A stretch of 64,000 nucleotides of DNA from Stentor roeselii (Eukaryota > Ciliophora > Heterotrichea > Heterotrichida > Stentoridae), in the NCBI GenBank assembly GCA_006503475.1, contig RSEH01000063.1:1-64000 (forward strand), written 5' to 3'. This document shows, piece after piece, positions 1-64,000 of the stretch. The first letter of the stretch is position 1; each line of letters opens with the position of its first letter. The translations under genes were made by a program, and so were the position numbers. The notes under the pieces are model-generated. The model ran no database searches, was not told where the DNA came from, and saw nothing but the letters and a program-made list of their open reading frames with translations.

Positions 1-3000
1 GTTCTTTTGATAATATTTTCCATCGCGATTTTAAGTTTTAGAGTGGTGTTTGCATCTTGGAAGTTCTTCTTGTCTATTTCTTGGGAGTATTTAACCCATC
101 TTAAAACAGCAGACTTAGGTTTTCTCAAAATGTTTGAAATAGCTCTCTTGATAAGTCCAGCAGTTTTATCACCATCTCCAATAATTCGATTTACTGCATC
201 TTTGAGTGTTCTTTTAGGAACTCTGTTGAGAGAATTGAGAAGTTTTTGAGATTTGACATTATCAATCAAGTCTTCATTTTTGATCATGACAACAACTTTG
301 TTCCAATACAAAAAGTTTCTTCTTGTTGTCGAGATAATAAAGTTGAAGATTCTTGTAAGTGCATTTTTGATTCTATCATCCTTATTCAGTAAAGAGTTAA
401 GAGTACTTCTCATAACTTTTCTTGGAAGATTAAGGAACCCGATAATCAACTTATAACCTCTAATTTCTCCGAACATCCTTGCAGTCTTTCCATGAATATC
501 TTTGAAAGTCGACATCAAAGTCCTCATCGGAATACGAGATAAGTTATTTCTAAGTTTTTGACTCTTAATAATAGTCAGCATGTTTCTCGTCTTAGTCGCT
601 CGGATGAAGTCTCGCCAGATAAAGAAAGATTGTTTTGAGACTTTATCAAGAGCCATGAAAATAACTTTCAAAGCTCCAATAGCTTTAGAGCCTCCTCCCA
701 TAATCCTATTGTAAGAATCTTTACTAGTCCTCAGTGGAATTCGTGTCAAGTTGAATTTGAGCTTCTGTGAGCGCACGTTGTCGAACATTGATCGATTTTT
801 GCAAGCCTGGACAAACTTCCGCCATTTATCCATCGCGTCTTTTGGACGTTTTTTGATGTTATGCAAAATGCTCTTCATTGCGCCTTTCAATTTATCACCT
901 TCGCCGACTATTCTTTGGAACGAGTCTCTTAAAGTTCGTGATGGGATTCTTGAAAGTAAGTTTTTCAGTTTCTGGCTTTTAACATTGTCTAATAAGTTCT
1001 TTGCATCTACATTTCTTGAGTATTTGATCCATTGTGCTATTGCGTTTTTAAGTTTGTTGCGGAAATTATGTAATAGACTGCTCAGGGCACCTTTAATTTT
1101 ACTTCCATCACCTAATACTCTTTGTGATGCATCTTTCAATGTTCTTCTAGGTATTCTCTCTAAGTTATTTCTCAGTTTTTCGGCTCGAGTATTATCAAGT
1201 TGTTTCTTCAGTTTAACATCATCAATGAATATCTTCCATTTATTGAAAGCATAATTATTTTTTCTCTTCAAATTCGCAACTATTAACTTAATTGCTCCTT
1301 TCACTTTACCTCCTTCTCCTACGATTCTCTGAGTCGAGTCTCTCATTGATCGAACTGGAATACGTGAAAGATGATTCAAAAGTTTTTGAGACCGAACATT
1401 GTCCATGATTTGTTTCTTATCACAAGCTTCTTTGAAAACTTTCCATAAGTTGAAGGCTGGCCTTGGCTTGTTTTTGATTGTATATAGAATCGATTTTAGA
1501 GCTCCTTTTACTTTGTTTCCATCTCCTAAAATTCTTTCTTTGGCATCTTTTACTACTCGTCGAGGGATTCTTTCCATGCAGTTCTTAAGTTTTTGAGACT
1601 TGAGATTGTCCATCAGTTTCTTTGATTTGATGTCGAAAACAAACTGCTTCCATCTGTCATTTGCTTCTTTTACTCTTTTATCAATTTTTGCAATCAAAGA
1701 CAAAATTGTTGCTTTCAAAACGTTTCCGTCTCCGATAATTCTTCTTATTGAGTCTCTGCATGTACGGTTCGGAATTTTGTTGAACAAGTTGTTCAGTTTT
1801 TGTGATTTCACGTTATCCATCAGTTTCTTGCTCTTCACATCGTTCACATACTGTTTCCAAAGTCTTAAAGCATCTTTAGGTCGTTTTTTCAAGTTTGCAA
1901 GTAAACTGGCAAGTGCTCCTTTCAGTTTGCTTCCATCTCCTACAATTCTTTGAGCAGCGTCTCTCATAACTCTTTTCGGTATTCCTCCTAAAGCGTTTTT
2001 CAGTTTTTCGCTTCTTACATTATCCAGCAGTTTTTTATTTTTGATATCATCAATAGCTTTCTTCCATTGGTTAATTGCCAGTTTCGGTTTTTTTCTCAGG
2101 TTTTCAATCAAGTTATTCAAAGCTCCTTTGATGACGTCTCCAGCTCCTAAAATTCTTCTTTCAGCGCCTCTCATTGTTCTTTTGATAATATTTTCCATCG
2201 CGATTTTAAGTTTTAGAGTGGTGTTTGCATCTTGGAAGTTCTTCTTGTCTATTTCTTGGGAGTATTTAACCCATCTTAAAACAGCAGACTTAGGTTTTCT
2301 CAAAATGTTTGAAATAGCTCTCTTGATAAGTCCAGCAGTTTTATCACCATCTCCAATAATTCGATTGAGTGCATCTTTGAGTGTTCTTTTAGGAACTCTG
2401 TTGAGAGAATTGAGAAGTTTTTGAGATTTGACATTATCAATCAAGTTTTCATTTTTGATCATGACAACAACTTTGTTCCAATACAAAAAGTTTCTTCTTG
2501 TTGTCGAGATAATAAAGTTGAAGATTCTTGTAAGTGCATTTTTGACCCTTTCATCCTTATTCAGTAAAGAGTTGAGAGTACTTCTCATAACTTTTCTTGG
2601 AAGATTAAGGAAACCGATAATGAGCTTGTAACCTCTAATTTCTCCGGCTAGCATTGCAGTCTTTCCGTGAACATCTTTGAAAGTAGACCTCAAAGTCCTT
2701 ACCGGAATGCGTGATAAGTTATTTTTGAGTTTTTGAGACTTGAGGTTATCCATAAGTTTTTTAGATTTTATATCAATCACGAACTGCTTCCATCTGTCAT
2801 TGGCCTCCCTGAGTCTTTTTTCTACTTTTGAGATGAGAGCGATAATTGTTGCTTTCAAAACGTTTCCGTCTCCGATAATTCTTCTTATTGAGTCTCTGCA
2901 TGTGCGGTTTGGAATTCTGTTGAATAAGTTGTTCAGTTTTTGTGACTTAACGTTATCCATCAGTTTTTTGCTCTTCACATCGTTCACATACTGTTTCCAA

Positions 3001-5400
3001 AGTCTTAAAGCATCTTTAGGTCGTTTTTTTAAGTTCGCAAGCAAACTGGCAAGCGCTCCTTTCAGTTTGCTTCCATCTCCTACAATTCTTTGAGCAGCGT
3101 CTCTCATAACTCTTTTCGGTATTCCTCCTAAAGCGTTTTTCAGTTTTTCGCTTCTTACATTATCCAGAAGTTTTTTATTTTTCATATCATCAATAGCATC
3201 CTTCCATTTTTTTATTGCCAATTTCGGTTTTCTTCTCAGATTTTCAATCAAGTTATTCAAAGCTCCTTTGATGACGTCTCCAGCTCCTAAAATTCTTCTT
3301 TCAGCGCCTCTCATAGTTCTTTTGATGATGCTTTCCATTGCGATTTTTAGCTTAAGACTTGTGTTTGCATCATGGAAGTTCTTCTTGTCTATTTCTTGGG
3401 AGTATTTAACCCATCTTAAAACAGCAGACTTAGGTTTTCTCAAGATGTTTGAAATAGCTCTCTTGATAATTCCCGCGGATTTATCACCATCTCCAATAAT
3501 TCGATTGAGTGCATCTTTGAGAGTTCTTTTAGGAACTCTGTTGAGAGAATTGAGAAGTTTTTGAGATTTGACATTATCAATCAAGTTTTCATTTTTGATC
3601 ATGACAACAACTTTGTTCCAATACAAAAAGTTTCTTCTTGTTGTCGAGGTAATAAAGTTGAAAATTCTTGTAAGTGCATTTTTGATTCTTTCATCCTTAT
3701 TCAGTAAAGAGTTGAGAGTACTTCTCATAACTTTTCTTGGAAGATTAATGAAGCCGATGATCAACTTGTAACCTCTAATTTCTCCGAACATCCTTGCAGT
3801 CTTTCCATGAATATCTTTGAAAGTCGACATCAAAGTTCTTACCGGAATGCGTGATAAGTTATTTTTGAGTTTTTGAGACTTGAGGTTATCCATAAGTTTT
3901 TTAGATTTTATATCAATCACGAACTGTTTCCATCTGTCATTGGCTTCTTTAAGTCTTTTTTCTACTTTCGAAATGAGAGCGATGATTGTAGCTTTCAAAA
4001 TATTTCCGTCTCCTATTATTCTTCTAAGCGAATCCCGGACTGTTCGATTTGGAAGTCTGTTGAATAAGTTGTTTAATTTTTGAGATCTTACATTGTCAAT
4101 GAGTTTCTTGTTTTTAATGTCGTTTACATACTGCTTCCAAAGCTTTAGTGCTTCCCTTGGCCTTTTTTTCAAGTTAGCAAGTAAACTAGCAAGTGCTCCT
4201 TTAAGTTTACTACCATCTCCAACAACTCTTTGAGTAGCATCTCTCAAGACCCGTTTAGGAATTCCTCCAAGAGCATTTTTAAGTTTTTCACTTCTGACAT
4301 TATCCAAAAGTTTTTTATTTTTCATATCCTCAATAGCTTTTCTCCATTTATGAATAGCATCTTTAGGTGTCTTCTTTAATTTCTCAATCAAACTATTAAT
4401 CGCTCCCTTAATAACATCTCCAGCTCCAACAATTCTTCTATCAGCATCCCTCAAAGTCCTCTTCACAATATTTTCCAAAGCCATCTTAAGTTTTAACTGA
4501 GTATTTGCATTAAGCAAGGACTTTTTCTCAATTTCCTGAGAATACTTCATCCATTTCATCATCGCCCACTTGAGTTTATTAGCAAGTCTCATTAAAGTCC
4601 TTTTGATAAGTCCATGAGCTTTATTCCCATCGCCAATGATTCTATCAACTGCATCTTTCAAAGTCATTTTCGGGACTCTATTTAAAGACCCTTCCATTTT
4701 AGTAGTTCTATGACCATCAAACAATTTCTTTTCCTTGACATCTCTAAGATAATCTTTCCACCTCAAGAAATAAATCTGAGTCTTTTTTTCCAATAAGTGA
4801 AAAACTCTCATAATCATCCTGGTGCCATGATCATGAGTTCCAACAGTCCGAGTAAAAGTCTCCCTCAAAGCTTTTCTCTGAATCGGAAGCAAAAGCATCA
4901 TAATTTTAGTCCCGTAGTTCATTCCAGATTTTTTCTCATCATGAACCATTCTCTTGAAAGACTCTGATAAAGTCTTAGCAGGAAGTCTGCTTAAACTAAT
5001 GAAAAGTTTGTTAGAAGTCAAGTTATTCTTCAGTTCCTTCTGCCTGGCGAGTTCAAGAAAAGTCTTCCACTTAAGAAAAGCTCTTTTGTACCCGTTGCTT
5101 ATTGCCAGGAACAGCATTTTTAGTTTACCAGCGACAAGACTGTCATTTCCAGTGACTCTTCCCAACATGTCTTTAGATGTTCTGACAGGGACTCGCTTTA
5201 AAGCAGAGTTGAGTTTATGTGACCTGGCAACGTCGAATAAAGATTTATTGTCACAGTCATCAGCGAATTTCAGCCATTTGTTCAGAGCTCGAGTTGGACG
5301 TTTTTTGATGTTGTGCAGAATTGAGTTGAGTGCGCCTTTGATGCGGTTTCCACCGCCCATGATGTTGTGAATGGTTGTTTTTAAGGACCTGTTCATTACT
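1..5400 (-). repeat. Array of 69-codon (207-bp) tandem repeats inside the giant gene
   Basis: About 25 units by spacing. Most Trp-to-Trp distances that I counted are 69 residues. One recurrent irregular unit is 104 residues (69+35), that is, one extra half-repeat. The array is in frame throughout. The left boundary lies outside the window; the right boundary is gradual because the first units are diverged. Confidence 0.9.
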
Positions 5401-7859
5401 TTTTTAATGAGTAAACCGAGTCTTCCTGCCCTGGAGCCTTCGAGGTACCGAGTAGATCTTAAGAGAAGAGTTTGTCTTACCCACTTCGTCGTTGTGATTT
5501 TTTTCAGTTTCTTTGAAATCATGTCAAAAGTTTTTTTGATTGCAGTGGCCCTGGTCTGACTTTTAAAAACACAAGACTTGGCGGATGACATGGTTCTTTT
5601 AGTTATTCTTTCAAGAAGCGCTCCTAAGTTGAATGATCGAGGACGGTTCAAGATCTCCTTTTGTTTACTACCGAGAGTAAACATCCACCATAAGTAAAAA
5701 GCGTCTTTTGCAGATGAAGAAGATTTAAAACAAAAAAGCATTTTTTTCAAACTTCCTGAGACTATCTCGTCTCTTTTAAGAAGACGATCTCGAGCAGCGT
5801 CTAGTCCGTTAAAAGCCAATTTTCTCAAGCCCTGTGCCAGGAGTTCAACTCTTAATCGTCTTACTTGCCTGGCTTGTTTTTGAATTTCGACCCAGGTTTT
5901 CCACAGGTAAACTGAATGTCTTTGTTTAGCCACGAGACTTGATATCAGCATTCTAAGCATCAGCTTGATTTTACTGTTTGGCAATAATGATAGCAATGCA
6001 TTCGCCTGCTTGGTTTTGATAAGTTTCGAGAGAATATTCCCGATTCTTAGAGTTCTGAAAGACTCGTAATAAGCTTTTTTCTTCATACTTTCGACAAGTT
6101 TTTTCCATCTTTGGAATAAATCGTTTTGTTGGTTTTGGATCCGGTCGAACATTCTTAGGACGTAAAATGTGAGTCGTTGAGTCTTTCCTTGTTTCTTGTT
6201 GGAGATTAATAAAGTTTTCCAGAGGCTGTAAGACTGTCTTAGTTTTTCGATGTAAACTTTAGAGATGTTTGCCCAGACTGTATTTACAAGCATCTTACGT
6301 GTCTTGTTCTTCATAGCATTGACTACTACTAATCGGTACCTTGCACGGTAGAGACGGTTTAGAGCTGTGAATGTATTTCTAAGAGCGATTGAAATAGCGA
6401 CCTTTTTATCTCCCGTTAAAGATTTTTTCCAATTGTTAAAAGGTTTTCTAAGTGGATTCATGATTGTGAATAAAATTAAAAGAACACTTCGTCGTTTTAA
6501 TGAAGATTTGACCATTAGTTTGTAGAATTTCCATTTTTGAATCGCTTCTTTAATCACACTTTTTTTTATTTTTACTATATCTTTAAGAGCTTTTGTGATT
6601 ATTTGGTCTGCATCTTTAATAATGCGAGGAGGGTGGAAGATTCGTCTACCTCTAACGCAAAGGAGTTGGTTAAGAATGTTAACCATTTTGAAAAGTTTCG
6701 GAGATTCATTCTTTTTGTTATCTTTCCAGGTGGTGAAGTAGACTAAAAAGTGCATCTTTGGGTACTTAGCTAAATTTTTCAGGAGATATTCTTTGATTTT
6801 CTTATTCTTCTTAGCAGAGATCACATTTTTATGCCAATTCGCAAGCATCTTAGACATGGCCATGTTCAGCTGGTGTTTCAAGCTCTTAAATGCTTTTTCT
6901 AAAGCTTCATGTTTGACATTAGGTCTTTCATCGATTTTAAATGCATCTTTAGTGTCAAAAGCAAGTCCATTACTAAGAGCTTTCATAAGTTTTTCCACCT
7001 TTTTCAATGAGTCTTGTTGGTTGTTGACCTCTGCTACATGCTTCCATTTAAGCCAGTTTTCTTGTTGTCTTGACTTGTAATACCTGAGGACACTTCTTAA
7101 GATGCTCTTTACATACTTTTCCTTCTCAGCCTTAACAGGGTCTTTCGGAATAGAGTCCAGCTGGTGCTTAAGTAGTTTGTTTTTCCACTTCACGACCGCG
7201 ATTCTTTTACTATCAGCGAAAAGTCTAGCTTTATCAGCCAAAGTCTTGAAGTTAGAAAGGTCGACTTGATGAGAGGCTTCATGAGTGACTTCATGAGAAA
7301 CTTCCACTTTAGTCTTTTCCGTTTTTTTGAATTTTTCAACTACTTTTTCCTCGATATTCATTTTACGAAGAGACTCGAAATTTAGCAAATCAACAGTTTT
7401 TTGAAGTCGCATTCCTAAAGAACTTCTTAAAGAAGAAACAAGTCTTGCGCAGTTTAGTCTTTTTACTTGTAACTTGTGATCTTCTTTGACCTTATGCAGA
7501 GATATAGAGTTGAATGCAAAATAGGTCTGACATTGCGATTTCAAATGGATTTTCGCCAGAGCTTGACATAAAAGAGAGGCTTTTTGCCCGTTGTTGACGA
7601 CTGGAAGGTGAGTCATTGGAAGGCCTGCTGCTCTTTTGATGTTTTTCAAGTAGAGTTTGAAGGTTTCCAGGTCTGACTGGGCCAGATGCGACTGGGATGC
7701 CAGGTCTTCTGCTACTTTCACGGCCTCATTTAGAGAAGCTTGGGCTGCGGATTTTAAGTTCGAATGCAGCGAGTCTAATTTTTCTTTGAATGCTGAACGG
7801 TCTGCAGGGAGTCCTGACAGAACCTCTGACACCAGAGAGCTCAAGGTTGAACTATCCAT
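1..7859 (-). CDS. Giant 69-residue tandem-repeat protein (candidate Sfi1/GSBP-like centrin- or spasmin-binding myoneme backbone), 3' end outside window
   Basis: One reading frame runs from ATG at 7859 to the window edge without a stop (at least 2619 codons). Residues 1 to about 800 are non-repetitive, basic and helical, with Trp-Lys pairs spaced roughly 60-70 residues. The rest is a tandem array with a 69-residue period: the Trp codons at 1857-1859 and 1650-1652 are exactly 207 nt apart. Each unit has a Trp half (pattern KGAL..LL.N.KKRPKDAL..WK) and a second half (LDNVKSQKL..L..RIP.RT.RDA..RI.GDG). The halves resemble each other, so the unit is a doubled helix of about 34-35 residues, close to Sfi1 centrin-binding repeats. 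From memory, giant spasmin-binding proteins of Spirostomum have similar tandem repeats. Centrin/spasmin binding is therefore inferred, not shown. No enzymatic domain is visible. The frame is certain; the function is moderately supported. Confidence 0.9.
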   Translation of the reverse strand, partial: MDSSTLSSLVSEVLSGLPADRSAFKEKLDSLHSNLKSAAQASLNEAVKVAEDLASQSHLAQSDLETFKLYLKNIKRAAGLPMTHLPVVNNGQKASLLCQALAKIHLKSQCQTYFAFNSISLHKVKEDHKLQVKRLNCARLVSSLRSSLGMRLQKTVDLLNFESLRKMNIEEKVVEKFKKTEKTKVEVSHEVTHEASHQVDLSNFKTLADKARLFADSKRIAVVKWKNKLLKHQLDSIPKDPVKAEKEKYVKSILRSVLRYYKSRQQENWLKWKHVAEVNNQQDSLKKVEKLMKALSNGLAFDTKDAFKIDERPNVKHEALEKAFKSLKHQLNMAMSKMLANWHKNVISAKKNKKIKEYLLKNLAKYPKMHFLVYFTTWKDNKKNESPKLFKMVNILNQLLCVRGRRIFHPPRIIKDADQIITKALKDIVKIKKSVIKEAIQKWKFYKLMVKSSLKRRSVLLILFTIMNPLRKPFNNWKKSLTGDKKVAISIALRNTFTALNRLYRARYRLVVVNAMKNKTRKMLVNTVWANISKVYIEKLRQSYSLWKTLLISNKKQGKTQRLTFYVLRMFDRIQNQQNDLFQRWKKLVESMKKKAYYESFRTLRIGNILSKLIKTKQANALLSLLPNSKIKLMLRMLISSLVAKQRHSVYLWKTWVEIQKQARQVRRLRVELLAQGLRKLAFNGLDAARDRLLKRDEIVSGSLKKMLFCFKSSSSAKDAFYLWWMFTLGSKQKEILNRPRSFNLGALLERITKRTMSSAKSCVFKSQTRATAIKKTFDMISKKLKKITTTKWVRQTLLLRSTRYLEGSRAGRLGLLIKKVMNRSLKTTIHNIMGGGNRIKGALNSILHNIKKRPTRALNKWLKFADDCDNKSLFDVARSHKLNSALKRVPVRTSKDMLGRVTGNDSLVAGKLKMLFLAISNGYKRAFLKWKTFLELARQKELKNNLTSNKLFISLSRLPAKTLSESFKRMVHDEKKSGMNYGTKIMMLLLPIQRKALRETFTRTVGTHDHGTRMIMRVFHLLEKKTQIYFLRWKDYLRDVKEKKLFDGHRTTKMEGSLNRVPKMTLKDAVDRIIGDGNKAHGLIKRTLMRLANKLKWAMMKWMKYSQEIEKKSLLNANTQLKLKMALENIVKRTLRDADRRIVGAGDVIKGAINSLIEKLKKTPKDAIHKWRKAIEDMKNKKLLDNVRSEKLKNALGGIPKRVLRDATQRVVGDGSKLKGALASLLANLKKRPREALKLWKQYVNDIKNKKLIDNVRSQKLNNLFNRLPNRTVRDSLRRIIGDGNILKATIIALISKVEKRLKEANDRWKQFVIDIKSKKLMDNLKSQKLKNNLSRIPVRTLMSTFKDIHGKTARMFGEIRGYKLIIGFINLPRKVMRSTLNSLLNKDERIKNALTRIFNFITSTTRRNFLYWNKVVVMIKNENLIDNVKSQKLLNSLNRVPKRTLKDALNRIIGDGDKSAGIIKRAISNILRKPKSAVLRWVKYSQEIDKKNFHDANTSLKLKIAMESIIKRTMRGAERRILGAGDVIKGALNNLIENLRRKPKLAIKKWKDAIDDMKNKKLLDNVRSEKLKNALGGIPKRVMRDAAQRIVGDGSKLKGALASLLANLKKRPKDALRLWKQYVNDVKSKKLMDNVKSQKLNNLFNRIPNRTCRDSIRRIIGDGNVLKATIIALISKVEKRLREANDRWKQFVIDIKSKKLMDNLKSQKLKNNLSRIPVRTLRSTFKDVHGKTAMLAGEIRGYKLIIGFLNLPRKVMRSTLNSLLNKDERVKNALTRIFNFIISTTRRNFLYWNKVVVMIKNENLIDNVKSQKLLNSLNRVPKRTLKDALNRIIGDGDKTAGLIKRAISNILRKPKSAVLRWVKYSQEIDKKNFQDANTTLKLKIAMENIIKRTMRGAERRILGAGDVIKGALNNLIENLRKKPKLAINQWKKAIDDIKNKKLLDNVRSEKLKNALGGIPKRVMRDAAQRIVGDGSKLKGALASLLANLKKRPKDALRLWKQYVNDVKSKKLMDNVKSQKLNNLFNKIPNRTCRDSIRRIIGDGNVLKATILSLIAKIDKRVKEANDRWKQFVFDIKSKKLMDNLKSQKLKNCMERIPRRVVKDAKERILGDGNKVKGALKSILYTIKNKPRPAFNLWKVFKEACDKKQIMDNVRSQKLLNHLSRIPVRSMRDSTQRIVGEGGKVKGAIKLIVANLKRKNNYAFNKWKIFIDDVKLKKQLDNTRAEKLRNNLERIPRRTLKDASQRVLGDGSKIKGALSSLLHNFRNKLKNAIAQWIKYSRNVDAKNLLDNVKSQKLKNLLSRIPSRTLRDSFQRIVGEGDKLKGAMKSILHNIKKRPKDAMDKWRKFVQACKNRSMFDNVRSQKLKFNLTRIPLRTSKDSYNRIMGGGSKAIGALKVIFMALDKVSKQSFFIWRDFIRATKTRNMLTIIKSQKLRNNLSRIPMRTLMSTFKDIHGKTARMFGEIRGYKLIIGFLNLPRKVMRSTLNSLLNKDDRIKNALTRIFNFIISTTRRNFLYWNKVVVMIKNEDLIDNVKSQKLLNSLNRVPKRTLKDAVNRIIGDGDKTAGLIKRAISNILRKPKSAVLRWVKYSQEIDKKNFQDANTTLKLKIAMENIIKR
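2176..4455 (-). repeat. Higher-order 1140-bp super-repeat (five 69-residue units plus one 35-residue half)
   Basis: Bases 2176-3315 and 3316-4455 begin two successive 1140-bp (380-codon) periods. The equivalent Trp codons lie at 2478, 3618 and 4758. The copies starting at 2176 and 3316 are nearly identical for long stretches, while the older one is visibly more diverged. Bases 1 to about 550 match 2176 to about 2725 with only a few differences, at an offset of 2175 bp (725 codons = ten units plus a half). This indicates recent in-frame segmental duplication or conversion. Confidence 0.85.
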
Positions 7860-8481
7860 TTATATTAACAGCCATTGGTTAATTCACTATGGTTAACGAT
7901 GTATTCAACTAAGCTGTGCGGGGACTATCGTTAAGTACTCGATTTGTAAGATTCATTATATAGACTAAGAAAATTTATATTTAAGTCAACTTTGTTCGTA
8001 AAAAAGGTTTTCGGTTTTTGCAGCTATTAGGTCAAGCATAGGGAAAATTTAAAAAGTGCTGGGTTATTCGTGAGAAAAGAAGATGATTCAAAGATTTTGT
8101 TATAGACTTAAAAGTTTATTTAAGTATTGGGACTATTTTGTAATAAGTTCAGAAATTCTAGAAAGGTGTATAGTTCAGGTATTTTAGAGTATGAGTGATT
8201 TTGAGAAAATTTGAAGATTGATACGCAATTATTCAAATCTAACTTAACCCTGAAAAAAGAGTCCAAAGCAGATGAATTTTATGATAAAATATTCCAAATC
8301 ACTTTCTAAAATTTTTCTCAACTAAGGTTAATAAAAAACTCATACTGAATAAAACTTAAAGCATTAACCTCAAATACCATTCCATATCTTCCACAACCCA
8401 CTAGATTAAAAGTTCTTTCTTCGACTAAAAATCCTTTTTCCTAGTTTTCCATTAAAAAAAAATAAACCCTCAACAATTAAC
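7860..8481. other. Intergenic, no gene seen (622 bp)
   Basis: AT-rich spacer between the giant gene's start and the 3' end of the histidine phosphatase gene. It contains only short chance frames, including a 34-codon plus frame at 8082. No tRNA-like or repeat structure was noticed. It should hold the giant gene's promoter; the bases before its ATG read ATATAAATG. Confidence 0.6.
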
Positions 8482-9123
8482 TTACAACCCATTCAAATGT
8501 CTCGTATCATTTTCCATGATCATGGCAGGAACAATGCGATTTCCATTTTTCTTGAACCTATAAACATAAACCGCTGTATTTTTCGATTTATTCGCATAAA
8601 CAGGTGCCTGTCCCTTGATTTCTCGAATGACATTGATAAACTCCATGATCCACCCTCCATGACTAACAACGAGTACCTTCTTTTTCCGTTCATCATTCAA
8701 GAAATGATTGGAAAGGTCCATCAAAAAGTTCCTTGCCCTTGCCTGGACGTCAGTCCAGGCCTCTCCGCTGGGAGGTCTGAACTCCCTGGGGTTAATATTG
8801 TTTTTTTTAGCTAAAGCGTCTGTTGTTCCAAGCGGCTGTCCTTCCAGTTCCCCTGCGCTTTTTTCTCTGAGTCTTTCATCGAAGATAGGAGTCACGTAAG
8901 AGTGAAATGGAAGCACTTGGGACAAGGTCTGCTGGCAACGATTCAGATCACTGCAAAAAATTGCATCAAATCGCTCATTTTTCAAACGGTCTCCTAAACG
9001 TTGGGCTTGCTGGAAACCTAACTCGGTTAGGTCTCCACCTTGCTGGCCTTGAAGGATTCTTTGAACGTTTCCGATTGTTTGACCGCTGAGTGAAGGTTAC
9101 TGTCGGGTGACGAAGACTTCCAT
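8482..9123 (-). CDS. Histidine phosphatase superfamily (phosphoglycerate mutase-like) protein, one intron
   Basis: A 208-residue protein in two exons (9123-9101 and 9085-8482). The N-terminus reads MEVFVTRHGQT after removal of the 15-nt intron; that intron splits the catalytic RHG motif, and without splicing the frame stops right after R. Further motifs are ILQG and LTELG near the N-terminus, the second catalytic region with SDL..CQQT, GELEGQPLG in mid-protein, and VSHGG.I in the C-terminal half. Together these give the phospho-accepting His, the two Arg and the second His expected of the family. The likely role is phosphomonoester hydrolysis on a sugar phosphate or phosphoprotein; the substrate cannot be told. 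Family call is strong, specific function unknown. Confidence 0.92.
9086..9100 (-). other. 15-nt intron (histidine phosphatase gene)
   Basis: Coding-strand sequence GTAACCTTCACTCAG. Removing it restores the RHG catalytic motif. Retaining it gives an immediate TAA. Confidence 0.95.
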
Positions 9124-10033
9124 TTATTTGAATGAGGAAGTTGCAGGTTATGTTAGATATGAAAAATTATGAAAGGTTAGGTAGAGTGGGGTATTTTTTT
9201 GAGGATAAAGAATGATTTTTTATGATCAAGAGGTCGATTGATTAAATGTTTAAGGTTAGGGAAAATTTTAGGAGTGAGAAAATTGGAATTGTTTTATCGT
9301 TTTTTATTTTTGATTGTATTTTGAGGATTTTTTGGAATAAGTTTTTAGAATTTAGATTGATGTTTAGTATTACAAAATTATTTGATGGGATTATACTATT
9401 GTCTTTTAATTACAACTATAAATTAACGAGATCTTTGTTTTATAAAAACTTTACCTGATTTAATTATTAGACGTGAAACAATATTTTAAATATATACAAA
9501 TTTTAGAATCTTATTTATCAATGTGAGAGGAAGTAATTGATTTTGGATATTTTAAGCTGTAATAATAAGCAATTATATCGATTACTAACATAAAGAGGTT
9601 CTTTGTATATCCCTTATAAATACAAGTGCTCAATAATAAACTATAAACTAAATTTATTACTTTTCTGTCATCATAAAAAATATTTGAAAATCAATCAAAA
9701 GTTTCTTAGTCATTTGATTGATTTTCTTCAAGATCCCTAAAATATTTTTGTGAAAATCCATGATAGCAGCAAACTCGATAGTTAACAGGAAGCATCTATG
9801 ATAATTTATATCTCATATACTGGTATGACTTAAAAATCAATTCTTTAATCTAAACTTATAATTAAACTCACTGTTTTAATCCAAATCAAGTTATTCACCT
9901 GCTGTCCTGAAATTCCTAACATGCTCTTTCACGATATTACCTTAAGATTAATATGTAATAATAGATTTATTCATCATAATTTCATCCAGCAAGATAAGAT
10001 TATCAAACAGAATACTTAACTCAGAATAAAAGT
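9124..10033. other. Intergenic, no convincing gene (910 bp)
   Basis: The longest gene-poor stretch in the window. It is very AT-rich. A 70-codon plus frame at 9246-9458 is Phe/Leu/Ile-rich, as expected of T-rich non-coding DNA, and has no recognisable motif. No RNA gene, long palindrome or tandem repeat was noticed. It contains the promoter of the phosphatase gene (ATG at 9123, context AAATAAATG) and the 3' end of the next minus-strand gene. Confidence 0.6.
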
Positions 10034-10828
10034 TTATTTAATGAAATAATTTGACTTAGACTTAAAACACCTTTTCCAGTCGATCGGGTCAAGAAGTTGA
10101 AAGTTTAAATCTTTTGGATGAAAGATTTTTTGAAACTGGTAAAGATTTAAATTTTGTTCAAATTCGCGTTTTATTGATTTTGTGGAGAAATCAGGACGAA
10201 TCAAAAACCTGGTTTTATTTTTCACAGTAATTTCCTCAATTTCTCTGTTTTTTATCAATTCAGTCAAAAACAGCAAACCCAGCGGGTCTTTCTTCATAAT
10301 TCGATCAATTTTTTTTGAACTAATCTCAGGCGACCTGATGAAATCCTCTTTAAAAACCTCAGGTTTTATATCTTTATGAAATTCATCTTCCGAGATATTA
10401 AAGTTGATTGAAAAAAGATGATATTTCGCGATTTTAGCCAGATGATCACTAAACAAAAGACAGTCATTTTTATTAGAAATTTTCACAAAAAAGTCCCGAC
10501 AGACATGCTGACAATTATGGAATTTTTTTTCATAAGGTTTTTTATAAGCGATATTCTCGAATTTCTTAAGAACTCTGAAAAGACTGACTTTTTTCGCTAG
10601 TCTGAACTTTCTGATTGAAAAACTCGGTTGCCAGTCTTTATATTCAAAGTCATAAACAGCTCTGCCTTCATGAGTGTATTCAAGTTTGATTTTTCGACCT
10701 GAGTGAGTTTTAATAATAATAAAAGAATGTCTTGGAGTCAATAAGTCGAAAGGGTTCAAGATGTTCGAAACTCTTTCTTCGATTTTTCTGATGGGTTCAG
10801 AGAAGATAGTGTTTTGATAAGGATCCAT
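10034..10828 (-). CDS. 264-residue protein with NCQH motif, possible permuted papain-fold (LRAT/NlpC-like)
   Basis: A clean frame from ATG 10828 to TAA. A conserved-looking stretch begins RHSFIIIK (His34), continues with a beta-rich G-[RK]-[KR]-I-K-L-E-Y segment, and ends HNCQHVCRDFF (Cys106). A His followed about 70 residues later by an NC motif is the order found in circularly permuted papain-like enzymes such as LRAT and YiiX proteins. The C-terminal half is basic and has no known motif. The fold assignment is inference from a short motif. It could instead be an unrelated ciliate-specific family. Catalysis is not demonstrated. Confidence 0.75.
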   Translation of the reverse strand: MDPYQNTIFSEPIRKIEERVSNILNPFDLLTPRHSFIIIKTHSGRKIKLEYTHEGRAVYDFEYKDWQPSFSIRKFRLAKKVSLFRVLKKFENIAYKKPYEKKFHNCQHVCRDFFVKISNKNDCLLFSDHLAKIAKYHLFSINFNISEDEFHKDIKPEVFKEDFIRSPEISSKKIDRIMKKDPLGLLFLTELIKNREIEEITVKNKTRFLIRPDFSTKSIKREFEQNLNLYQFQKIFHPKDLNFQLLDPIDWKRCFKSKSNYFIK

Positions 10829-10969
10829 CTTTTATTGAACCATCTAAACCTGAAATTTTTCATAGATGCTCTTTATTCAACTATCGCTAAGCAAAAAACC
10901 CAGTGATTTCTTCTTTCTTTTCTCTTCTCAATACCACCTCCTAATCATTTCATATTTCAATATTTAAAA

Positions 10970-13834
10970 ATGCATAAAACCCCAACACAAAACCCTAAAC
11001 CTTGCGAACTATCTCCAAAAAACAAAAAACGTTTAAAAAAGTCAACAACCCGTTCAAGTAAATCGAAAGATCGACTGTCTAAACCTCTCGACAGCAGCGA
11101 AATTCGAGTGGTCCTCTCAAAAAGAGCTCCGACTAAAAAAGGTTCAATCGACCTTCAAAAGCAGTCAACTCCAAAAGCTTCTAAAAAGGTGAAAAAGAAA
11201 CTTTTTATTAACACCCAGCTTCCACTTAACCTGAATTCAGAAATCGAAAAGTCCTGCTCAAGATTTGATAAAGACCGGGCCCGTTCAAACCTGGAGTATT
11301 CGCTTAAGTCAAAGTTAAACTTATCACAAAAAGTTCTGCTTAACAAAAACACCAGTCCGAAGCGAGTTGAGCAAATAATTAAAAACTCTTTAAAAAAGGA
11401 CAGAAGGGATCGAATTATGAAGGAAAAAGAACTAAAACAGAAGAAATTGCAAGAAGAAATAAAAAAACTTGAAAATGACTATCAAAATAACTTGATTCGT
11501 AAAATCAATGGAAAAAAATATAAGAAAAAACTTTCACCTGATACAAGAAGTGCCACTGGAAGAGGAAAACTAGAAAAAGTTGTCAGGCTTATTAACAAGA
11601 AGATAAAATCAGGAAGGTCAGTTAGTTCTAGAAGAGTTCCGAAAGATTTACCCTCTGTTCGAAGCATCAGTGCTGAAAAAGATCGGGTTTCAAGGTTTTT
11701 TATTGATGACTTGTATGGAAATGTCGAGACTTGCAGAGAAAAAATTGTAAGTGACGCTGAAAGTCGCTGCGAACTTGTCAACTCCAGGACAGAAAAGGAA
11801 AAAGTTAGAAGAAATGTAAGTTTGATTGAAGAAGATGAGTCTTTCACCGTCTCTCCCACTGCCGAGCGCAATAAACTTCTTGCAATAAAAGAAAAAATCG
11901 ATTATAAAAAGTACCTGGTCGACAAGGAAAACCTGGAAGAAGAGCTTCAAAAGAAACTTAAAGAAAATCAAGAGTTTTTCAAGAAAGCCAAAGAAAAATC
12001 TGAAGAATTTCGACGAAAACGAGCAGCGAAAGTAATTCAAAAAAATCTTCTTAGATACGTGAAGGTGCTAAGGAAGGAAAAGCAAGAGTTAAAAGAAAGC
12101 AAATTGCAAGATTTCGTAAATGAACAGATCAGTTGGAGAGAAGCACAGCTTCTTAGTCTTGAATATCTTCGAGAAAAAGAACTGCAGGATATGCAGTCTC
12201 TTGTAGAGCTTCTTGGGCAAAATCCACAATTAGAAGATCATCTTTTTAAAGTAGTGAATCATCGATATGAGCTTTTTACCCGACTTTTCAAGAATAACCT
12301 GGAAAATGCTGAACAAGAAATAATGCAAGACATGGACACTCGGCAGGTTCTTAATCTTTCTAATAAAATCAAAGACAAAAAAGATGAGATCAGCAAAATC
12401 ATCGAAGAAACTCAGATGAATAGCTCGGTTTCTAAGGAAGAGGTTAAAAATATGTTGAAAGATGTCAAAGATATTGTTAATTATGACTTGAACTCTATTT
12501 CTTGCCAGACTTCTATTGACCTTCAGGAAAGTAATAAAAAAAAAAATGGATTTGAACAAATTGATGCTTCAAATAGTTTGTTAAAGGATTTTATTTTAAG
12601 ACCGGAAATCATGGACAGGCTTGAACAGCTGGAAAAAGAAGAAAAAAGAGAAAAAAGAGAAAAAAACATTGAAAAGAAAGAAAATAACTTAAAAAAAGAA
12701 AAAAACATTGAAAAGAAAGAAAAAAACATTGAAAAGGAAGAAAAAAACATACAAGAAAAAAAAAATGATGAAACTCAAAAACCAGTAAAATTCTCAAAAA
12801 GTGGCCCAAAAATCCTAACAGAAATCGACGACACCCACATAAAATCAATATCAATAAACGAGATCCTTTTACTAGACTCTTCATTATTTTCGCCAACTCT
12901 CAGCCAAGTAGCAGAAGAAGACTCTCCAGAAAAATCTCCAGACCTAGAGCCTCCAAGTACCTCTCCAATCCCAGCCCGTCCATCAGCGCCTTTAATGTTT
13001 CTAGACACAGACGATTCAGGTCCTTTAGACTCAATGATCTCATTTTCCCTTCCAATGAATTTAACCCAATCATCTAAAAAGCCATCTCAAGTCCTTCCAC
13101 TTCTAAATCTAGGAAGTATCCAAGGAAGCATGTCAAGCATTCCAATAACATCCGACCCACGAATAGAGACAAGTCCTGAGTACATCCATCATTTTCTCTC
13201 AGAAGTCTTCAGCGGCTTGGACCTTTCCAGTCTTCGAGCCGAGCTAAGCCGAGGACTGTCAAGAGACCCTTTAAAAGAACTCAGCAAAATCAGAGAACTT
13301 GATTTAGGCTTTCTAGAAAAAGAGCCTTTTAAACCTATTTTCAACATTCCTCAAATTATTGAAAGGTTCCAGGCAGAAGTCTCTGATGAAGTCACTTCTC
13401 AAAGACTTGTCAATCAAGCTGATAAGATTCATAAAGTCATGGTCTTGTCTGTCGCTGATGAAGTCATGCAAAGCTTTAGACCTTATGGAATTCAAGGAGT
13501 TCCTCTTATTTGGAGTCAGAAAATCAGGAAAATTAATCCGGTTCAAGTTGATTTAAAATTTGTGATCAAGTCAACGATTGAGACTGTTGAAGAGTTTTCC
13601 AGATTTGAAATAGGAAAAATTCCGACTGAAGAAATGATTCAGAGCAACGGGAAAATCGATGAAGAACTTATTCAAGATATCAGAGAAGATGCTTTAGGAT
13701 TCGCTATTAAGAGAGAAATCATTGAATTTGATTGGGTTTGGACTGAATATGAGTTCGAAGAAACTCAGGTAAAACTTGACCTGGCCGATATGATTTTAGC
13801 TGATTTGGCTGAAGAGTTGCTCCAGTGTAGCTAA
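10970..13834 (+). CDS. Large basic coiled-coil protein with IQ motif and DUF4378-like C-terminus (possible microtubule/centrosomal protein)
   Basis: 954 residues from ATG 10970. The first 230 residues are Lys/Ser-rich and disordered. Residues about 325-400 form a charged helix with an IQ-like site (AAKVIQKNLLRYVK). Around residues 550-600 there is a Lys/Glu minisatellite. A Pro/Ser-rich linker follows, then a folded C-terminal region of about 200 residues ending W.EYEFEE....LD.ADMI..DL.EELL. That ending resembles the C-terminal DUF4378 helix of CEP350/TRM-type proteins, which act at centrosomes or cortical microtubules. The resemblance is by pattern only. The stop lies 20 bp before the next gene's ATG. 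Confidence 0.85.
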   Translation: MHKTPTQNPKPCELSPKNKKRLKKSTTRSSKSKDRLSKPLDSSEIRVVLSKRAPTKKGSIDLQKQSTPKASKKVKKKLFINTQLPLNLNSEIEKSCSRFDKDRARSNLEYSLKSKLNLSQKVLLNKNTSPKRVEQIIKNSLKKDRRDRIMKEKELKQKKLQEEIKKLENDYQNNLIRKINGKKYKKKLSPDTRSATGRGKLEKVVRLINKKIKSGRSVSSRRVPKDLPSVRSISAEKDRVSRFFIDDLYGNVETCREKIVSDAESRCELVNSRTEKEKVRRNVSLIEEDESFTVSPTAERNKLLAIKEKIDYKKYLVDKENLEEELQKKLKENQEFFKKAKEKSEEFRRKRAAKVIQKNLLRYVKVLRKEKQELKESKLQDFVNEQISWREAQLLSLEYLREKELQDMQSLVELLGQNPQLEDHLFKVVNHRYELFTRLFKNNLENAEQEIMQDMDTRQVLNLSNKIKDKKDEISKIIEETQMNSSVSKEEVKNMLKDVKDIVNYDLNSISCQTSIDLQESNKKKNGFEQIDASNSLLKDFILRPEIMDRLEQLEKEEKREKREKNIEKKENNLKKEKNIEKKEKNIEKEEKNIQEKKNDETQKPVKFSKSGPKILTEIDDTHIKSISINEILLLDSSLFSPTLSQVAEEDSPEKSPDLEPPSTSPIPARPSAPLMFLDTDDSGPLDSMISFSLPMNLTQSSKKPSQVLPLLNLGSIQGSMSSIPITSDPRIETSPEYIHHFLSEVFSGLDLSSLRAELSRGLSRDPLKELSKIRELDLGFLEKEPFKPIFNIPQIIERFQAEVSDEVTSQRLVNQADKIHKVMVLSVADEVMQSFRPYGIQGVPLIWSQKIRKINPVQVDLKFVIKSTIETVEEFSRFEIGKIPTEEMIQSNGKIDEELIQDIREDALGFAIKREIIEFDWVWTEYEFEETQVKLDLADMILADLAEELLQCS
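12631..12755 (+). repeat. Coding Lys/Glu minisatellite
   Basis: Imperfect tandem copies of a purine-rich unit containing AACATTGAAAAGAAAGAA, read as NIEKKEK. The array is in frame within the 954-residue protein and encodes a charged single-helix-like stretch. Copy number is likely variable. Confidence 0.8.
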
Positions 13835-13854
13835 TTCGTAATTTAATCTTTATA

Positions 13855-15186
13855 ATGGCAAATTCGTTCCTTGATATCACTGTTAAGACCTGGAAACCTG
13901 ACAATCATGGACTTTTCGACTTTTACGCTTTTGATATCATGAAAAATTCATTTAAAGTCTCTAAACCATGCACGATCTTCCGTCAAGATGAAAATTGTTA
14001 CATTCCAGGACCTGTTGTTTTAGATCATTCGATTCCTGTCATCACTGTTTCGAAATTTAAAGATTCTTTTCACTTGTCATTGGAAAATGATGAACCTGGT
14101 TTGGTCATGTGGAAAATCGTGACAGTCTCGAAAAAACAACCTGAAGGGCATCATCTGGTTGAAGGTGACTGGGTGAAACTAGGAAAAGTCATGTTGAGAG
14201 TGAGGCAGGTTGGAGACCCGGTCACTGCCTCTCAAAATTATCTTTTTCACTCGTTTTTCACCAGATGTAATAATTCTCGAAGTGATGTAGAAGAGGAAAA
14301 AAGTGGATGTGTCCAGGCTTGCAACAGCGGACTTGATGAAGAAGGGAAGGATAGTCAGAAGGAGTCTTTTGTTGATGATAAGGAAATTGAGGATTTTCAA
14401 GAAAATCACAGGGAAATGGAATGGACTGACGAAAAACGATCGAAAAGACAGAAATTTAAAAAAAAGTCTAAAGAAGCTCAGGTTTGTCGAATATGTCTTT
14501 TTGACTCTAATTCTGATAATGATCCCCTTATTTCTCCTTGTAAGTGTAAAGGAACTGTCAGTAAAGTTCATGTCCAATGTCTTCAAGAGTGGCTGAAAAG
14601 TCGGATCCAGTCTCATGTTTCAGCTAAAACTGTAAGTTTTTATTTGAAAGACCTGACTTGTGAATTGTGTAAAGTTGAACTGCCTTACAAGTTTCGATTT
14701 AATAATAGAGACTTTATGTTGATCAACTTTTCATATCCCTTGACTTGTCCTTTTGTTATGATGGAAGAATTTACTTTTGATAGGAAACAGGTCGTTGCTT
14801 TGCATGTTGTCACTATGAAAGAAGGGGAAAAGGTTAGGATTGGTAGGAGCATTTATTCTGATTTGAAAATTGTGGATTTGACGGTTAGTAGGACTCACTG
14901 CAAAATACAGTTGATTGGATCAAAGTTTTTAATTAAAGATAAAAACAGCAAATTCGGTACTTTAATCGAAATTAGCAAAGAAATAAAAGTAAAAAACTCA
15001 GAAATAAACCTACAAATCGGTAGAAGCGTTTTAAAAATAATCGAAAAATACCCATTCAAATGCTGCAAAATCTTCAAAAAAACCAACAAAATCGAGCCAG
15101 AAAAATCCGCCGGCAAGACCCAAGCCGAGGTATTCGAAGGTCTAGTTGAATCAACAGGTTTTTTACCAGTAATCTCAATTCCTTAA
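13855..15186 (+). CDS. RING-CH (RINGv) plus FHA domain protein, putative E3 ubiquitin ligase
   Basis: 443 residues. Residues 211-272 form a C4HC3 RING-CH domain: CRIC, CKCKG, HVQCLQEWL, then CELC. Residues about 313-390 form an FHA domain with GEKVRIGR, SRTHC and NSKFGT, the phosphothreonine-binding residues expected of the fold. The first 130 residues are conserved-looking (HHLVEGDWVKLGKVMLRVR) and precede an acidic linker. Proteins pairing RINGv and FHA are familiar in ciliates. The likely job is ubiquitin transfer to FHA-recognised phosphoproteins. No membrane segments follow the RING-CH domain, unlike MARCH ligases. It converges tail to tail with the BEACH gene, only 11 bp apart. Confidence 0.92.
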   Translation: MANSFLDITVKTWKPDNHGLFDFYAFDIMKNSFKVSKPCTIFRQDENCYIPGPVVLDHSIPVITVSKFKDSFHLSLENDEPGLVMWKIVTVSKKQPEGHHLVEGDWVKLGKVMLRVRQVGDPVTASQNYLFHSFFTRCNNSRSDVEEEKSGCVQACNSGLDEEGKDSQKESFVDDKEIEDFQENHREMEWTDEKRSKRQKFKKKSKEAQVCRICLFDSNSDNDPLISPCKCKGTVSKVHVQCLQEWLKSRIQSHVSAKTVSFYLKDLTCELCKVELPYKFRFNNRDFMLINFSYPLTCPFVMMEEFTFDRKQVVALHVVTMKEGEKVRIGRSIYSDLKIVDLTVSRTHCKIQLIGSKFLIKDKNSKFGTLIEISKEIKVKNSEINLQIGRSVLKIIEKYPFKCCKIFKKTNKIEPEKSAGKTQAEVFEGLVESTGFLPVISIP

Positions 15187-15197
15187 AAATAATTAAA

Positions 15198-18100
15198 TTA
15201 ACTTTTCTTCCCTCCATTAAAAACCGTATCAATTTTCCACTGATCCTTGCAACACGCAATCGCAAACAATTTTTTTTCATCTTTCGCGACACAAAACGCA
15301 TTAAATTTTTGCCCTTCATCCAAAAAAACAGTCCCTTCAAGAACATCACAAAGTGCGAGGTTTTGTCCAAGTAAAGCAAAAATAAGATCTCCAAAAGCCG
15401 AGATTTCGAAAATATTTCCACATTGAAAGAGAACCTTTCCTATTTCTTTTCCATCAAATGAAAAGTAGCTGAACCCGGCATTTTGAAAGACAAGGAAAAA
15501 GCCGAGGTTGCTGATAATTAAAGGGCCTGGAGTGGTTTTCAGGCTTAGTAAATATTCAGCGTTTCTAGAGTCGTGAATCAAGATATTTCCCAGATCGTCG
15601 CAGGAAGCGACGATGTTTAAGATATCTGAGCAAGAAATGCTGAAAATGCGAGCTTTGTGACCTACAAATTGAAGATGCTTCGCCAGGTTGAATGACCAGC
15701 TGATTAAAACGTCGGAACCTGTCAGAAGCTTCTCGGATGGAAACATTGAAACCACTGGGGTCGGGTGGAAGCTTGTGATAAACTTCAAGTCGCCTTCGTA
15801 GTCAAAGTACTTCGTTGAACAGTCATCAAAACCTGAAGTCACTATGAAAGAATTCCAGATACATATTAAAAACTTGTAATATTCTCTCATTTTCACTAGT
15901 TTTAACTGAAACTCTCTTGCCTTTGAAAGTGTTTTACCCACCAGGTCAAATCTTAGGTACTTAACACCTTCAGAAACAACAAAAAACACGAAAAGAAATC
16001 GACTATCTGAAAGAATCTTTAAAAAATCCCCAGGTTTCTGTAAATTCATACTTTTCATGACCTTTCCATCACTTTTCCACAGTTCAAAAATAGAAGGACT
16101 AGGAAGTTCCTTCCTTTTAGGATGAGGTTCTTTAAAGATCTTTGCAGGTGTCTGTCCAAAATGATAAATCTGCTCAACAACCCACTTCAAATCACCAGGT
16201 TCAATGAACTTTACACTATTCTTATAAAACTCTTGATAAGTAATCGGATGAAACAAGTTACAAGCGGCTTCCGCAAGTTCCCCAGACTGTTTAAATCCAA
16301 AGACCAAATCAATCCACAAATGCAAATTCGCACTGCAATGACTTGACTCCAGACATTTCCTCATCTTTCTAACCAAGTCCCAAGAGCTACAAGCCCAATT
16401 TGGCAAAATGAAAACTGCAGAGTCCTTAGAAAATTTCGAATTATCTCCAAAGCTGAAATTATTCATATTTTCAAAGACCTGCGGCAGGTAAAACATTTCC
16501 GGAATTAATTCTTTTGTGTCCCCTGCCATGCTTTGAGAGCTTTCCCAGGCACTGTCAAGTGAATAGAAAAGACGGTCAGGGTGGTCGAAGAGGCCGCCTT
16601 GGAGAAGTTGATGTTGAGCTGCGAAGGGCTCGAGTCGGACCATGTAGTACAAAACGATTCCGCCGTTTGAGTAGTGCTGGCCGAAGTGGTACTTTTCTTT
16701 TACTTGTAAGGAAAGATTGTGCTTTAAGTCTGAACGCATTGAAGGCGACTGGGCGCCTATTGGGTAGTTGAAGTCTCGGTAAACTTTTGGGTCTTCTGGG
16801 TCCAGCGAGGCCTGGGAAAATGACGTCACCACCCAAGGGAACACCGGGTATTGCGACAGGTCGTGGAAAGAACGCCCTGAGTACTTGTTTAATAATAAAA
16901 GATACTCCATATTCGACATCTGACCAGTTATCCACTTTTCTTTGTAATGACTTAAAGGAACTTCTGATAAATTTCGCATGATTTTCACTTTTTCCCATTT
17001 TGATATAATTTGGAAGACTTTTTCTCTTTTTCGTTTTTTGAAAAGGTTTAAAAAAAAAGATTTTCCTGTTGTTAGGAAAATTTCTATTGCGGAGTTTTTG
17101 TGGATAAAACGACGGTAAAGGACTTCAGAGATCTGGTCCTTGTGGAAGACGTAATCGCATGTTTTTGATTTTATTGTGAATTGAAGAGCACTGCCTGGGT
17201 AGTCTGATGAATTTTTTGCTTCTCCTGAACATTTTAACTGGAAAAACTTGTCAGTGAAGACTGCCTGGCCCAAGAAACTTCCAGTGATTTTTATTTGCTC
17301 GCAAGGAAGTTTCAGGAATTTTAAAGAATTGTTTGAACGGATTTTTTTTGTTGGGGATTGAATCAGGGTGGAGGAGAAAAGACGGTTGTCGAGAGAACTT
17401 AGGTCGAAGTAACTGTTTCTTGAAGTTCTAAATAAAAATGAAGCTTTTGCATCAAATTTCATTTCTTTTTCAACTAGCTTTACTATTGTCCATCGGTTAT
17501 ACATGTCGTTTCGATTCTTGAGGAAATATTTTCCTTCTAAGATACTTTCAATTGCGTCGATTTTTCTATTTTGCTCTTTTTCGTGAAACTTGCTGATTGT
17601 TTTTAGATGAGCTCTTCTTAAACTCTGTTCGAGACTGAAGTCGTTGATATTGACTTTGTTGATAATTTCTTCAAATTTTTCTAAAATTTTTGAACTTTGC
17701 TCGATTTCAGGTTCTTTAAAAGATGCGGATTTTTCAATGACTTGATTTTTTTTCAAAGGGATCCAAATATTTTCGTATAAACAAAAATGTATGCAAAAAA
17801 TCCACTCTTGGGTAAAAATTTCAGTTGAAAGTTTATCTTCGTTTAGTTCTTTTAAGTACTGTTCTAGATTGATTGAATCACAGCTGAAAGATGATTGATT
17901 GAAAAAAGCTTTTGATTTTGAAGTGATTCTTTCATATCTCGAATCCTCTGGCAAGATATTTTTATTACTTTGGAAGAAACTCAATAATTTTTCCTTAATT
18001 TTCGCATTTTTCACAAATTCTGTGAAAAAATCCATAATTTTAAAATTTTTCTTGTAAAGACTTTCACAAAGTCCAGTAAATGTAAATAATCCAAGGCAAG

Positions 18101-21100
18101 ATTCATTAAAAACCTTTTTCTTCTGAGAGTTGTTGAAAAACTTGAAATAATTTGTTTTTTCAAAAAGCTGTTTTAAAGAATTCTGAATGTTTAAAGAAAA
18201 TCGAAAACACTTTAAAGAGATCTGAATGAAATTTTTTAAAAAGAACTTTGAACAAGGATGACTTGATTCATTTCCCGATGACTGAATATAAAAGAAAATC
18301 CCATCACTCGACACAAAATTCAAAAAAAACCCTAAAATCCCTGAAATTTTTTCACAATTATCTGCAGTTACCTTAAAATGTCTAAGAATTGCAAAATACT
18401 TCGCACAAACCTCAGGTTTTTTAAACTCTTTCTTCGCAGCAAAAACATTTAAAAGTCTAAAAAAAAGGTCTAAAGTTGCTGAATCTTTCAAGACTTCTCG
18501 AAAAAATTCATTAATTTTTTGTAGATCTGAGAAGGATTCAATTTGAGAAAAAATCAACTCAGCAAGAGTCAAAGCGAAAGAACTTGCTTTTTTATAAAAC
18601 TCGTTAAGCCAAAAAGGAAAAATATTTCTGTTGTAAATTGAATTTAGACAAATTTCTTTATTTTCTGTTAAAAAATTGAAAAGTTTCTGAAAAGTTGTAG
18701 AATTTGTGATGTACCAAGTTTTATAAAGAACTAGGTCTAAAAACAGTTGTTTTACCTCAGATTCAAATAAGGTAGTCTTCATTCCAAAGTGATTTAAACA
18801 TTCCAAAAGTGCATCAATCCCTGTGAACCTCTCTCGAAGGAAGTTCAAGGCTTCAACACTTCTATTATTCCCTTTTTTCAGGTCTTTTTTGAAGTTCGAG
18901 TTGATTTCTTTGTAAACAATTTTCATCAAACTGGCATGAAAAGACAAATTAAGAGGATGAAGAAACATCATTAAAAAAACAGTCAAAAAGTCTTCAGACT
19001 CTCCTTCAAAGTGACAGTTCTCTACAAGTAAAACAACAGATTCAATGAAAACAAATTCCTCAGCCTTAACAAGGACCTTCAAAATGTTGCAAATGGTTTT
19101 TCTATTCGAAAAGTCTTCCATAAAGTGTCTCAAAACGTATCGGATATGAACCTGGTCCATTCTTTGAAAAGCTCTTGCAAGTAACAAGAAGTATTTCGAG
19201 TCAGTTCTGAAAATTCTCTTAAAAATCGAAACCATTTTATCAGCTTCTTCCACTGAACTCGACCCTTCGAAGCAGTGAAGAGAAGGTTCGTTAAGGTAGT
19301 AATAAATGAACTTTCTTAGAAGTTGATCTGAATAAATACTTAAGATAAACCGAAGGTAGTTCTGTTTCAAGTCATGTGAAAGGGAAAATGATGTCGCTTT
19401 ACTTGTGATCAGCTCTGGAAAGTCATTAGCAACGATTTCTGAAACCTCGGGAAGACTGAAGAGAATTGAAAGGATGCCGAGGTACTCGATGAACTCTTCC
19501 ATTCCGTAAGATTTTAAACCGTCTAGTCCGCTGATGCACTTTAATGAGCTGTAGAGACTGTTTCCTTTACTTTTTGTTGTTGAGGACTGGAAAGATACGT
19601 TTGACATGTTTTGGATCAAGGGAGAATTGAACTCGCCTCCATAAAGAAAAACGAGGTCGTTTTTTATCTTGAGTAAAGAATGACTTTCTCTTTTTATTGA
19701 AATGTTCATCGGGTTGAATTTTATGTAGTTGCTTAGTTCTAAAATATCTGGTTCTTCAAGCGTTTTTTTGTAGATCTGGATGTGGGAAACTTTTCCTATG
19801 AATTTTAGAGACCTTTCGATAGTACTTCCTAAGGATAGGGTGAAAAAAGTGATATCTTTGGATTGCTTGAATTGAAGAGAACTGGAAAAACTTCTATCAT
19901 TAAGCTTCATGAAAATCACAGACTTTTTTTTTAAATTGCAAGAAATTGCTAAAAAGTTCCAGTTTTTATGAAGAATTTCAGTTTCTGAAGATATTTCACA
20001 GCTTTGAGAATTTGATGTAAATTCAACAAGTACTTTGCTCTTAGAGAGGCTGATAGAAAGTTTTAAGGTTTTGTTGTCTCCTATCTGGACCAATACGGAT
20101 TCAGATAATTTTTTGCTCGGCTTGAATCTGATGACAACAGAAATTTCTCCTTTACATGAAAAAAGCCCATCTTGTTGATTTATTTGAAATTGGCTTAGTT
20201 CATCAAAGTAGTCAAATTCTCGTATCAGGTTTTCCTGAGGATTTGTACTGTTCAGAGATTTTTTCAAGCAGGTTAACAGTCTTAGAATGAATCTGGACTT
20301 GGACCGGATGATCAGATCAGAAAATTTTTTAATGATTTTACATGAAATTTTGGTTTTGAAGCATTTTACAAGGATTCTTGAGTACAAAGGCCAGAACTCT
20401 TCAGTTATTTCAGATAAATGGAAAAAGATGACTTCTTCGATTTTTGAAACTTTTCGAAACTTGTGAGTGTTTAGCTTGAAACCATTCAGCAGTTCTTTTT
20501 TAACCTGTGAATTGAATTCAGAAAAAAAATGATATGAAATAAATTCAAGGATGATCCAAAAAAAGTCAAAATTTTGACTGTAGTGACTTTGTATGAATGG
20601 AAATGATTCTAAAATGACTGCTTCTTGAATAGGTTTAAATGAATCTTTTCTCAGTTTGAATACAAGGCTTTGCATATATTTCTTTTTTATTAGCATACTG
20701 GAAGATCGGTCGAAAAGATGCAAAAATCTGAAAATTTCGACCCAAAGATTTTTCATTAGCGTAAAATTTTCACTGAGAGTTTTCTGAAAATCTACGAAAA
20801 TCACAGTAAAAAGGTCTTGAAACAAGCTTTTTTCTAGCAATCTGATCTGGACATAAGGAGGAAAAGGTGTTCTTAATGTTTTAAGAATCTCTAGAATGAT
20901 GTTAGGATCTTTTTCCGCTGTTAAAAGACTAGAAAAATGATCAATTTGATCGAGTTGTCCAAGTTCAAGTCCAAAAGGTATAAAACAGAACAATTTTCTC
21001 CTAATTTCGAAATTTTTCCTTAAAATACTTCTTGTGCAAAGACTTACAATTTTTACCTTTCGAGCCCAGTTCTGAGCATTTTCCAATATTTCAAGAATAC

Positions 21101-21860
21101 AAGAAAAAACAACCTCTTCCTCTACAGGACTCAGTTCACCCACCTCCAGATAATCAGTAAAAACATCTAAAATATTACAACAAGCAAGCCCCAGCACGAT
21201 TTCTTCAAACCTTTGATTACAAATCTTTAAAAATTCATTGAAAAATGTCAGATCAGGACTGATTTTCAGGAATTCCTTTAATTTTATAATAATCTGACTA
21301 CAAATTTCTTCTGAATCGACCTTTAAAGTCACTTCTTCCCAAATAGCAAGCCATAAAGCGTCTTGAGTGAATGGGTGGCTGATGATTATTTTATTGAAAA
21401 TCAGAGGAATCAACAAAATTTCTCCTAAAGTCTCTTTATTATTTATGTACTTCTGGATGAACTGAAGAAATTGATAAGAATGTCGATATTCAAAGAAAGG
21501 TTGCTCGATTATTAGGAGTAAAAAAGAATGAATGAATAAGTCAGAGTCTTGATTTCCTGAAATTTTTTCAAACATTTTCAGCAACTTTTCAAGACTGCTG
21601 TCGAGAATTGAAAGATTTTGAGAGTCGACTAGAATTTGTTGAGATTTCATGAAAACTGATTTGATTAAGTCACTTTTATTTGACAAAAACAAGATAGAAG
21701 AGGGTAAGTTCGAATCCTCTGTTAAGATTTCTAAACATTCTTGAAATTCTAAGATTTCACTTAAATTCACTCCTTTTGAATCAAGATTTTTGTGGATTTC
21801 TCGAAGTCTTGTTTCAGTTTTCTTTAAAAACGATTCATGGTTGAACAGAGGCAGGTCCAT
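15198..21860 (-). CDS. BEACH-WD40 protein (neurobeachin/LYST/WDFY family)
   Basis: 2220 residues in one exon from ATG 21860. Order: an N-terminal helical-repeat region to about 550; a LamG/concanavalin-like domain at about 565-715 (GEISVVIRF, WNFLAISC, GKVSHIQIYKK); a further helical solenoid; a PH-like BEACH-associated domain near 1515-1610 (ITGSFLGQAVF); a BEACH domain from about 1630 to 1900 (SNMEYLLLLNKYSGRSF, YPVFPWV, YHFGQHYSN, LLQGG.FDHPDRLF, ELIPEMFYLP, DLVFG.KQ); and degenerate WD40 repeats to the end. This is the full canonical order. Family members act as scaffolds in vesicle fusion, lysosome-related organelles or autophagy. In ciliates secretory or vacuole traffic is plausible, but the branch is not resolved. 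Shadow frames inside were ignored. Confidence 0.95.
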   Translation of the reverse strand: MDLPLFNHESFLKKTETRLREIHKNLDSKGVNLSEILEFQECLEILTEDSNLPSSILFLSNKSDLIKSVFMKSQQILVDSQNLSILDSSLEKLLKMFEKISGNQDSDLFIHSFLLLIIEQPFFEYRHSYQFLQFIQKYINNKETLGEILLIPLIFNKIIISHPFTQDALWLAIWEEVTLKVDSEEICSQIIIKLKEFLKISPDLTFFNEFLKICNQRFEEIVLGLACCNILDVFTDYLEVGELSPVEEEVVFSCILEILENAQNWARKVKIVSLCTRSILRKNFEIRRKLFCFIPFGLELGQLDQIDHFSSLLTAEKDPNIILEILKTLRTPFPPYVQIRLLEKSLFQDLFTVIFVDFQKTLSENFTLMKNLWVEIFRFLHLFDRSSSMLIKKKYMQSLVFKLRKDSFKPIQEAVILESFPFIQSHYSQNFDFFWIILEFISYHFFSEFNSQVKKELLNGFKLNTHKFRKVSKIEEVIFFHLSEITEEFWPLYSRILVKCFKTKISCKIIKKFSDLIIRSKSRFILRLLTCLKKSLNSTNPQENLIREFDYFDELSQFQINQQDGLFSCKGEISVVIRFKPSKKLSESVLVQIGDNKTLKLSISLSKSKVLVEFTSNSQSCEISSETEILHKNWNFLAISCNLKKKSVIFMKLNDRSFSSSLQFKQSKDITFFTLSLGSTIERSLKFIGKVSHIQIYKKTLEEPDILELSNYIKFNPMNISIKRESHSLLKIKNDLVFLYGGEFNSPLIQNMSNVSFQSSTTKSKGNSLYSSLKCISGLDGLKSYGMEEFIEYLGILSILFSLPEVSEIVANDFPELITSKATSFSLSHDLKQNYLRFILSIYSDQLLRKFIYYYLNEPSLHCFEGSSSVEEADKMVSIFKRIFRTDSKYFLLLARAFQRMDQVHIRYVLRHFMEDFSNRKTICNILKVLVKAEEFVFIESVVLLVENCHFEGESEDFLTVFLMMFLHPLNLSFHASLMKIVYKEINSNFKKDLKKGNNRSVEALNFLRERFTGIDALLECLNHFGMKTTLFESEVKQLFLDLVLYKTWYITNSTTFQKLFNFLTENKEICLNSIYNRNIFPFWLNEFYKKASSFALTLAELIFSQIESFSDLQKINEFFREVLKDSATLDLFFRLLNVFAAKKEFKKPEVCAKYFAILRHFKVTADNCEKISGILGFFLNFVSSDGIFFYIQSSGNESSHPCSKFFLKNFIQISLKCFRFSLNIQNSLKQLFEKTNYFKFFNNSQKKKVFNESCLGLFTFTGLCESLYKKNFKIMDFFTEFVKNAKIKEKLLSFFQSNKNILPEDSRYERITSKSKAFFNQSSFSCDSINLEQYLKELNEDKLSTEIFTQEWIFCIHFCLYENIWIPLKKNQVIEKSASFKEPEIEQSSKILEKFEEIINKVNINDFSLEQSLRRAHLKTISKFHEKEQNRKIDAIESILEGKYFLKNRNDMYNRWTIVKLVEKEMKFDAKASFLFRTSRNSYFDLSSLDNRLFSSTLIQSPTKKIRSNNSLKFLKLPCEQIKITGSFLGQAVFTDKFFQLKCSGEAKNSSDYPGSALQFTIKSKTCDYVFHKDQISEVLYRRFIHKNSAIEIFLTTGKSFFLNLFKKRKREKVFQIISKWEKVKIMRNLSEVPLSHYKEKWITGQMSNMEYLLLLNKYSGRSFHDLSQYPVFPWVVTSFSQASLDPEDPKVYRDFNYPIGAQSPSMRSDLKHNLSLQVKEKYHFGQHYSNGGIVLYYMVRLEPFAAQHQLLQGGLFDHPDRLFYSLDSAWESSQSMAGDTKELIPEMFYLPQVFENMNNFSFGDNSKFSKDSAVFILPNWACSSWDLVRKMRKCLESSHCSANLHLWIDLVFGFKQSGELAEAACNLFHPITYQEFYKNSVKFIEPGDLKWVVEQIYHFGQTPAKIFKEPHPKRKELPSPSIFELWKSDGKVMKSMNLQKPGDFLKILSDSRFLFVFFVVSEGVKYLRFDLVGKTLSKAREFQLKLVKMREYYKFLICIWNSFIVTSGFDDCSTKYFDYEGDLKFITSFHPTPVVSMFPSEKLLTGSDVLISWSFNLAKHLQFVGHKARIFSISCSDILNIVASCDDLGNILIHDSRNAEYLLSLKTTPGPLIISNLGFFLVFQNAGFSYFSFDGKEIGKVLFQCGNIFEISAFGDLIFALLGQNLALCDVLEGTVFLDEGQKFNAFCVAKDEKKLFAIACCKDQWKIDTVFNGGKKS

Positions 21861-22012
21861 TAATATAAGTGAAAGATAGAAAAGTTTTAAGTTTTAACCT
21901 TATTATATAATCAATAAAAATTATCCCAATCTCGCCATAATCTTCTTCTTTAAACTCGTTAAATCCTCGTTGGGCAGGTAGTTTATTTTATTAAATCCTT
22001 ATACTATATCAA

Positions 22013-22483
22013 ATGGCCAAAAGAGAAAGACCTGCCTCAGCTCGAATTCAAACAGAAGTTCAAAAATTGATCATTCATCGGGAATACCTGGCTTGGAACA
22101 AGAGATATGAAAACTTTTCAGGGAAGTTTAGGGTGAATCCAATCACGATGAATTCAATTTCTCAAAAACCGACACAAGTCAATCCGAGTACGTTAGGAGC
22201 TATTCGATATGAACCTACCATTTATCGAGACCCTATCGAAGAAGCCTTTTCTGCTGAGTACATCAAACGAGCCATTTCTAGGGACACAATGACTCCTGGC
22301 GAAAAATACAGAGGACCTCAAACTAGTAGTCAGGAAATAGGCTGGTATTCCTTTGCAGGGAAAAGACCAACAAGTGCATATATCAATCCTTCAAAAAATA
22401 GTTGCAATGAAACAATTTTTGCTGAGGAATATTTGAAAACTGTTGGAAAAAGTCCTTTTAAAGTTAGATCCAGGAATAAGTAA
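22013..22483 (+). CDS. CFAP144: CFAP144 (FAM183-like) ciliary microtubule inner protein
   Basis: 156 residues. It matches the FAM183/CFAP144 pattern in three places: FRVNPITMNSISQKP near residues 38-52, GEKYRGPQTSSQEIGWYS in mid-protein, and a C-terminal TIFAEEYLKTVG. The spacing agrees with vertebrate and algal CFAP144. The protein is known as a small structural component on the inside of ciliary doublet microtubules, so it would act in the axonemes of the membranellar band and body cilia. No enzyme activity is expected. Identification was made by eye from remembered family sequence, not by alignment. The start context is ATCAAATG. Confidence 0.85.
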   Translation: MAKRERPASARIQTEVQKLIIHREYLAWNKRYENFSGKFRVNPITMNSISQKPTQVNPSTLGAIRYEPTIYRDPIEEAFSAEYIKRAISRDTMTPGEKYRGPQTSSQEIGWYSFAGKRPTSAYINPSKNSCNETIFAEEYLKTVGKSPFKVRSRNK

Positions 22484-22788
22484 AATAGATTAAATTATGT
22501 ATTCAGAAATCTAGTAGATGTTAAACTCTCTGCTATTTGAATGCATTTCATTTTAGCATCAGTTTATTTAAAATTTGCAATTTTATAAAATTTGGTTTAA
22601 GATGATTTTTTTGAATAATTTCGAAATATCAGTAAAAAAATTGATTAATGTATTAATTATTTACAGAATTATAAGAAAATTACTGAAAAGGTTGTGTTTT
22701 AAATACTTTCTTGAGACTAATAAAGTTTTATTAATTATTTAAACGATTAAGTTATCTTAATAAAACTTTATACAATAAATCAAGCTGA
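22484..22788. other. Convergent intergenic spacer, no gene (305 bp)
   Basis: AT-rich spacer between two gene 3' ends. Apart from the inverted repeat listed separately, I see nothing in it. Confidence 0.7.
22720..22771. repeat. Perfect 15-bp inverted repeat with AATAAA on both strands
   Basis: Left arm ATAAAGTTTTATTAA (22720-22734) and right arm TTAATAAAACTTTAT (22757-22771) are exact reverse complements with a 22-nt spacer. AATAAA occurs in the arms on both strands. It lies between the 3' ends of convergent genes, where it could act in 3'-end formation for both; that role is inference. Confidence 0.75.
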
Positions 22789-23838
22789 TCACTCATTTTG
22801 ACTCAACTCAAGCTTATCAAGCTGATCTAAAATTCCATTAGAAACCTTTTGTTCATCACTATCCAAGTATTCACTGAAAAAACTACTCATATCTGACTTA
22901 TGACAGTCAGAAACAAATTTCTTACAAAGAGATTTAATAGGAAACCCGAGTTCTGTCAAAGAGGCAAACAAAGCCAGGTTCATTTTAAGTTTTTCTTTAT
23001 AGGACTTAATTCGATTTTCCATTTTTGATACCATTTCTTTATACTTAGAATTCTTACAAAGTACAACTTTCCAAGTCCTTTCATCTAAAGGAACCTGTTC
23101 AAGTGATATTTCATTGATTTCTATCAAATACTTCTGCAGTTTTTCACATTTTCTATCTAAATCTTCATTATTTTTTCCAAGTTCTAGATTTTCTTTTGAA
23201 ATTTTTTGAATTTTCTTGATTAACGATTGATTTTCCAGTACTTCACTCTCATAATTTCTTTCAATTTGAAAGATTTTCTGTCTAAGTCTCGAAATTTCTT
23301 CTAAATTTCGACTTTTGATAAGAATCCATTCCTCGTAATTTTTTTTTACTCCCTGCAGAACTTCTTTCAAAGCAGGCAAAGCAAAGATAATATCTTCAAA
23401 AATCTTCGAAAACTCTTCAAAAACTTCTTCATTTAAACCAGTTCCTTGTTTTTTATTAGAAATTTCTTGAAATCTGGTCTCGATGTCAATAAAAAGGTCA
23501 GAATAGGACTTTTCATGATCACTTAAAACCGTGTTTTTACTTAAGCAGTTCTTTATTGACTTTCCTTTTTGACTTGGAAAATTTGATATGCTGACTTCTT
23601 TTTGGTTGTAAAAAGATGATTTCATTGTTGACACTGAAGGAGATTTCGCTTTTGAGGAGTTTATTATTGAGTCGATGCTCAAGTGTTTCTTTTGAGGTCT
23701 TTTCGCGTGGTGAGAACGGCCTGGGTTTTGACTTAAGTTTTTCACTGATGAGGATGGGTTGAAGTTGGTGCAGGTTGTTACTTTAGAGCTGATTGAAAGG
23801 GGTAAAATTCGGATGTCTGCGAGTTTTAGAGTTGACAT
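22789..23838 (-). CDS. Coiled-coil protein of unknown function
   Basis: 349 residues counted from the first in-frame ATG at 23838. The open frame continues upstream to about 23990 without any ATG (the peptide there is also protein-like, e.g. FNYQAIHNLTSEKLV), so the true start may lie in an unrecognised upstream exon. I found no 15-nt intron that would supply it. The first 130 residues are Ser/Lys-rich and probably disordered. From about residue 160 there is a long heptad region with many Leu/Ile/Lys/Glu. It ends with TGA. No known domain was recognised. Confidence 0.75.
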   Translation of the reverse strand: MSTLKLADIRILPLSISSKVTTCTNFNPSSSVKNLSQNPGRSHHAKRPQKKHLSIDSIINSSKAKSPSVSTMKSSFYNQKEVSISNFPSQKGKSIKNCLSKNTVLSDHEKSYSDLFIDIETRFQEISNKKQGTGLNEEVFEEFSKIFEDIIFALPALKEVLQGVKKNYEEWILIKSRNLEEISRLRQKIFQIERNYESEVLENQSLIKKIQKISKENLELGKNNEDLDRKCEKLQKYLIEINEISLEQVPLDERTWKVVLCKNSKYKEMVSKMENRIKSYKEKLKMNLALFASLTELGFPIKSLCKKFVSDCHKSDMSSFFSEYLDSDEQKVSNGILDQLDKLELSQNE

Positions 23839-24167
23839 TAAAGTTTTTAACCATTGTTTTACCAGTTTTTCAGAAGTAAGATTATGGATTGCCTGGTAGT
23901 TGAAGGGCTTCTTCAATTTTTCAATATAAAAAATCACTGAGTAAGTCAATTTATTATAAATATTGATCTTGGTGTTAAATGCCTCTTCTTTATAAGAGAT
24001 TCTAAATTTTTATTAATTATGAAGAAAGAAAAGCACTTGTATTCAAAAACTAAATATTCAACAGTTATTTTTCATAAAAACCCAGTAATAAATATAAACC
24101 TTAACCTTCCTTCTCAGCATCTTAAAGCAGACATAAAGGCACTATTTAAAGCCCACGACTATAAATA

Positions 24168-25019
24168 ATGGAAAAACTAATTTCTCTGTTATACTACCTA
24201 GGAACTCTTTCAATCATCACAGTAGTAGTGACTTACCCTCAGTACTGGATAAAATACGCAGAACGTCCAGAATATCAAATAAACAACTTATCCGATCCTC
24301 AATTAAACAACACAACATTTAATCTAACAATAGTCTCAGCAGCGATACTAAACAACGAGACAGCCCAAGCCTCTTGTCATCTTTTCACAAGTTTTTCAGT
24401 TGCAGAAGAGCGTCTTCGATTTGCAAACTCGATAAACACCTGGTTTGTGCTTTTTTTCACTGTGTGTGACTGGATCATAATGATTATCTGCAGCTTAGGA
24501 GCCATTGTTATTTTTTATAAGACTAACACGGGCTCTTCAAATGAGGATAGACTTAAATTCCACATTTTTATTGAATCACTCAGCTTGATAAGTTTAATTT
24601 TTATCAGCCCTCTTAGTTATCCTGCTCTCATCGATGATTATTCGGAGTGTCTTGATAACAACCCTTTTATGAAATATGATATTTTTCTTGGGATTCAGTT
24701 TTTGTTCTTTGTTTGTCTTGGATTTTGCGGGCTGATGCTCGTGTTGTTTAATAATGAAAAACAAATTGTGAAAGGATGGGGAAGGTCTAACTATTCCAAA
24801 ATATTTTTTGTAGTAAGAGGAGTAAGTCTTACCTTACTCTTAGTATTCTTCGCTATATCTCTCGCAATCATGATAGGAACAAATTCAATGCTGATCCTTT
24901 TATCGACAGTCCTAGACTCAGGAGTGGGTCTTTACGTGATCTACAAAGACGTACTAATGAACCGAGATCTAGCTGACTTGATGCCAAGCCCTAAATACTT
25001 AGAATCAAGCAATAGTTAA
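24168..25019 (+). CDS. Six-pass membrane protein, unknown function
   Basis: 283 residues. Hydrophobic segments lie near residues 5-22, 95-122, 130-150, 165-190, 210-235 and 240-260. The loop between the first two is about 70 residues and has Asn-X-Ser/Thr sites (NNTTFN, ILNNETA), so it is probably luminal or extracellular. The C-terminal tail is short and polar. The pattern is not that of a known transporter or channel that I can name. The start context is TATAAATAATG. Confidence 0.85.
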   Translation: MEKLISLLYYLGTLSIITVVVTYPQYWIKYAERPEYQINNLSDPQLNNTTFNLTIVSAAILNNETAQASCHLFTSFSVAEERLRFANSINTWFVLFFTVCDWIIMIICSLGAIVIFYKTNTGSSNEDRLKFHIFIESLSLISLIFISPLSYPALIDDYSECLDNNPFMKYDIFLGIQFLFFVCLGFCGLMLVLFNNEKQIVKGWGRSNYSKIFFVVRGVSLTLLLVFFAISLAIMIGTNSMLILLSTVLDSGVGLYVIYKDVLMNRDLADLMPSPKYLESSNS

Positions 25020-25115
25020 ACTAAGCAACCTTAATACTTTAATCCTCTAATCTCCATATATCTTCCGTATCTTCAGTCGAGACAAAAGATACAAACATCG
25101 AAGATTTGGCTATAA

Positions 25116-25973
25116 ATGACAAGACTCTCAATTGAATCAGAACTCAAAGAAATCCTCGAAAACATCTCAGCTGAAAGTTCCTTGTTGAGGCTTCAGACCC
25201 TTCTGAACTCAAAGGAATACACTTCAGTTCTTTACACCCTGCAAAGTTCCAAAGAAATCCTCAGTAAAATTTCAACAACTCTTAAAAAATCACTTTTACC
25301 TACAAGTCTTTATCACTTGATTCAGTCGACTGCTGCTAAGATTCAATGTGAAATTATCACTGGGGGAAAAGTTAGAACTTTACTTGATTTTAATGGGAAT
25401 ATTTTGTGGACTGAACCGAACTCTAGCAAGATTTTTAATGTTCCGAATGAGGTTTTGTGTAAAGGGAATATTTTTAAGATGATGTCTAAAGTTTCGGTTA
25501 ATCATCTTTATTTGCAGTATGGTGAGTACTTGCTTTGGCCGAGAAGGATGAGGATTATCTCGTATGTATTGTCGGATTCGACGACTTGTCTTACGAGTAG
25601 ATGCACTCCTGTAATTTATTCCAAAACTCCAGGAGACCAGGAGATGGCCGTGATAATGGAAACCAGGCCAGCTCGGCATAATTTGTTCCAAACTCGATCG
25701 CCAGCTTTTTCATTCGGTTCAACTTACAACAAAAACGAGCTTCGTTTAAGTCCATTCGCCTCCGACTTTCTAGTAGGAGCCTTTTCTCCCCAGACGCCTC
25801 ATCTCGAGAGTTTCGGAGTTTTTTCACCACCGACAGGCATTCCCCAAGAAGACAAAGGCTTTGAACGTTTAGAAGACATGAGAATCACTCCATTCCTCGA
25901 TAAAAACGAGTCCCCTGGTCCTTACAAGAAGAGAAAAGTAGAGAATATCGAAGTAAGTGACTTTAACAGTTAA
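25116..25973 (+). CDS. PAS-like domain protein with C-terminal basic motif
   Basis: 285 residues. The N-terminal 75 residues are helical. Around residues 85-125 there is a PAS-like strand-helix pattern (LLDFNGNILWTEPNSSKIF, then NIFKMMS), the usual look of many ciliate PAS proteins. The C-terminal third is Pro/Ser-rich and ends with a basic KKRKVEN stretch that could be a nuclear localisation signal. The PAS call is by pattern and could be wrong; the frame itself is convincing. The start context is CTATAAATG. Confidence 0.75.
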   Translation: MTRLSIESELKEILENISAESSLLRLQTLLNSKEYTSVLYTLQSSKEILSKISTTLKKSLLPTSLYHLIQSTAAKIQCEIITGGKVRTLLDFNGNILWTEPNSSKIFNVPNEVLCKGNIFKMMSKVSVNHLYLQYGEYLLWPRRMRIISYVLSDSTTCLTSRCTPVIYSKTPGDQEMAVIMETRPARHNLFQTRSPAFSFGSTYNKNELRLSPFASDFLVGAFSPQTPHLESFGVFSPPTGIPQEDKGFERLEDMRITPFLDKNESPGPYKKRKVENIEVSDFNS

Positions 25974-26043
25974 ATTAATCATTAGAAAACTTGATGAATT
26001 AAAATGATGAGGAATGCTTTGATAATGATTATAATTCGATTTA

Positions 26044-26466
26044 ATGAATGAATATTCCCCGAGGATAAGGAGAATGTCAATGCACGATTTTGAGTTCAGT
26101 AAAAAAATTGAAGATATTTTTTGTAGGATTGCTAGTCTTGACAAAACAACCAAGCAAAAAAAAAGAATTCCTTTGAAAAATTGTCAAAAAGATTGGAATA
26201 TCTCGTTTTTTCCTGTATTGACTTTTGTTAAAACTCCTGTTCCTGTTAGAAACCGTGATAGTCCTCAAAAAAGTCCGAAACATTTGAGCTATGAACAGAA
26301 ACAAAGGAAAATTAAACATGTAAGTAATGTCAGCTTTGATTTGGATAAGGAGGGGTTTGATAGTAAGAGAAAAGATGAAAGAAATAATGAAAGGTTTAAA
26401 AGGATTATGAATTTAACACAAAATATGATTTCGAAAGATAATCTAAGAGGCTGGTCAAGAAACTAA
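26044..26466 (+). CDS. Small basic protein, unknown
   Basis: 140 residues, Lys/Arg-rich, with SPRIRRMSMHDFEFSKK near the start and a charged C-terminal helix. No domain recognised. It lies 70 bp after the preceding gene on the same strand. The composition is protein-like and no opposing frame is better, but it could be over-called. Confidence 0.6.
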   Translation: MNEYSPRIRRMSMHDFEFSKKIEDIFCRIASLDKTTKQKKRIPLKNCQKDWNISFFPVLTFVKTPVPVRNRDSPQKSPKHLSYEQKQRKIKHVSNVSFDLDKEGFDSKRKDERNNERFKRIMNLTQNMISKDNLRGWSRN

Positions 26467-26660
26467 CCTGTTGATTTAAATGACTTAATTAATTGCAACC
26501 CTAAGAATCGAACCTAAATAAATTAATCTAAAAAATCCCAACCTTCACTTTAAAATTTTCAAAAACTCCATACCCTAATCCTACCTAATAAAAAATCACT
26601 CACATTAAAAACTTACCTTCCATCAATACTCCTCATTCATTATCAAATAAAGCGAAATAA

Positions 26661-28445
26661 ATGAACTGGGAAGAAAGAAAAAATCGAAAACTTCCAGCTC
26701 CTTCAAACGAGTCAAAGCTCCACTCACACGAAGCCGCTCCATACTACACAGAAGACCCATCCTTGCAAGACGTTCAAGACTTCCACACATCTTCAAGTGA
26801 CTTCTCCCAAAGACGCCAGCAAGACTTTCATTCAATGAACGACCAACGAAGTGATTCGAGACATTTGCAAGAATTAAAAGAAAAAAGTGTTTTTCTTGAG
26901 TCTCAGCTTCACGGGTCAAGACTGAAGTTGATGCACATCGAGAAGGAAAACGAAAGACTTCAACAGGACCTGAACGAGTCTTCTCATAGTAAAAAAACTT
27001 CAGTTCTTGAACTTGAAATCGAGTCTTTGAGAAGTTCTCTTGATATCAAGACAAAGCAATGTGAAAGTTTAGAGAAGGCTTTGAAAGGTGAGAGGAATAA
27101 ACATTTAAATGAAATGGCTGATCTGAAAAATAAACTCAGGGTCATTAATGAGAACTTTTTAGTTGGAAATCGACCTGTTGTTGTTAATGAGGATATGATA
27201 GAGATCAATGAATTGAGGGAAGAAAATAGAAGGTTGAAGGCGAAAGTTAGTTGTTTGGTACAGGAACATGAAAAAACTGTTGATGAACTGAAAAATGAAA
27301 TGAATGAACAGTTCTTGTATTTTAAACAACTTTTAGAAGAAAAACAAGCTGAAGAGAATCAAAGGGCTGATGACTTCAATCAGAAGGAAGTTGAAAGGAA
27401 AAGCATTGAAAAGTCGAATTATCAGACAAAACCAATCTTTAATGAAACTCGAGATACTCATGATCAAGTCGGATTTGATAAACTAGAGAAAAGGCCTGAA
27501 AGTGGTTTTCAATCATCCAATACATTCAATGAAAATATTTTATTTGAAAGTGGGTTTAAAGATATCAGTTCTTTTGACACAAATAAAAAAATTCCAAAAA
27601 AAAAACAAGATGAAACTCCTGTCAAAAATGTTGAGTTTAGAGAAAGTACTCAACAAGGAAAAACTATTGAACCTCCCCCAAAATTACTAAAAAAAGTATC
27701 TGATACTGAAGCACCAGCTTTTTCAAATGAATCCTTATCCAAAAAGCCACTGAGTCCTTTCAAAAATCCAGAAGTCAAACCTATCTCCCAAGTTTCAAAA
27801 GAGCTCAACTTTCGCCCAAACCCAGAAAAAAATGAAAATTCTTCTAAAATCAATCAAACCCAGCCCTTCCCTCTACAAAAAAAAGAAAATTTCCAACCAA
27901 AACCAACTCCTTCATCAGAGCCAACAACTTTTCAAACGATTCCAGAAAACCCTTCAACAATCTCTACTTTTTTTGATGATCTTCCTGTGAAGTCAAGTGA
28001 AAAAGAGACAAGTTTCAGAGAATCTAGTAAAATTTCTGATTTTTTCTCAGAAAAAGAAGAAAAACCTGAAAAAACAGGAGAAATTTTCAGTTTTTTTGAT
28101 AAACCCTCCGGTTTTTTTACAGAAAATGACGAAAAAGTGTCGAAATTATTTGATTCAGAGAATGACTTGAATTTTGAGAATCCTATTCAGCAGTTTTTCA
28201 GTCATGGGCAAGAACCTAAAGCGAATTTATTTGAAACTCCAGAAATCGATGAAAATGAAGAAGAGCCTCAAGAGGTTGAGCTTAATGAAAACGATGAAAA
28301 AAATGAAATCTGTGGATTGACTTGGAATCAGACTGACCCAGACTTTGCTCAGTTCAACAACTTGACGAGTCCTGATGATTTCTTTTCAAGGATTAAACCC
28401 TCAGGTGACTATCAAACCATTCCTAGTAGTTTATTTGATTTTTAA
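26661..28445 (+). CDS. Coiled-coil and disordered protein, unknown
   Basis: 594 residues. Residues about 70-240 form a long coiled coil (heptads of Leu/Glu/Lys). The middle is Lys/Pro/Glu/Ser-rich and disordered. The C-terminal 150 residues are acidic with repeated phenylalanine pairs (FFD, FFS, IFSFF), reminiscent of short linear motifs in endocytic or trafficking adaptors; that is only an impression. The 5' flank (26467-26660) is A/C-rich and G-poor. It ends 4 bp from the convergent pseudouridine synthase gene. Confidence 0.85.
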   Translation: MNWEERKNRKLPAPSNESKLHSHEAAPYYTEDPSLQDVQDFHTSSSDFSQRRQQDFHSMNDQRSDSRHLQELKEKSVFLESQLHGSRLKLMHIEKENERLQQDLNESSHSKKTSVLELEIESLRSSLDIKTKQCESLEKALKGERNKHLNEMADLKNKLRVINENFLVGNRPVVVNEDMIEINELREENRRLKAKVSCLVQEHEKTVDELKNEMNEQFLYFKQLLEEKQAEENQRADDFNQKEVERKSIEKSNYQTKPIFNETRDTHDQVGFDKLEKRPESGFQSSNTFNENILFESGFKDISSFDTNKKIPKKKQDETPVKNVEFRESTQQGKTIEPPPKLLKKVSDTEAPAFSNESLSKKPLSPFKNPEVKPISQVSKELNFRPNPEKNENSSKINQTQPFPLQKKENFQPKPTPSSEPTTFQTIPENPSTISTFFDDLPVKSSEKETSFRESSKISDFFSEKEEKPEKTGEIFSFFDKPSGFFTENDEKVSKLFDSENDLNFENPIQQFFSHGQEPKANLFETPEIDENEEEPQEVELNENDEKNEICGLTWNQTDPDFAQFNNLTSPDDFFSRIKPSGDYQTIPSSLFDF

Positions 28446-28449
28446 CAGC

Positions 28450-29331
28450 TTATTGTTTTAGGCTTTTAGATTTGTAGTAGCTGAATAGGAGTTTGTGGAA
28501 TTGAAGGTCTATTTCCACTTCTTTGAACTCGCCTGGCTTCAGCCCAAACATCTTATACGGTCCATAATGAGTCCTAATAAGTCTGTTAACATGCATTCTT
28601 TTTCTCTCAAACAAGCACCTCAGCTCTCTCGGGTGAGACTTATTCAAAACAGCTCCAACCCAAACATTTTTGCTTTTAAGTTTCCCTTGTCGAGTCCAAA
28701 CATGCATAGGTTTAAATTTCTTCCTAGTCAAAGTAAGTCCTTTTCTAATACTCTCTACCAACTTGCTATCAACTTTCCCATTGACCCTAGCTTCATATTT
28801 CCTTCTAATAAGACTAGTTTTAAACTCAGTAGCTTCTGCCAAGTCCTTCGAGTTAGTAAGCAGCATGATTCCTTCAGAGTAATAATCAAGATGCCCAATA
28901 GTCCAGATTTCAATCCTCGGAAACTTTTTAGTTGCCAAGAACTGATAAATTGATGGTCTTTTCAGTTTATCCTGCAAAGTGGTTGTAAATTCTCGAGGCT
29001 TGTAAAAGACCCAAAGTTTAGTTTCTTCAGGAATAGGCAACTTCAGGGTGTTAGTGTCGTTTCTTGAGACTATTTCGAGTTTGCTTGATTTTTCGACCTT
29101 CACATTTTCAAGGACTCGAGAACCGTCGAGTTTTATCATTCCCGCGTTTAAGAACTTTTCTGCTTGTGAACGAGAACAGATCTCGAGATCTTTGAGTCTT
29201 TTGGTAAGCCAAACTGGTTGCTCTACGGTTGGAACTTTATATCGGACTACTGAGGCCCTTGGCAAAAGATGGATTGGGACTGGAGGCAATATTGGAGCTT
29301 TCAGTAGACTTGAAAAGGTCCTAAAGAACAT
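28450..29331 (-). CDS. Pseudouridine synthase, RsuA/RluB type, probably mitochondrial
   Basis: 293 residues. An S4 RNA-binding domain is at about 48-95 (RLKDLEICSRSQAEKFLNAG, then GSRVLENVKV). The catalytic domain has WVFYKPREFTTT and GHLDYYSEGIMLLTNS, which contains the catalytic Asp in the family's G-[RH]-LD-x-x-[ST]-EG-[LI]-[LM]-LLT pattern. A later RRKYEARVNGKV matches the family motif. The N-terminal 35 residues (MFFRTFSSLL...) are hydrophobic and basic without acidic residues, like a mitochondrial presequence. It would convert a uridine of mitochondrial rRNA to pseudouridine. Its ATG is 24 bp from the divergent neighbour's ATG. Confidence 0.93.
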   Translation of the reverse strand: MFFRTFSSLLKAPILPPVPIHLLPRASVVRYKVPTVEQPVWLTKRLKDLEICSRSQAEKFLNAGMIKLDGSRVLENVKVEKSSKLEIVSRNDTNTLKLPIPEETKLWVFYKPREFTTTLQDKLKRPSIYQFLATKKFPRIEIWTIGHLDYYSEGIMLLTNSKDLAEATEFKTSLIRRKYEARVNGKVDSKLVESIRKGLTLTRKKFKPMHVWTRQGKLKSKNVWVGAVLNKSHPRELRCLFERKRMHVNRLIRTHYGPYKMFGLKPGEFKEVEIDLQFHKLLFSYYKSKSLKQ

Positions 29332-29355
29332 TTATTGTACTCCCATATTAATATC
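29332..29355. promoter_or_regulatory. 24-bp divergent promoter region
   Basis: Entire space between opposite-facing start codons at 29331 (minus) and 29356 (plus). It is AT-rich with CATATTAATATC. Core promoter elements for at least one gene must lie within the other's coding region. Confidence 0.55.
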
Positions 29356-30528
29356 ATGGGTAGAAGGGCAAAGCGGCGAATATTCCAAAATCAGAAAAGA
29401 ATCAATACTGAGATTGAGGAGACAAAAGAAATGAAGTTCTTCTTGGCATGTCTTGAAACTAGTCAAGAAGACCCGGGATTAAAAATAATGAAACAAGCCA
29501 AAGACTGCATAAACGAGATCTACTCAGAGCATATAAACGACTTAGAAGTGCGTAAAAAGAAAAGACTAGAAAGCAAGAACCCAACAGAGTACTTCCAACC
29601 CTACAACCTAGTAGTAAACACGGCCTATCAAAGCAAGATAAAAAGTTTTATCCAAGAAATGATCACCTCAGAGCACATCCAATCATTCAAAAGCGCCTTT
29701 TTAGACTCAACCGACATCTTCGTCGACCACCTTCGTTCACACGTCAAAGAATTCATCGGCAAAAAAGCCCTTCTGCAAGCAATAATTCTCTACGAGTCCT
29801 TCCACACGCTTCAAAACTCAATCACACAAATCGGAGCGATCACAGAAGACCTGATCCCACGAAAAGACTTCGAATTAATGCTTAAAGAAAAGTTCAAAAC
29901 ACGAGTAATGAATAACTACGCAGAACTCATCGAAAACGTGTTAAAAAAAGAACAAAGCGATTACATCGAAGACCTTCTAAGAATGGAAAAATCTCTTCAA
30001 AATCATGACTGTCAAGAATTATTTTTAGAATATTCTCCTGGCTCTCAAGACCTTGACTCAGAAGACGACTTTAACAGTGACGCTCTTCATAACCTTCCAA
30101 TAGACGAACTTGTAAAAATCATCAACGAAAGCCCAAAACGTAGAACAGAAAAAATGAAAAAAATTGAAGAATTCAAAGAAACAATTGAAAAGTCTTCAGT
30201 TGAAAAAAGACAGGATTTCGAATTTTCCTGGACTGGAGAAATGGCTGGAATGGATCCTTGTGAAGAGATGATCTGCAAAAATGAGGATTTTCTAGATAAC
30301 CAAAGAGCTGTGAATAGAGAAAGTAAACAAGTGAAAGAGAAGAAGACTAAAAGTCGCTTGAACACTGCTGAGAACTCTTTTTCTCCTTTTCGAGAAGAAG
30401 TGGATAAGGAAGTGGAGAGCTTTAGACAGAGACTTGAACTGGAAAAACCTTTTCCTGTAAAGAGCCGTCCTTTGATTTCTGATGAGTTCTTAGCAAATCT
30501 GCGTAAAAAGCTAGGACTTAGTGGCTAG
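29356..30528 (+). CDS. Helical protein, unknown function
   Basis: 390 residues from the first ATG in frame. The N-terminus is very basic (MGRRAKRRIFQ). The region from 60 to 240 is predicted helical and looks folded; the C-terminal 150 residues are charged and partly disordered. No recognisable domain. The C-terminal segment SDEFLANLRKKLGLSG looks like a terminal helix. It is translated divergently from the pseudouridine synthase gene. Confidence 0.85.
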   Translation: MGRRAKRRIFQNQKRINTEIEETKEMKFFLACLETSQEDPGLKIMKQAKDCINEIYSEHINDLEVRKKKRLESKNPTEYFQPYNLVVNTAYQSKIKSFIQEMITSEHIQSFKSAFLDSTDIFVDHLRSHVKEFIGKKALLQAIILYESFHTLQNSITQIGAITEDLIPRKDFELMLKEKFKTRVMNNYAELIENVLKKEQSDYIEDLLRMEKSLQNHDCQELFLEYSPGSQDLDSEDDFNSDALHNLPIDELVKIINESPKRRTEKMKKIEEFKETIEKSSVEKRQDFEFSWTGEMAGMDPCEEMICKNEDFLDNQRAVNRESKQVKEKKTKSRLNTAENSFSPFREEVDKEVESFRQRLELEKPFPVKSRPLISDEFLANLRKKLGLSG

Positions 30529-30555
30529 TTAATTAAAGTCTTCTTAAATACCCTC

Positions 30556-31914
30556 TTAGTACTTTTTCTTACTTTTTCCTTCAATGTTCATCAGTCGACA
30601 AGCGTTGGAGCTGACAATTCCTTCCTTTTTCTTCATCCCTCTTTGAGGAGAAGCAGAAGAATTAATCCGAGTCTTAGGCGACTCATGTCGCATTGAAGCA
30701 GTTCTGCTGTGTCTTCCAATTTCAGTGCTATTCCCTCGATGATGAAACTGGCTTCCTTTTCCTTGGCTTTGTCGGTAAAGGTTTTCTTGTGTGAGTCGAA
30801 ATAAAGGAGGAGGATGTGCTTGTTCTGGAAGATTGATGCTGAAACTTCTGGTCTTTTTCGGTTTTTTCGTTGGAGGACTTGAATCTGAGATGGTCTGTCC
30901 TCCTTCTTTCAGGTGTTTTTTAAGTAAAAGGTAATAAGCTGTTGTTTTACTATTGTGCTTGTTGGCTTCTAGACATTGTCTCACGTATTCTCCGTCAATG
31001 TTCAACTCTTCCAGTTGTTCAAGGATCTGCCCGTCAACAGGGATCTGACTGTACCCAACAAGGATGCCAGGGCAAAGTTCTTCTTTAATTTGACGGTACC
31101 AGCTGTGGCTTCTGATCCCTTCAATGTCCAGTCGACGTACAGGGTCCTTATTAAGAATTCCTGAAAGTAAGTCTTTCAGTCCCGAAGATACAAATTTAGG
31201 GATTTTATATTCCCCTGCCATGATCTTTTTGTAAAGTTCGCCAGTGTTTTGGTCTTCAAACGGCAGGTACCCGCAGACCATGGCAAATAAAATAACACCT
31301 GAACTCCAGATGTCGACTTTTAAACCGTCGTACTTTTTACCTGCGATCATCTCAGGAGCTGCGTAACAAGGACTTCCACAGGCTGTTTGAAGTAACTCAT
31401 CTGGTTTATAAGTATTGCTTAAACCAAAATCAACGATTTTTATTCTTTTGTTGTGATCGAGTAACAGATTTTCTGGTTTCAGGTCACGATGAACGACTCC
31501 AAGTTTATGGATGTAATCAATACCTGCAAGAATTTGTTGGAAAAAAAGACAAGCTTCTGTTTCTTTCAACTTTGAAGACTTGACGATGTAGTCGAAGAGT
31601 TCCCCTGAACTTGAATATTCCATTATAAGGTAAAGTCTTGTTGGAGTCTCGAGAATCTAAGTGAAAATTACTTCGTAAAGCTGGATTATGCTCGGATGGC
31701 GGATTAGCTTTAAGATGTGGATTTCTCTTGCTACTCGCTCAACGTCTGCTACGTCGATTATCCGCTTTTTTTCAAGGATTTTTACTGCTACTTTCTCGTG
31801 GGTCAACCTGTGCTCACCCAGCTTCACCTTACCGAAGGTTCCTTCTCCGATTGACTTTTGAAGGATGTAGTCACCGATTGTTCTTGACTTATTTCTAGAA
31901 ATACTTTCAGTCAT
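30556..31914 (-). CDS. AMPK/SNF1-like serine/threonine kinase, one intron
   Basis: 447 residues from two exons (31914-31672, 31656-30556). Kinase domain: GEGTFGKVKLG glycine loop, VAVKIL lysine, VVHRDLKPENLLLD catalytic loop, VDFGLSN, and an activation loop LLQTACGSPCYAAPEMI with the LKB1-type Thr, the signature of the AMPK/SNF1 family. After the kinase, a region with LEELNIDGEYVRQCLEANKHN looks like the UBA-type domain of SNF1-related kinases. The C-terminus is basic and Ser-rich. Without splicing the frame breaks just after LYEV; removing the 15-mer gives LYEILETPTRLYLIMEY. Likely role: energy or stress signalling by Ser/Thr phosphorylation. The start context is TTATAAATG. Confidence 0.95.
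31657..31671 (-). other. 15-nt intron (SNF1-like kinase gene)
   Basis: Coding-strand GTAATTTTCACTTAG. Removal joins the two kinase exons in frame within a conserved region; retention gives TAG. Confidence 0.97.
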
Positions 31915-32089
31915 TTATAACGAATTCAAAAATTCTGGGTTTTCGGTAAAAATTTTTTTTTGAATCTTGAAGGATTTGAAAGGGTTTTTAATGATTTTAG
32001 TCTGAGAGAAATTTTAAGTGAGTTGAAAAAGTTTTGTGTTGAATCTAAATAATTGAATGGATTTTAATGGTTTTGATTTTTTTGGTTAA

Positions 32090-32896
32090 TTAACTGAGGA
32101 TTACGCTTTCTTTTGAGAGACCTTCCATTAGTTGAGATACGAATTTCAAGGCGATTGATGCTGACATTTTCTTGGCAATGCTTCCTGCGATGGACTGTCC
32201 GTAGTTTCCGTCAACGATGTGGACTACTCTACATGAGTTGCCGTTTTCGTCGTTTGGAATGTCTTCGATGTAGTACCCTGACATCTTGATTTTGGCTCTT
32301 ACTACTTTTTCGTTCTCAGGGACGATGTTTGAATGAATTGAGGTGCTTATATCTACCCATGCTCCTTCAAGTTTTACCTGCTGGCTTACAAGGAGTACAT
32401 CACGAGGAGCCATCGTGAGGAATCTTTTATAGAGGATATAGTATATTGCAATGTCTTCAGAGATATCACAGATTTTTTTCAACTCTGATACATGTGCATC
32501 CCATTCTTTTCTTTTTTCAGTCATTTTGAGAAATTTTGCTATCTTTTCAGCTGATGTTTGACACTTCCAGATAGTCATCAGGCTATGTCCTCCTGAAGAA
32601 TCTCTTAAATAAACTTCGGTAAACTTTGATGATGATGCTTTACTATAGCCGATTGATTCAGGATTCTCACAGACTTCTTGAATAAAGCTCTTAAATGTTG
32701 ATGAAATTAAGTCGATCAGCTCAGACTTAGAAACACTCCCAACTGATACCTCATTATCACTTTCTATCATTTCAGAAGAGTGAGCCATAGATGAATGAAA
32801 CTTGAGGCAAGTTTCAGTAGGAAGTGGTGGAAGTTCACTATTTTCCAGAGGACCATCACGACTAAAGCAATTTGGACACGAGAGTAGAATCCCCAT
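32090..32896 (-). CDS. START-domain lipid-transfer protein with putative N-myristoylation
   Basis: 268 residues. It begins MGILLSC, with Gly2 and a Cys, a plausible myristoylation/palmitoylation site. Residues about 60-265 fit a StAR-related START domain (LMTIWKCQTSAEKIAKFL, KRKEWDAHVSELKKI, YYILYKRFLTMAPRDVLLV, CRVVHIVDGNYGQSIAG, ending with the long C-terminal helix SIALKFVSQLMEGL). The family binds a single lipid or sterol in a hydrophobic groove. Ligand and membrane cannot be told from sequence. There is no catalytic residue set to look for. Confidence 0.88.
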   Translation of the reverse strand: MGILLSCPNCFSRDGPLENSELPPLPTETCLKFHSSMAHSSEMIESDNEVSVGSVSKSELIDLISSTFKSFIQEVCENPESIGYSKASSSKFTEVYLRDSSGGHSLMTIWKCQTSAEKIAKFLKMTEKRKEWDAHVSELKKICDISEDIAIYYILYKRFLTMAPRDVLLVSQQVKLEGAWVDISTSIHSNIVPENEKVVRAKIKMSGYYIEDIPNDENGNSCRVVHIVDGNYGQSIAGSIAKKMSASIALKFVSQLMEGLSKESVILS

Positions 32897-32995
32897 GTTA
32901 AGATTGCAATAAAAATAACCTCAAATATAAATTCCACTTCTTTCATGCCATCCTGCACTCTGTCCTTCCTCTAATCATGAAAGTTTCCTTCATAA

Positions 32996-33304
32996 ATGCA
33001 AAAAACATATTCAAAAGTTCCAAATCGTCTAAACGAAAGCCTAGACTTCTCAGCCTCACGTACAAGAAGCATAATCCACCGTCCCCACATTCCAAAGCTC
33101 AGAAGCGGTAGCAACCCGACCTTAAACACATCAACCGCTTCAAACACGACCGAAAACTCATTTTTAAAGATCCAAGACTCCTTCAGCATCTCAGGAAAGC
33201 CTCCAAGAGTCCCAATGTTGAAGACCTCTCAAGTCCGTCAAAAGGAAAAAAGTGAAAATCTATCTGAAATCGACGACAAGTACTTCTACAGCGAATTTAA
33301 GTAA
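32996..33304 (+). CDS. Small Ser/Arg-rich protein, unknown
   Basis: 102 residues, basic and probably disordered, ending with an acidic SEIDDKYFYSEF segment. The start has the favoured context (TTCATAAATG). No domain. It converges on the MORN gene with 233 bp between stops. Moderately supported because of the start context and composition. Confidence 0.6.
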   Translation: MQKTYSKVPNRLNESLDFSASRTRSIIHRPHIPKLRSGSNPTLNTSTASNTTENSFLKIQDSFSISGKPPRVPMLKTSQVRQKEKSENLSEIDDKYFYSEFK

Positions 33305-33537
33305 ACCTTAAACAGAAAACACGAAATAATCAAATCCCGGCATATTTCAAGTGCATCGAATCCTTTTTGGTTTCTGGATTCCCTTGCTTTAGACGACTTT
33401 TGTTATCGTAAAGTGAAGGACTCGAACCGTAACTCGAATTTTTCGATTGAAGAGCTGAACTCTGGCCTTCCGGATAAGACTGAGTTTTCGAATTGGTTGT
33501 GTTACATGGCAGAGAAAGACTATTGAATTCTAACAAG

Positions 33538-34869
33538 TTAAATAATATTTGATTTTTGAATCCTTCCATTTTCCCAGCTGTCCATCGTGATTTTACCGTC
33601 TTTTGAGATGGTGTAGCCGATACCGTGTTTTTTACCGTTGTACCATTTGCCTTGGTACTTTTTACCGTCTTTGGCGGTGAACATCCCGAATCCGTGCATC
33701 ACGCCGTTGCTCCATTCGCCTGAATAATCTCTTCCGTCACTCCAGATGTATCGGCCTACACCGTCGATGTTGTTGTCTTTCCAACTGCCGATGTAACGAG
33801 TTCCGTCTTCCCAGATATACTCGCCGATACCGTCTTTCATGCTGTCCTTGTATCCACCGACATAAGTCGACCCATCAACCCAGATATTCCATCCAGACCC
33901 ATGCTGGAGGTCTTTTTCCCATTCACCTTTATACAAATCTCCATTTTCCCACCTGTTAATTCCTTTCCCAACTCTTTTCCCATTAATCATCTCCCCCTTA
34001 TACCTTGCGCCTCCTTCAAGTTCAACCTCATGAAAAATTTCTTCAAAATTCGAATTAAAACAATCCTCAAGCATAACCCTTGTATCTTTTAACGACTCCA
34101 CAAGTGAATTAATCCTTTTTTCAATATTTTTCGCTGCTTTTTCATGATTAACACTGAATCTAAAACTTTGTGAAACAATTTTCTCACATTTTTCATTATT
34201 TTTCAGAAAAGATTCTTGTTTGTACCAAAGCCAAACTACTTAAAAAATACGATAACCATCTTTCAAAGAATTTTTCACTTCTTCAAATGTTTTTTGTACA
34301 AGTGGAGTATTAAACCCAGCGAAAAGTGATTTCCATTCTCCGCTATAAGAATCTCCATCAGTATGGGTAAACTTTCCAAATCCAAGAGGAAAGCCGAAGC
34401 TCCAAGAGCCTTGATATTGAGCTCCATCAGGCCAAGTCATTGACCCTGTTCCATGACGAAAGCCGCCGAGCCACTCACCTTTATAAACCGCGCCTGAAGG
34501 ATATGAAAACTTCTCTAATCTCGTTTTTTTACTTGCACCTTTCACTGACCTGAGACTGTATTTCACGTCTTCTTGAGGGAAATAGTTGTGATTGTGCTTC
34601 ACCAGGCGCTTTATCATTGAATATTGTTTGAAGCAGGTAAAACAACGCCAGAATGATTGAATCTTTATCACTTTTTCGATGTCTTTTTCACTTGCTGAAA
34701 TGTGTGGGTTTCTTAGAATCTTCTTGTGGGGTGCGTCGAACGTGTGGCTGCCTCGAAGGTTGTCAAATGCGCGAAGGATTATCTAGGTATTTAGTACTGA
34801 TGGCTTTAGGTCTACTTCTTTTCCACCGTCACAGTCTTGAAGACATTTAGTGCAGTTTGCGTTTCCCAT
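33538..34869 (-). CDS. MORN-repeat protein with IQ motif, two introns
   Basis: 433 residues from three exons (34869-34798, 34782-34251, 34235-33538). The N-terminus MGNANCTKC suggests myristoylation and palmitoylation. An IQ-like motif follows (VIKIQSFWRCFTCFKQY). MORN repeats come in two groups: about three in exon 2 (YPSGAVYKGEW, WPDGAQYQGSW, HTDGDSYSGEW) and about seven in exon 3 (e.g. WENGDLYKGEW, WEDGTRYIGSW, WSDGRDYSGEW). A helical linker joins them. MORN proteins bind phosphoinositide-rich membranes and organise cortical or ciliary structures in protists. It is broken into two or three frames unless both 15-nt introns are removed. Confidence 0.93.
34236..34250 (-). other. 15-nt intron 2 (MORN gene)
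   Basis: Coding-strand GTATTTTTTAAGTAG. Removal joins the two MORN blocks in frame; retention gives TAA. Confidence 0.95.
34783..34797 (-). other. 15-nt intron 1 (MORN gene)
   Basis: Coding-strand GTACTAAATACCTAG. Removal joins the MGNANC exon to the IQ exon; retention gives TAG. Confidence 0.9.
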
Positions 34870-34959
34870 TTATTAGAAGGGATTAGGATCAAGTTGAAGT
34901 TTTAGATATGATTGAATGAAGAAGGTTTTGATGAGTTGTTTGATGCGGAATTTTTTAAT

Positions 34960-35075
34960 ATAAGATTTTTTTTTGATTTTTTTAGGGTTTTTGAGGATTT
35001 TTTAGGGTTTTTTAAGGTTTTTCAGGATTTTTTAGGGTTTTTGAGGATTTCGTGGAATTTTTGGGGTTTTAGTTT
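34960..35075. repeat. Imperfect T-rich/AGGG tract
   Basis: Repeated blocks such as TTTTTTAGGG, TTTTTGAGGATT and TTTTTCAGGATT in an almost C-free stretch upstream of the MORN gene. On that gene's coding strand it is an A/C-rich 5' flank. It is not a clean telomere array. Confidence 0.6.
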
Positions 35076-35135
35076 TAAGTTATTCGAGTAGAGATTTTAT
35101 TTAAAGTACTTCGAATCTAAATAGTCTACTTAAGA

Positions 35136-35330
35136 TTAAAGTTCTAGTTTCGGCTGCTGGGTAAGAAGAAGGTTGAACCTTTTCTTGCATAAGATTCTTT
35201 CCTCTGAAAATTGATCATCAGGAGAAAACTTCGACGGGTGAGCTGAAAGAGTGCAAGTTCCATCTGGCGCAGATTCAGACAAAGTGTAAACTCGGTTTCC
35301 TTCCTTGCCAAGATAATACCTGAGCAGCAT
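35136..35330 (-). CDS. NOP10: NOP10, H/ACA small nucleolar RNP subunit
   Basis: 64 residues, the same length as human NOP10. It has YYLGKEGNRVYTL near the N-terminus, SAHPSKFSPDDQFS in the middle and CKKRFNLLLTQQPKLEL at the C-terminus, which fit the family almost residue for residue. NOP10 bridges dyskerin and the H/ACA guide RNA, and so serves rRNA pseudouridylation and telomerase RNP assembly in the nucleolus. The start is the first ATG of the frame; upstream codons in frame lack ATG. A gene this short is easily missed. Confidence 0.96.
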   Translation of the reverse strand: MLLRYYLGKEGNRVYTLSESAPDGTCTLSAHPSKFSPDDQFSEERILCKKRFNLLLTQQPKLEL

Positions 35331-35971
35331 ATAATTATTAATAAATGTCAAAACAAATCATCAAAAGCAATTCTAAATTTCAAAGAATTTTTTTTCAATG
35401 ATTCTTTTTTGGATTTAGAATGTTAAGTAGCTCTTGAAAAAGATGAGTTTTAAGACTAATGATTTTGAATTTTAACAATGATCAAGTGACTTTATTCAAA
35501 TTTCAAATCTATTAAAAGATATTTTTTCAAATTTTAATTCAAAATTTATTCAAATTTTCATAAAATCTCTATATTCAGTTCTCTTGTTGCGAAGTTGGAG
35601 AGATTAAGTTTTCCATCATTTTCAATTCAACAAATTTTGAAATTTTTCTATCATCATAAAACTCTTGATAGTTCACAGCTATTCTCTGACTTCTAATCAA
35701 ATCAAAACCTTAAAACCAAACCAAAAAAAAAAAAACCATCAAAAATCCAAGTTTTCCCTCAAAATATTTTAAAATTATCCAACACCCCAAAACCTCCAAA
35801 CCAAAAAAATCCAATTCCAACTTTTTCAAAATCCTCCAAAATTCATCCAGAATTAACCGAAATTAATCCTTTCTTCACTCAATCCTCCTACTATCCATTC
35901 CAATCACTGGCAATAAACCTCTCTTAAATCCATTAAACAACAAATTTGAGGAATAATATTAAACTTTTACA
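35331..35971. other. Intergenic divergent region, no gene (641 bp)
   Basis: AT-rich spacer between the NOP10 start and the CDPK start. The last 270 bp before the CDPK are strikingly A/C-rich and G-poor, with an A-run near 35728. No RNA gene noticed. Confidence 0.65.
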
Positions 35972-37471
35972 ATGGGCTGCTGCAAAACAATAGCAAAAGA
36001 AGGAAACGAGGTGAAGTCTGAAGATTCCGAAGGCAACAAGGACTCAAAAACATCAGAGCCCTTCAAACGTCGAGACTGTCGTCGTAAGACCGAAATTCGA
36101 ATTCTGACCCGTCGAACCGTGAAGTGCATAGTCGGCCACGTGATGGACCATTATGACATCAAAGAAATCCTCGGAGAAGGCGCTTACGGATGTGTTCGAA
36201 AAGTCGTTCACAGGGCCACAGGCGTGGACCGCGCAATGAAAACAATAATGAAGACCTTTGTGAAACATTCAGAGGTCAAAAACATGTTACTTGAAGTCGA
36301 CATTTTACGAAAACTTGACCATCCAAACATAATAAAAATCTCAGAAGTCATTCAAGATTCTCGTTGTTATCACATCGTTTCAGAACTTTTCTACGGAGGA
36401 GAACTTTTCGATAAAATCGTTGAAAAAGGAAATTTTCAAGAAAGTGAAGCAGCGAGGTACATGTATCAGATATTTTCAGCGATAAGTCATTGCCATGCGA
36501 ATAAAGTTCTTCATCGTGACTTGAAACCTGAGAATTTGTTACTTGCGGAAAAATCAGATGACTCACCTTTGAAAGTCATTGATTTTGGAATTTCGAGACT
36601 TGTTGGGTACCCGATTACTCCAGGAAGAGCGAATTCTCAACCGCATTATACTGCACCTGAATGCTTTTCTGGAGTTTTTTCTGAGAAGAGTGATGTTTGG
36701 AGCTGTGGAGTCATCATGTATGTCATGCTTTGTGGATTTTTTCCGTTTATTGGGCAGAAAGAGCCTCAGACTATTTATCAGATTATTCATAAGGATATTG
36801 AATTCAGGGAAAAAGAATGGGCGATGGTATCGAAAGAAGCTAAGGATTTAATCGCCTGGCTTCTTCAAAAGGACCCTGAAAAAAGACCTGAAGCTCAGGA
36901 GGTCTTAATGCATCCTTGGGTCCAGGGGTTCAAACAGGGAATGACTAATAAACTTTCTCTTGATTCGGTTAAAAATCTTATTTCTTTTAGATCTCAAGAT
37001 AAAATTCAACATGCTACTTTTGAGTTTATTGTCTCACATCTTTCTAGTCAAAAGGAACTTAAGGAATTGCTGAATGCTTTTATGATACTTGATAAGAATG
37101 GGGATGGAAAACTCAGTCGTGAAGAAATTACTCAGGGTATTGAAAAAATTAAATGCACGAGTTTTTTTGATATTGAGAAGATAATAGAAGAGTGCGACGC
37201 AGATGGAAGTGACTTCATAGACTACTCAGAATTCCTGACAGCAGCAATGGACTGGAGGTCAAACCTATGCAAGAAAAAACTTGAAACCGCTTTTAAAACA
37301 TTCGACTTAAACGGCGACGGAAAAATCGACCTAAGCGAATTAAAAGAAATAATCGGTGGTAAACTAACAGAACAAGAATACAAAGAAATCTTAAAACAAG
37401 CAGACTTAAACGGTGACGGAGTAGTAGACTACAAAGAATTTGAAGAGATCTGCATGAAATTTATAACTTGA
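35972..37471 (+). CDS. Calcium-dependent protein kinase (CDPK)
   Basis: 499 residues. MGCCK at the N-terminus offers Gly2 and two Cys for myristoylation and palmitoylation. Kinase domain from about residue 61: GEGAYGCVRK, catalytic lysine in RAMKTI, VLHRDLKPENLLL, VIDFGIS, and an APE equivalent in TAPECF. An autoinhibitory junction follows, then four EF-hands (DKNGDGKLSREE, DADGSDFIDYSE, DLNGDGKIDLSE, DLNGDGVVDYKE), all with intact loop acids. It would phosphorylate targets on Ca2+ rise, likely at membranes. It ends with TGA. The A/C-rich 5' flank is long. Confidence 0.96.
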   Translation: MGCCKTIAKEGNEVKSEDSEGNKDSKTSEPFKRRDCRRKTEIRILTRRTVKCIVGHVMDHYDIKEILGEGAYGCVRKVVHRATGVDRAMKTIMKTFVKHSEVKNMLLEVDILRKLDHPNIIKISEVIQDSRCYHIVSELFYGGELFDKIVEKGNFQESEAARYMYQIFSAISHCHANKVLHRDLKPENLLLAEKSDDSPLKVIDFGISRLVGYPITPGRANSQPHYTAPECFSGVFSEKSDVWSCGVIMYVMLCGFFPFIGQKEPQTIYQIIHKDIEFREKEWAMVSKEAKDLIAWLLQKDPEKRPEAQEVLMHPWVQGFKQGMTNKLSLDSVKNLISFRSQDKIQHATFEFIVSHLSSQKELKELLNAFMILDKNGDGKLSREEITQGIEKIKCTSFFDIEKIIEECDADGSDFIDYSEFLTAAMDWRSNLCKKKLETAFKTFDLNGDGKIDLSELKEIIGGKLTEQEYKEILKQADLNGDGVVDYKEFEEICMKFIT

Positions 37472-37493
37472 CTGTAAATACTGAAGAAAAATC

Positions 37494-39278
37494 TTAATTA
37501 CCAATAAGATCATTAAACTCTTTGACCATCTGATAATAAGACCTTTCAATTTCTTCAAGACTTTTATACTTTTTTTCAAGTTCTTTCAAATTTTCCGCTA
37601 AAGCCCTTTGTTTTTCTTGCGCTTTTTTAGTCTTCCCCACGACCTGTGAAATAGCGCCAGTCACATTCTCAGCAAAAGACTCTTTTTCCGATTTTTTCTT
37701 GCTTTGAGTAAATCCTTGTTTAAAACTATCTAAAGTGCTTATTTCACTTTCAAGTAAATTCCTGACCTCAATCAAAGCATTATAACTTGCATAAAACCTT
37801 CTATTTTCCTCTACCTTCAAATTAATCTGTTCATAAAGCTCCACAAATCGTCTTTGAAACTGAGTCAGTTCAGTTTGTGAAGGTTTACTTTCAAGTTTTC
37901 TCTGCAAAACAGCGACTTCTCGATTCTTCTCAGCCAAGATGCCTCTGGCGCGTTGGTACTTTTTGAGTATCTCGTCATAAGACTTGTCGATTTTCTGAAA
38001 CCATTCTTGAACGTCAGATTCAACTTCTTGTTCAGTCTTTTTGTTAAGGTCTTCGATTTCTTTATTGCATTTTTCTTTGAAGATCTTTTGTGCCTCTTTT
38101 AAAGAGTTTCGCTTGAGGACCAGCTGTTCGAGGGTGATTGCGAGGTTGGCCTGAAGGACTTTTTTTGACTCTTGAGTGTTTTCTTCGAGGTTTTGAATGG
38201 TTTCTTTGATCCGGTCGTTTAAGTCTTTTTCTTTTTCGAAGACTTCTGAAGACTCCTGGACTTCAGACCTGAGGCTTGCGACAGTTGTTTGAAGCTTTTG
38301 AAGAGTTTCAGTGTTTAACTCGATTTCTTTTGATAGAGTGAGGATTTGTCTTTCTTCTCTTTCTTTTTCTAGTCTTTTCTGCATGATTTCAGGGTTTTCT
38401 TCCTTTTTGATGTCAAGGTACTGGTTACGGGCAATGGAAATATCTTCACTTTTCGCGATTTTTGCAACATTTTTCCACATTACAGTCGTCGACTTCCTCA
38501 ACTCAACTTTTTCTGTTTCTTGTTCTAAAAGGTTTTCTTCATCACCTTCTTCATTTTCTTTCTTTTTATCCCCGATTTTTTCTGCGATTTTATCGAAGCT
38601 GACTTCAGCTTTATCAGAAATTTCGATAAAATCTTTGTTTTCAACATTTTTTTTCCTTCCAAATTTGTCGACTGTTTCTACTTCTTTAGTCATATTTACG
38701 TATTTTTGATAAGAAGATCCTGCTGTCGCGTCTCCAAACTCAAGAAGTGCTGCATAAACTCGAATCGGGTCATTTAATTTACGAGTTGAAATCGTTTTGA
38801 ACTTTCTTTTCGGAAGGAATAAATGATTCAGATCTCGAATTGCATTTGGACGACTAGATTCAGAAATTTTATTAAATTGGATCGTTGCTTGTTTTCGAGT
38901 GAATTCCGCGTTTTCTTCTTGGAATTGAAGGACTATCTTTACCAGCCATTGAATGACTGGGAATAGACGGGCGTAGTCAAGACCTTGAATCTGGTGAGGC
39001 TGAACTACGACAGGACAGCCCATGTTTTTCAAGGCTTTTACGATGGTTTCACTTAAAGATCTAAGTATTGCTCACATTTTACGCTTCATGTTCATTTCAT
39101 CTGAAAATTCTATTGAAATCTCTTCGTTTGCTAATGTGATGCACCAGGCCATTCCTCCGAGGATCTTTATGAAGATTACTTTATCGAATGGGGATAGACT
39201 TGCAACTCGAGCTCTAAAATAACCTGCTGCTAAAAGAATGTCTATTATTTGAGTAAGGTTCTGGTCTTGTTCCTGCAT
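37494..39278 (-). CDS. CCDC93: CCDC93 homologue (Commander/CCC complex), two introns
   Basis: 584 residues from three exons (39278-39180, 39164-39076, 39060-37494). The N-terminal calponin-homology-like domain shows LLAAGYFRAR, LSPFDK, GGMAWCIT, then VVQPHQIQGLDYARLFPVIQWLVK, all characteristic of CCDC93. A coiled coil occupies most of residues 250-560. CCDC93 works with CCDC22 and COMMD proteins in endosomal recycling of membrane cargo. The N-terminal part is in separate frames unless two 15-nt introns are removed. The ATG lies 21 bp from that of the divergent DHHC gene. The length is slightly below the human protein. Confidence 0.93.
39061..39075 (-). other. 15-nt intron 2 (CCDC93), GTGAG donor
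   Basis: Coding-strand GTGAGCAATACTTAG. The only intron here with GTG rather than GTA. Removal converts a TGA-broken frame into KRKISLSETIV. Confidence 0.9.
39165..39179 (-). other. 15-nt intron 1 (CCDC93), stop-free if retained
   Basis: Coding-strand GTAATCTTCATAAAG. Phase 0. Removal brings SPFDK next to ILGGMAWC, as in CCDC93 homologues. Retention would insert VIFIK without a stop. Confidence 0.85.
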
Positions 39279-39299
39279 TTTTCACCTTATATTTAAAGT
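39279..39299. promoter_or_regulatory. 21-bp divergent promoter region
   Basis: All the sequence between the CCDC93 and DHHC start codons. It contains CTTATATTTAAAG, a TATA-like core. Confidence 0.55.
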
Positions 39300-40085
39300 A
39301 TGGAAAAAGGCAACAGGATTAGGAAAAATGGGTTTAGCAAGCCTTTAGGATTTTTACAGATTTTTACTTGGATTTGTTTTGTTAGTGATTTTTTTGTTTT
39401 TATTTTTCAAGTTTTTCCGAGGTTGGAGTCACATGAAAGGATTTTGATAGGAACGCTTTATTTTATTTTGTACTTATGTTTAATTATTTCTGCTTTCCTA
39501 CTTACGTACACTGATCCTACTGATCCATTGATCGACTTATACAGACTCACGCACAATGACCAGTAATAAAAAAATAGGCTGAGATCTCATATTCGGATTC
39601 AATTTCAAAGATTTTGCAGGATTTGCTTATCGCCGGTGACTGGAGAAAAAACCAAACATTGCATGAGTTGTAATCGATGTACTCTTGTCTTTGACCATCA
39701 CTGTTTTTTTGTTAATAACTGTGTCGGTAAAGCAAATTATCGATTTTTCGCAAATTTGATGTTTTTTTTGTTAGTCTTTGAAATTTTCGATATCTTTTGC
39801 ATTTTGTTCGCTTTTCACAAGAATAGATTTGAGATGAAAGCAGAAGATATAAGTCTTATTTTCAGTCTTATCAGATCAGTACTTTTTATGTTGATGACTC
39901 TGCATTTAATTGCCTTTCATTTGTATTTGAGGTTCAAAGAATTGACAACTTTTGAATTTTTAATGAAAAAAAAGAGGAGAATTGAAGCAATTCCGAATGA
40001 TGGGATGATTGAAACTAATTCAAAAGTGATTGAAGAACTTTCTGATACTAGTAAGCTGGATCAAGGAGAAACTATTGTAAAATAG
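39300..40085 (+). CDS. DHHC-type protein S-acyltransferase (palmitoyltransferase), one intron
   Basis: 256 residues from exons 39300-39562 and 39578-40085. Four membrane segments: two before the catalytic domain (about 20-40 and 48-68) and two after. The Cys-rich domain reads FCRICLSPVTGEKTKHC, CNRCTLVFDHHCFFVNNCVG, with the DHHC active site intact. It would transfer palmitate from CoA to Cys of membrane-attached proteins; the CDPKs and the MORN and START proteins here have potential N-terminal sites, but that link is speculation. The polar C-terminus is Glu/Thr-rich. Without splicing the catalytic half has no start codon. Confidence 0.95.
39563..39577 (+). other. 15-nt intron (DHHC gene)
   Basis: GTAATAAAAAAATAG. 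Removal restores the frame into the DHHC Cys-rich domain; retention gives TAA. Confidence 0.95.
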
Positions 40086-40287
40086 TATAAATAGTTAATA
40101 TACTACTTCCTGAGCTGTTATCATGTACCCTTCATAACCTTATACTTTATTTCATAGAATTGATATGACTAAAATACCCTATTTTCTTTCAAACTCCTTA
40201 ATACTTATAATTTAAATTTTTTCCTTAAAGCAAAAAATCTTCAATAGAAAATTATTCAACAGCCATTAACAACTAACACCGTCCAGT

Positions 40288-41910
40288 ATGCAAAGTTTAA
40301 TAAAAATGAAATCAAGAAAGTCAATCCAAGCATCAGAATACAGCAATTTTTTACGTGCAAATCCTTCAATCGATGAAGTTTTAAGCCATGACAAAACAGT
40401 AGACGAGGTTTGTTGTTCAAATCCTGAGTTTTCCAACTAGTACTTTTTACTTAGCCTTAACTCAGAAAGATTGCGGGAACTGATCCGTTATATCATCGAA
40501 ATGCCAGAAGACCCTTCAAACCAAACAAAGTCTTGCAAATACCCTCTGGTCGCTAGTGAGTTCTTTACATCTGATCTACCCATCGTCAGCAGATTACTTT
40601 TTCAAGACCCATCACTGATGCGATATTTATTTTCATTTCTCTACAAAACTCCTCTGAACTTCTTACAAGCCGGTTACTTTTTAAAGGCCTATGAATGCTG
40701 TTTATCAACAAACACAGATGAGTTCCTCCTGATAATCTTCCAAGAAAATCATCATTCGGCTCTTCTCCACCAAATGAGATCAAGTTCTATAGCTGAAATC
40801 GTAGGATCTATTCTAAGTCAAACTTTTAATATTCAATTGAAAGTCCAGTTTTTTGAAAATGTTCTCAAATTGATTTCTTCTAAAGATAAACTCACATCTT
40901 ACAATGCGGCTTCAATAGTTGCAAAGATCGGAAGAGAAGATGAGTTATTCCAATTCCTAATAAACGAAGAAAAAATCCAGATTTTAATAGAAAATCTTCA
41001 AAGTGAATCCAGTTGGGTGGTGAAAAACTCTGGAAATATATTAAAAAATTTGATCAACGTTTCAGGAGAAGAGCTTTTCCGTAACTTCAAGCCTCACATC
41101 TCAGAAATGGCGAAGATCTTCACATTTCCGTCTTCTTCACTTTCAACGCAGTTTGGACAAGAAATCGAGAAATTAGGAGAAAGTCGTTTGGCGATATTTG
41201 AGCTTTTTTCATTGATGATCATGAGCAGTAGTCTTACTGAAGAGATGTCTTTGATCTTTCCGCTGCTCTTATCGACTTTGACACGTTTTCAGTGGAGTTC
41301 TTACTTTCATAATGTGTTTTTCTCGATGATTGAAACTGTGATAAGTTCATCGTTGAATACTTATATTGACCTGCTGTCTGTTCACAATTTTCCTCAGATG
41401 CTTTTGGATCTTATTCAAGAGTCTTCTGAAAAAAAAGAGAAGTCGAATGTCCCTCGAGGGTGCATTGGGCACGTTTATAAGCTGATTAATTTGCTGGTGA
41501 ACTCGAAGGTCAGTTCGATTAACATCTGCATCCATCAAAACGAATCCTGGAGAGCCTTCGAATCATCCCTAGTAACCTACAACGAAATCGAGGCCAAGAA
41601 CATCGGCGGTAAAGCCACCTTCAACTTCTTCGAAAACATGAGCAGCGACAGTTTTGACCGAAACGAAGAGCCAGACCTGATCCCCGAGTAATTCCTAAAC
41701 AGCTACCCGAATTCAAAGCCGATGACCGGAAAAGAGCTAGAAGAACTGACAGAGCTATTTGACTTCGAAGACAAAAAGCAAACGAACCCGTTCATGTCAA
41801 CTAAAGTAGTCAAAAACGCGAGTTTAGAAGAACTGAAATCAACCGAATTCCTCGACAACCTCTTTTGGAAGGTCCCAATCGAAGTGCGAAACTTAGAAGA
41901 ACTTAACTAA
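40288..41910 (+). CDS. SAPS-domain protein (PP6 regulatory subunit, SIT4-associated type), two introns
   Basis: 530 residues from exons 40288-40439, 40455-41687 and 41703-41910. Residues 1-50 contain IDEVLSHDKTVDEVCCSNP, then ERLRELIRYIIEMPED, KYPLVASEFFTSDLPIVSRLL, LFSFLYKTPLNFLQAGYFLK. This is the SAPS signature order (short exon, KYP.VA.E, PLN.L.AGYF). The rest is a helical-repeat domain, with an acidic C-terminal tail encoded by the third exon. SAPS proteins direct Sit4/PP6 phosphatase to substrates in cell-cycle and traffic control. A second in-frame ATG at 40306 is possible. The reading frame needs both introns removed. Confidence 0.93.
40440..40454 (+). other. 15-nt intron 1 (SAPS gene)
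   Basis: GTACTTTTTACTTAG. Removal joins NPEFSNY to LNSERLREL; retention gives TAG. Confidence 0.95.
41688..41702 (+). other. 15-nt intron 2 (SAPS gene)
   Basis: GTAATTCCTAAACAG. Removal gives LIPDYPNSKPM and extends the protein by about 70 residues; retention gives TAA. Confidence 0.9.
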
Positions 41911-41921
41911 GTGTTTAGGTA

Positions 41922-42512
41922 TTACCAAAAACGAGAAGCTTCTCCCTGAGGCATATTTCCTGATGTTTTACTTTTTTCTGCATAGTACTCCACAAATTTC
42001 ACCCTCAACAAGAACTTCTCCAGGTCTCCAATTCGATTTTCCCCGAACTGCAAAGAAAAAAACCTAAGATATTCTTGAAAAAGCATCAAAGAATTATCAG
42101 TTTTATATTCAGGAAAGGGTAAAAAGTTTTCGGGTTGTTTTAAATTTTTACTTGAAGTGCTGATAAAGGCAGTGTTAGTCTTATTGAATTCCGGGTAGTT
42201 TAACCAAACTCTTTGCAGGTCGACTTCACCAGGACTTGACGAGTATTTAAACAATAGATGTCTGTGATAATCAGAAAAAACCTTCTTCGTAAGACTTTCA
42301 GTTGTTTCAGGACTTGAAAAGTTCCAGACTCCTACTTTAATAAAAAGTCGATTTCTGATAAACAAGAAATGCGTAAAGTCCAAGATATCCGGTTTGATTT
42401 GAATCGTATTAGGATTCGACATCTGCTTCAACGACTCCGAAGTCTTCAAGTTACGTCTGCAGAGAACGTCATCCAATTGAAAAATCAGCAAAATTCTAGG
42501 CAAAGGCTTCAT
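41922..42512 (-). CDS. NIF/FCP1-type HAD fold, probable pseudophosphatase
   Basis: 196 residues. The N-terminus ILLIFQLDDVLC aligns with the HAD motif I pattern D-x-D-G-[TV]-[LV], but the nucleophilic Asp is Gln. IKVGVWNFSSPETTESL and HLLFKYSS match the NIF motif II region. The C-terminal TAFISTSSKNLKQPEN matches motif III, where the usual Asp pair is Ser-Thr. The fold looks kept while the catalytic acids are lost, so a binding role is more likely than phosphatase activity. Related enzymes dephosphorylate the RNA polymerase II tail or act in mitochondrial import. Its ATG is 11 bp after the stop of the hydratase gene on the same strand. Confidence 0.75.
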   Translation of the reverse strand: MKPLPRILLIFQLDDVLCRRNLKTSESLKQMSNPNTIQIKPDILDFTHFLFIRNRLFIKVGVWNFSSPETTESLTKKVFSDYHRHLLFKYSSSPGEVDLQRVWLNYPEFNKTNTAFISTSSKNLKQPENFLPFPEYKTDNSLMLFQEYLRFFSLQFGENRIGDLEKFLLRVKFVEYYAEKSKTSGNMPQGEASRFW

Positions 42513-42523
42513 TTTCCTATTAT

Positions 42524-43417
42524 CTAAAGTTTCGGCTCTGCCGGTTTAACCTCAACAACTCCTTGACTGCAGACCTTTCCCCGTTCTTGAGTCTTCTGCT
42601 GGAAGAAGACCGAGTTTCCTACTTGCCACATTTCAGTAACAAGAGTTTCTCCAGGAAACACATGAGAAGTGAACCGAGCTGAAATACTTTTAAACCTTCT
42701 AACATCATCTCCACAGAAGTCTCTTAAAACTGCACGTCCAGCGAAGCCAAAAAAGCATAAACCATGCAAAATCGGCTTATCGAAGCCTCCAAGCGCTGCC
42801 ATGTCCGGCGCTATGTGAAGCGGGTTGTAGTCTCCGGCGAGTCTGTATAAAATCGCCTGGTTCGCAGTTGTCGGGTCTACTGAGACCTTATGCGGGGGGC
42901 CTGAAGGAACCGTGGGAGGAGGCTCGTTGGTAAGTCCCTTGTCGCCGAAGCCGCCGATGCCTCTGATGAACAACTTGTGGATATTCCTGCAGATCGCTTC
43001 GTTTTTCTCATCAATTATTGTACTGGTCAAAGTTAAAAGTGCTCCTTTCCCCTTGTCAGCCACGTCAGTGATTTCAATACTTCCTCTGAGTTTCTGCTTC
43101 TTTGGGAATGGTTTGAGGACTTCCAGTTTGTGCTCGCCATGTAAAAGCATCATCGGGTTGAAATCTGGAATTCCTTCACAGGATAAAAGCCCGGCTAATA
43201 AAGTGTCTAACTTTCCGATTGTCACTCCGAAGGTGGGAAGGATTTTAAAGTCTTCTGAACGCTCGTAGGTGAAGTTCAGGTCAGTCGCGTTGAGAGGGTC
43301 TCGGGAGACTCCTACGCCCAGAGCGTAGAGGATGCCGTTGAACTCGTTGTACTCGTGGGACTCTTCAGGCATTTTGAAGCCACGGACTTTTGATGGGATC
43401 ATCTTGGAAGGTTTCAT
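42524..43417 (-). CDS. Hydratase-2 / MaoC-like 2-enoyl-CoA hydratase, probably peroxisomal
   Basis: 297 residues: an N-terminal degenerate hot-dog half (SRDPLNATDLNFTYE, PTFGVTIG, LLHGEHKLEVLKPFP) and a C-terminal catalytic hot-dog half with the hydratase-2 signature LAGDYNPLHIAPDMAALGGFDKPILHG, here split between the first 13 and later residues. The catalytic Asp and His of GD-x-NPLH are present. This is the double hot-dog layout of the hydratase-2 domain of multifunctional enzyme 2, which hydrates trans-2-enoyl-CoA in peroxisomal beta-oxidation. The last residues are PKL, similar to but not a classical SKL signal. No dehydrogenase domain is attached. Confidence 0.93.
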   Translation of the reverse strand: MKPSKMIPSKVRGFKMPEESHEYNEFNGILYALGVGVSRDPLNATDLNFTYERSEDFKILPTFGVTIGKLDTLLAGLLSCEGIPDFNPMMLLHGEHKLEVLKPFPKKQKLRGSIEITDVADKGKGALLTLTSTIIDEKNEAICRNIHKLFIRGIGGFGDKGLTNEPPPTVPSGPPHKVSVDPTTANQAILYRLAGDYNPLHIAPDMAALGGFDKPILHGLCFFGFAGRAVLRDFCGDDVRRFKSISARFTSHVFPGETLVTEMWQVGNSVFFQQKTQERGKVCSQGVVEVKPAEPKL

Positions 43418-43447
43418 TTATGGTGAAGATTTAGGTTAAGGCTATTT

Positions 43448-46297
43448 TTATATACTGACACTTGCGGTGAATAAATTTGAATGAACTATTTCGTCGCTGC
43501 ATAAAGAATTGTAGTAACCTTCGAGCTTTTCAATGTTTTCTTGGTATTTTTCATCGGAAAAGTCGAGAATGAACTTTGAGGCACTTCCGAGCACAGGGAT
43601 TTTAAACTTGCCTCTTTCTTCATGGTCTAAAAAGAGTTCGAAGGTTTGGTGGTTTTGACTCATTTCTAGGAAGATTTCTTCAAGCTCTTGTAAATGCATT
43701 ATGTTCATGTATTGACGATTTGGTTTTAAGTCGAATTCGATTTCTTTGCTGATCTGGGCTGGTTCTCGACTTAACCAGCAGTCGATTCTCCTCTCAGCTT
43801 TCCAATTAAGTTTCTGCGAGACAATCTTTTTCGAAGTTCTTTTCAAAAAGTCTTTAGGCTGTCCAATATATTTCTCTTCCTCCTCCTCATGAATTTCAGT
43901 TTGGTTGACAGTTAAAAAAGACTTTTCAATTTTTTCAAGAGTTTTCTCTTCAAGTCCGCTTTTCCAGCTCATTTTTCCTCCTCCTTTTTTCAAGAAATTG
44001 ACGACTTTTTTCTTAACTTCAGGAGACTCAAGGTGAGAATCAGTCAAATCTTCATAAGTTGAGTTCAAAGGTCGAATAGGCATTTCATCTCTATTCATGA
44101 AGCTTTTTTGCAAAGATTCAGAGACTTCAGGTTCAATAACAGAAGCAGAAGGGTCGTATTTATATACAGGCATTCCAACCCACTTGCCATTTTTATACAA
44201 AACAATCAAATCGCTTCTGATCCTGGCCCTAAGTACAGGAATTTGCGTTAAAATCTGATTATAAAGCAACTTTGCAGCAGAGTCTTTTTTTATTTCATTC
44301 GCGAGTTTAACTGAGTCTTTAAGTCCTTTCAAAGTGACTTGGACCTTACGAGTCATTAAAATTTTTTGAAGTTTCCATTTCCTTAAAAGTCTTCTGAGTC
44401 GTTTTCGTGCCGTTGCCCTGACAGCAGTCTTTTCTTTATAAACCTTGCGAACCAGGTGTCCTCTATAGCACCTTTGAATAAAAACCGCTGAATATTCCTG
44501 AAACTTAAAAAAAATCTCTTCTTTTTCTTTAGACTTAACCAACATCCACTTTTTCAAAGCATTTAAAATCGTATAAGGTGCCCAAGTCCTTTTAATCTTT
44601 CTTGAAATTTTCAATATTTTTCTCTGTCTCAGTCTTTCATTGTACACTTCTAAGATCGGCGGAAGGACTTTTTTGCGAACACAAGATCCTCGATACCAGG
44701 CCTGAATTTTCAAAGCAGAATTTTTTCGTAGGATTCTCAGAGCTTCTCTTTCTTTTACTTGTTTTTTTATAGTTTCTAGTTCTGAACGTCGAAGGCCTGA
44801 GTCCCCGAAGCCGACTGAGAGAAGTTTAGCAGCTGTTTGTAAACTTGTGTCTTTTGCGGGTTGGACTGTTTTTAATGGAAGAAGGTCTTTCGCTTCGATG
44901 ACTTGTTTCAGGTCGGACTGGGTCACTTCTTGGTTGGTTTTTTCAGTTTGTTGAGAATTTTCTGAGTATTCTTTTTTTGAGAAGAAGAAATCGATGACTG
45001 GCTTGGAGATCATTGAAAAGCAGGTGTTTTTCAAGATTTTTATTACGGGAGGTTTACGCTTTAAGGTCATGTCTTCCTCGGCGAAGGTCATGCCTCCTAA
45101 GAACTTTTGAGGACGTCTTTCTTCGAAGAGGAGGTCGAGGACTGGCTTGTCGGTGAGGAAGAATTCTTTGTAAGAAGTGAGGATTGTAGAAGTTTTTCTT
45201 TCTTGTAAGTTGAGGACTTGGATTAGTTCTAGTGAAGGACAAATCATGAGTTTTTCGTAAAATTGCTCTTGATCGAAGCCAGGTTTTATTTCGATAGGTT
45301 TTGAAGACTTTTCTGCTATTTTAAAGCTTGATATTGAAATTGGTTCTAATTCGCAGTTTATACTTGAGGTACTTGTTACTTTTCTTGGAATTACTAAAGA
45401 ATCTCCTTGGAATGATGATAGTTCAGGTCTTGCTTTGCCTTTAAATGACTCGTTTGCAGATGATAAGGAAAGCTGGGGCTTTTCTTTTGATATACTTAAG
45501 GACTCACTTCCACCTGATACTGAAAATTTCGGCTTTTCTTTACCTGGAATTGAAAATTGTCCTGTTGAATCAGAAAGCATTGGCTTGAACTTGGAAATTC
45601 CAGAATTTTCTTTTTTTTCTAAATTTCCTCCAAAAACTTCAGTTTTTCCAGTTGAAAGAACTGGTTTAGGTTTTTCAGGAATGATTGAAAATCCTGAGAC
45701 TTCTTCTTTAAAAGTGCTTTCAAGTTGTTTGACCTCATCAGGAATCGGGTCGATTTCTTTGATTTCTGTTGAGATGAGCTCTCTTTGGAAAATCACTGAA
45801 ATGGGTTTGACGAGCATTCTGAAGTCTTGGCTTGTTAGAACCTTGCTGAACTTGGTTTGCTTGGGAATTCCGGAAAGAATCTCGTTTAAAATACTTGAAC
45901 CGATGAAGTGACTTTCCTTTATCATTCCACTTTTCATCAGGTAAGACTGGAACTCTTGGTTTTGAGGATCACTTTTGATTATTATTCCTGCTTGTGATGT
46001 CATCTCAAAACTTCGAACTGGCTTTGGAACCTCAGGGACTACCTCTGCTGGAGGGGCGACTACAGGGGCTGCTGATGATTTTATTGCTACTTTTCCACCT
46101 TTTTTTCCGGATTTTCCTGATTTTTTACCTGCCTTTCCGGATTTTTTACCAGTTTTTGATGTTTTTCCTGTCTTGGCTCCTGTCTTGGCTCCTGTCTTGG
46201 CTCCTGTTTTTGCTCCTGTTTTGGCACCAGTCTTCGCTGCGGTTTTTGCTCCGGCCTTGGCCGCAGCTTTTGCAGGTGTTTTCCCCTTTTTATCCAT
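43448..46297 (-). CDS. IQ-motif protein with histone-H1-like Lys/Ala N-terminal tail
   Basis: 949 residues from ATG 46297 (MDKKGKTPAK). Another in-frame ATG at 46312 is possible. Residues 10-70 repeat AKTG at least five times and then KSGK-type units, resembling a linker-histone tail. From 70 to 500 it is Ser/Lys-rich and disordered. Two strong IQ motifs follow (IQAWYRGSCVRKK and IQRCYRGHLVRKV) in a very basic helical stretch, so it should bind calmodulin or a centrin-like protein. The C-terminal 200 residues are acidic and helical. It probably acts at the cytoskeleton; the name and location are unknown. The divergent neighbour starts within about 50 bp. Confidence 0.88.
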   Translation of the reverse strand: MDKKGKTPAKAAAKAGAKTAAKTGAKTGAKTGAKTGAKTGAKTGKTSKTGKKSGKAGKKSGKSGKKGGKVAIKSSAAPVVAPPAEVVPEVPKPVRSFEMTSQAGIIIKSDPQNQEFQSYLMKSGMIKESHFIGSSILNEILSGIPKQTKFSKVLTSQDFRMLVKPISVIFQRELISTEIKEIDPIPDEVKQLESTFKEEVSGFSIIPEKPKPVLSTGKTEVFGGNLEKKENSGISKFKPMLSDSTGQFSIPGKEKPKFSVSGGSESLSISKEKPQLSLSSANESFKGKARPELSSFQGDSLVIPRKVTSTSSINCELEPISISSFKIAEKSSKPIEIKPGFDQEQFYEKLMICPSLELIQVLNLQERKTSTILTSYKEFFLTDKPVLDLLFEERRPQKFLGGMTFAEEDMTLKRKPPVIKILKNTCFSMISKPVIDFFFSKKEYSENSQQTEKTNQEVTQSDLKQVIEAKDLLPLKTVQPAKDTSLQTAAKLLSVGFGDSGLRRSELETIKKQVKEREALRILRKNSALKIQAWYRGSCVRKKVLPPILEVYNERLRQRKILKISRKIKRTWAPYTILNALKKWMLVKSKEKEEIFFKFQEYSAVFIQRCYRGHLVRKVYKEKTAVRATARKRLRRLLRKWKLQKILMTRKVQVTLKGLKDSVKLANEIKKDSAAKLLYNQILTQIPVLRARIRSDLIVLYKNGKWVGMPVYKYDPSASVIEPEVSESLQKSFMNRDEMPIRPLNSTYEDLTDSHLESPEVKKKVVNFLKKGGGKMSWKSGLEEKTLEKIEKSFLTVNQTEIHEEEEEKYIGQPKDFLKRTSKKIVSQKLNWKAERRIDCWLSREPAQISKEIEFDLKPNRQYMNIMHLQELEEIFLEMSQNHQTFELFLDHEERGKFKIPVLGSASKFILDFSDEKYQENIEKLEGYYNSLCSDEIVHSNLFTASVSI
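46168..46250 (-). repeat. 12-bp coding minisatellite (Ala-Lys-Thr-Gly repeats)
   Basis: Tandem copies of a 12-bp unit (plus strand TCTTGGCTCCTG with drift) encoding AKTG in the basic tail of the IQ-motif protein. Confidence 0.85.
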
Positions 46298-46347
46298 AAA
46301 ATATGAAATCATGTGCTGCAGGGTACACAGAATGGCTTCTATTTCAC

Positions 46348-48060
46348 ATGTGGCAGAAGAATAATCAAACAAATCAAACTTGTGTCGGTCTTTTAGTACC
46401 TGACACAGTGATTTACAGGCTAGGAAAGCCTTTTTTTTGGTATTTTACTGACTTTAAGGGTGAAATAATGCGAAAAGGGAAAAATCGAGTCAACCACAAA
46501 ACTATTTTAGAAGAGTTTCAGTTGACTGATAAGGAGATCCTGGGATACTACCTCGGCTTCCGCAGTGGTAAAAGTCCTAAAGTCAACTCAGCTACAATTG
46601 ATTACTTCACACAGACCTCTTTCCAAGAGTTCATCCAAAATCCTGAAAAATGCAAGTCGGGTATATTGCAGAAATGGGTTCAACCTAAGTCAAATTTCAA
46701 CTCTTTGATCAAGGTTAACTGGAGTAACCAATTCTGTTTGATCGAAAGAAGAACCAACAACCACCAACTCGACGACCCAAAAGTTGAATTTTACGAAAGA
46801 CTAGTAACCTACGAAGGACTCGAGCACAACAGTTCATTCGAGCCGGTGACAGCTCCATTGATAATCTCAAATCTCCAGCAAGTATGTCTAAACATCTGCA
46901 GTCACATCACAGCAGTGACAGGAGGAAACGTGTCAGTAACACGAATGATTTTATTTTTTAAACACGACGAAAACGACCGTCTATGGCTCATGTACTGCAG
47001 CGCCTTGAAGGTGATGGACTTAAACGACGAAGAAGCAGACCATCCACTCGAATGGGAAGAACTCGAAGTGACAATCCCGAAGCAGATCTTCCAAGAAAAA
47101 CTTCCACTTTGCATAAAAGGCTCAGAAATCAAGAAAAATCGAAAACTTTGCGTTGGTTGTAATTATTTGACTAGAGATAGTCAAATGTACGACATTCCTC
47201 TCAACTTGGTAGTAAAGTTCTTTGTCTTTAGTGTTAACCTGCCGCAACAAGGAGAATCTGTCAGGAACAACAGGCTCAGTGAGAGGGAAACAAATGAAAA
47301 AAGTCAGGATAAAGTACCGAAGGTCATCAGAAGACTTAATCGTGGAATCACTAATGCAAAGTATAAAGAAATGCTCAAGGACCCTGCCTGGGAACATATG
47401 CAAGTCAAAGTTTGTCAGGACTGCTTCTTGCATTTCACTCAGGTTTACTCGAATCCAGAGTCTTATAAAGAAGCTCCTGTTTCTAATACTCCTCCGAAAA
47501 TCACTCTGCAGGATAATAGTCCTCATAATGAAGTTGAACCGAAAAGAACTCAAAATACTCCTTCGAGAATCACTTATCCGAATATTGTCAAGAATGTGAG
47601 AGAAATTGAACATAGGAATAGCAAGTTTAAAACGGAACCTGTTAGTGGAAAATTTAGTGAAGTGAAGAAAAGGAATCGATTGATTAAAACGAAATCCGAG
47701 GCTAAGGTTGAGGAGAGGACTGTTGAATGTAAAAGACCGGATATTACATCGTTTCCAACCCTTCCTCCTCTTAAGTTAAAACCCAAACCGAAATTAGTCA
47801 TTAAAAGAATACAAAGCTCAAATCAAATTGAAGATTTTACCAAAAAAAAAGAAATTCAAGATTTTATGACAAAAGCTTATCAATTTTCAGATCCAATTGA
47901 TATCAAAACACAATCAAAACCGAAAAAACATTCCAAAAAACCTTCAACCGTCGTCAGTACTTCTCATTCAAGAAAAAAATTCGAATTTCAAAATAATTCA
48001 GAATTTATCCAAGATACACTGAACTTATTAAAATCATCGATTTCCAATATGACAAATTGA
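46348..48060 (+). CDS. Conserved-looking protein of unknown function
   Basis: 570 residues if translation starts at ATG 46348 (MWQKNNQ). An in-frame ATG at 46303 would add 15 residues but would sit 5 bp from the divergent ATG. The N-terminal half looks folded (VGLLVPDTVIYRLGKPFFWYF, KEILGYYLGFRSGK, and a central domain with FFKHDENDRLWLMYCSALKV). A Cys-pair region (KLCVGCNYL) lies near residue 270 and another Cys near 355 (VCQDCFLHF). The last 200 residues are Lys/Pro/Ser-rich and disordered. I cannot name the family. The stop is TGA. Confidence 0.85.
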   Translation: MWQKNNQTNQTCVGLLVPDTVIYRLGKPFFWYFTDFKGEIMRKGKNRVNHKTILEEFQLTDKEILGYYLGFRSGKSPKVNSATIDYFTQTSFQEFIQNPEKCKSGILQKWVQPKSNFNSLIKVNWSNQFCLIERRTNNHQLDDPKVEFYERLVTYEGLEHNSSFEPVTAPLIISNLQQVCLNICSHITAVTGGNVSVTRMILFFKHDENDRLWLMYCSALKVMDLNDEEADHPLEWEELEVTIPKQIFQEKLPLCIKGSEIKKNRKLCVGCNYLTRDSQMYDIPLNLVVKFFVFSVNLPQQGESVRNNRLSERETNEKSQDKVPKVIRRLNRGITNAKYKEMLKDPAWEHMQVKVCQDCFLHFTQVYSNPESYKEAPVSNTPPKITLQDNSPHNEVEPKRTQNTPSRITYPNIVKNVREIEHRNSKFKTEPVSGKFSEVKKRNRLIKTKSEAKVEERTVECKRPDITSFPTLPPLKLKPKPKLVIKRIQSSNQIEDFTKKKEIQDFMTKAYQFSDPIDIKTQSKPKKHSKKPSTVVSTSHSRKKFEFQNNSEFIQDTLNLLKSSISNMTN

Positions 48061-48238
48061 TTTTCTTATAACATAATGACAAATCTTCCAATATATCATC
48101 TAAACCCAAATTTTAAACAGCTAATTTTAAAAATGTAAATTAAACTATCCTTGGATCTTCACAACAGGAAATCAGCTGAAACTGGCATCTACAAGTGAGG
48201 AAAACATTGAAAATAACCAACAGTTGTCTTACCAAATA

Positions 48239-48781
48239 ATGAATCAAATCGACTTTGTCTGTGAACATTGTTCTAAACAATACTGCAACGAAAGGTCACT
48301 AAAGCAACACCAGAAAAATCATTTACCCGAAAAGCCTTTTAAATGCTCTCTTTGCGATAGAGGTTTTTCCCAGAAGTCAAAGTTAGTAGAGCACCTAAAT
48401 CGTCACAACGGGACTCCTCCCTTTTCATGTCAAGTATGTGGAAAGCAATTTTACCAGAAGGACCGATTAAAAACTCATGAACTAAGTCATTCAAACCAAA
48501 GACCATTCAACTGCGAAGACTGTGGCCTTTCATTCAGAAGAAAATACGAGTTGAACAAACATATGAAGATTCATAATGAAACTCTTAAAGAAAAGATGAA
48601 AAAGTACATCTGTGAGACCTGCGGAAAGAAAAATTACTCCTTGGCTGACCTGGAGAGACACAGTTTAAAACACTCAGATGTCAGGAATTTTCAGTGTGGA
48701 CTCTGCACAAAAGCTTTTAAAGACAAGTACACACTAAAGTGCCATGAAGCGATTATTCATTTTCCTTTAAATAATTATTAA
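48239..48781 (+). CDS. Six-finger C2H2 zinc-finger protein
   Basis: 180 residues, almost entirely six C2H2 fingers: CEHC..H, CSLC..H, CQVC..H, CEDC..H, CETC..H and CGLC..H, each with the C-x2-C-x12-H-x3/4-H pattern and the internal F/L. Linkers 1-4 resemble the TGEKP type (PEKPFK, TPPFS, QRPFN). It is thus a probable sequence-specific DNA-binding protein. The frame is open for about 110 nt upstream of the ATG without another ATG, so an upstream exon is conceivable. No other domain is present. Confidence 0.92.
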   Translation: MNQIDFVCEHCSKQYCNERSLKQHQKNHLPEKPFKCSLCDRGFSQKSKLVEHLNRHNGTPPFSCQVCGKQFYQKDRLKTHELSHSNQRPFNCEDCGLSFRRKYELNKHMKIHNETLKEKMKKYICETCGKKNYSLADLERHSLKHSDVRNFQCGLCTKAFKDKYTLKCHEAIIHFPLNNY

Positions 48782-48823
48782 ATCTTCAGATGAGGAAGTT
48801 TCTTTTGTTAAGATTCGATTTGG

Positions 48824-51433
48824 ATGGACTTACAAATGATTTTTTTGATTTGGATTTTTATCTTTACTGGTTTGGGTGAGTTTTTATTTGGAGAATTTCA
48901 GAAAAGTTTAGAGATTCAGTTCAAGGCTTTTGATATGATTTTTTTGGAGAGGTATTTTGTTGTTGTTACTTATAGTCTTAACCAGGTACAGGTTTTAAGA
49001 GTTTCTGAAGAGTTGGAAAGGACTGAACTGGTTTTAGAGCTTAAAGGGAAAAATGAATATAGACCTGTTAGACTTTTAAAGAATTCTACTGGGATTATGA
49101 TTGTTTTAAATGTTGTTTTGAGGGATATTAAGGAAATACCGGGAATTAAGGAACAATTAGTGATCAGTGATGTCAAAGAACAAGTGGTTTTCATTTTGAT
49201 TAATTCGATTTCGTGGACGGTTCAAAGCTCATCAGTTGTTGGGCAATGCTTGAATGGAAATAAAACAGCTTTTGGTGCTCAAGTATATGGAATATCGGTT
49301 CTTATTACTGGGAAAAGTTCCTGTTCTAATGTAGCAGAGTTGGATGTTATAGGTAGGAACACGGTACAGTTGGATCTTCCTATGACCAAGTTTAGTGCTT
49401 TTATTATAAATGACTTTCTATATTTAATATCTGATTCTAGTCAACTCAGTCTATCGAAATACGATTTATACTTGAATCAAATCTGGTCGACCTTCATCAC
49501 GACAAGTCAATTAGTAGAACTGAGCATACATGACACGTTTTTTTACATATTAACAACAACCTCCTTGTTTAAAATCGATGAAAACGGAAAAATCTTAAAC
49601 AACCATTTTTTTCCCTCCAAAATTTTCACTAGATTTCTCGCTACTAACACTGGACTATACCTCCTCAGCCAGGATCCTGAAAGATCCCTTCTTTGGTTAT
49701 CATTAGAAATGTCTGAAAAAAGTGAAAGAATTTATTCAAACATTTCCAAATTTTTCTCTATTTCTCAATTCAACAGCAGTACTTTTGTCTTTTTACTCGA
49801 GTCATCACAAAACACTTCTTCTTCAAAGACTTTAATTGCGAAGTCGATTCAACCTTTTTCCCAAAGTCCTTGTCACAGTTCTTGTTTGTCTTGTTTCGGA
49901 CCTTTTAACTCCTCGTGTTTTACTTGCAAGTATTTCCAGAGTGACTCGGGTTGTGGAGTTTGTCATGAAGGTTGTGCTGAATGCTTTGGACCTCTTGACT
50001 CGAATTGTCTCTCATGCGGGTCGGGATTTATTTATTATGAACAAAAATGCTATCGAAACCTTTCTTGTCCGATAGGAACTTTTCAGAATCTTTTGAGGGA
50101 AATGTGCCAGACTTGTGACCCGGCTTGTGAGACTTGTAAAGGGGTAAGTTTCAATGACTGTTTAAAGTGTAAGACAGGATACTTAATTAATTTGAACAGC
50201 TGTGTAAAAAATTGCCCAGACGGTAAGTACCCTGACCAAGGAATATGCCAAATCTGTGACCTTAATTGCTACAGATGTTCATCTGGAGGACCTAACTCTT
50301 GCCTCGAATGCAAATCTGGATACCTACTCTTCGAGAGCACATGTTTAGAGTATTGTCCTGAAAAAACATGGAAAAACGGTACTTTATGCCTAAAATGTAT
50401 TCAAAACTGCAATTTCTGTATAAATTCCTCTTGTCTTACCTGTGAAGAGCGTTTTTTTAACAACGACGGACAATGTTCACCTTGCAGTCCAGGTTGTTTA
50501 TCATGCAACAGCTCTGAATGTATTCAATGCGATGAAGGTTTTTTTAAAACTTCATCAATTTGCTCTCTTCAATGTGAAGAAGGTTTTTATTCAAACGGTT
50601 CAAAATGTTTACCTTGCGAAGTCACTTGCAAGACCTGCTCAGGTCCATCAAGTTCAAATTGTTTATCTTGCCCTGATGATTCTCTCTTGTTTCAATCAAC
50701 TTGCATTGATTTTCAATCTGGATGTCCTGAAAATTATTTTGAAAATTCTGGAGTTTGTGTCATGTGCACTGAAAATTGTGTAGAATGTTTGGATCAGTTT
50801 TCATGTGATTTTTGTGGAAAGGGATACTTTCTTAGTGGCGGGAAATGCGAAAAGTGTCAGGAAGGTTATTGCAATTGCTCCTCGTTTTGTGAGAGATGTG
50901 AAAATGGGATGTGTTTTAAGTGCTTTGAACCTTTGGTTTTGTATTTGGGTGAATGTGTTGAACAATGTCCTGCTGGTTATTTTGATAGTGAGAATATTTG
51001 CTTGTGTCGAGAATTTTGCACTGCTTGTGAGGAAGAAAATTGTTTGCAGTGTTTAAGTGGATATTTTCTTATGAACAAAACATGTTTTTCATGCCCTGAA
51101 GGATGCATAGAGTGTAGCAGTGAGATCCAATGTAAAAAATGCTCATCTGGATTGCTATTAAGCAATGGAACCTGCACAAAAAACTGCCCAGAAGGATCAA
51201 CGCCTGAAAAATCATCCTGCATAAAATGCCCAGAAAATTGCAAAAAATGCCAAGATTCCCTCTGTTCTGAATGTTTCGAAGACTTCCCCAGAAACGGTTT
51301 CTACGAAAAAAAAAACCAATCCTGCTCCTCCTCACTAACCTGCATATCCGGTTACATCTACTCCAACCATACCCAAAAATGTGAGTCTTCCTCAAAGTCC
51401 TCTTTATTAACCTTCTTAAAGTCCATTCTTTAA
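48824..51433 (+). CDS. Large secreted Cys-rich protein with furin-like (growth-factor-receptor) repeats
   Basis: 869 residues. A signal peptide is clear (MIFLIWIFIFTGLG; translation could also begin at the second ATG, 48836). Residues 25-340 are beta-rich and Cys-poor, perhaps a propeller. From about 350 to the end there are many furin-like repeats with C-x2-C pairs (e.g. CHSSCLSCFGPFNSSC, CHEGCAECFGP, CLKCIQNCNFC, CPEGCIECSS). No membrane segment or obvious GPI signal is seen at the C-terminus (ends LLTFLKSIL). Such proteins are common on ciliate surfaces. Possible roles are coat or cell-recognition protein. Function is not known. Confidence 0.9.
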   Translation: MDLQMIFLIWIFIFTGLGEFLFGEFQKSLEIQFKAFDMIFLERYFVVVTYSLNQVQVLRVSEELERTELVLELKGKNEYRPVRLLKNSTGIMIVLNVVLRDIKEIPGIKEQLVISDVKEQVVFILINSISWTVQSSSVVGQCLNGNKTAFGAQVYGISVLITGKSSCSNVAELDVIGRNTVQLDLPMTKFSAFIINDFLYLISDSSQLSLSKYDLYLNQIWSTFITTSQLVELSIHDTFFYILTTTSLFKIDENGKILNNHFFPSKIFTRFLATNTGLYLLSQDPERSLLWLSLEMSEKSERIYSNISKFFSISQFNSSTFVFLLESSQNTSSSKTLIAKSIQPFSQSPCHSSCLSCFGPFNSSCFTCKYFQSDSGCGVCHEGCAECFGPLDSNCLSCGSGFIYYEQKCYRNLSCPIGTFQNLLREMCQTCDPACETCKGVSFNDCLKCKTGYLINLNSCVKNCPDGKYPDQGICQICDLNCYRCSSGGPNSCLECKSGYLLFESTCLEYCPEKTWKNGTLCLKCIQNCNFCINSSCLTCEERFFNNDGQCSPCSPGCLSCNSSECIQCDEGFFKTSSICSLQCEEGFYSNGSKCLPCEVTCKTCSGPSSSNCLSCPDDSLLFQSTCIDFQSGCPENYFENSGVCVMCTENCVECLDQFSCDFCGKGYFLSGGKCEKCQEGYCNCSSFCERCENGMCFKCFEPLVLYLGECVEQCPAGYFDSENICLCREFCTACEEENCLQCLSGYFLMNKTCFSCPEGCIECSSEIQCKKCSSGLLLSNGTCTKNCPEGSTPEKSSCIKCPENCKKCQDSLCSECFEDFPRNGFYEKKNQSCSSSLTCISGYIYSNHTQKCESSSKSSLLTFLKSIL

Positions 51434-51446
51434 ATATTAATCTTAA

Positions 51447-52568
51447 CTATTCAATGACTGACCTGAACTTGCGAGCAGAAGAAATACTTGGAGAAGTGAA
51501 TCCCATGAACCTGGGGACAGTTGAAGCAGACTGTCTTTCAGGAACATTTAAAATATACTGTTCAGTAGTTCTATACATGAGATCATCTCTAGGAGTGACA
51601 GTGCTCATAAGTGGGATTTTTTTACTTCTGCTTAAATCTTACCCTCGAACAGTGCTTTGCTTTAAAAACGCGGTGTTTATTTTTTCATCTTCAATCTGGA
51701 CAGGAGTTTTAATCATATGGTCCAAGATTAAAGGCTTTCTTGGAGTAGTCTTCCCGAAATCCATAACAGTCAAACTAAGTTTTTTTAATGTGAATTCTTT
51801 ATTCGCATCATAAGGTGAAAGAGATTCTTGAAGTTCAAAAAACTCTTTTCTTGGAATGTTTTTGTCGAATGGAAGACTTTGGACTCTTTTATGCTTCGAA
51901 TTAACCAAAGATTCCCTGCTTTCCACGAAATCAAAGCGTTTCTCATGGGGAGGGTCAGAGTCTTTAACGAAAAGCGGCCTTTCTTTCTGCTTATCAAAGG
52001 AAATTGGAAGTCTCAGTCTTTCTGCAGGTTTGACTGGATCTTTCGGTTCTTTTTTCTGAAAATCTTTAACATTTGATTCAAATTCATTCAATTTTTTCCC
52101 GTTTCTTTTAATCCCTTTGTTATGAAAGTTTTCTTTTGTTCTGTTGGATAAGTTGCAAGAATAGTTGTTGAGACAAGCAGGCAAGTAAATCAATCTTTCC
52201 TTTGGAACACTTGAATGCTTTACTAGTGCTAACGTATGAGTCGCTCTTGGCTCGACGACTACGAATCGAGGGGAATAGTTTCCTACTTTTGGAGACTCGG
52301 TTCGGTTGCGAAAGGCGAAGGCGTAGTTGTCTCTTGATATTGCTCTGAATGAGGATGTTAAAGGCTTTGGCTTGTTTTTCTGGTCGTTTTCGCTTTGAAC
52401 TCGTTTTTGCTCCAGGTCAGTCAACATTGATTTCAAATCGGATAACTTTACTGGCTCGACGAACTTGGACTTTGGACGAGGCTTTGGACCGGTTGAGAAC
52501 TCTGGGTACATGTGAGTCGTGGCTTTGCCTTGCCGAGAAAAGAGAGAACTGTGGACAGATAAATCCAT
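51447..52568 (-). CDS. Basic protein of unknown function, one intron
   Basis: 368 residues from exons 52568-51643 and 51627-51447. The start at 52568 has AAAATGG context; an upstream in-frame ATG at 52580 would add four residues. Lys/Arg/Pro/Ser-rich and largely disordered, with a short helix region near residue 40 (LSDLKSMLTDLEQKR). The second exon adds 60 residues (TTEQYILNVPERQ, FMGFTSPSISSARKF) that are missed without splicing. The plus-strand frame at 51454-51813 is its shadow. It converges with the Cys-rich gene with a 13-bp gap. No family recognised. Confidence 0.85.
51628..51642 (-). other. 15-nt intron (basic protein gene)
   Basis: Coding-strand GTAAGATTTAAGCAG. Removal extends the frame by 60 residues to a TAG; retention gives TAA. 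Confidence 0.85.
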
Positions 52569-52629
52569 TTTTATATTCATGAAAATTTCAATATTGATCT
52601 TATACTCATAAAACTTCAACATTAAGTGT

Positions 52630-53397
52630 TTAATTCGTTGTTAACAGCGCTACAACCAGTATCAGTACCACAGTCAACAAGTAGGTCTTATTATAATTGA
52701 ATTCATTAAAATTCTCTTTGAAATCATTATTCTTCTGCGCCACAGCTTCTGTTTTCTTAAAACTTTCAAAGGAAATACTTTCATTTCGTGCCAAAAAAGT
52801 ATCCTGCCCAAGTTTTTTCCTCAAAATTTCAAGTTCCTGAATTTCCATCTGCTGAAGAGCCTCTTCTTTTTCAAGTACTTGCTTCAAATGTTGAATATTT
52901 TTTTTCTTCTGAACTCTAAGTCTCTCAACTGTTTCAATTTCCTTACAAATCTCTTCAAATTCAACTTTGGCCTGGTCAAAGTCTTCTAAACAGTCAAAAA
53001 ATTCACAAGTTAAGTTTTTTTGTTCAATTCCAAGTTTTTTGAACTGATTTTTAAAGTTTTCATCCTTTTGAGTCAATAAAGAAAGAACTTTCTTTAAATC
53101 GCTTTCAATTATTTGGATTGACTTCGAGGTTTCAATGATTTCTTGATTGTCTTTCTGGATTTCATTCACAATTTCTTTGAAATCTTGAAGTTTTAAGTTG
53201 ATTTCTGTGATTTTTGATGATAGGTCTTGCATGTTTTCAGTCAAAGAATGCTCTGGCTTGTCGAAATTCAGCTGAATGGCGAGGGAGAGGAATTCTTTGG
53301 CAGAGTCGTAAAAAAACTGAACGCCTTCTGCTTTAAACTTTGCCATTTCAAGGATATCTTCAGTGGACTGAGATGATTCTTTTATGTTTGATTCCAT
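52630..53397 (-). CDS. Tail-anchored coiled-coil membrane protein
   Basis: 255 residues. Almost all of it is helical with a long coiled coil from about 70 to 200 (alternating Leu/Ile with Lys/Glu), followed by a single C-terminal hydrophobic segment (YLLTVVLILVVALL) and only a few residues after it. This is the layout of a tail-anchored tether. SNARE-like features are not evident. The N-terminus is Ser/Glu-rich. The start chosen is the first ATG in frame. Confidence 0.85.
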   Translation of the reverse strand: MESNIKESSQSTEDILEMAKFKAEGVQFFYDSAKEFLSLAIQLNFDKPEHSLTENMQDLSSKITEINLKLQDFKEIVNEIQKDNQEIIETSKSIQIIESDLKKVLSLLTQKDENFKNQFKKLGIEQKNLTCEFFDCLEDFDQAKVEFEEICKEIETVERLRVQKKKNIQHLKQVLEKEEALQQMEIQELEILRKKLGQDTFLARNESISFESFKKTEAVAQKNNDFKENFNEFNYNKTYLLTVVLILVVALLTTN

Positions 53398-53485
53398 TTT
53401 CAAGTTTATGGGGGTTGAGAAGATGCAATATTTTGAATTGAAACTTCAGAAGGTGGCTCTTATTTATTCTTATTTTAAATAGAAA

Positions 53486-54190
53486 ATGTTTAGAATGCCG
53501 ATCAAACATCCTCCATGGCGGGCTAATCAAGAGCCTGAACTTTCAGATGAAAGCTTTTCATACGAGTCGCCTCCACGTCCGATGAGTGGCTCGAAATCCT
53601 TCGTGTTAATTAAAACTCAGTCCTCATCACCAGAGACTTTAAAACCGGCAGAATCAACAAAAAATCCAGATTTTTCTCTCAGAGCAGAACTCGAAGTAAT
53701 AAAAAACGCTCTTGAATCCGAGCAGAGGAAAAATCATCATCTTTCAAACGAAATCACTGAACTTGAATCAACTATTTTTTCACTAAAAACTCAGCTAAAA
53801 GAAGAAAAAAAGACTTCTCAAGTACTTAAACAGAAAAACTTAGAAAAAAGAACTGAAGAAGACATCGAAAAAAGTAAATTTTTCGCAAAAATTCAAGTCC
53901 TTCAGGATGAAAACAGAAAATTGATAGAAAAAGTAAACGAGTATAAATTTGTTGAAACTCAAGAGGCAGTCATTCGACAAGAAATGGAGCAAAAATATCT
54001 TAAAAAGTTTTTAAAACTTCGAGAAAGTCTGAAAATCAAAGCAGAAAAACTCAGAAAAAAGGAAAAAGACCTAAACACAGAAAAAAACCTGTTTTCTTTA
54101 AAAGTTTCAGAATTTATCAACAAGTTTCAAAACTTTGAATTAAAAATCCCAGCTTTAAGAGAAGCTTTAAAACCTGTTATTAATAACTAA
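53486..54190 (+). CDS. Coiled-coil protein, unknown
   Basis: 234 residues. A disordered first 60 residues (RMPIKHPPWR, Ser/Pro-rich) precede a long coiled coil to residue 210. No further domain. It lies between two minus-strand genes and converges with the CDPK downstream (18-bp gap). Confidence 0.82.
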   Translation: MFRMPIKHPPWRANQEPELSDESFSYESPPRPMSGSKSFVLIKTQSSSPETLKPAESTKNPDFSLRAELEVIKNALESEQRKNHHLSNEITELESTIFSLKTQLKEEKKTSQVLKQKNLEKRTEEDIEKSKFFAKIQVLQDENRKLIEKVNEYKFVETQEAVIRQEMEQKYLKKFLKLRESLKIKAEKLRKKEKDLNTEKNLFSLKVSEFINKFQNFELKIPALREALKPVINN

Positions 54191-54208
54191 CACTTATTTA
54201 TACAGAAA

Positions 54209-55684
54209 CTAAACACTTAAAGCACTACATTGTTCCGACCGAGTTTTTAAAAGCATTCCAAATTCTTCTAAATCGATTTCTCCATCTCCATTAGAGTCAA
54301 ATTCTTTGATTACCTGTTTCCAAAGATAGCTATCAACAATTTTCTCTCCTTCCAAGATCCTTCCAATTTCCTCAGCACTGATTTTTCCACTATGATCAGT
54401 ATCAAACATTCTAAATGCATGTTTGAGGTTAGCTTCACTGATAATCTTCCTGCTATCAACATTTGCCCTAAGAAACTCTGAATACTCAATGAATCCATTA
54501 TGATCAGAGTCAACTTCAAGCATAATCGCAGCAGCGATTTTTTTCGCTTCTTTTTCGCCAACGATTTTAGTGTATTCAGCAACGAGTTCATCTTGGCTGA
54601 TTTTCCCGTCATTGTCCTTATCAAGTATAGAAAAAACTTCTTTCAAGTCTTTAACATCAGAAGCTGATATATACTGAATAGTCATATAAGTCTTAATAGC
54701 GTCTTTCAACAAGCTCTGTGCTTTAAAGTTTCTCAATTTATCCAAAGCTTTATGAATTTTTTTATTTTCAGTCTGTCTGCTTCCATATTTCAAGATCCAT
54801 TTGTCCTTCAAAGCTTCAGTGGGACTGATTCTCTGACTTTCTACTGCGAGTAAAGACATGAGGAGGTCTTTAGCTTCTTGAGACACGATAGGCCAGGGTT
54901 CTTTTCTCATCAACTGGTCGAGATCGGCGACAACACCCTGCAGCTCAGCCTGAGACTTGACTTCAAAAGGCGGGTGTCCAGAAATAAGTATAAACATAAT
55001 AACACCTGCACTCCACATATCACACAAGTAATTATAATCACCTCTAGCGACTTCAGGAGCCATGTAGTAAAGTGTCCCTGCCACTGACTCCAGGCGAGTC
55101 TGCCTGTCACAAACAACGGCAGCTCCGAAGTCAATTAATTTGATGTTCATCATGTCATGTTTTTCCTCAAGTAAAATATTTTCAGGTTTCAAGTCACGGT
55201 GAACGACTCCTGAACTTTGAAGATATTCAAGTATCTGGAAAATTTGTTTCATGATCCCAGCGGATAACTCTTCACTTATCGTCCCTTTTTTCACGATTTC
55301 TTCGAAAAGCTCGCCACCATTGCAGAACTCGAGAACTATGTACAAACGTCGGACTTCTTCGAAGTACTCGTAAACTCGTACTATGCTTGGATGGTCTAAA
55401 GACTTTAAAATTCGGATCTCGTTGTCGAGACTTTCTCGTTGTTTTGGAGAAGTCAGAAGGTCTTTTCGGATTATTTTTACTGCTCGCTTTATTGATGTCT
55501 CTCGGTGAACGCAAAGACGCACCTCGCCGAAGGAGCCGGTGCCTAAAAGCTTTCCAAGACGGTAGATGTCGTGGAAACTGTTCTCGTTTTCTATTACGAA
55601 ATTTGTGGCTTGGACTATCAAGTTCGCGTTTTGAAGAGTGGATATTGGAACCTTACGTTGATAGGATTTTATTGAACATCCCAT
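54209..55684 (-). CDS. Calcium-dependent protein kinase (second CDPK)
   Basis: 491 residues. It begins MGCSIK (likely myristoylated and palmitoylated). The kinase domain has GTGSFGEVRL, VVHRDLKPENILL, LIDFGAA and MAPEVARG, with RAVKII holding the lysine. Four EF-hands follow the junction (DKDNDGKISQDE, DSDHNGFIEYSE, DTDHSGKISAEE, DSNGDGEIDLEE). It is a different subfamily from the other CDPK in the window (distinct N-terminus and loops). Expected role: Ca2+-triggered phosphorylation at membranes. Ends with TAG. Confidence 0.96.
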   Translation of the reverse strand: MGCSIKSYQRKVPISTLQNANLIVQATNFVIENENSFHDIYRLGKLLGTGSFGEVRLCVHRETSIKRAVKIIRKDLLTSPKQRESLDNEIRILKSLDHPSIVRVYEYFEEVRRLYIVLEFCNGGELFEEIVKKGTISEELSAGIMKQIFQILEYLQSSGVVHRDLKPENILLEEKHDMMNIKLIDFGAAVVCDRQTRLESVAGTLYYMAPEVARGDYNYLCDMWSAGVIMFILISGHPPFEVKSQAELQGVVADLDQLMRKEPWPIVSQEAKDLLMSLLAVESQRISPTEALKDKWILKYGSRQTENKKIHKALDKLRNFKAQSLLKDAIKTYMTIQYISASDVKDLKEVFSILDKDNDGKISQDELVAEYTKIVGEKEAKKIAAAIMLEVDSDHNGFIEYSEFLRANVDSRKIISEANLKHAFRMFDTDHSGKISAEEIGRILEGEKIVDSYLWKQVIKEFDSNGDGEIDLEEFGMLLKTRSEQCSALSV

Positions 55685-56042
55685 GAATTGATTATAAGGG
55701 TTATTTTTAGAGATTTTGATTTAAAATTTTTAGATGGGTTTACACATTAATGGCTTGGATTTTAGGAAAATAGGGAATTTTTTGGGGATTTAGGGATTTT
55801 TTTTGGAGGTTTGGAAAAGAGGGTTTTTTATTTTAGATTTGTTTGGATTTTAATTCAATATCATGCATCTTAGTTAAATTGATGACTGATCTTACTGAAA
55901 CTCTAAAAAAATGAATCAAAAGACCTTAATATTCACTATTTTATTTATCTTCATTGGAATTTCAACTACAAGAATGTTGAATCTCAATTTCAATTTATCA
56001 CCAAATATACAATTATTACACTATACCCAAGAAATAATATAA
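55685..56042. other. Intergenic divergent region (358 bp) with one short ORF
   Basis: G/T-rich on the plus strand next to the CDPK start, that is, an A/C-rich CDPK 5' flank. The distal part carries the 43-residue ORF listed next. Otherwise nothing. Confidence 0.6.
55911..56042 (+). CDS. Short ORF, signal-peptide-like, directly abutting the CCCH gene
   Basis: 43 codons beginning MNQKTLIFTILFIFIG, a typical hydrophobic leader, and ending with TAA at 56040-56042, immediately before the ATG of the next gene and in the same frame. It may be a chance frame, an upstream ORF or a small secreted peptide. No intron removes the TAA. Low confidence. Confidence 0.25.
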   Translation: MNQKTLIFTILFIFIGISTTRMLNLNFNLSPNIQLLHYTQEII

Positions 56043-57035
56043 ATGGTCGAAAATGAAGCTATCGATGATTGGAGCTGGGAAGTAGTCTCTTCGGAATTCA
56101 AGCTCATTCAAAATAGCCGTCTTGAAAGCAAATCGATAGCTCTCGAAAACCGAGTGATCAGCGAATACCTGACTGTAAAATGCAGAGGTTGTCTAGAAAC
56201 CCCTTGTTTCAACTACCACCCAGGACAGAAGATAAGAAGACGACTGATTTCACTAGGCAGTGGAAAATGGAACTACTCATCAAAAAGATGCCTAATTCCA
56301 AAGTGCTACAATCAAACATGTCCCTTCGCTCACACAACAGAGGAGTCTTTGTTCCACCCTGAAAAATACAAAAAAGAGCGATGCAAGTATCAATTAAAAA
56401 ATGGAGAATGCGAGACTTACGGTTATTTTTGTCCTTATCAGCATGGTGAACTTGACATAATCGAAAAAACTTCAGAGGACTTTGACTTGGAGTCCTTTAA
56501 GACAATTAAATGTGAAATAAAGCATCAACATGTTTATTCCTCCTGCATTTATTATCATGATCACTTAAAAAAAACTGATAGGCGAAGAAGTTTAAAGATT
56601 TTTAACTATTCTTTGGAAATCTGCCCTGATAATGAAAACTGTAAAAATGGAGATTCTTGCATTTTTTGTCATTCAGATATTGAATTCAAATATCATCCTT
56701 CCAGGTTTAAGACACGACCTTGCATTTATCGTGAAAATTGTAGGGATAAAAAGACTTGCTCTTATTTTCATGAAGGGTTTGGAGATAAAATGATTTTACA
56801 GGTTAAGGAATATAAAAGGGTTCTTGATAAATTACAGGAAAAGTTAGAAATAAGTCGAAAGATTCAGAAAGTGACTTCTGCTCTTGATAGGTTTATTTGT
56901 AGTGCTTGTCGAGAAGTAAAAAGTGAGGTTGTCATGAAATGTGGACATTCTCGCTGCTCAGAGTGTAAAATGACTTCATATTGTTTTTTATGTGAGTGCG
57001 AAACTTATTTATTAGTTAAGATAAAGTTTGAGTAA
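56043..57035 (+). CDS. Unkempt-like CCCH zinc-finger plus RING protein (copy 1)
   Basis: 330 residues. About six CCCH fingers occur in series: CRGCLETPCFNYH, CLIPKCYNQTCPFAH, CKYQLKNGECETYGYFCPYQH split across strands, a partial CSSCIYYH, CPDNENCKNGDSCIFCH and CIYRENCRDKKTCSYFH. A short coiled coil follows (about 255-285), then a C-terminal RING (CSAC, MKCGHSRC, CKMTSYCFLC). The HPEKYKKERC and YHPSRFKTRPC linkers and the DRRRSL segment match Unkempt-type proteins, which bind mRNA to repress translation. RNA binding is the likely role; ligase activity is uncertain. The start context is AATATAAATG. Confidence 0.85.
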   Translation: MVENEAIDDWSWEVVSSEFKLIQNSRLESKSIALENRVISEYLTVKCRGCLETPCFNYHPGQKIRRRLISLGSGKWNYSSKRCLIPKCYNQTCPFAHTTEESLFHPEKYKKERCKYQLKNGECETYGYFCPYQHGELDIIEKTSEDFDLESFKTIKCEIKHQHVYSSCIYYHDHLKKTDRRRSLKIFNYSLEICPDNENCKNGDSCIFCHSDIEFKYHPSRFKTRPCIYRENCRDKKTCSYFHEGFGDKMILQVKEYKRVLDKLQEKLEISRKIQKVTSALDRFICSACREVKSEVVMKCGHSRCSECKMTSYCFLCECETYLLVKIKFE

Positions 57036-57345
57036 TCATTTACCATTAGTTTAGATTTTGCTGCTTTTGTTTAATATATAAGGAGATAAAGTTTCGAGAT
57101 AAACTTTTAATAATAAGATTAATTTAATATACTCTATTTGCTTATTACTCATAAATGATATTCAATTTCTTAAGGTTTTATAAAGTTTGATTGTTATATT
57201 AAGCCATATTCCTTTTGAAATATCCATCATATTCTATAAAACAATAAACAAAAATATCATGAAACCGAGTAATAATTAATCTCTCTAAATCTTCCCAAAT
57301 ACTTCCAAATAACAAACCTGATATCTTCCACGATCCATAATAAAA
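57036..57345. other. Intergenic between tandem CCCH genes, no gene (310 bp)
   Basis: AT-rich spacer holding the 3' end of copy 1 and the promoter of copy 2. No conserved block with the upstream region of copy 1 was evident by eye. Confidence 0.6.
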
Positions 57346-58341
57346 ATGTTCGAGAGTGACCAAGTCGACGACTGGAGCTGGGAAGTAGTATCAACAGAAT
57401 ACAAAAAACTCGAAAACTCTCGACTCGAGGGTAAATCGAAAATTCTAGAAAACCGAATAGTCCGAGAATATTTAGTCAACAAATGCGAAAGTTGCCAAGA
57501 AAGTCCTTGTTTCAATTTCCATCAAGGTCAAAAACCGCGGAGACAACTGATCTCATTAGGAGAAGGCAAATGGAACTACTCATCAAAAAAATGCCAAAAA
57601 TCAAGATGCAACCAAGAAAAGTGCCCATTCGCTCACTCGACTGAAGAGATTTACTTCCACCCAGATAGATATAAAAAAGACCCATGTAAGTACTCTGCTA
57701 AAAACGGAGAATGTGAGATTTACGGCTTTTTCTGCCCTTATCAACACTGCGAAATCGATATTTTTGAAGTGAAGCCGGAAAAATTTGAATTGGAAACATT
57801 TAAAACAATTAAATGTGAGATAAAAAAACAACATATGTATTCAACTTGCATGTTTTTTCATGATCATCTCAAGTATAGTGATCGAAGAAGAAGTCTTAAG
57901 GAGTTTAGTTATTCCTCTGAAAGTTGTCCTGAGTATGGCAATTGTAAAGATGGGGATTGTTGCAAGTATTGTCATTCTGAAGTAGAGTTCAAGTATCATC
58001 CTTCGAGATTTAAGACTAAACCTTGCGTTTATAAAGAAAATTGCCAGAATAAGGAAATTTGTCCTTTTTTTCATATCGGCTCTGATGACAAAATGATTGT
58101 GCAGGCCAAGAATATTAAATTACTTATCACTAAATGCCAAGAAAAGCTTGAAGCTTGTCGAAAGCTACAAAGTTTTACTTTGCTTTTAGATAAATTCTTG
58201 TGTAGTGCTTGCAGGGAGGTGAAATGTGAAGTTATTATGAAGTGTGGACATTCTCGATGCCAGGCCTGCAAGACCATCACCTACTGCAACTCATGCGAAA
58301 CTGAAACCAGTGTTTTAGTTAGCATCAAGGTTGAAAATTAG
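57346..58341 (+). CDS. Unkempt-like CCCH zinc-finger plus RING protein (copy 2)
   Basis: 331 residues, collinear with copy 1 from the N-terminus (DDWSWEVVSTEYKKLENSR) to the C-terminal RING (CSACREVKCEV, MKCGHSRC, CNSCETE). The fingers are conserved with spacing unchanged. Copies differ most in the coiled coil and the second finger. This is a clear tandem duplication that is not recent. Both copies keep all ligand Cys and His that I checked, so both are probably functional. Confidence 0.88.
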   Translation: MFESDQVDDWSWEVVSTEYKKLENSRLEGKSKILENRIVREYLVNKCESCQESPCFNFHQGQKPRRQLISLGEGKWNYSSKKCQKSRCNQEKCPFAHSTEEIYFHPDRYKKDPCKYSAKNGECEIYGFFCPYQHCEIDIFEVKPEKFELETFKTIKCEIKKQHMYSTCMFFHDHLKYSDRRRSLKEFSYSSESCPEYGNCKDGDCCKYCHSEVEFKYHPSRFKTKPCVYKENCQNKEICPFFHIGSDDKMIVQAKNIKLLITKCQEKLEACRKLQSFTLLLDKFLCSACREVKCEVIMKCGHSRCQACKTITYCNSCETETSVLVSIKVEN

Positions 58342-58425
58342 GATTCAGTCTAATAATCTTTTAATTCATAAGAATTTTAATTAAATTTAACTAATGATTA
58401 ACTAATCAAACTACTGATTCTATTC

Positions 58426-61400
58426 TTACTTCTTGTCACTTTCATAAAACTTCAAAAAAATATTCATGCTAAGAAGAATATCTCTGATAAACTTTAACTC
58501 CCTACAGATAAACCAGAAAAAATAAAAAAAAGCAAAAAAAATAATCCCACTAATTAAACCAACAGCAAGATCACGGTAAAATTGAAGATCATTTGCACAT
58601 TTATCAAATTCATCAAAAATCATTCCTGAATTCGATGCGAAAAAACTGACCATTTTTTCCAGATCTGCGAGTTTTGTTCCTTGAAAACTGGAAATCTTAG
58701 AAAAGTTATTCAGTTCATCAGCAAGAATCTCACAAGCACTATAGACGCCATTTTTCATGTAACTGTTTTCACATCCACCAAAAGAAATAGAATCACACAA
58801 GTTACCAATCAAGACATTTATAAATCTTTCAAAGTTGAACTTTTCATTCAGCTTCATGCTTTTTGATAAACCATCAGTATTTAAAAATCGAAGTTTTTCA
58901 AGAGATAACATCGCCATTCTTTTTTCACTCTCAATTTCAACGAAATCTTTATAAAGATCAAGAAAACCTTTCTGAACCTTTTTCAAAGCATCTTCTCGCA
59001 TCCATAAAAAACTTTGATTGGCAGAAGTGCGAAGTCCTCCGAAAAATCTGTAGTTTAGACGATTTTGAATTATTTGGTAGTAACCTTGATGAATCACATA
59101 TTCTTCAATGAAGTAAAAGCTGAGAACAGCCAATACAAACAAGACCATCAAAAAAAGGTATTTTTTCCAGATCCATTTTTTTTTCTTCAAGTTTTCAAGA
59201 GTTTCAAATTCTTTAAAAAATCTTGAATCATGCATTTTTTTTATTCGATCTGAAATCCGGGTCCTCATTAAGGCTAAAGTTTTTTCTGGAATTGAATTCA
59301 CCCTTTTTGTTAAATTTGAGTTGATTTTTTGAAGCTTCTGTAAAAATAAGACAGAACATGTTAAAATTATAGAAAAAGGGATCAGTGCAAATAAACTCAT
59401 TAGTTGAACTGGGATGAAGGTTTCAAGTGCTTTTTCTTTGATTTTTTTAAAGGTTTTATATGCTGTTTCGTTTAAGTGGTTTTGAAATGTGTGAAAACCG
59501 TTTTTATAAATGTATAAAAAACTGTCAGGGTTTGAAAAGTTATTTGATACTAACTGGGTTACGATTTGATTGAAATCGTAAATTGAATCATATAGGTTCT
59601 GGATATTGCTATATGAAGCACCGTCGGAAAAAGAGTAAACTATTATCTTAGGGTCTTCAAAAAGTGACTTAGTCGAAAAATCACTTTCATAAATTGTTAT
59701 ATTTTTTAACCATTTCTCAGTTTCATTTAAGTTTCGCTTGATTTTGTTAACATATGATGTGAAGTTACTACCACACTCAACACCTTGCTTCAACAAGTCA
59801 ATAGATCGAGCACTAATTAAAGTAGTAACCATAGTATTCCTAATAGAGCAAACATTATAAACAGCTTCCGCAAATTTCGAATCATCCACAAACTTGACAT
59901 GAAAAATGATAATTCCAAAATAAATTGCAATCAAAATAAAAAAAGCCACAAAATTTCCAAGTTTCATAATTTTCGTTAACTTTTTAATGACATCAGAAAG
60001 ATCAACAAATTTCCCTCCATGTCTTTTATAAAGGTCAGAAAGTCTATTTTTCCTTTTATTCACCGGCATTGATTTCCGAAAATCAAAAACATCTTCCATC
60101 ATTTTTCCACTAAAAGTAAGAGATTTTCGTCTTGCCAAAGGTGTTTTATCCGTTTGGGCTGAATAAAAATTCAACGACCTATCTTGTTCACTTGTATAAA
60201 CGACAAGTATTCTTTCCTTTCCAGCCATGATTGAATTATACTGAAACAAGAAGTTTCCAGTCGGTCCAATATAAGTAAACTGCTGATCTTCAGGTTGTTT
60301 TTTAAGGATTTCCATGAACCCAGGAAGAACTTCATTGATGGTCTTTTGGTATCCAGTGAAGATGCTTTTTAGTTTATCTGAACACGTCAGGACTCTTCCG
60401 AAAGTATCGAGCAAGACGTAGTTCAACGATGACAACTGGTGGACGTAAATGATGAAGTGAAAAGAACCTCTTAAACAAGTCATCCGGACCTCTAAAGCGA
60501 CTTCAACAGTGTATCCGTAAAAATCTAGAAGAAAGGTCTGGTCAACACTGAAGCAGATCTGATTTTTCACTAATAAATAATCAAAAAATACTGCCAACTG
60601 GTCACTGAAGACTTCATGGAAGAAAGATTGATAGTTCACCCCGACAATAGAGTTTTCATCAGGGTACTTCAGAAGAGAGAGTAAAATATCATTCGCATAT
60701 AAAACCTCTCCAAGGTTTTCAGGGTTTCCTGATAAGATCATGGTAGCGACGTTCATGATATTTTTATTTCCTGTTAATCTTTCCAAATAAAACTCGCGAG
60801 TCCTTCCAGAATTAACTGAACTTCCTCCATCAAATTTCCAAACAAGTTCATCTTTAAAGCTATTATTCATTTCAACGAAATTATGATCATTTCCGTACTT
60901 TTTTGAAGTTTTTTCAAAAAATCTATCTTTTTCATTGATCGACTTCAGAAACTCGAAGTATTTTTTATCAAGTTCCTTTGATTCAAGAGAAGACCCTAGA
61001 AGTTGACAGTCGATTAGTTCAAGTAAACCATGACAACTTGCAGCATCAAGTTCTTTGAAATGTTTCAAGTCTTGAAGATACTTGATAAGCATTGCATCTT
61101 TGGCACTATCAGAACTTTTCAGTTTTTTGAATAGAGAGTAAAGAATGAACTCACATTCGATAGTGAAAGGATAAAAAAATAATTTTTCAGGCTTTTCAAA
61201 AAACTTTGGTCGTTTGTTGAAGTAAATCATTTTGTTGAGTTTTATCATCGCAAGTGACAAGTTTTCTTTTACCTGGATTACAAAATTGCACTCCCAAACA
61301 GGAAGAATTTTAAATTCCAGGAATTTTTTCGTGGCTTCTTCAAAAAGTATTTCGATTTCTTCGATATCTTCTTCATCTATTTCTCTTTTGTTTAACAAAA

Positions 61401-62445
61401 AGCTTCGTAACTTGAGTTCAAAAATGAGAGGATTTTCAAGTTTTTTAGTCAAAACTCTTGTCTTTACCCAGGTTTTGTAATGACTGAGAAGGAGATACCC
61501 AGGAGGTGTCACAAAAATAAAGCAAATCAGTGACTGTCCATTCATTCCAATGAAATTTTCAACTAAACTCATCAAAGCCAGTAAAATTTGAGTCATCCAA
61601 AGTGCAGCAGTTAAAAAGTTTTCAGATTCTTTATAATACGGCCGAAGTGTGAGGTAGTCCTTGAAGCACACGACAGAAATCAAAGTAAAAATCATTAAAA
61701 AGTAGCTTTTTTCTAAAGTTTGACTTAAAATACAAGTCAGTATAACCAACACCTCTTCTTTAAAGGTGACAACACAACATGACCGAGCTCTTGGCTCTTG
61801 TGTTAAATAGTCAGAATCATATGAAAACAGGTGAGAAGCCAACACATGCATAGAAATAAACAAAAAGTGCAAAAGAAAGACTGTTTTTTTAAGTATTTCT
61901 GAATCTAAGAACTGATTGTTCAAGTCTCCGTTTTTCCTTATTAAGGATAAGGAATTTATTAGCATTGGAATGAGCAGAATGTGTGTCAGGCTGAATGTTA
62001 TCAGCTTTGTGGAAAGGATGAAAGGTGTGAAAAATTCTGTCTTCTTTAAATGCAACTGGATTGTTATCCCTGATAAACTCAGAAGAAGAGAAAAACCGAA
62101 TAACAGCGAAAAACTTGTAAAAAAGTTATTTGAACTTAACTGGGACTTGAATGAATCGAATAGTAATAAATTTGCTATTTTGGTGACTGAAGTGCTTAAA
62201 ATGTCTTCTTGTTGAATTAGGATCATTGATAAAAGCTGAACTTGACGGGTTAAAATACCTAGATGGGATAAGAAAGACTTTAAACTTTGAGCTCGTATTG
62301 GACTTGTAGACTTCCAAATGATGAAGTAGCTTTTAATGAATAACTTTTTCGGGGAAGATTTATAAGAATACGAGCAATCTTTGGATATTTTCTTATAAAA
62401 ACCTGGAGATTGTTCTTCTTCGAATTGTTTTTGAGATAGGTCCAT
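58426..62445 (-). CDS. Large multi-pass membrane protein with PAS domains (ciliate TmcB-like sensory family)
   Basis: 1339 residues. Seven or so hydrophobic segments lie between about 105 and 330. A cytosolic helical region follows (about 335-560). Then come two PAS-like domains at about 565-720 (LYANDILLSLLKYPDENSIVGVNYQ; a second with YVLLDTFGRVLTCSDKLKSIF). After them are membrane segments near 830, 1010, 1110 and 1305, with large loops between that carry Asn-glycosylation sites (NFSNPDS, NETAYK). Related PAS membrane proteins are an expanded family in ciliates; signal and output are unknown. The frame is a single exon. Confidence 0.92.
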   Translation of the reverse strand: MDLSQKQFEEEQSPGFYKKISKDCSYSYKSSPKKLFIKSYFIIWKSTSPIRAQSLKSFLSHLGILTRQVQLLSMILIQQEDILSTSVTKIANLLLFDSFKSQLSSNNFFTSFSLLFGFSLLLSLSGITIQLHLKKTEFFTPFILSTKLITFSLTHILLIPMLINSLSLIRKNGDLNNQFLDSEILKKTVFLLHFLFISMHVLASHLFSYDSDYLTQEPRARSCCVVTFKEEVLVILTCILSQTLEKSYFLMIFTLISVVCFKDYLTLRPYYKESENFLTAALWMTQILLALMSLVENFIGMNGQSLICFIFVTPPGYLLLSHYKTWVKTRVLTKKLENPLIFELKLRSFLLNKREIDEEDIEEIEILFEEATKKFLEFKILPVWECNFVIQVKENLSLAMIKLNKMIYFNKRPKFFEKPEKLFFYPFTIECEFILYSLFKKLKSSDSAKDAMLIKYLQDLKHFKELDAASCHGLLELIDCQLLGSSLESKELDKKYFEFLKSINEKDRFFEKTSKKYGNDHNFVEMNNSFKDELVWKFDGGSSVNSGRTREFYLERLTGNKNIMNVATMILSGNPENLGEVLYANDILLSLLKYPDENSIVGVNYQSFFHEVFSDQLAVFFDYLLVKNQICFSVDQTFLLDFYGYTVEVALEVRMTCLRGSFHFIIYVHQLSSLNYVLLDTFGRVLTCSDKLKSIFTGYQKTINEVLPGFMEILKKQPEDQQFTYIGPTGNFLFQYNSIMAGKERILVVYTSEQDRSLNFYSAQTDKTPLARRKSLTFSGKMMEDVFDFRKSMPVNKRKNRLSDLYKRHGGKFVDLSDVIKKLTKIMKLGNFVAFFILIAIYFGIIIFHVKFVDDSKFAEAVYNVCSIRNTMVTTLISARSIDLLKQGVECGSNFTSYVNKIKRNLNETEKWLKNITIYESDFSTKSLFEDPKIIVYSFSDGASYSNIQNLYDSIYDFNQIVTQLVSNNFSNPDSFLYIYKNGFHTFQNHLNETAYKTFKKIKEKALETFIPVQLMSLFALIPFSIILTCSVLFLQKLQKINSNLTKRVNSIPEKTLALMRTRISDRIKKMHDSRFFKEFETLENLKKKKWIWKKYLFLMVLFVLAVLSFYFIEEYVIHQGYYQIIQNRLNYRFFGGLRTSANQSFLWMREDALKKVQKGFLDLYKDFVEIESEKRMAMLSLEKLRFLNTDGLSKSMKLNEKFNFERFINVLIGNLCDSISFGGCENSYMKNGVYSACEILADELNNFSKISSFQGTKLADLEKMVSFFASNSGMIFDEFDKCANDLQFYRDLAVGLISGIIFFAFFYFFWFICRELKFIRDILLSMNIFLKFYESDKK

Positions 62446-62647
62446 GATTGATAAATATAAACGAATTAATTAAAGTTAGAAGAATTTAATGAAAACTTTG
62501 ATGATTCTTTTTCACGTTTTTATTAAAAAGAATGCATTTTTCTAAGATTTTTCTAATTTTTTTTAATGAATCTGAGGAAAGTATTCAATTTTTGTGTTTT
62601 TGATGCAGTTTTTTTCTACTTGAAAGTCGAAATTTTACTTATAATAA

Positions 62648-63142
62648 ATGAAAACAAAACTAGTTGTTTTTAGCAGACTTGTTTGTCGAGATCAAGCAAC
62701 TTCTCCGATTGTTTCTCCGAAAGAAACTGAAGAGGACTCAAAAGTTTCAATTATTTTGCCGTTAAATTCAAGTTTTGTAACGAAATACATTCAAAAAACT
62801 GACGACCCTTTAAGCCCGAAGCAATTTTCAGTAAAAAAAAATCATTCTAGCTTCAAATTTCCTTTACAGTCAGGGAAAAATTTATTAAAGTCCTTACTAA
62901 GGCCTAGTAATCAGGTCAATAATACTTCAAAAAACTACAGTTTAGCTAACTTGTTCAAACCTCGGATCATGAATGATTTTATTGAAAATGAATCGAGTAA
63001 AAGTCTTAAAAGAAGTAGGTCAGGAACTACCAGGAAAGTTTCAAATTCCAGAAACCTCATGACATCCAAGCACTCCTCCAGAAACCTCTTACCTCGAAAC
63101 CGAGCCGATTCCCGTCCCAAAAGGCGACTGAGAATAATCTAA
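62648..63142 (+). CDS. Small basic protein, unknown
   Basis: 164 residues, Ser/Lys/Arg-rich, ending with a strongly basic stretch (RNRADSRPKRRLRII). Largely disordered. The start has the ATAATAAATG context. No domain. Confidence 0.7.
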   Translation: MKTKLVVFSRLVCRDQATSPIVSPKETEEDSKVSIILPLNSSFVTKYIQKTDDPLSPKQFSVKKNHSSFKFPLQSGKNLLKSLLRPSNQVNNTSKNYSLANLFKPRIMNDFIENESSKSLKRSRSGTTRKVSNSRNLMTSKHSSRNLLPRNRADSRPKRRLRII

Positions 63143-63248
63143 TCCAGAGCCAGCCCATTCTTTTCAACCCTAATCCTAAACCCCATTCAACTTTCTAAAT
63201 TTTCCCAAAAGACCCATTCAAACATTCATATTTTGAATTCAAATAAAT

Positions 63249-64000
63249 ATGACGAAAATAGAGACCCGATTAGTCAGAACCGATTTTTCAAATCCATCAT
63301 CAGTTCAATGTAAAGTCCTAAGCGACGGTTCCGAAATCGGTACATTAAAGTCAACAGACTACAACGACGAAAGTAACTGTTTGTTACTTCCAAAGAGCCA
63401 AACAATAAAAATTCTAGTATTTTTAGACGATTCACTTGCAGGGTCAGTGTCTTTCTCTTCTTCACTTCTGACAGACTCAGGGTGTGTCTGGCTTCCAGTC
63501 CTTCCAGAAGGTTCAGACGATTTAATTGAAGAGCTTCCAGAAGAGCTTTCATCTCCAAAGATCCTGATGTACTTCGAGAAAAAACTCGAGGAAGTCCCTG
63601 AGCAAGTCGATGAACTCGTCAGTTTAAGAGAAGAACTGAAAATCGTCAGTAAAGACTATCAAGACCTGGTAAAAAACTCAAAGTTAAGAGAAATCGCGCT
63701 CATTAAAAATCTTGAAGAAAAGGAAATTGAGATCCAGGAATATATTCAACAACTCAGCAGGTCTCAAAGTCGCATTTTTACTTTACTTGCAGAGAAAAAA
63801 CATCTTAATGATAACTTGATCAGGATCAAGCAGGACTTGAACTTTAATCTTGTTAATGAGTTGAAGGAAGAACTGGAAATCAGTCGACAGGAACTGTTTA
63901 AATGTGAAAAAAGAAATGAAAATTTACTTTTGAAACTTGAAGAAGTTCATGGCGAGTGGAATTTTATTGAAGAGGAGTCAAAACATTTAAAAGAATCTGA
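63249..64000 (+). CDS. N-terminal C2-like region plus coiled coil, 3' end outside window
   Basis: At least 250 codons open from ATG 63249 (context AAATAAATATG) to the window edge. The first 110 residues are beta-rich and look folded (VRTDFSNPSSVQCKVLSDGS, then IKILVFLDDSLAGSVSF), perhaps a C2 or similar domain. From about residue 115 a long coiled coil begins (LREELKIVSKDYQDL). The family is not recognised. The 5' flank is A/C-rich. Confidence 0.85.
   Translation, partial: MTKIETRLVRTDFSNPSSVQCKVLSDGSEIGTLKSTDYNDESNCLLLPKSQTIKILVFLDDSLAGSVSFSSSLLTDSGCVWLPVLPEGSDDLIEELPEELSSPKILMYFEKKLEEVPEQVDELVSLREELKIVSKDYQDLVKNSKLREIALIKNLEEKEIEIQEYIQQLSRSQSRIFTLLAEKKHLNDNLIRIKQDLNFNLVNELKEELEISRQELFKCEKRNENLLLKLEEVHGEWNFIEEESKHLKES

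Follow-up and report, generated by a model that had tools for sequence, protein, structure and literature searches.

A giant basic protein of 69-residue repeats as a candidate EF-hand scaffold of heterotrich contractile fibres

Heterotrich contraction, which is driven by Ca2+ and needs no ATP, is among the fastest cell movements. In Spirostomum, itself a heterotrich, the proteins GSBP1 and GSBP2, said to have been described by Zhang et al. in Sci Adv in 2023, reportedly form a giant repeat backbone loaded with spasmins, with a unit that may be comparable to the one described here. One published source names a Spirostomum scaffold (PMC13035854), and giant Sfi1-type scaffolds are described from protist myonemes (PMC12661445). 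A protein immunologically related to centrin has been reported in the myonemes of Stentor, whose full composition had, according to a 2021 account, yet to be identified (PMC8017755). A comparable case is PtCenBP1 of the infraciliary lattice of Paramecium, a scaffold in which centrin-binding motifs recur and which belongs to a ciliate network that contracts with Ca2+ (PMC6189993). PfSlp, a large Sfi1-like protein of Plasmodium, has no clear Sfi1 homology and was recognised by accumulated copies of [FLW]xxW[KR], which is used as a minimal centrin-binding motif (PMC10180636). Centrin targets have also been defined by the triad W1xxL4xxxL8, which occurs in both orientations (PMC8622359).

The stretch of DNA that we analysed, 64,000 nucleotides in length (the window), carries a minus-strand frame of 2619 stop-free codons whose ATG sits right behind a stop codon and which exits the left edge of the window (Table 1). 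The chance of so many stop-free codons at the base composition of the window is about 5e-82, and the longest stop-free stretch on the plus strand within 1..8200 has 179 codons. A sequence-only reading of this DNA had pointed to a frame of at least 2619 codons, hidden from a simple reading of the plus-strand frames, and was right on both counts. It had also described the product as basic and two-thirds tandem repeats; we found a net charge of +387 across the 2619 residues (pI 10.8) and a regular array that occupies 68% of them. The frame uses 40 TGG codons and contains no in-frame TGA.

Table 1. Features of the giant repeat-protein gene, with positions in the window and residues of the encoded protein.
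Feature	Residues	Positions	Strand	Remarks
Whole open frame (2619 codons, ATG at 7859)		3..7859	-	3' end beyond window edge
N-terminal region	1-200	7260..7859	-	lacks W; no family match passes the cut-off
Irregular segment	201-832	5364..7259	-	15 W; eight partial unit-profile matches
Regular array	833-2619	3..5363	-	24 units scoring over 40 bits, each with one conserved W
Extra segment of about 35 residues	970-1004	4848..4952	-	spacing 103
Extra segment of about 35 residues	1349-1384	3708..3815	-	spacing 104
Extra segment of about 35 residues	1729-1764	2568..2675	-	spacing 104
Extra segment of about 35 residues	2454-2489	393..500	-	spacing 104
Super-repeat copy 1	1073-1452	3504..4643	-	380 residues (5.5 units)
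Super-repeat copy 2	1453-1832	2364..3503	-	
Super-repeat copy 3, partial	1833-2108	1536..2363	-	
Further copy, part, at window edge		1..561	-	DNA 95% and 94% identical to 2176-2736 and 3316-3876, respectively

The repetition is confirmed. Identity along the protein at a lag of 69 residues is 24.6%, compared with 7.6% in shuffled sequence (z 31), and every one of the 24 units found by a whole-protein profile search scores far above the best score obtained from 200 shuffled proteins (5.5 bits). Pairwise identity among the units has a median of 35% and ranges from 17 to 99%. When the unit profile was run against the 537 stop-free segments of all six frames of the window, no other carrier was detected (best other E-value, 0.048). 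Nineteen of the 23 spacings between units are exactly 69 residues, whereas the remaining four are 103, 104, 104 and 104, so that the exact period claimed for the repeat holds for most of the array and fails at four places, each of which accommodates roughly 35 additional residues. The claim of a single Trp per unit needs a similar adjustment: in all 24 units a W occupies a common profile column, give or take two residues, but one unit has a second W. That every unit has a W follows in part from the method, because the profile was seeded with 21 W-anchored 69-residue stretches, one of which (W1098) lay five residues out of register; the 24-unit set is the output of the later search.

The same reading had divided the unit into two similar halves, and this was not confirmed. 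Ungapped comparison of the halves gave z values of 0.5 at offset 33 and -0.1 at offset 34. A gapped comparison scored 21.6, against a mean of 14.5 (sd 2.7, maximum 21.9) for 200 shuffles, and this likeness is doubtful because the reversed half scored as well (21.4). The extra pieces resembled the unit's second half weakly: the piece at residues 1349-1384 scored 2.6 bits, and the observed scores of the four pieces were reached by 7/270, 7/272, 11/265 and 41/239 shuffles, the first count being that of this piece. These counts come from 300 shuffles per target and take in the shuffles with a reported score; good scores against first-half targets were discounted, since those targets included the start of the second half. 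Upstream of the array, three of the eight partial matches in the irregular segment (from residues 412, 567 and 692) have E-values below 1e-3 and exceed the shuffled maximum of 5.5 bits. Scanning residues 1-832 for second-half cores yielded a single match above 0 bits (4.5 bits at residues 748-760; shuffles at most 3.5 in sum), indicating that the second half is not regularly recognisable there.

A higher layer of organisation, absent from the sequence-only reading, is superimposed on the units: blocks of 380 residues recur along the array, and the first two (1073-1452 and 1453-1832) are 83% identical. The repeat observation was real and slightly understated. The likeness of the DNA at the window edge to inner copies suggests that the array extends past the edge. 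Differences between super-repeat copies are, in the longer comparisons, concentrated at third positions, and NG86 estimates of dN/dS for four copy pairs were 0.127/1.18, 0.065/0.41, 0.047/0.33 and 0.172/2.56, or 0.11, 0.16, 0.14 and 0.07, the last of these (pair 1073/1833) being saturated at a dS of 2.6. Given these low ratios across all four pairs and the excess of third-position changes, the coding sequence is under purifying selection. That the gene is a repeat expansion or an assembly artefact with no working product is scarcely credible. Similar super-repeat copies, which are 78-95% identical in the four longest DNA self-matches, could be partly mis-assembled, but dN/dS values of 0.07-0.16, the third-position excess and the length of the stop-free frame speak against an artefact. 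With the stop-free probability given above, we rejected a chance frame or artefact on the same grounds.

To describe the unit we used alignment A1, 18 hand-picked W-anchored stretches lying between residues 1142 and 2453, which omits six of the 24 units. Read by the majority residue of each column, the unit has R-I-[VLI]-G-D-G from W-30 to W-25. Next comes an L/I/A pattern at W-18, -15, -14 and -11, positions that are hydrophobic in all 18, and then basic residues with P at W-7 (10/18; 11/24 among all units). Closer to the Trp are A at W-4 and a hydrophobic residue at W-3 (15/18 each), and beyond it F/Y at W+3 and I/V at W+7 (13/18 each). After W+7 the order is L-x-D-N, S-Q-K-L and R-I-P-x-R-T, whereupon R-I begins again.

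The residues around the Trp correspond to the triad of centrin-target motifs in general (XPC, Sfi1, Kar1, Sac3), here in the W1-4-8 direction. If A and C are admitted as hydrophobic, 23 of the 24 units have such residues at W+3 and W+7 alike; under a strict set (F, L, I, V, M, Y, W) W+3 qualifies in 21 and W+7 in 19, and the pattern W-xx-hydrophobic-xxx-hydrophobic occurs 21 times in the whole protein against a shuffled mean of 4.1 and maximum of 11, although any amphipathic helix also yields hydrophobic positions around a W. The opposite, Sfi1-type orientation L8xxxL4xxW1 was not enriched: W-3 is hydrophobic in 21 of 24 units, W-7 together with W-3 in three alone, and the protein as a whole holds seven such triads, where shuffles average 4.0 and reach 12 at most. 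By comparison, [FLW]xxW[KR], the minimal motif, accumulates in the protein, with 12 occurrences against a mean of 1.5 and a maximum of 6 in 1000 shuffles. Eight of these occurrences fall inside the regular array, and none of the other 42 stop-free segments of at least 150 residues in the window has more than one.

This W core is where the protein resembles an Sfi1-type target; to call the repeats close to those of Sfi1, as had been proposed, is too strong as a statement about sequence. The strict Sfi1 consensus Ax7LLx3F/Lx2W(K/R) has no match in the 2619 residues, and a relaxed form matches once, at residue 326. Among PDB chains, the unit profile found no Sfi1 chain at E-values up to 10, the best hits (0.063 and 0.22) being non-significant, and when scored directly on yeast and human Sfi1 fragments it aligned W on W at 1.2 and 1.6 bits. 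We also scored W-centred stretches on Sfi1 in five tests of four different W, one yeast W being used twice with shorter and longer flanks. For W-5 to W+4, shuffles equalled or exceeded the observed score in 3.2%, 3.0%, 12%, 38% and 40% of cases, where 3.2% (shorter flanks) and 12% (longer flanks) concern the same yeast W; for W-8 to W+7 the figures were 5.0%, 1.8%, 15%, 81% and 74%. The likenesses to yeast and human Sfi1 are the W core with its hydrophobic W-3 and a half period of 34.5 residues, near the 33-residue period of yeast Sfi1 (PMC5112337). The differences are several. Where Sfi1 has LL, at W-8/-7, this protein has K/R and P and carries its hydrophobic pair further upstream, at W-15/-14; its units have one conserved W per 69 residues; its triad runs 1-4-8 rather than 8-4-1; and P and G-D-G breaks, as judged from the sequence and a weak model, would interrupt what in Sfi1 is a continuous helix. 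The evidence is of the same grade as the sequence evidence for PfSlp, for which co-precipitation with centrin is also reported (PMC10180636); the giant protein for its part sets the W core in a regular 69-residue array.

Searches of Pfam and of PDB sequences and profiles assigned the giant protein to no coherent family. Pfam returned nothing above its cut-off, and this silence is uninformative on Sfi1 because a true yeast Sfi1 fragment was missed as well. The best whole-protein E-values (1.8e-4, 4.5e-4 and 0.0011) fell below the cut-off and belonged to unrelated families; we took them to be repeat-driven noise. The IQ motif IQxxxRGxxxR had no strict or relaxed match in the protein, nor did Pfam detect an IQ motif there. 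No relatives turned up in prokaryote genomes or viral contigs, as expected for a ciliate gene, and a literature phrase search for a 69-residue repeat found no report.

We then considered the genomic surroundings, for which the Pfam search covered all 19 stop-free frames of at least 300 codons in the window and shorter frames were scanned with an EF-hand pattern. Long frames are connected by six putative GT..AG introns of 15 nt, each with A at position 10. One of them, 31657-31671 (-), links the kinase exons 30559-31656 and 31672-31914, whose pieces match positions 2-65 and 67-262 of the Pkinase profile. A scan of intron lengths from 11 to 40 gave counts of 0 to 6, with 6 also at length 24 and 5 at 12; length 15 thus hardly stands out by number, and the argument for a heterotrich is carried by the A10 common to all six and by the join within the kinase gene. 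Introns of Stentor coeruleus are 15-16 nt long, 91% of them being 15-nt introns with a branch-point A at position 10, and this species uses the standard code (PMC9505925). In Blepharisma, where introns of this kind also occur, UGA is translated as W (PMC9942806). At 35963-37471 (+) and 54209-55720 (-) lie two kinases of the calcium-dependent protein kinase type that bear EF hands at the C-terminus, and their frames stop at TGA and TAG, 5 to 10 residues past the last EF-hand match. The window is consistent with a standard-code heterotrich. These two kinases were also the only matches to the EF-hand loop pattern among the 537 stop-free segments of at least 40 residues, and no centrin-type gene was found in the window; the EF-hand partner of the giant protein, if there is one, would be encoded outside it.

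Several other features were recorded in the window. A BEACH-domain protein is encoded by a single frame of 2231 codons at 15198-21893 (-), and an 873-codon frame at 48812-51433 (+) matches the profiles of Giardia variant-surface proteins and of growth-factor receptors (GF_recep_IV). Long stop-free frames at 43448-46444 (-) and 46300-48060 (+) overlap on opposite strands by about 145 bases; the former has a Pfam IQ motif and, near its start, a 12-base repeat in eight copies (46166-46261). A 975-codon frame containing A-rich tandem repeats (12633-12773) had no family match at E-values up to 0.001, and a 1347-codon frame at 58426-62469 (-) had no Pfam match at E-values up to 1. A degenerate TTTTTTAGGG tandem array occupies 34978-35070.

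Structure prediction was of limited use. An AlphaFold model of five units (345 residues, 8 rows) had a mean pLDDT of 38.7, too poor for use, while a model of two units (138 residues, 10 rows) reached 60.3 and was all-helical. Its helices are interrupted close to the P at W-7, close to G-D-G and beyond W+8, while one passes through I-P at W+28/29, where the sequence alone suggests a break. A structural search with the two-unit model retrieved nothing below an E-value of 2.7 from the PDB and nothing below 0.65 from viral models.

Taking these results together, we lean, with moderate confidence and as the best single reading, towards the giant protein being a scaffold for EF-hand proteins (centrin/spasmin) in cortical contractile fibres. 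The proposal of a contractile scaffold draws support from a standard-code heterotrich genome, the enriched W motif and the giant basic repeats, while the part of it that appealed to sequence closeness to Sfi1 is not supported. Such a scaffold would most likely be Sfi1-like in action rather than by demonstrated membership of the Sfi1 family, and what links it to known backbones of this kind is a short sequence motif. In each 69-residue unit, the sequence A-[F/L/I]-x-x-W-K-x-[F/Y]-[V/I]-x-x-[I/V] would form a short amphipathic helix, and its side chains at W, W+3 and W+7 may dock in the hydrophobic C-lobe pocket of an EF-hand protein of the centrin or spasmin type. Predicted helix breaks, which might act as hinges, fall at a K/R-rich stretch that has P at W-7, at G-D-G (W-27 to W-25) and in K-rich sequence after about W+9; they would make the chain a row of hinged helices and not a single straight rod. 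Located in the myonemes, such a chain could collapse or re-pack when Ca2+ entry alters the grip of the bound EF-hand proteins, so that the cortical fibres would shorten without ATP, and removal of Ca2+ would re-extend it.

The same W-centred evidence for EF-hand binding is equally compatible with a scaffold that binds centrin and does not contract, such as a basal-body or cortical-lattice protein resembling the Sfi1-repeat (SFR) proteins of Tetrahymena. This organism, which has 13 SFR proteins, provides a precedent in Sfr1, a protein of basal bodies (PMC5112337), but Sfr1 has three repeats, and an array of at least 24 regular units that seemingly continues would suit a long fibre better; we consider a non-contractile role rather unlikely. 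The Trp might alternatively be a core residue of a self-contained alpha-solenoid (TPR/HAT/ARM-like) to which no EF-hand protein binds. The pattern of helix breaks, extra pieces of about half a unit and the all-helical model are in keeping with a solenoid, as is the P at W-7. Some 34-residue solenoid repeats carry P seven residues before a W. Against this, if weakly, Pfam gave no TPR, HAT, ARM or HEAT match at E-values up to 10 in a search run without a positive control, and the structural search of the PDB was equally unproductive. Solenoids usually model well, whereas the confidence of our models was low, and we judge a solenoid to be quite unlikely. Improbable, in our view, is some other basic helical fibre protein unrelated to centrin targets or solenoids, for instance one that binds microtubules or membranes: the net charge of +387 and the want of a family match above cut-off would accord with it, but binding by charge would not need a W with hydrophobic W+3 and W+7 kept in 23 of 24 units.

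If the protein does serve as an EF-hand scaffold of contractile fibres, it may even exemplify a second design for such scaffolds, although we put this forward tentatively and regard it as doubtful. In this design, W1-4-8 sites would lie between P and G-D-G breaks along a hinged chain organised in super-repeats of 380 residues (5.5 units), a titin-like hierarchy, and Ca2+ would collapse the hinges with no shortening of a continuous Sfi1 helix. Since the 69-residue unit is defined, short fragments of the protein can be cloned, and the grip of the unit on centrin or spasmin with and without Ca2+ is directly testable.
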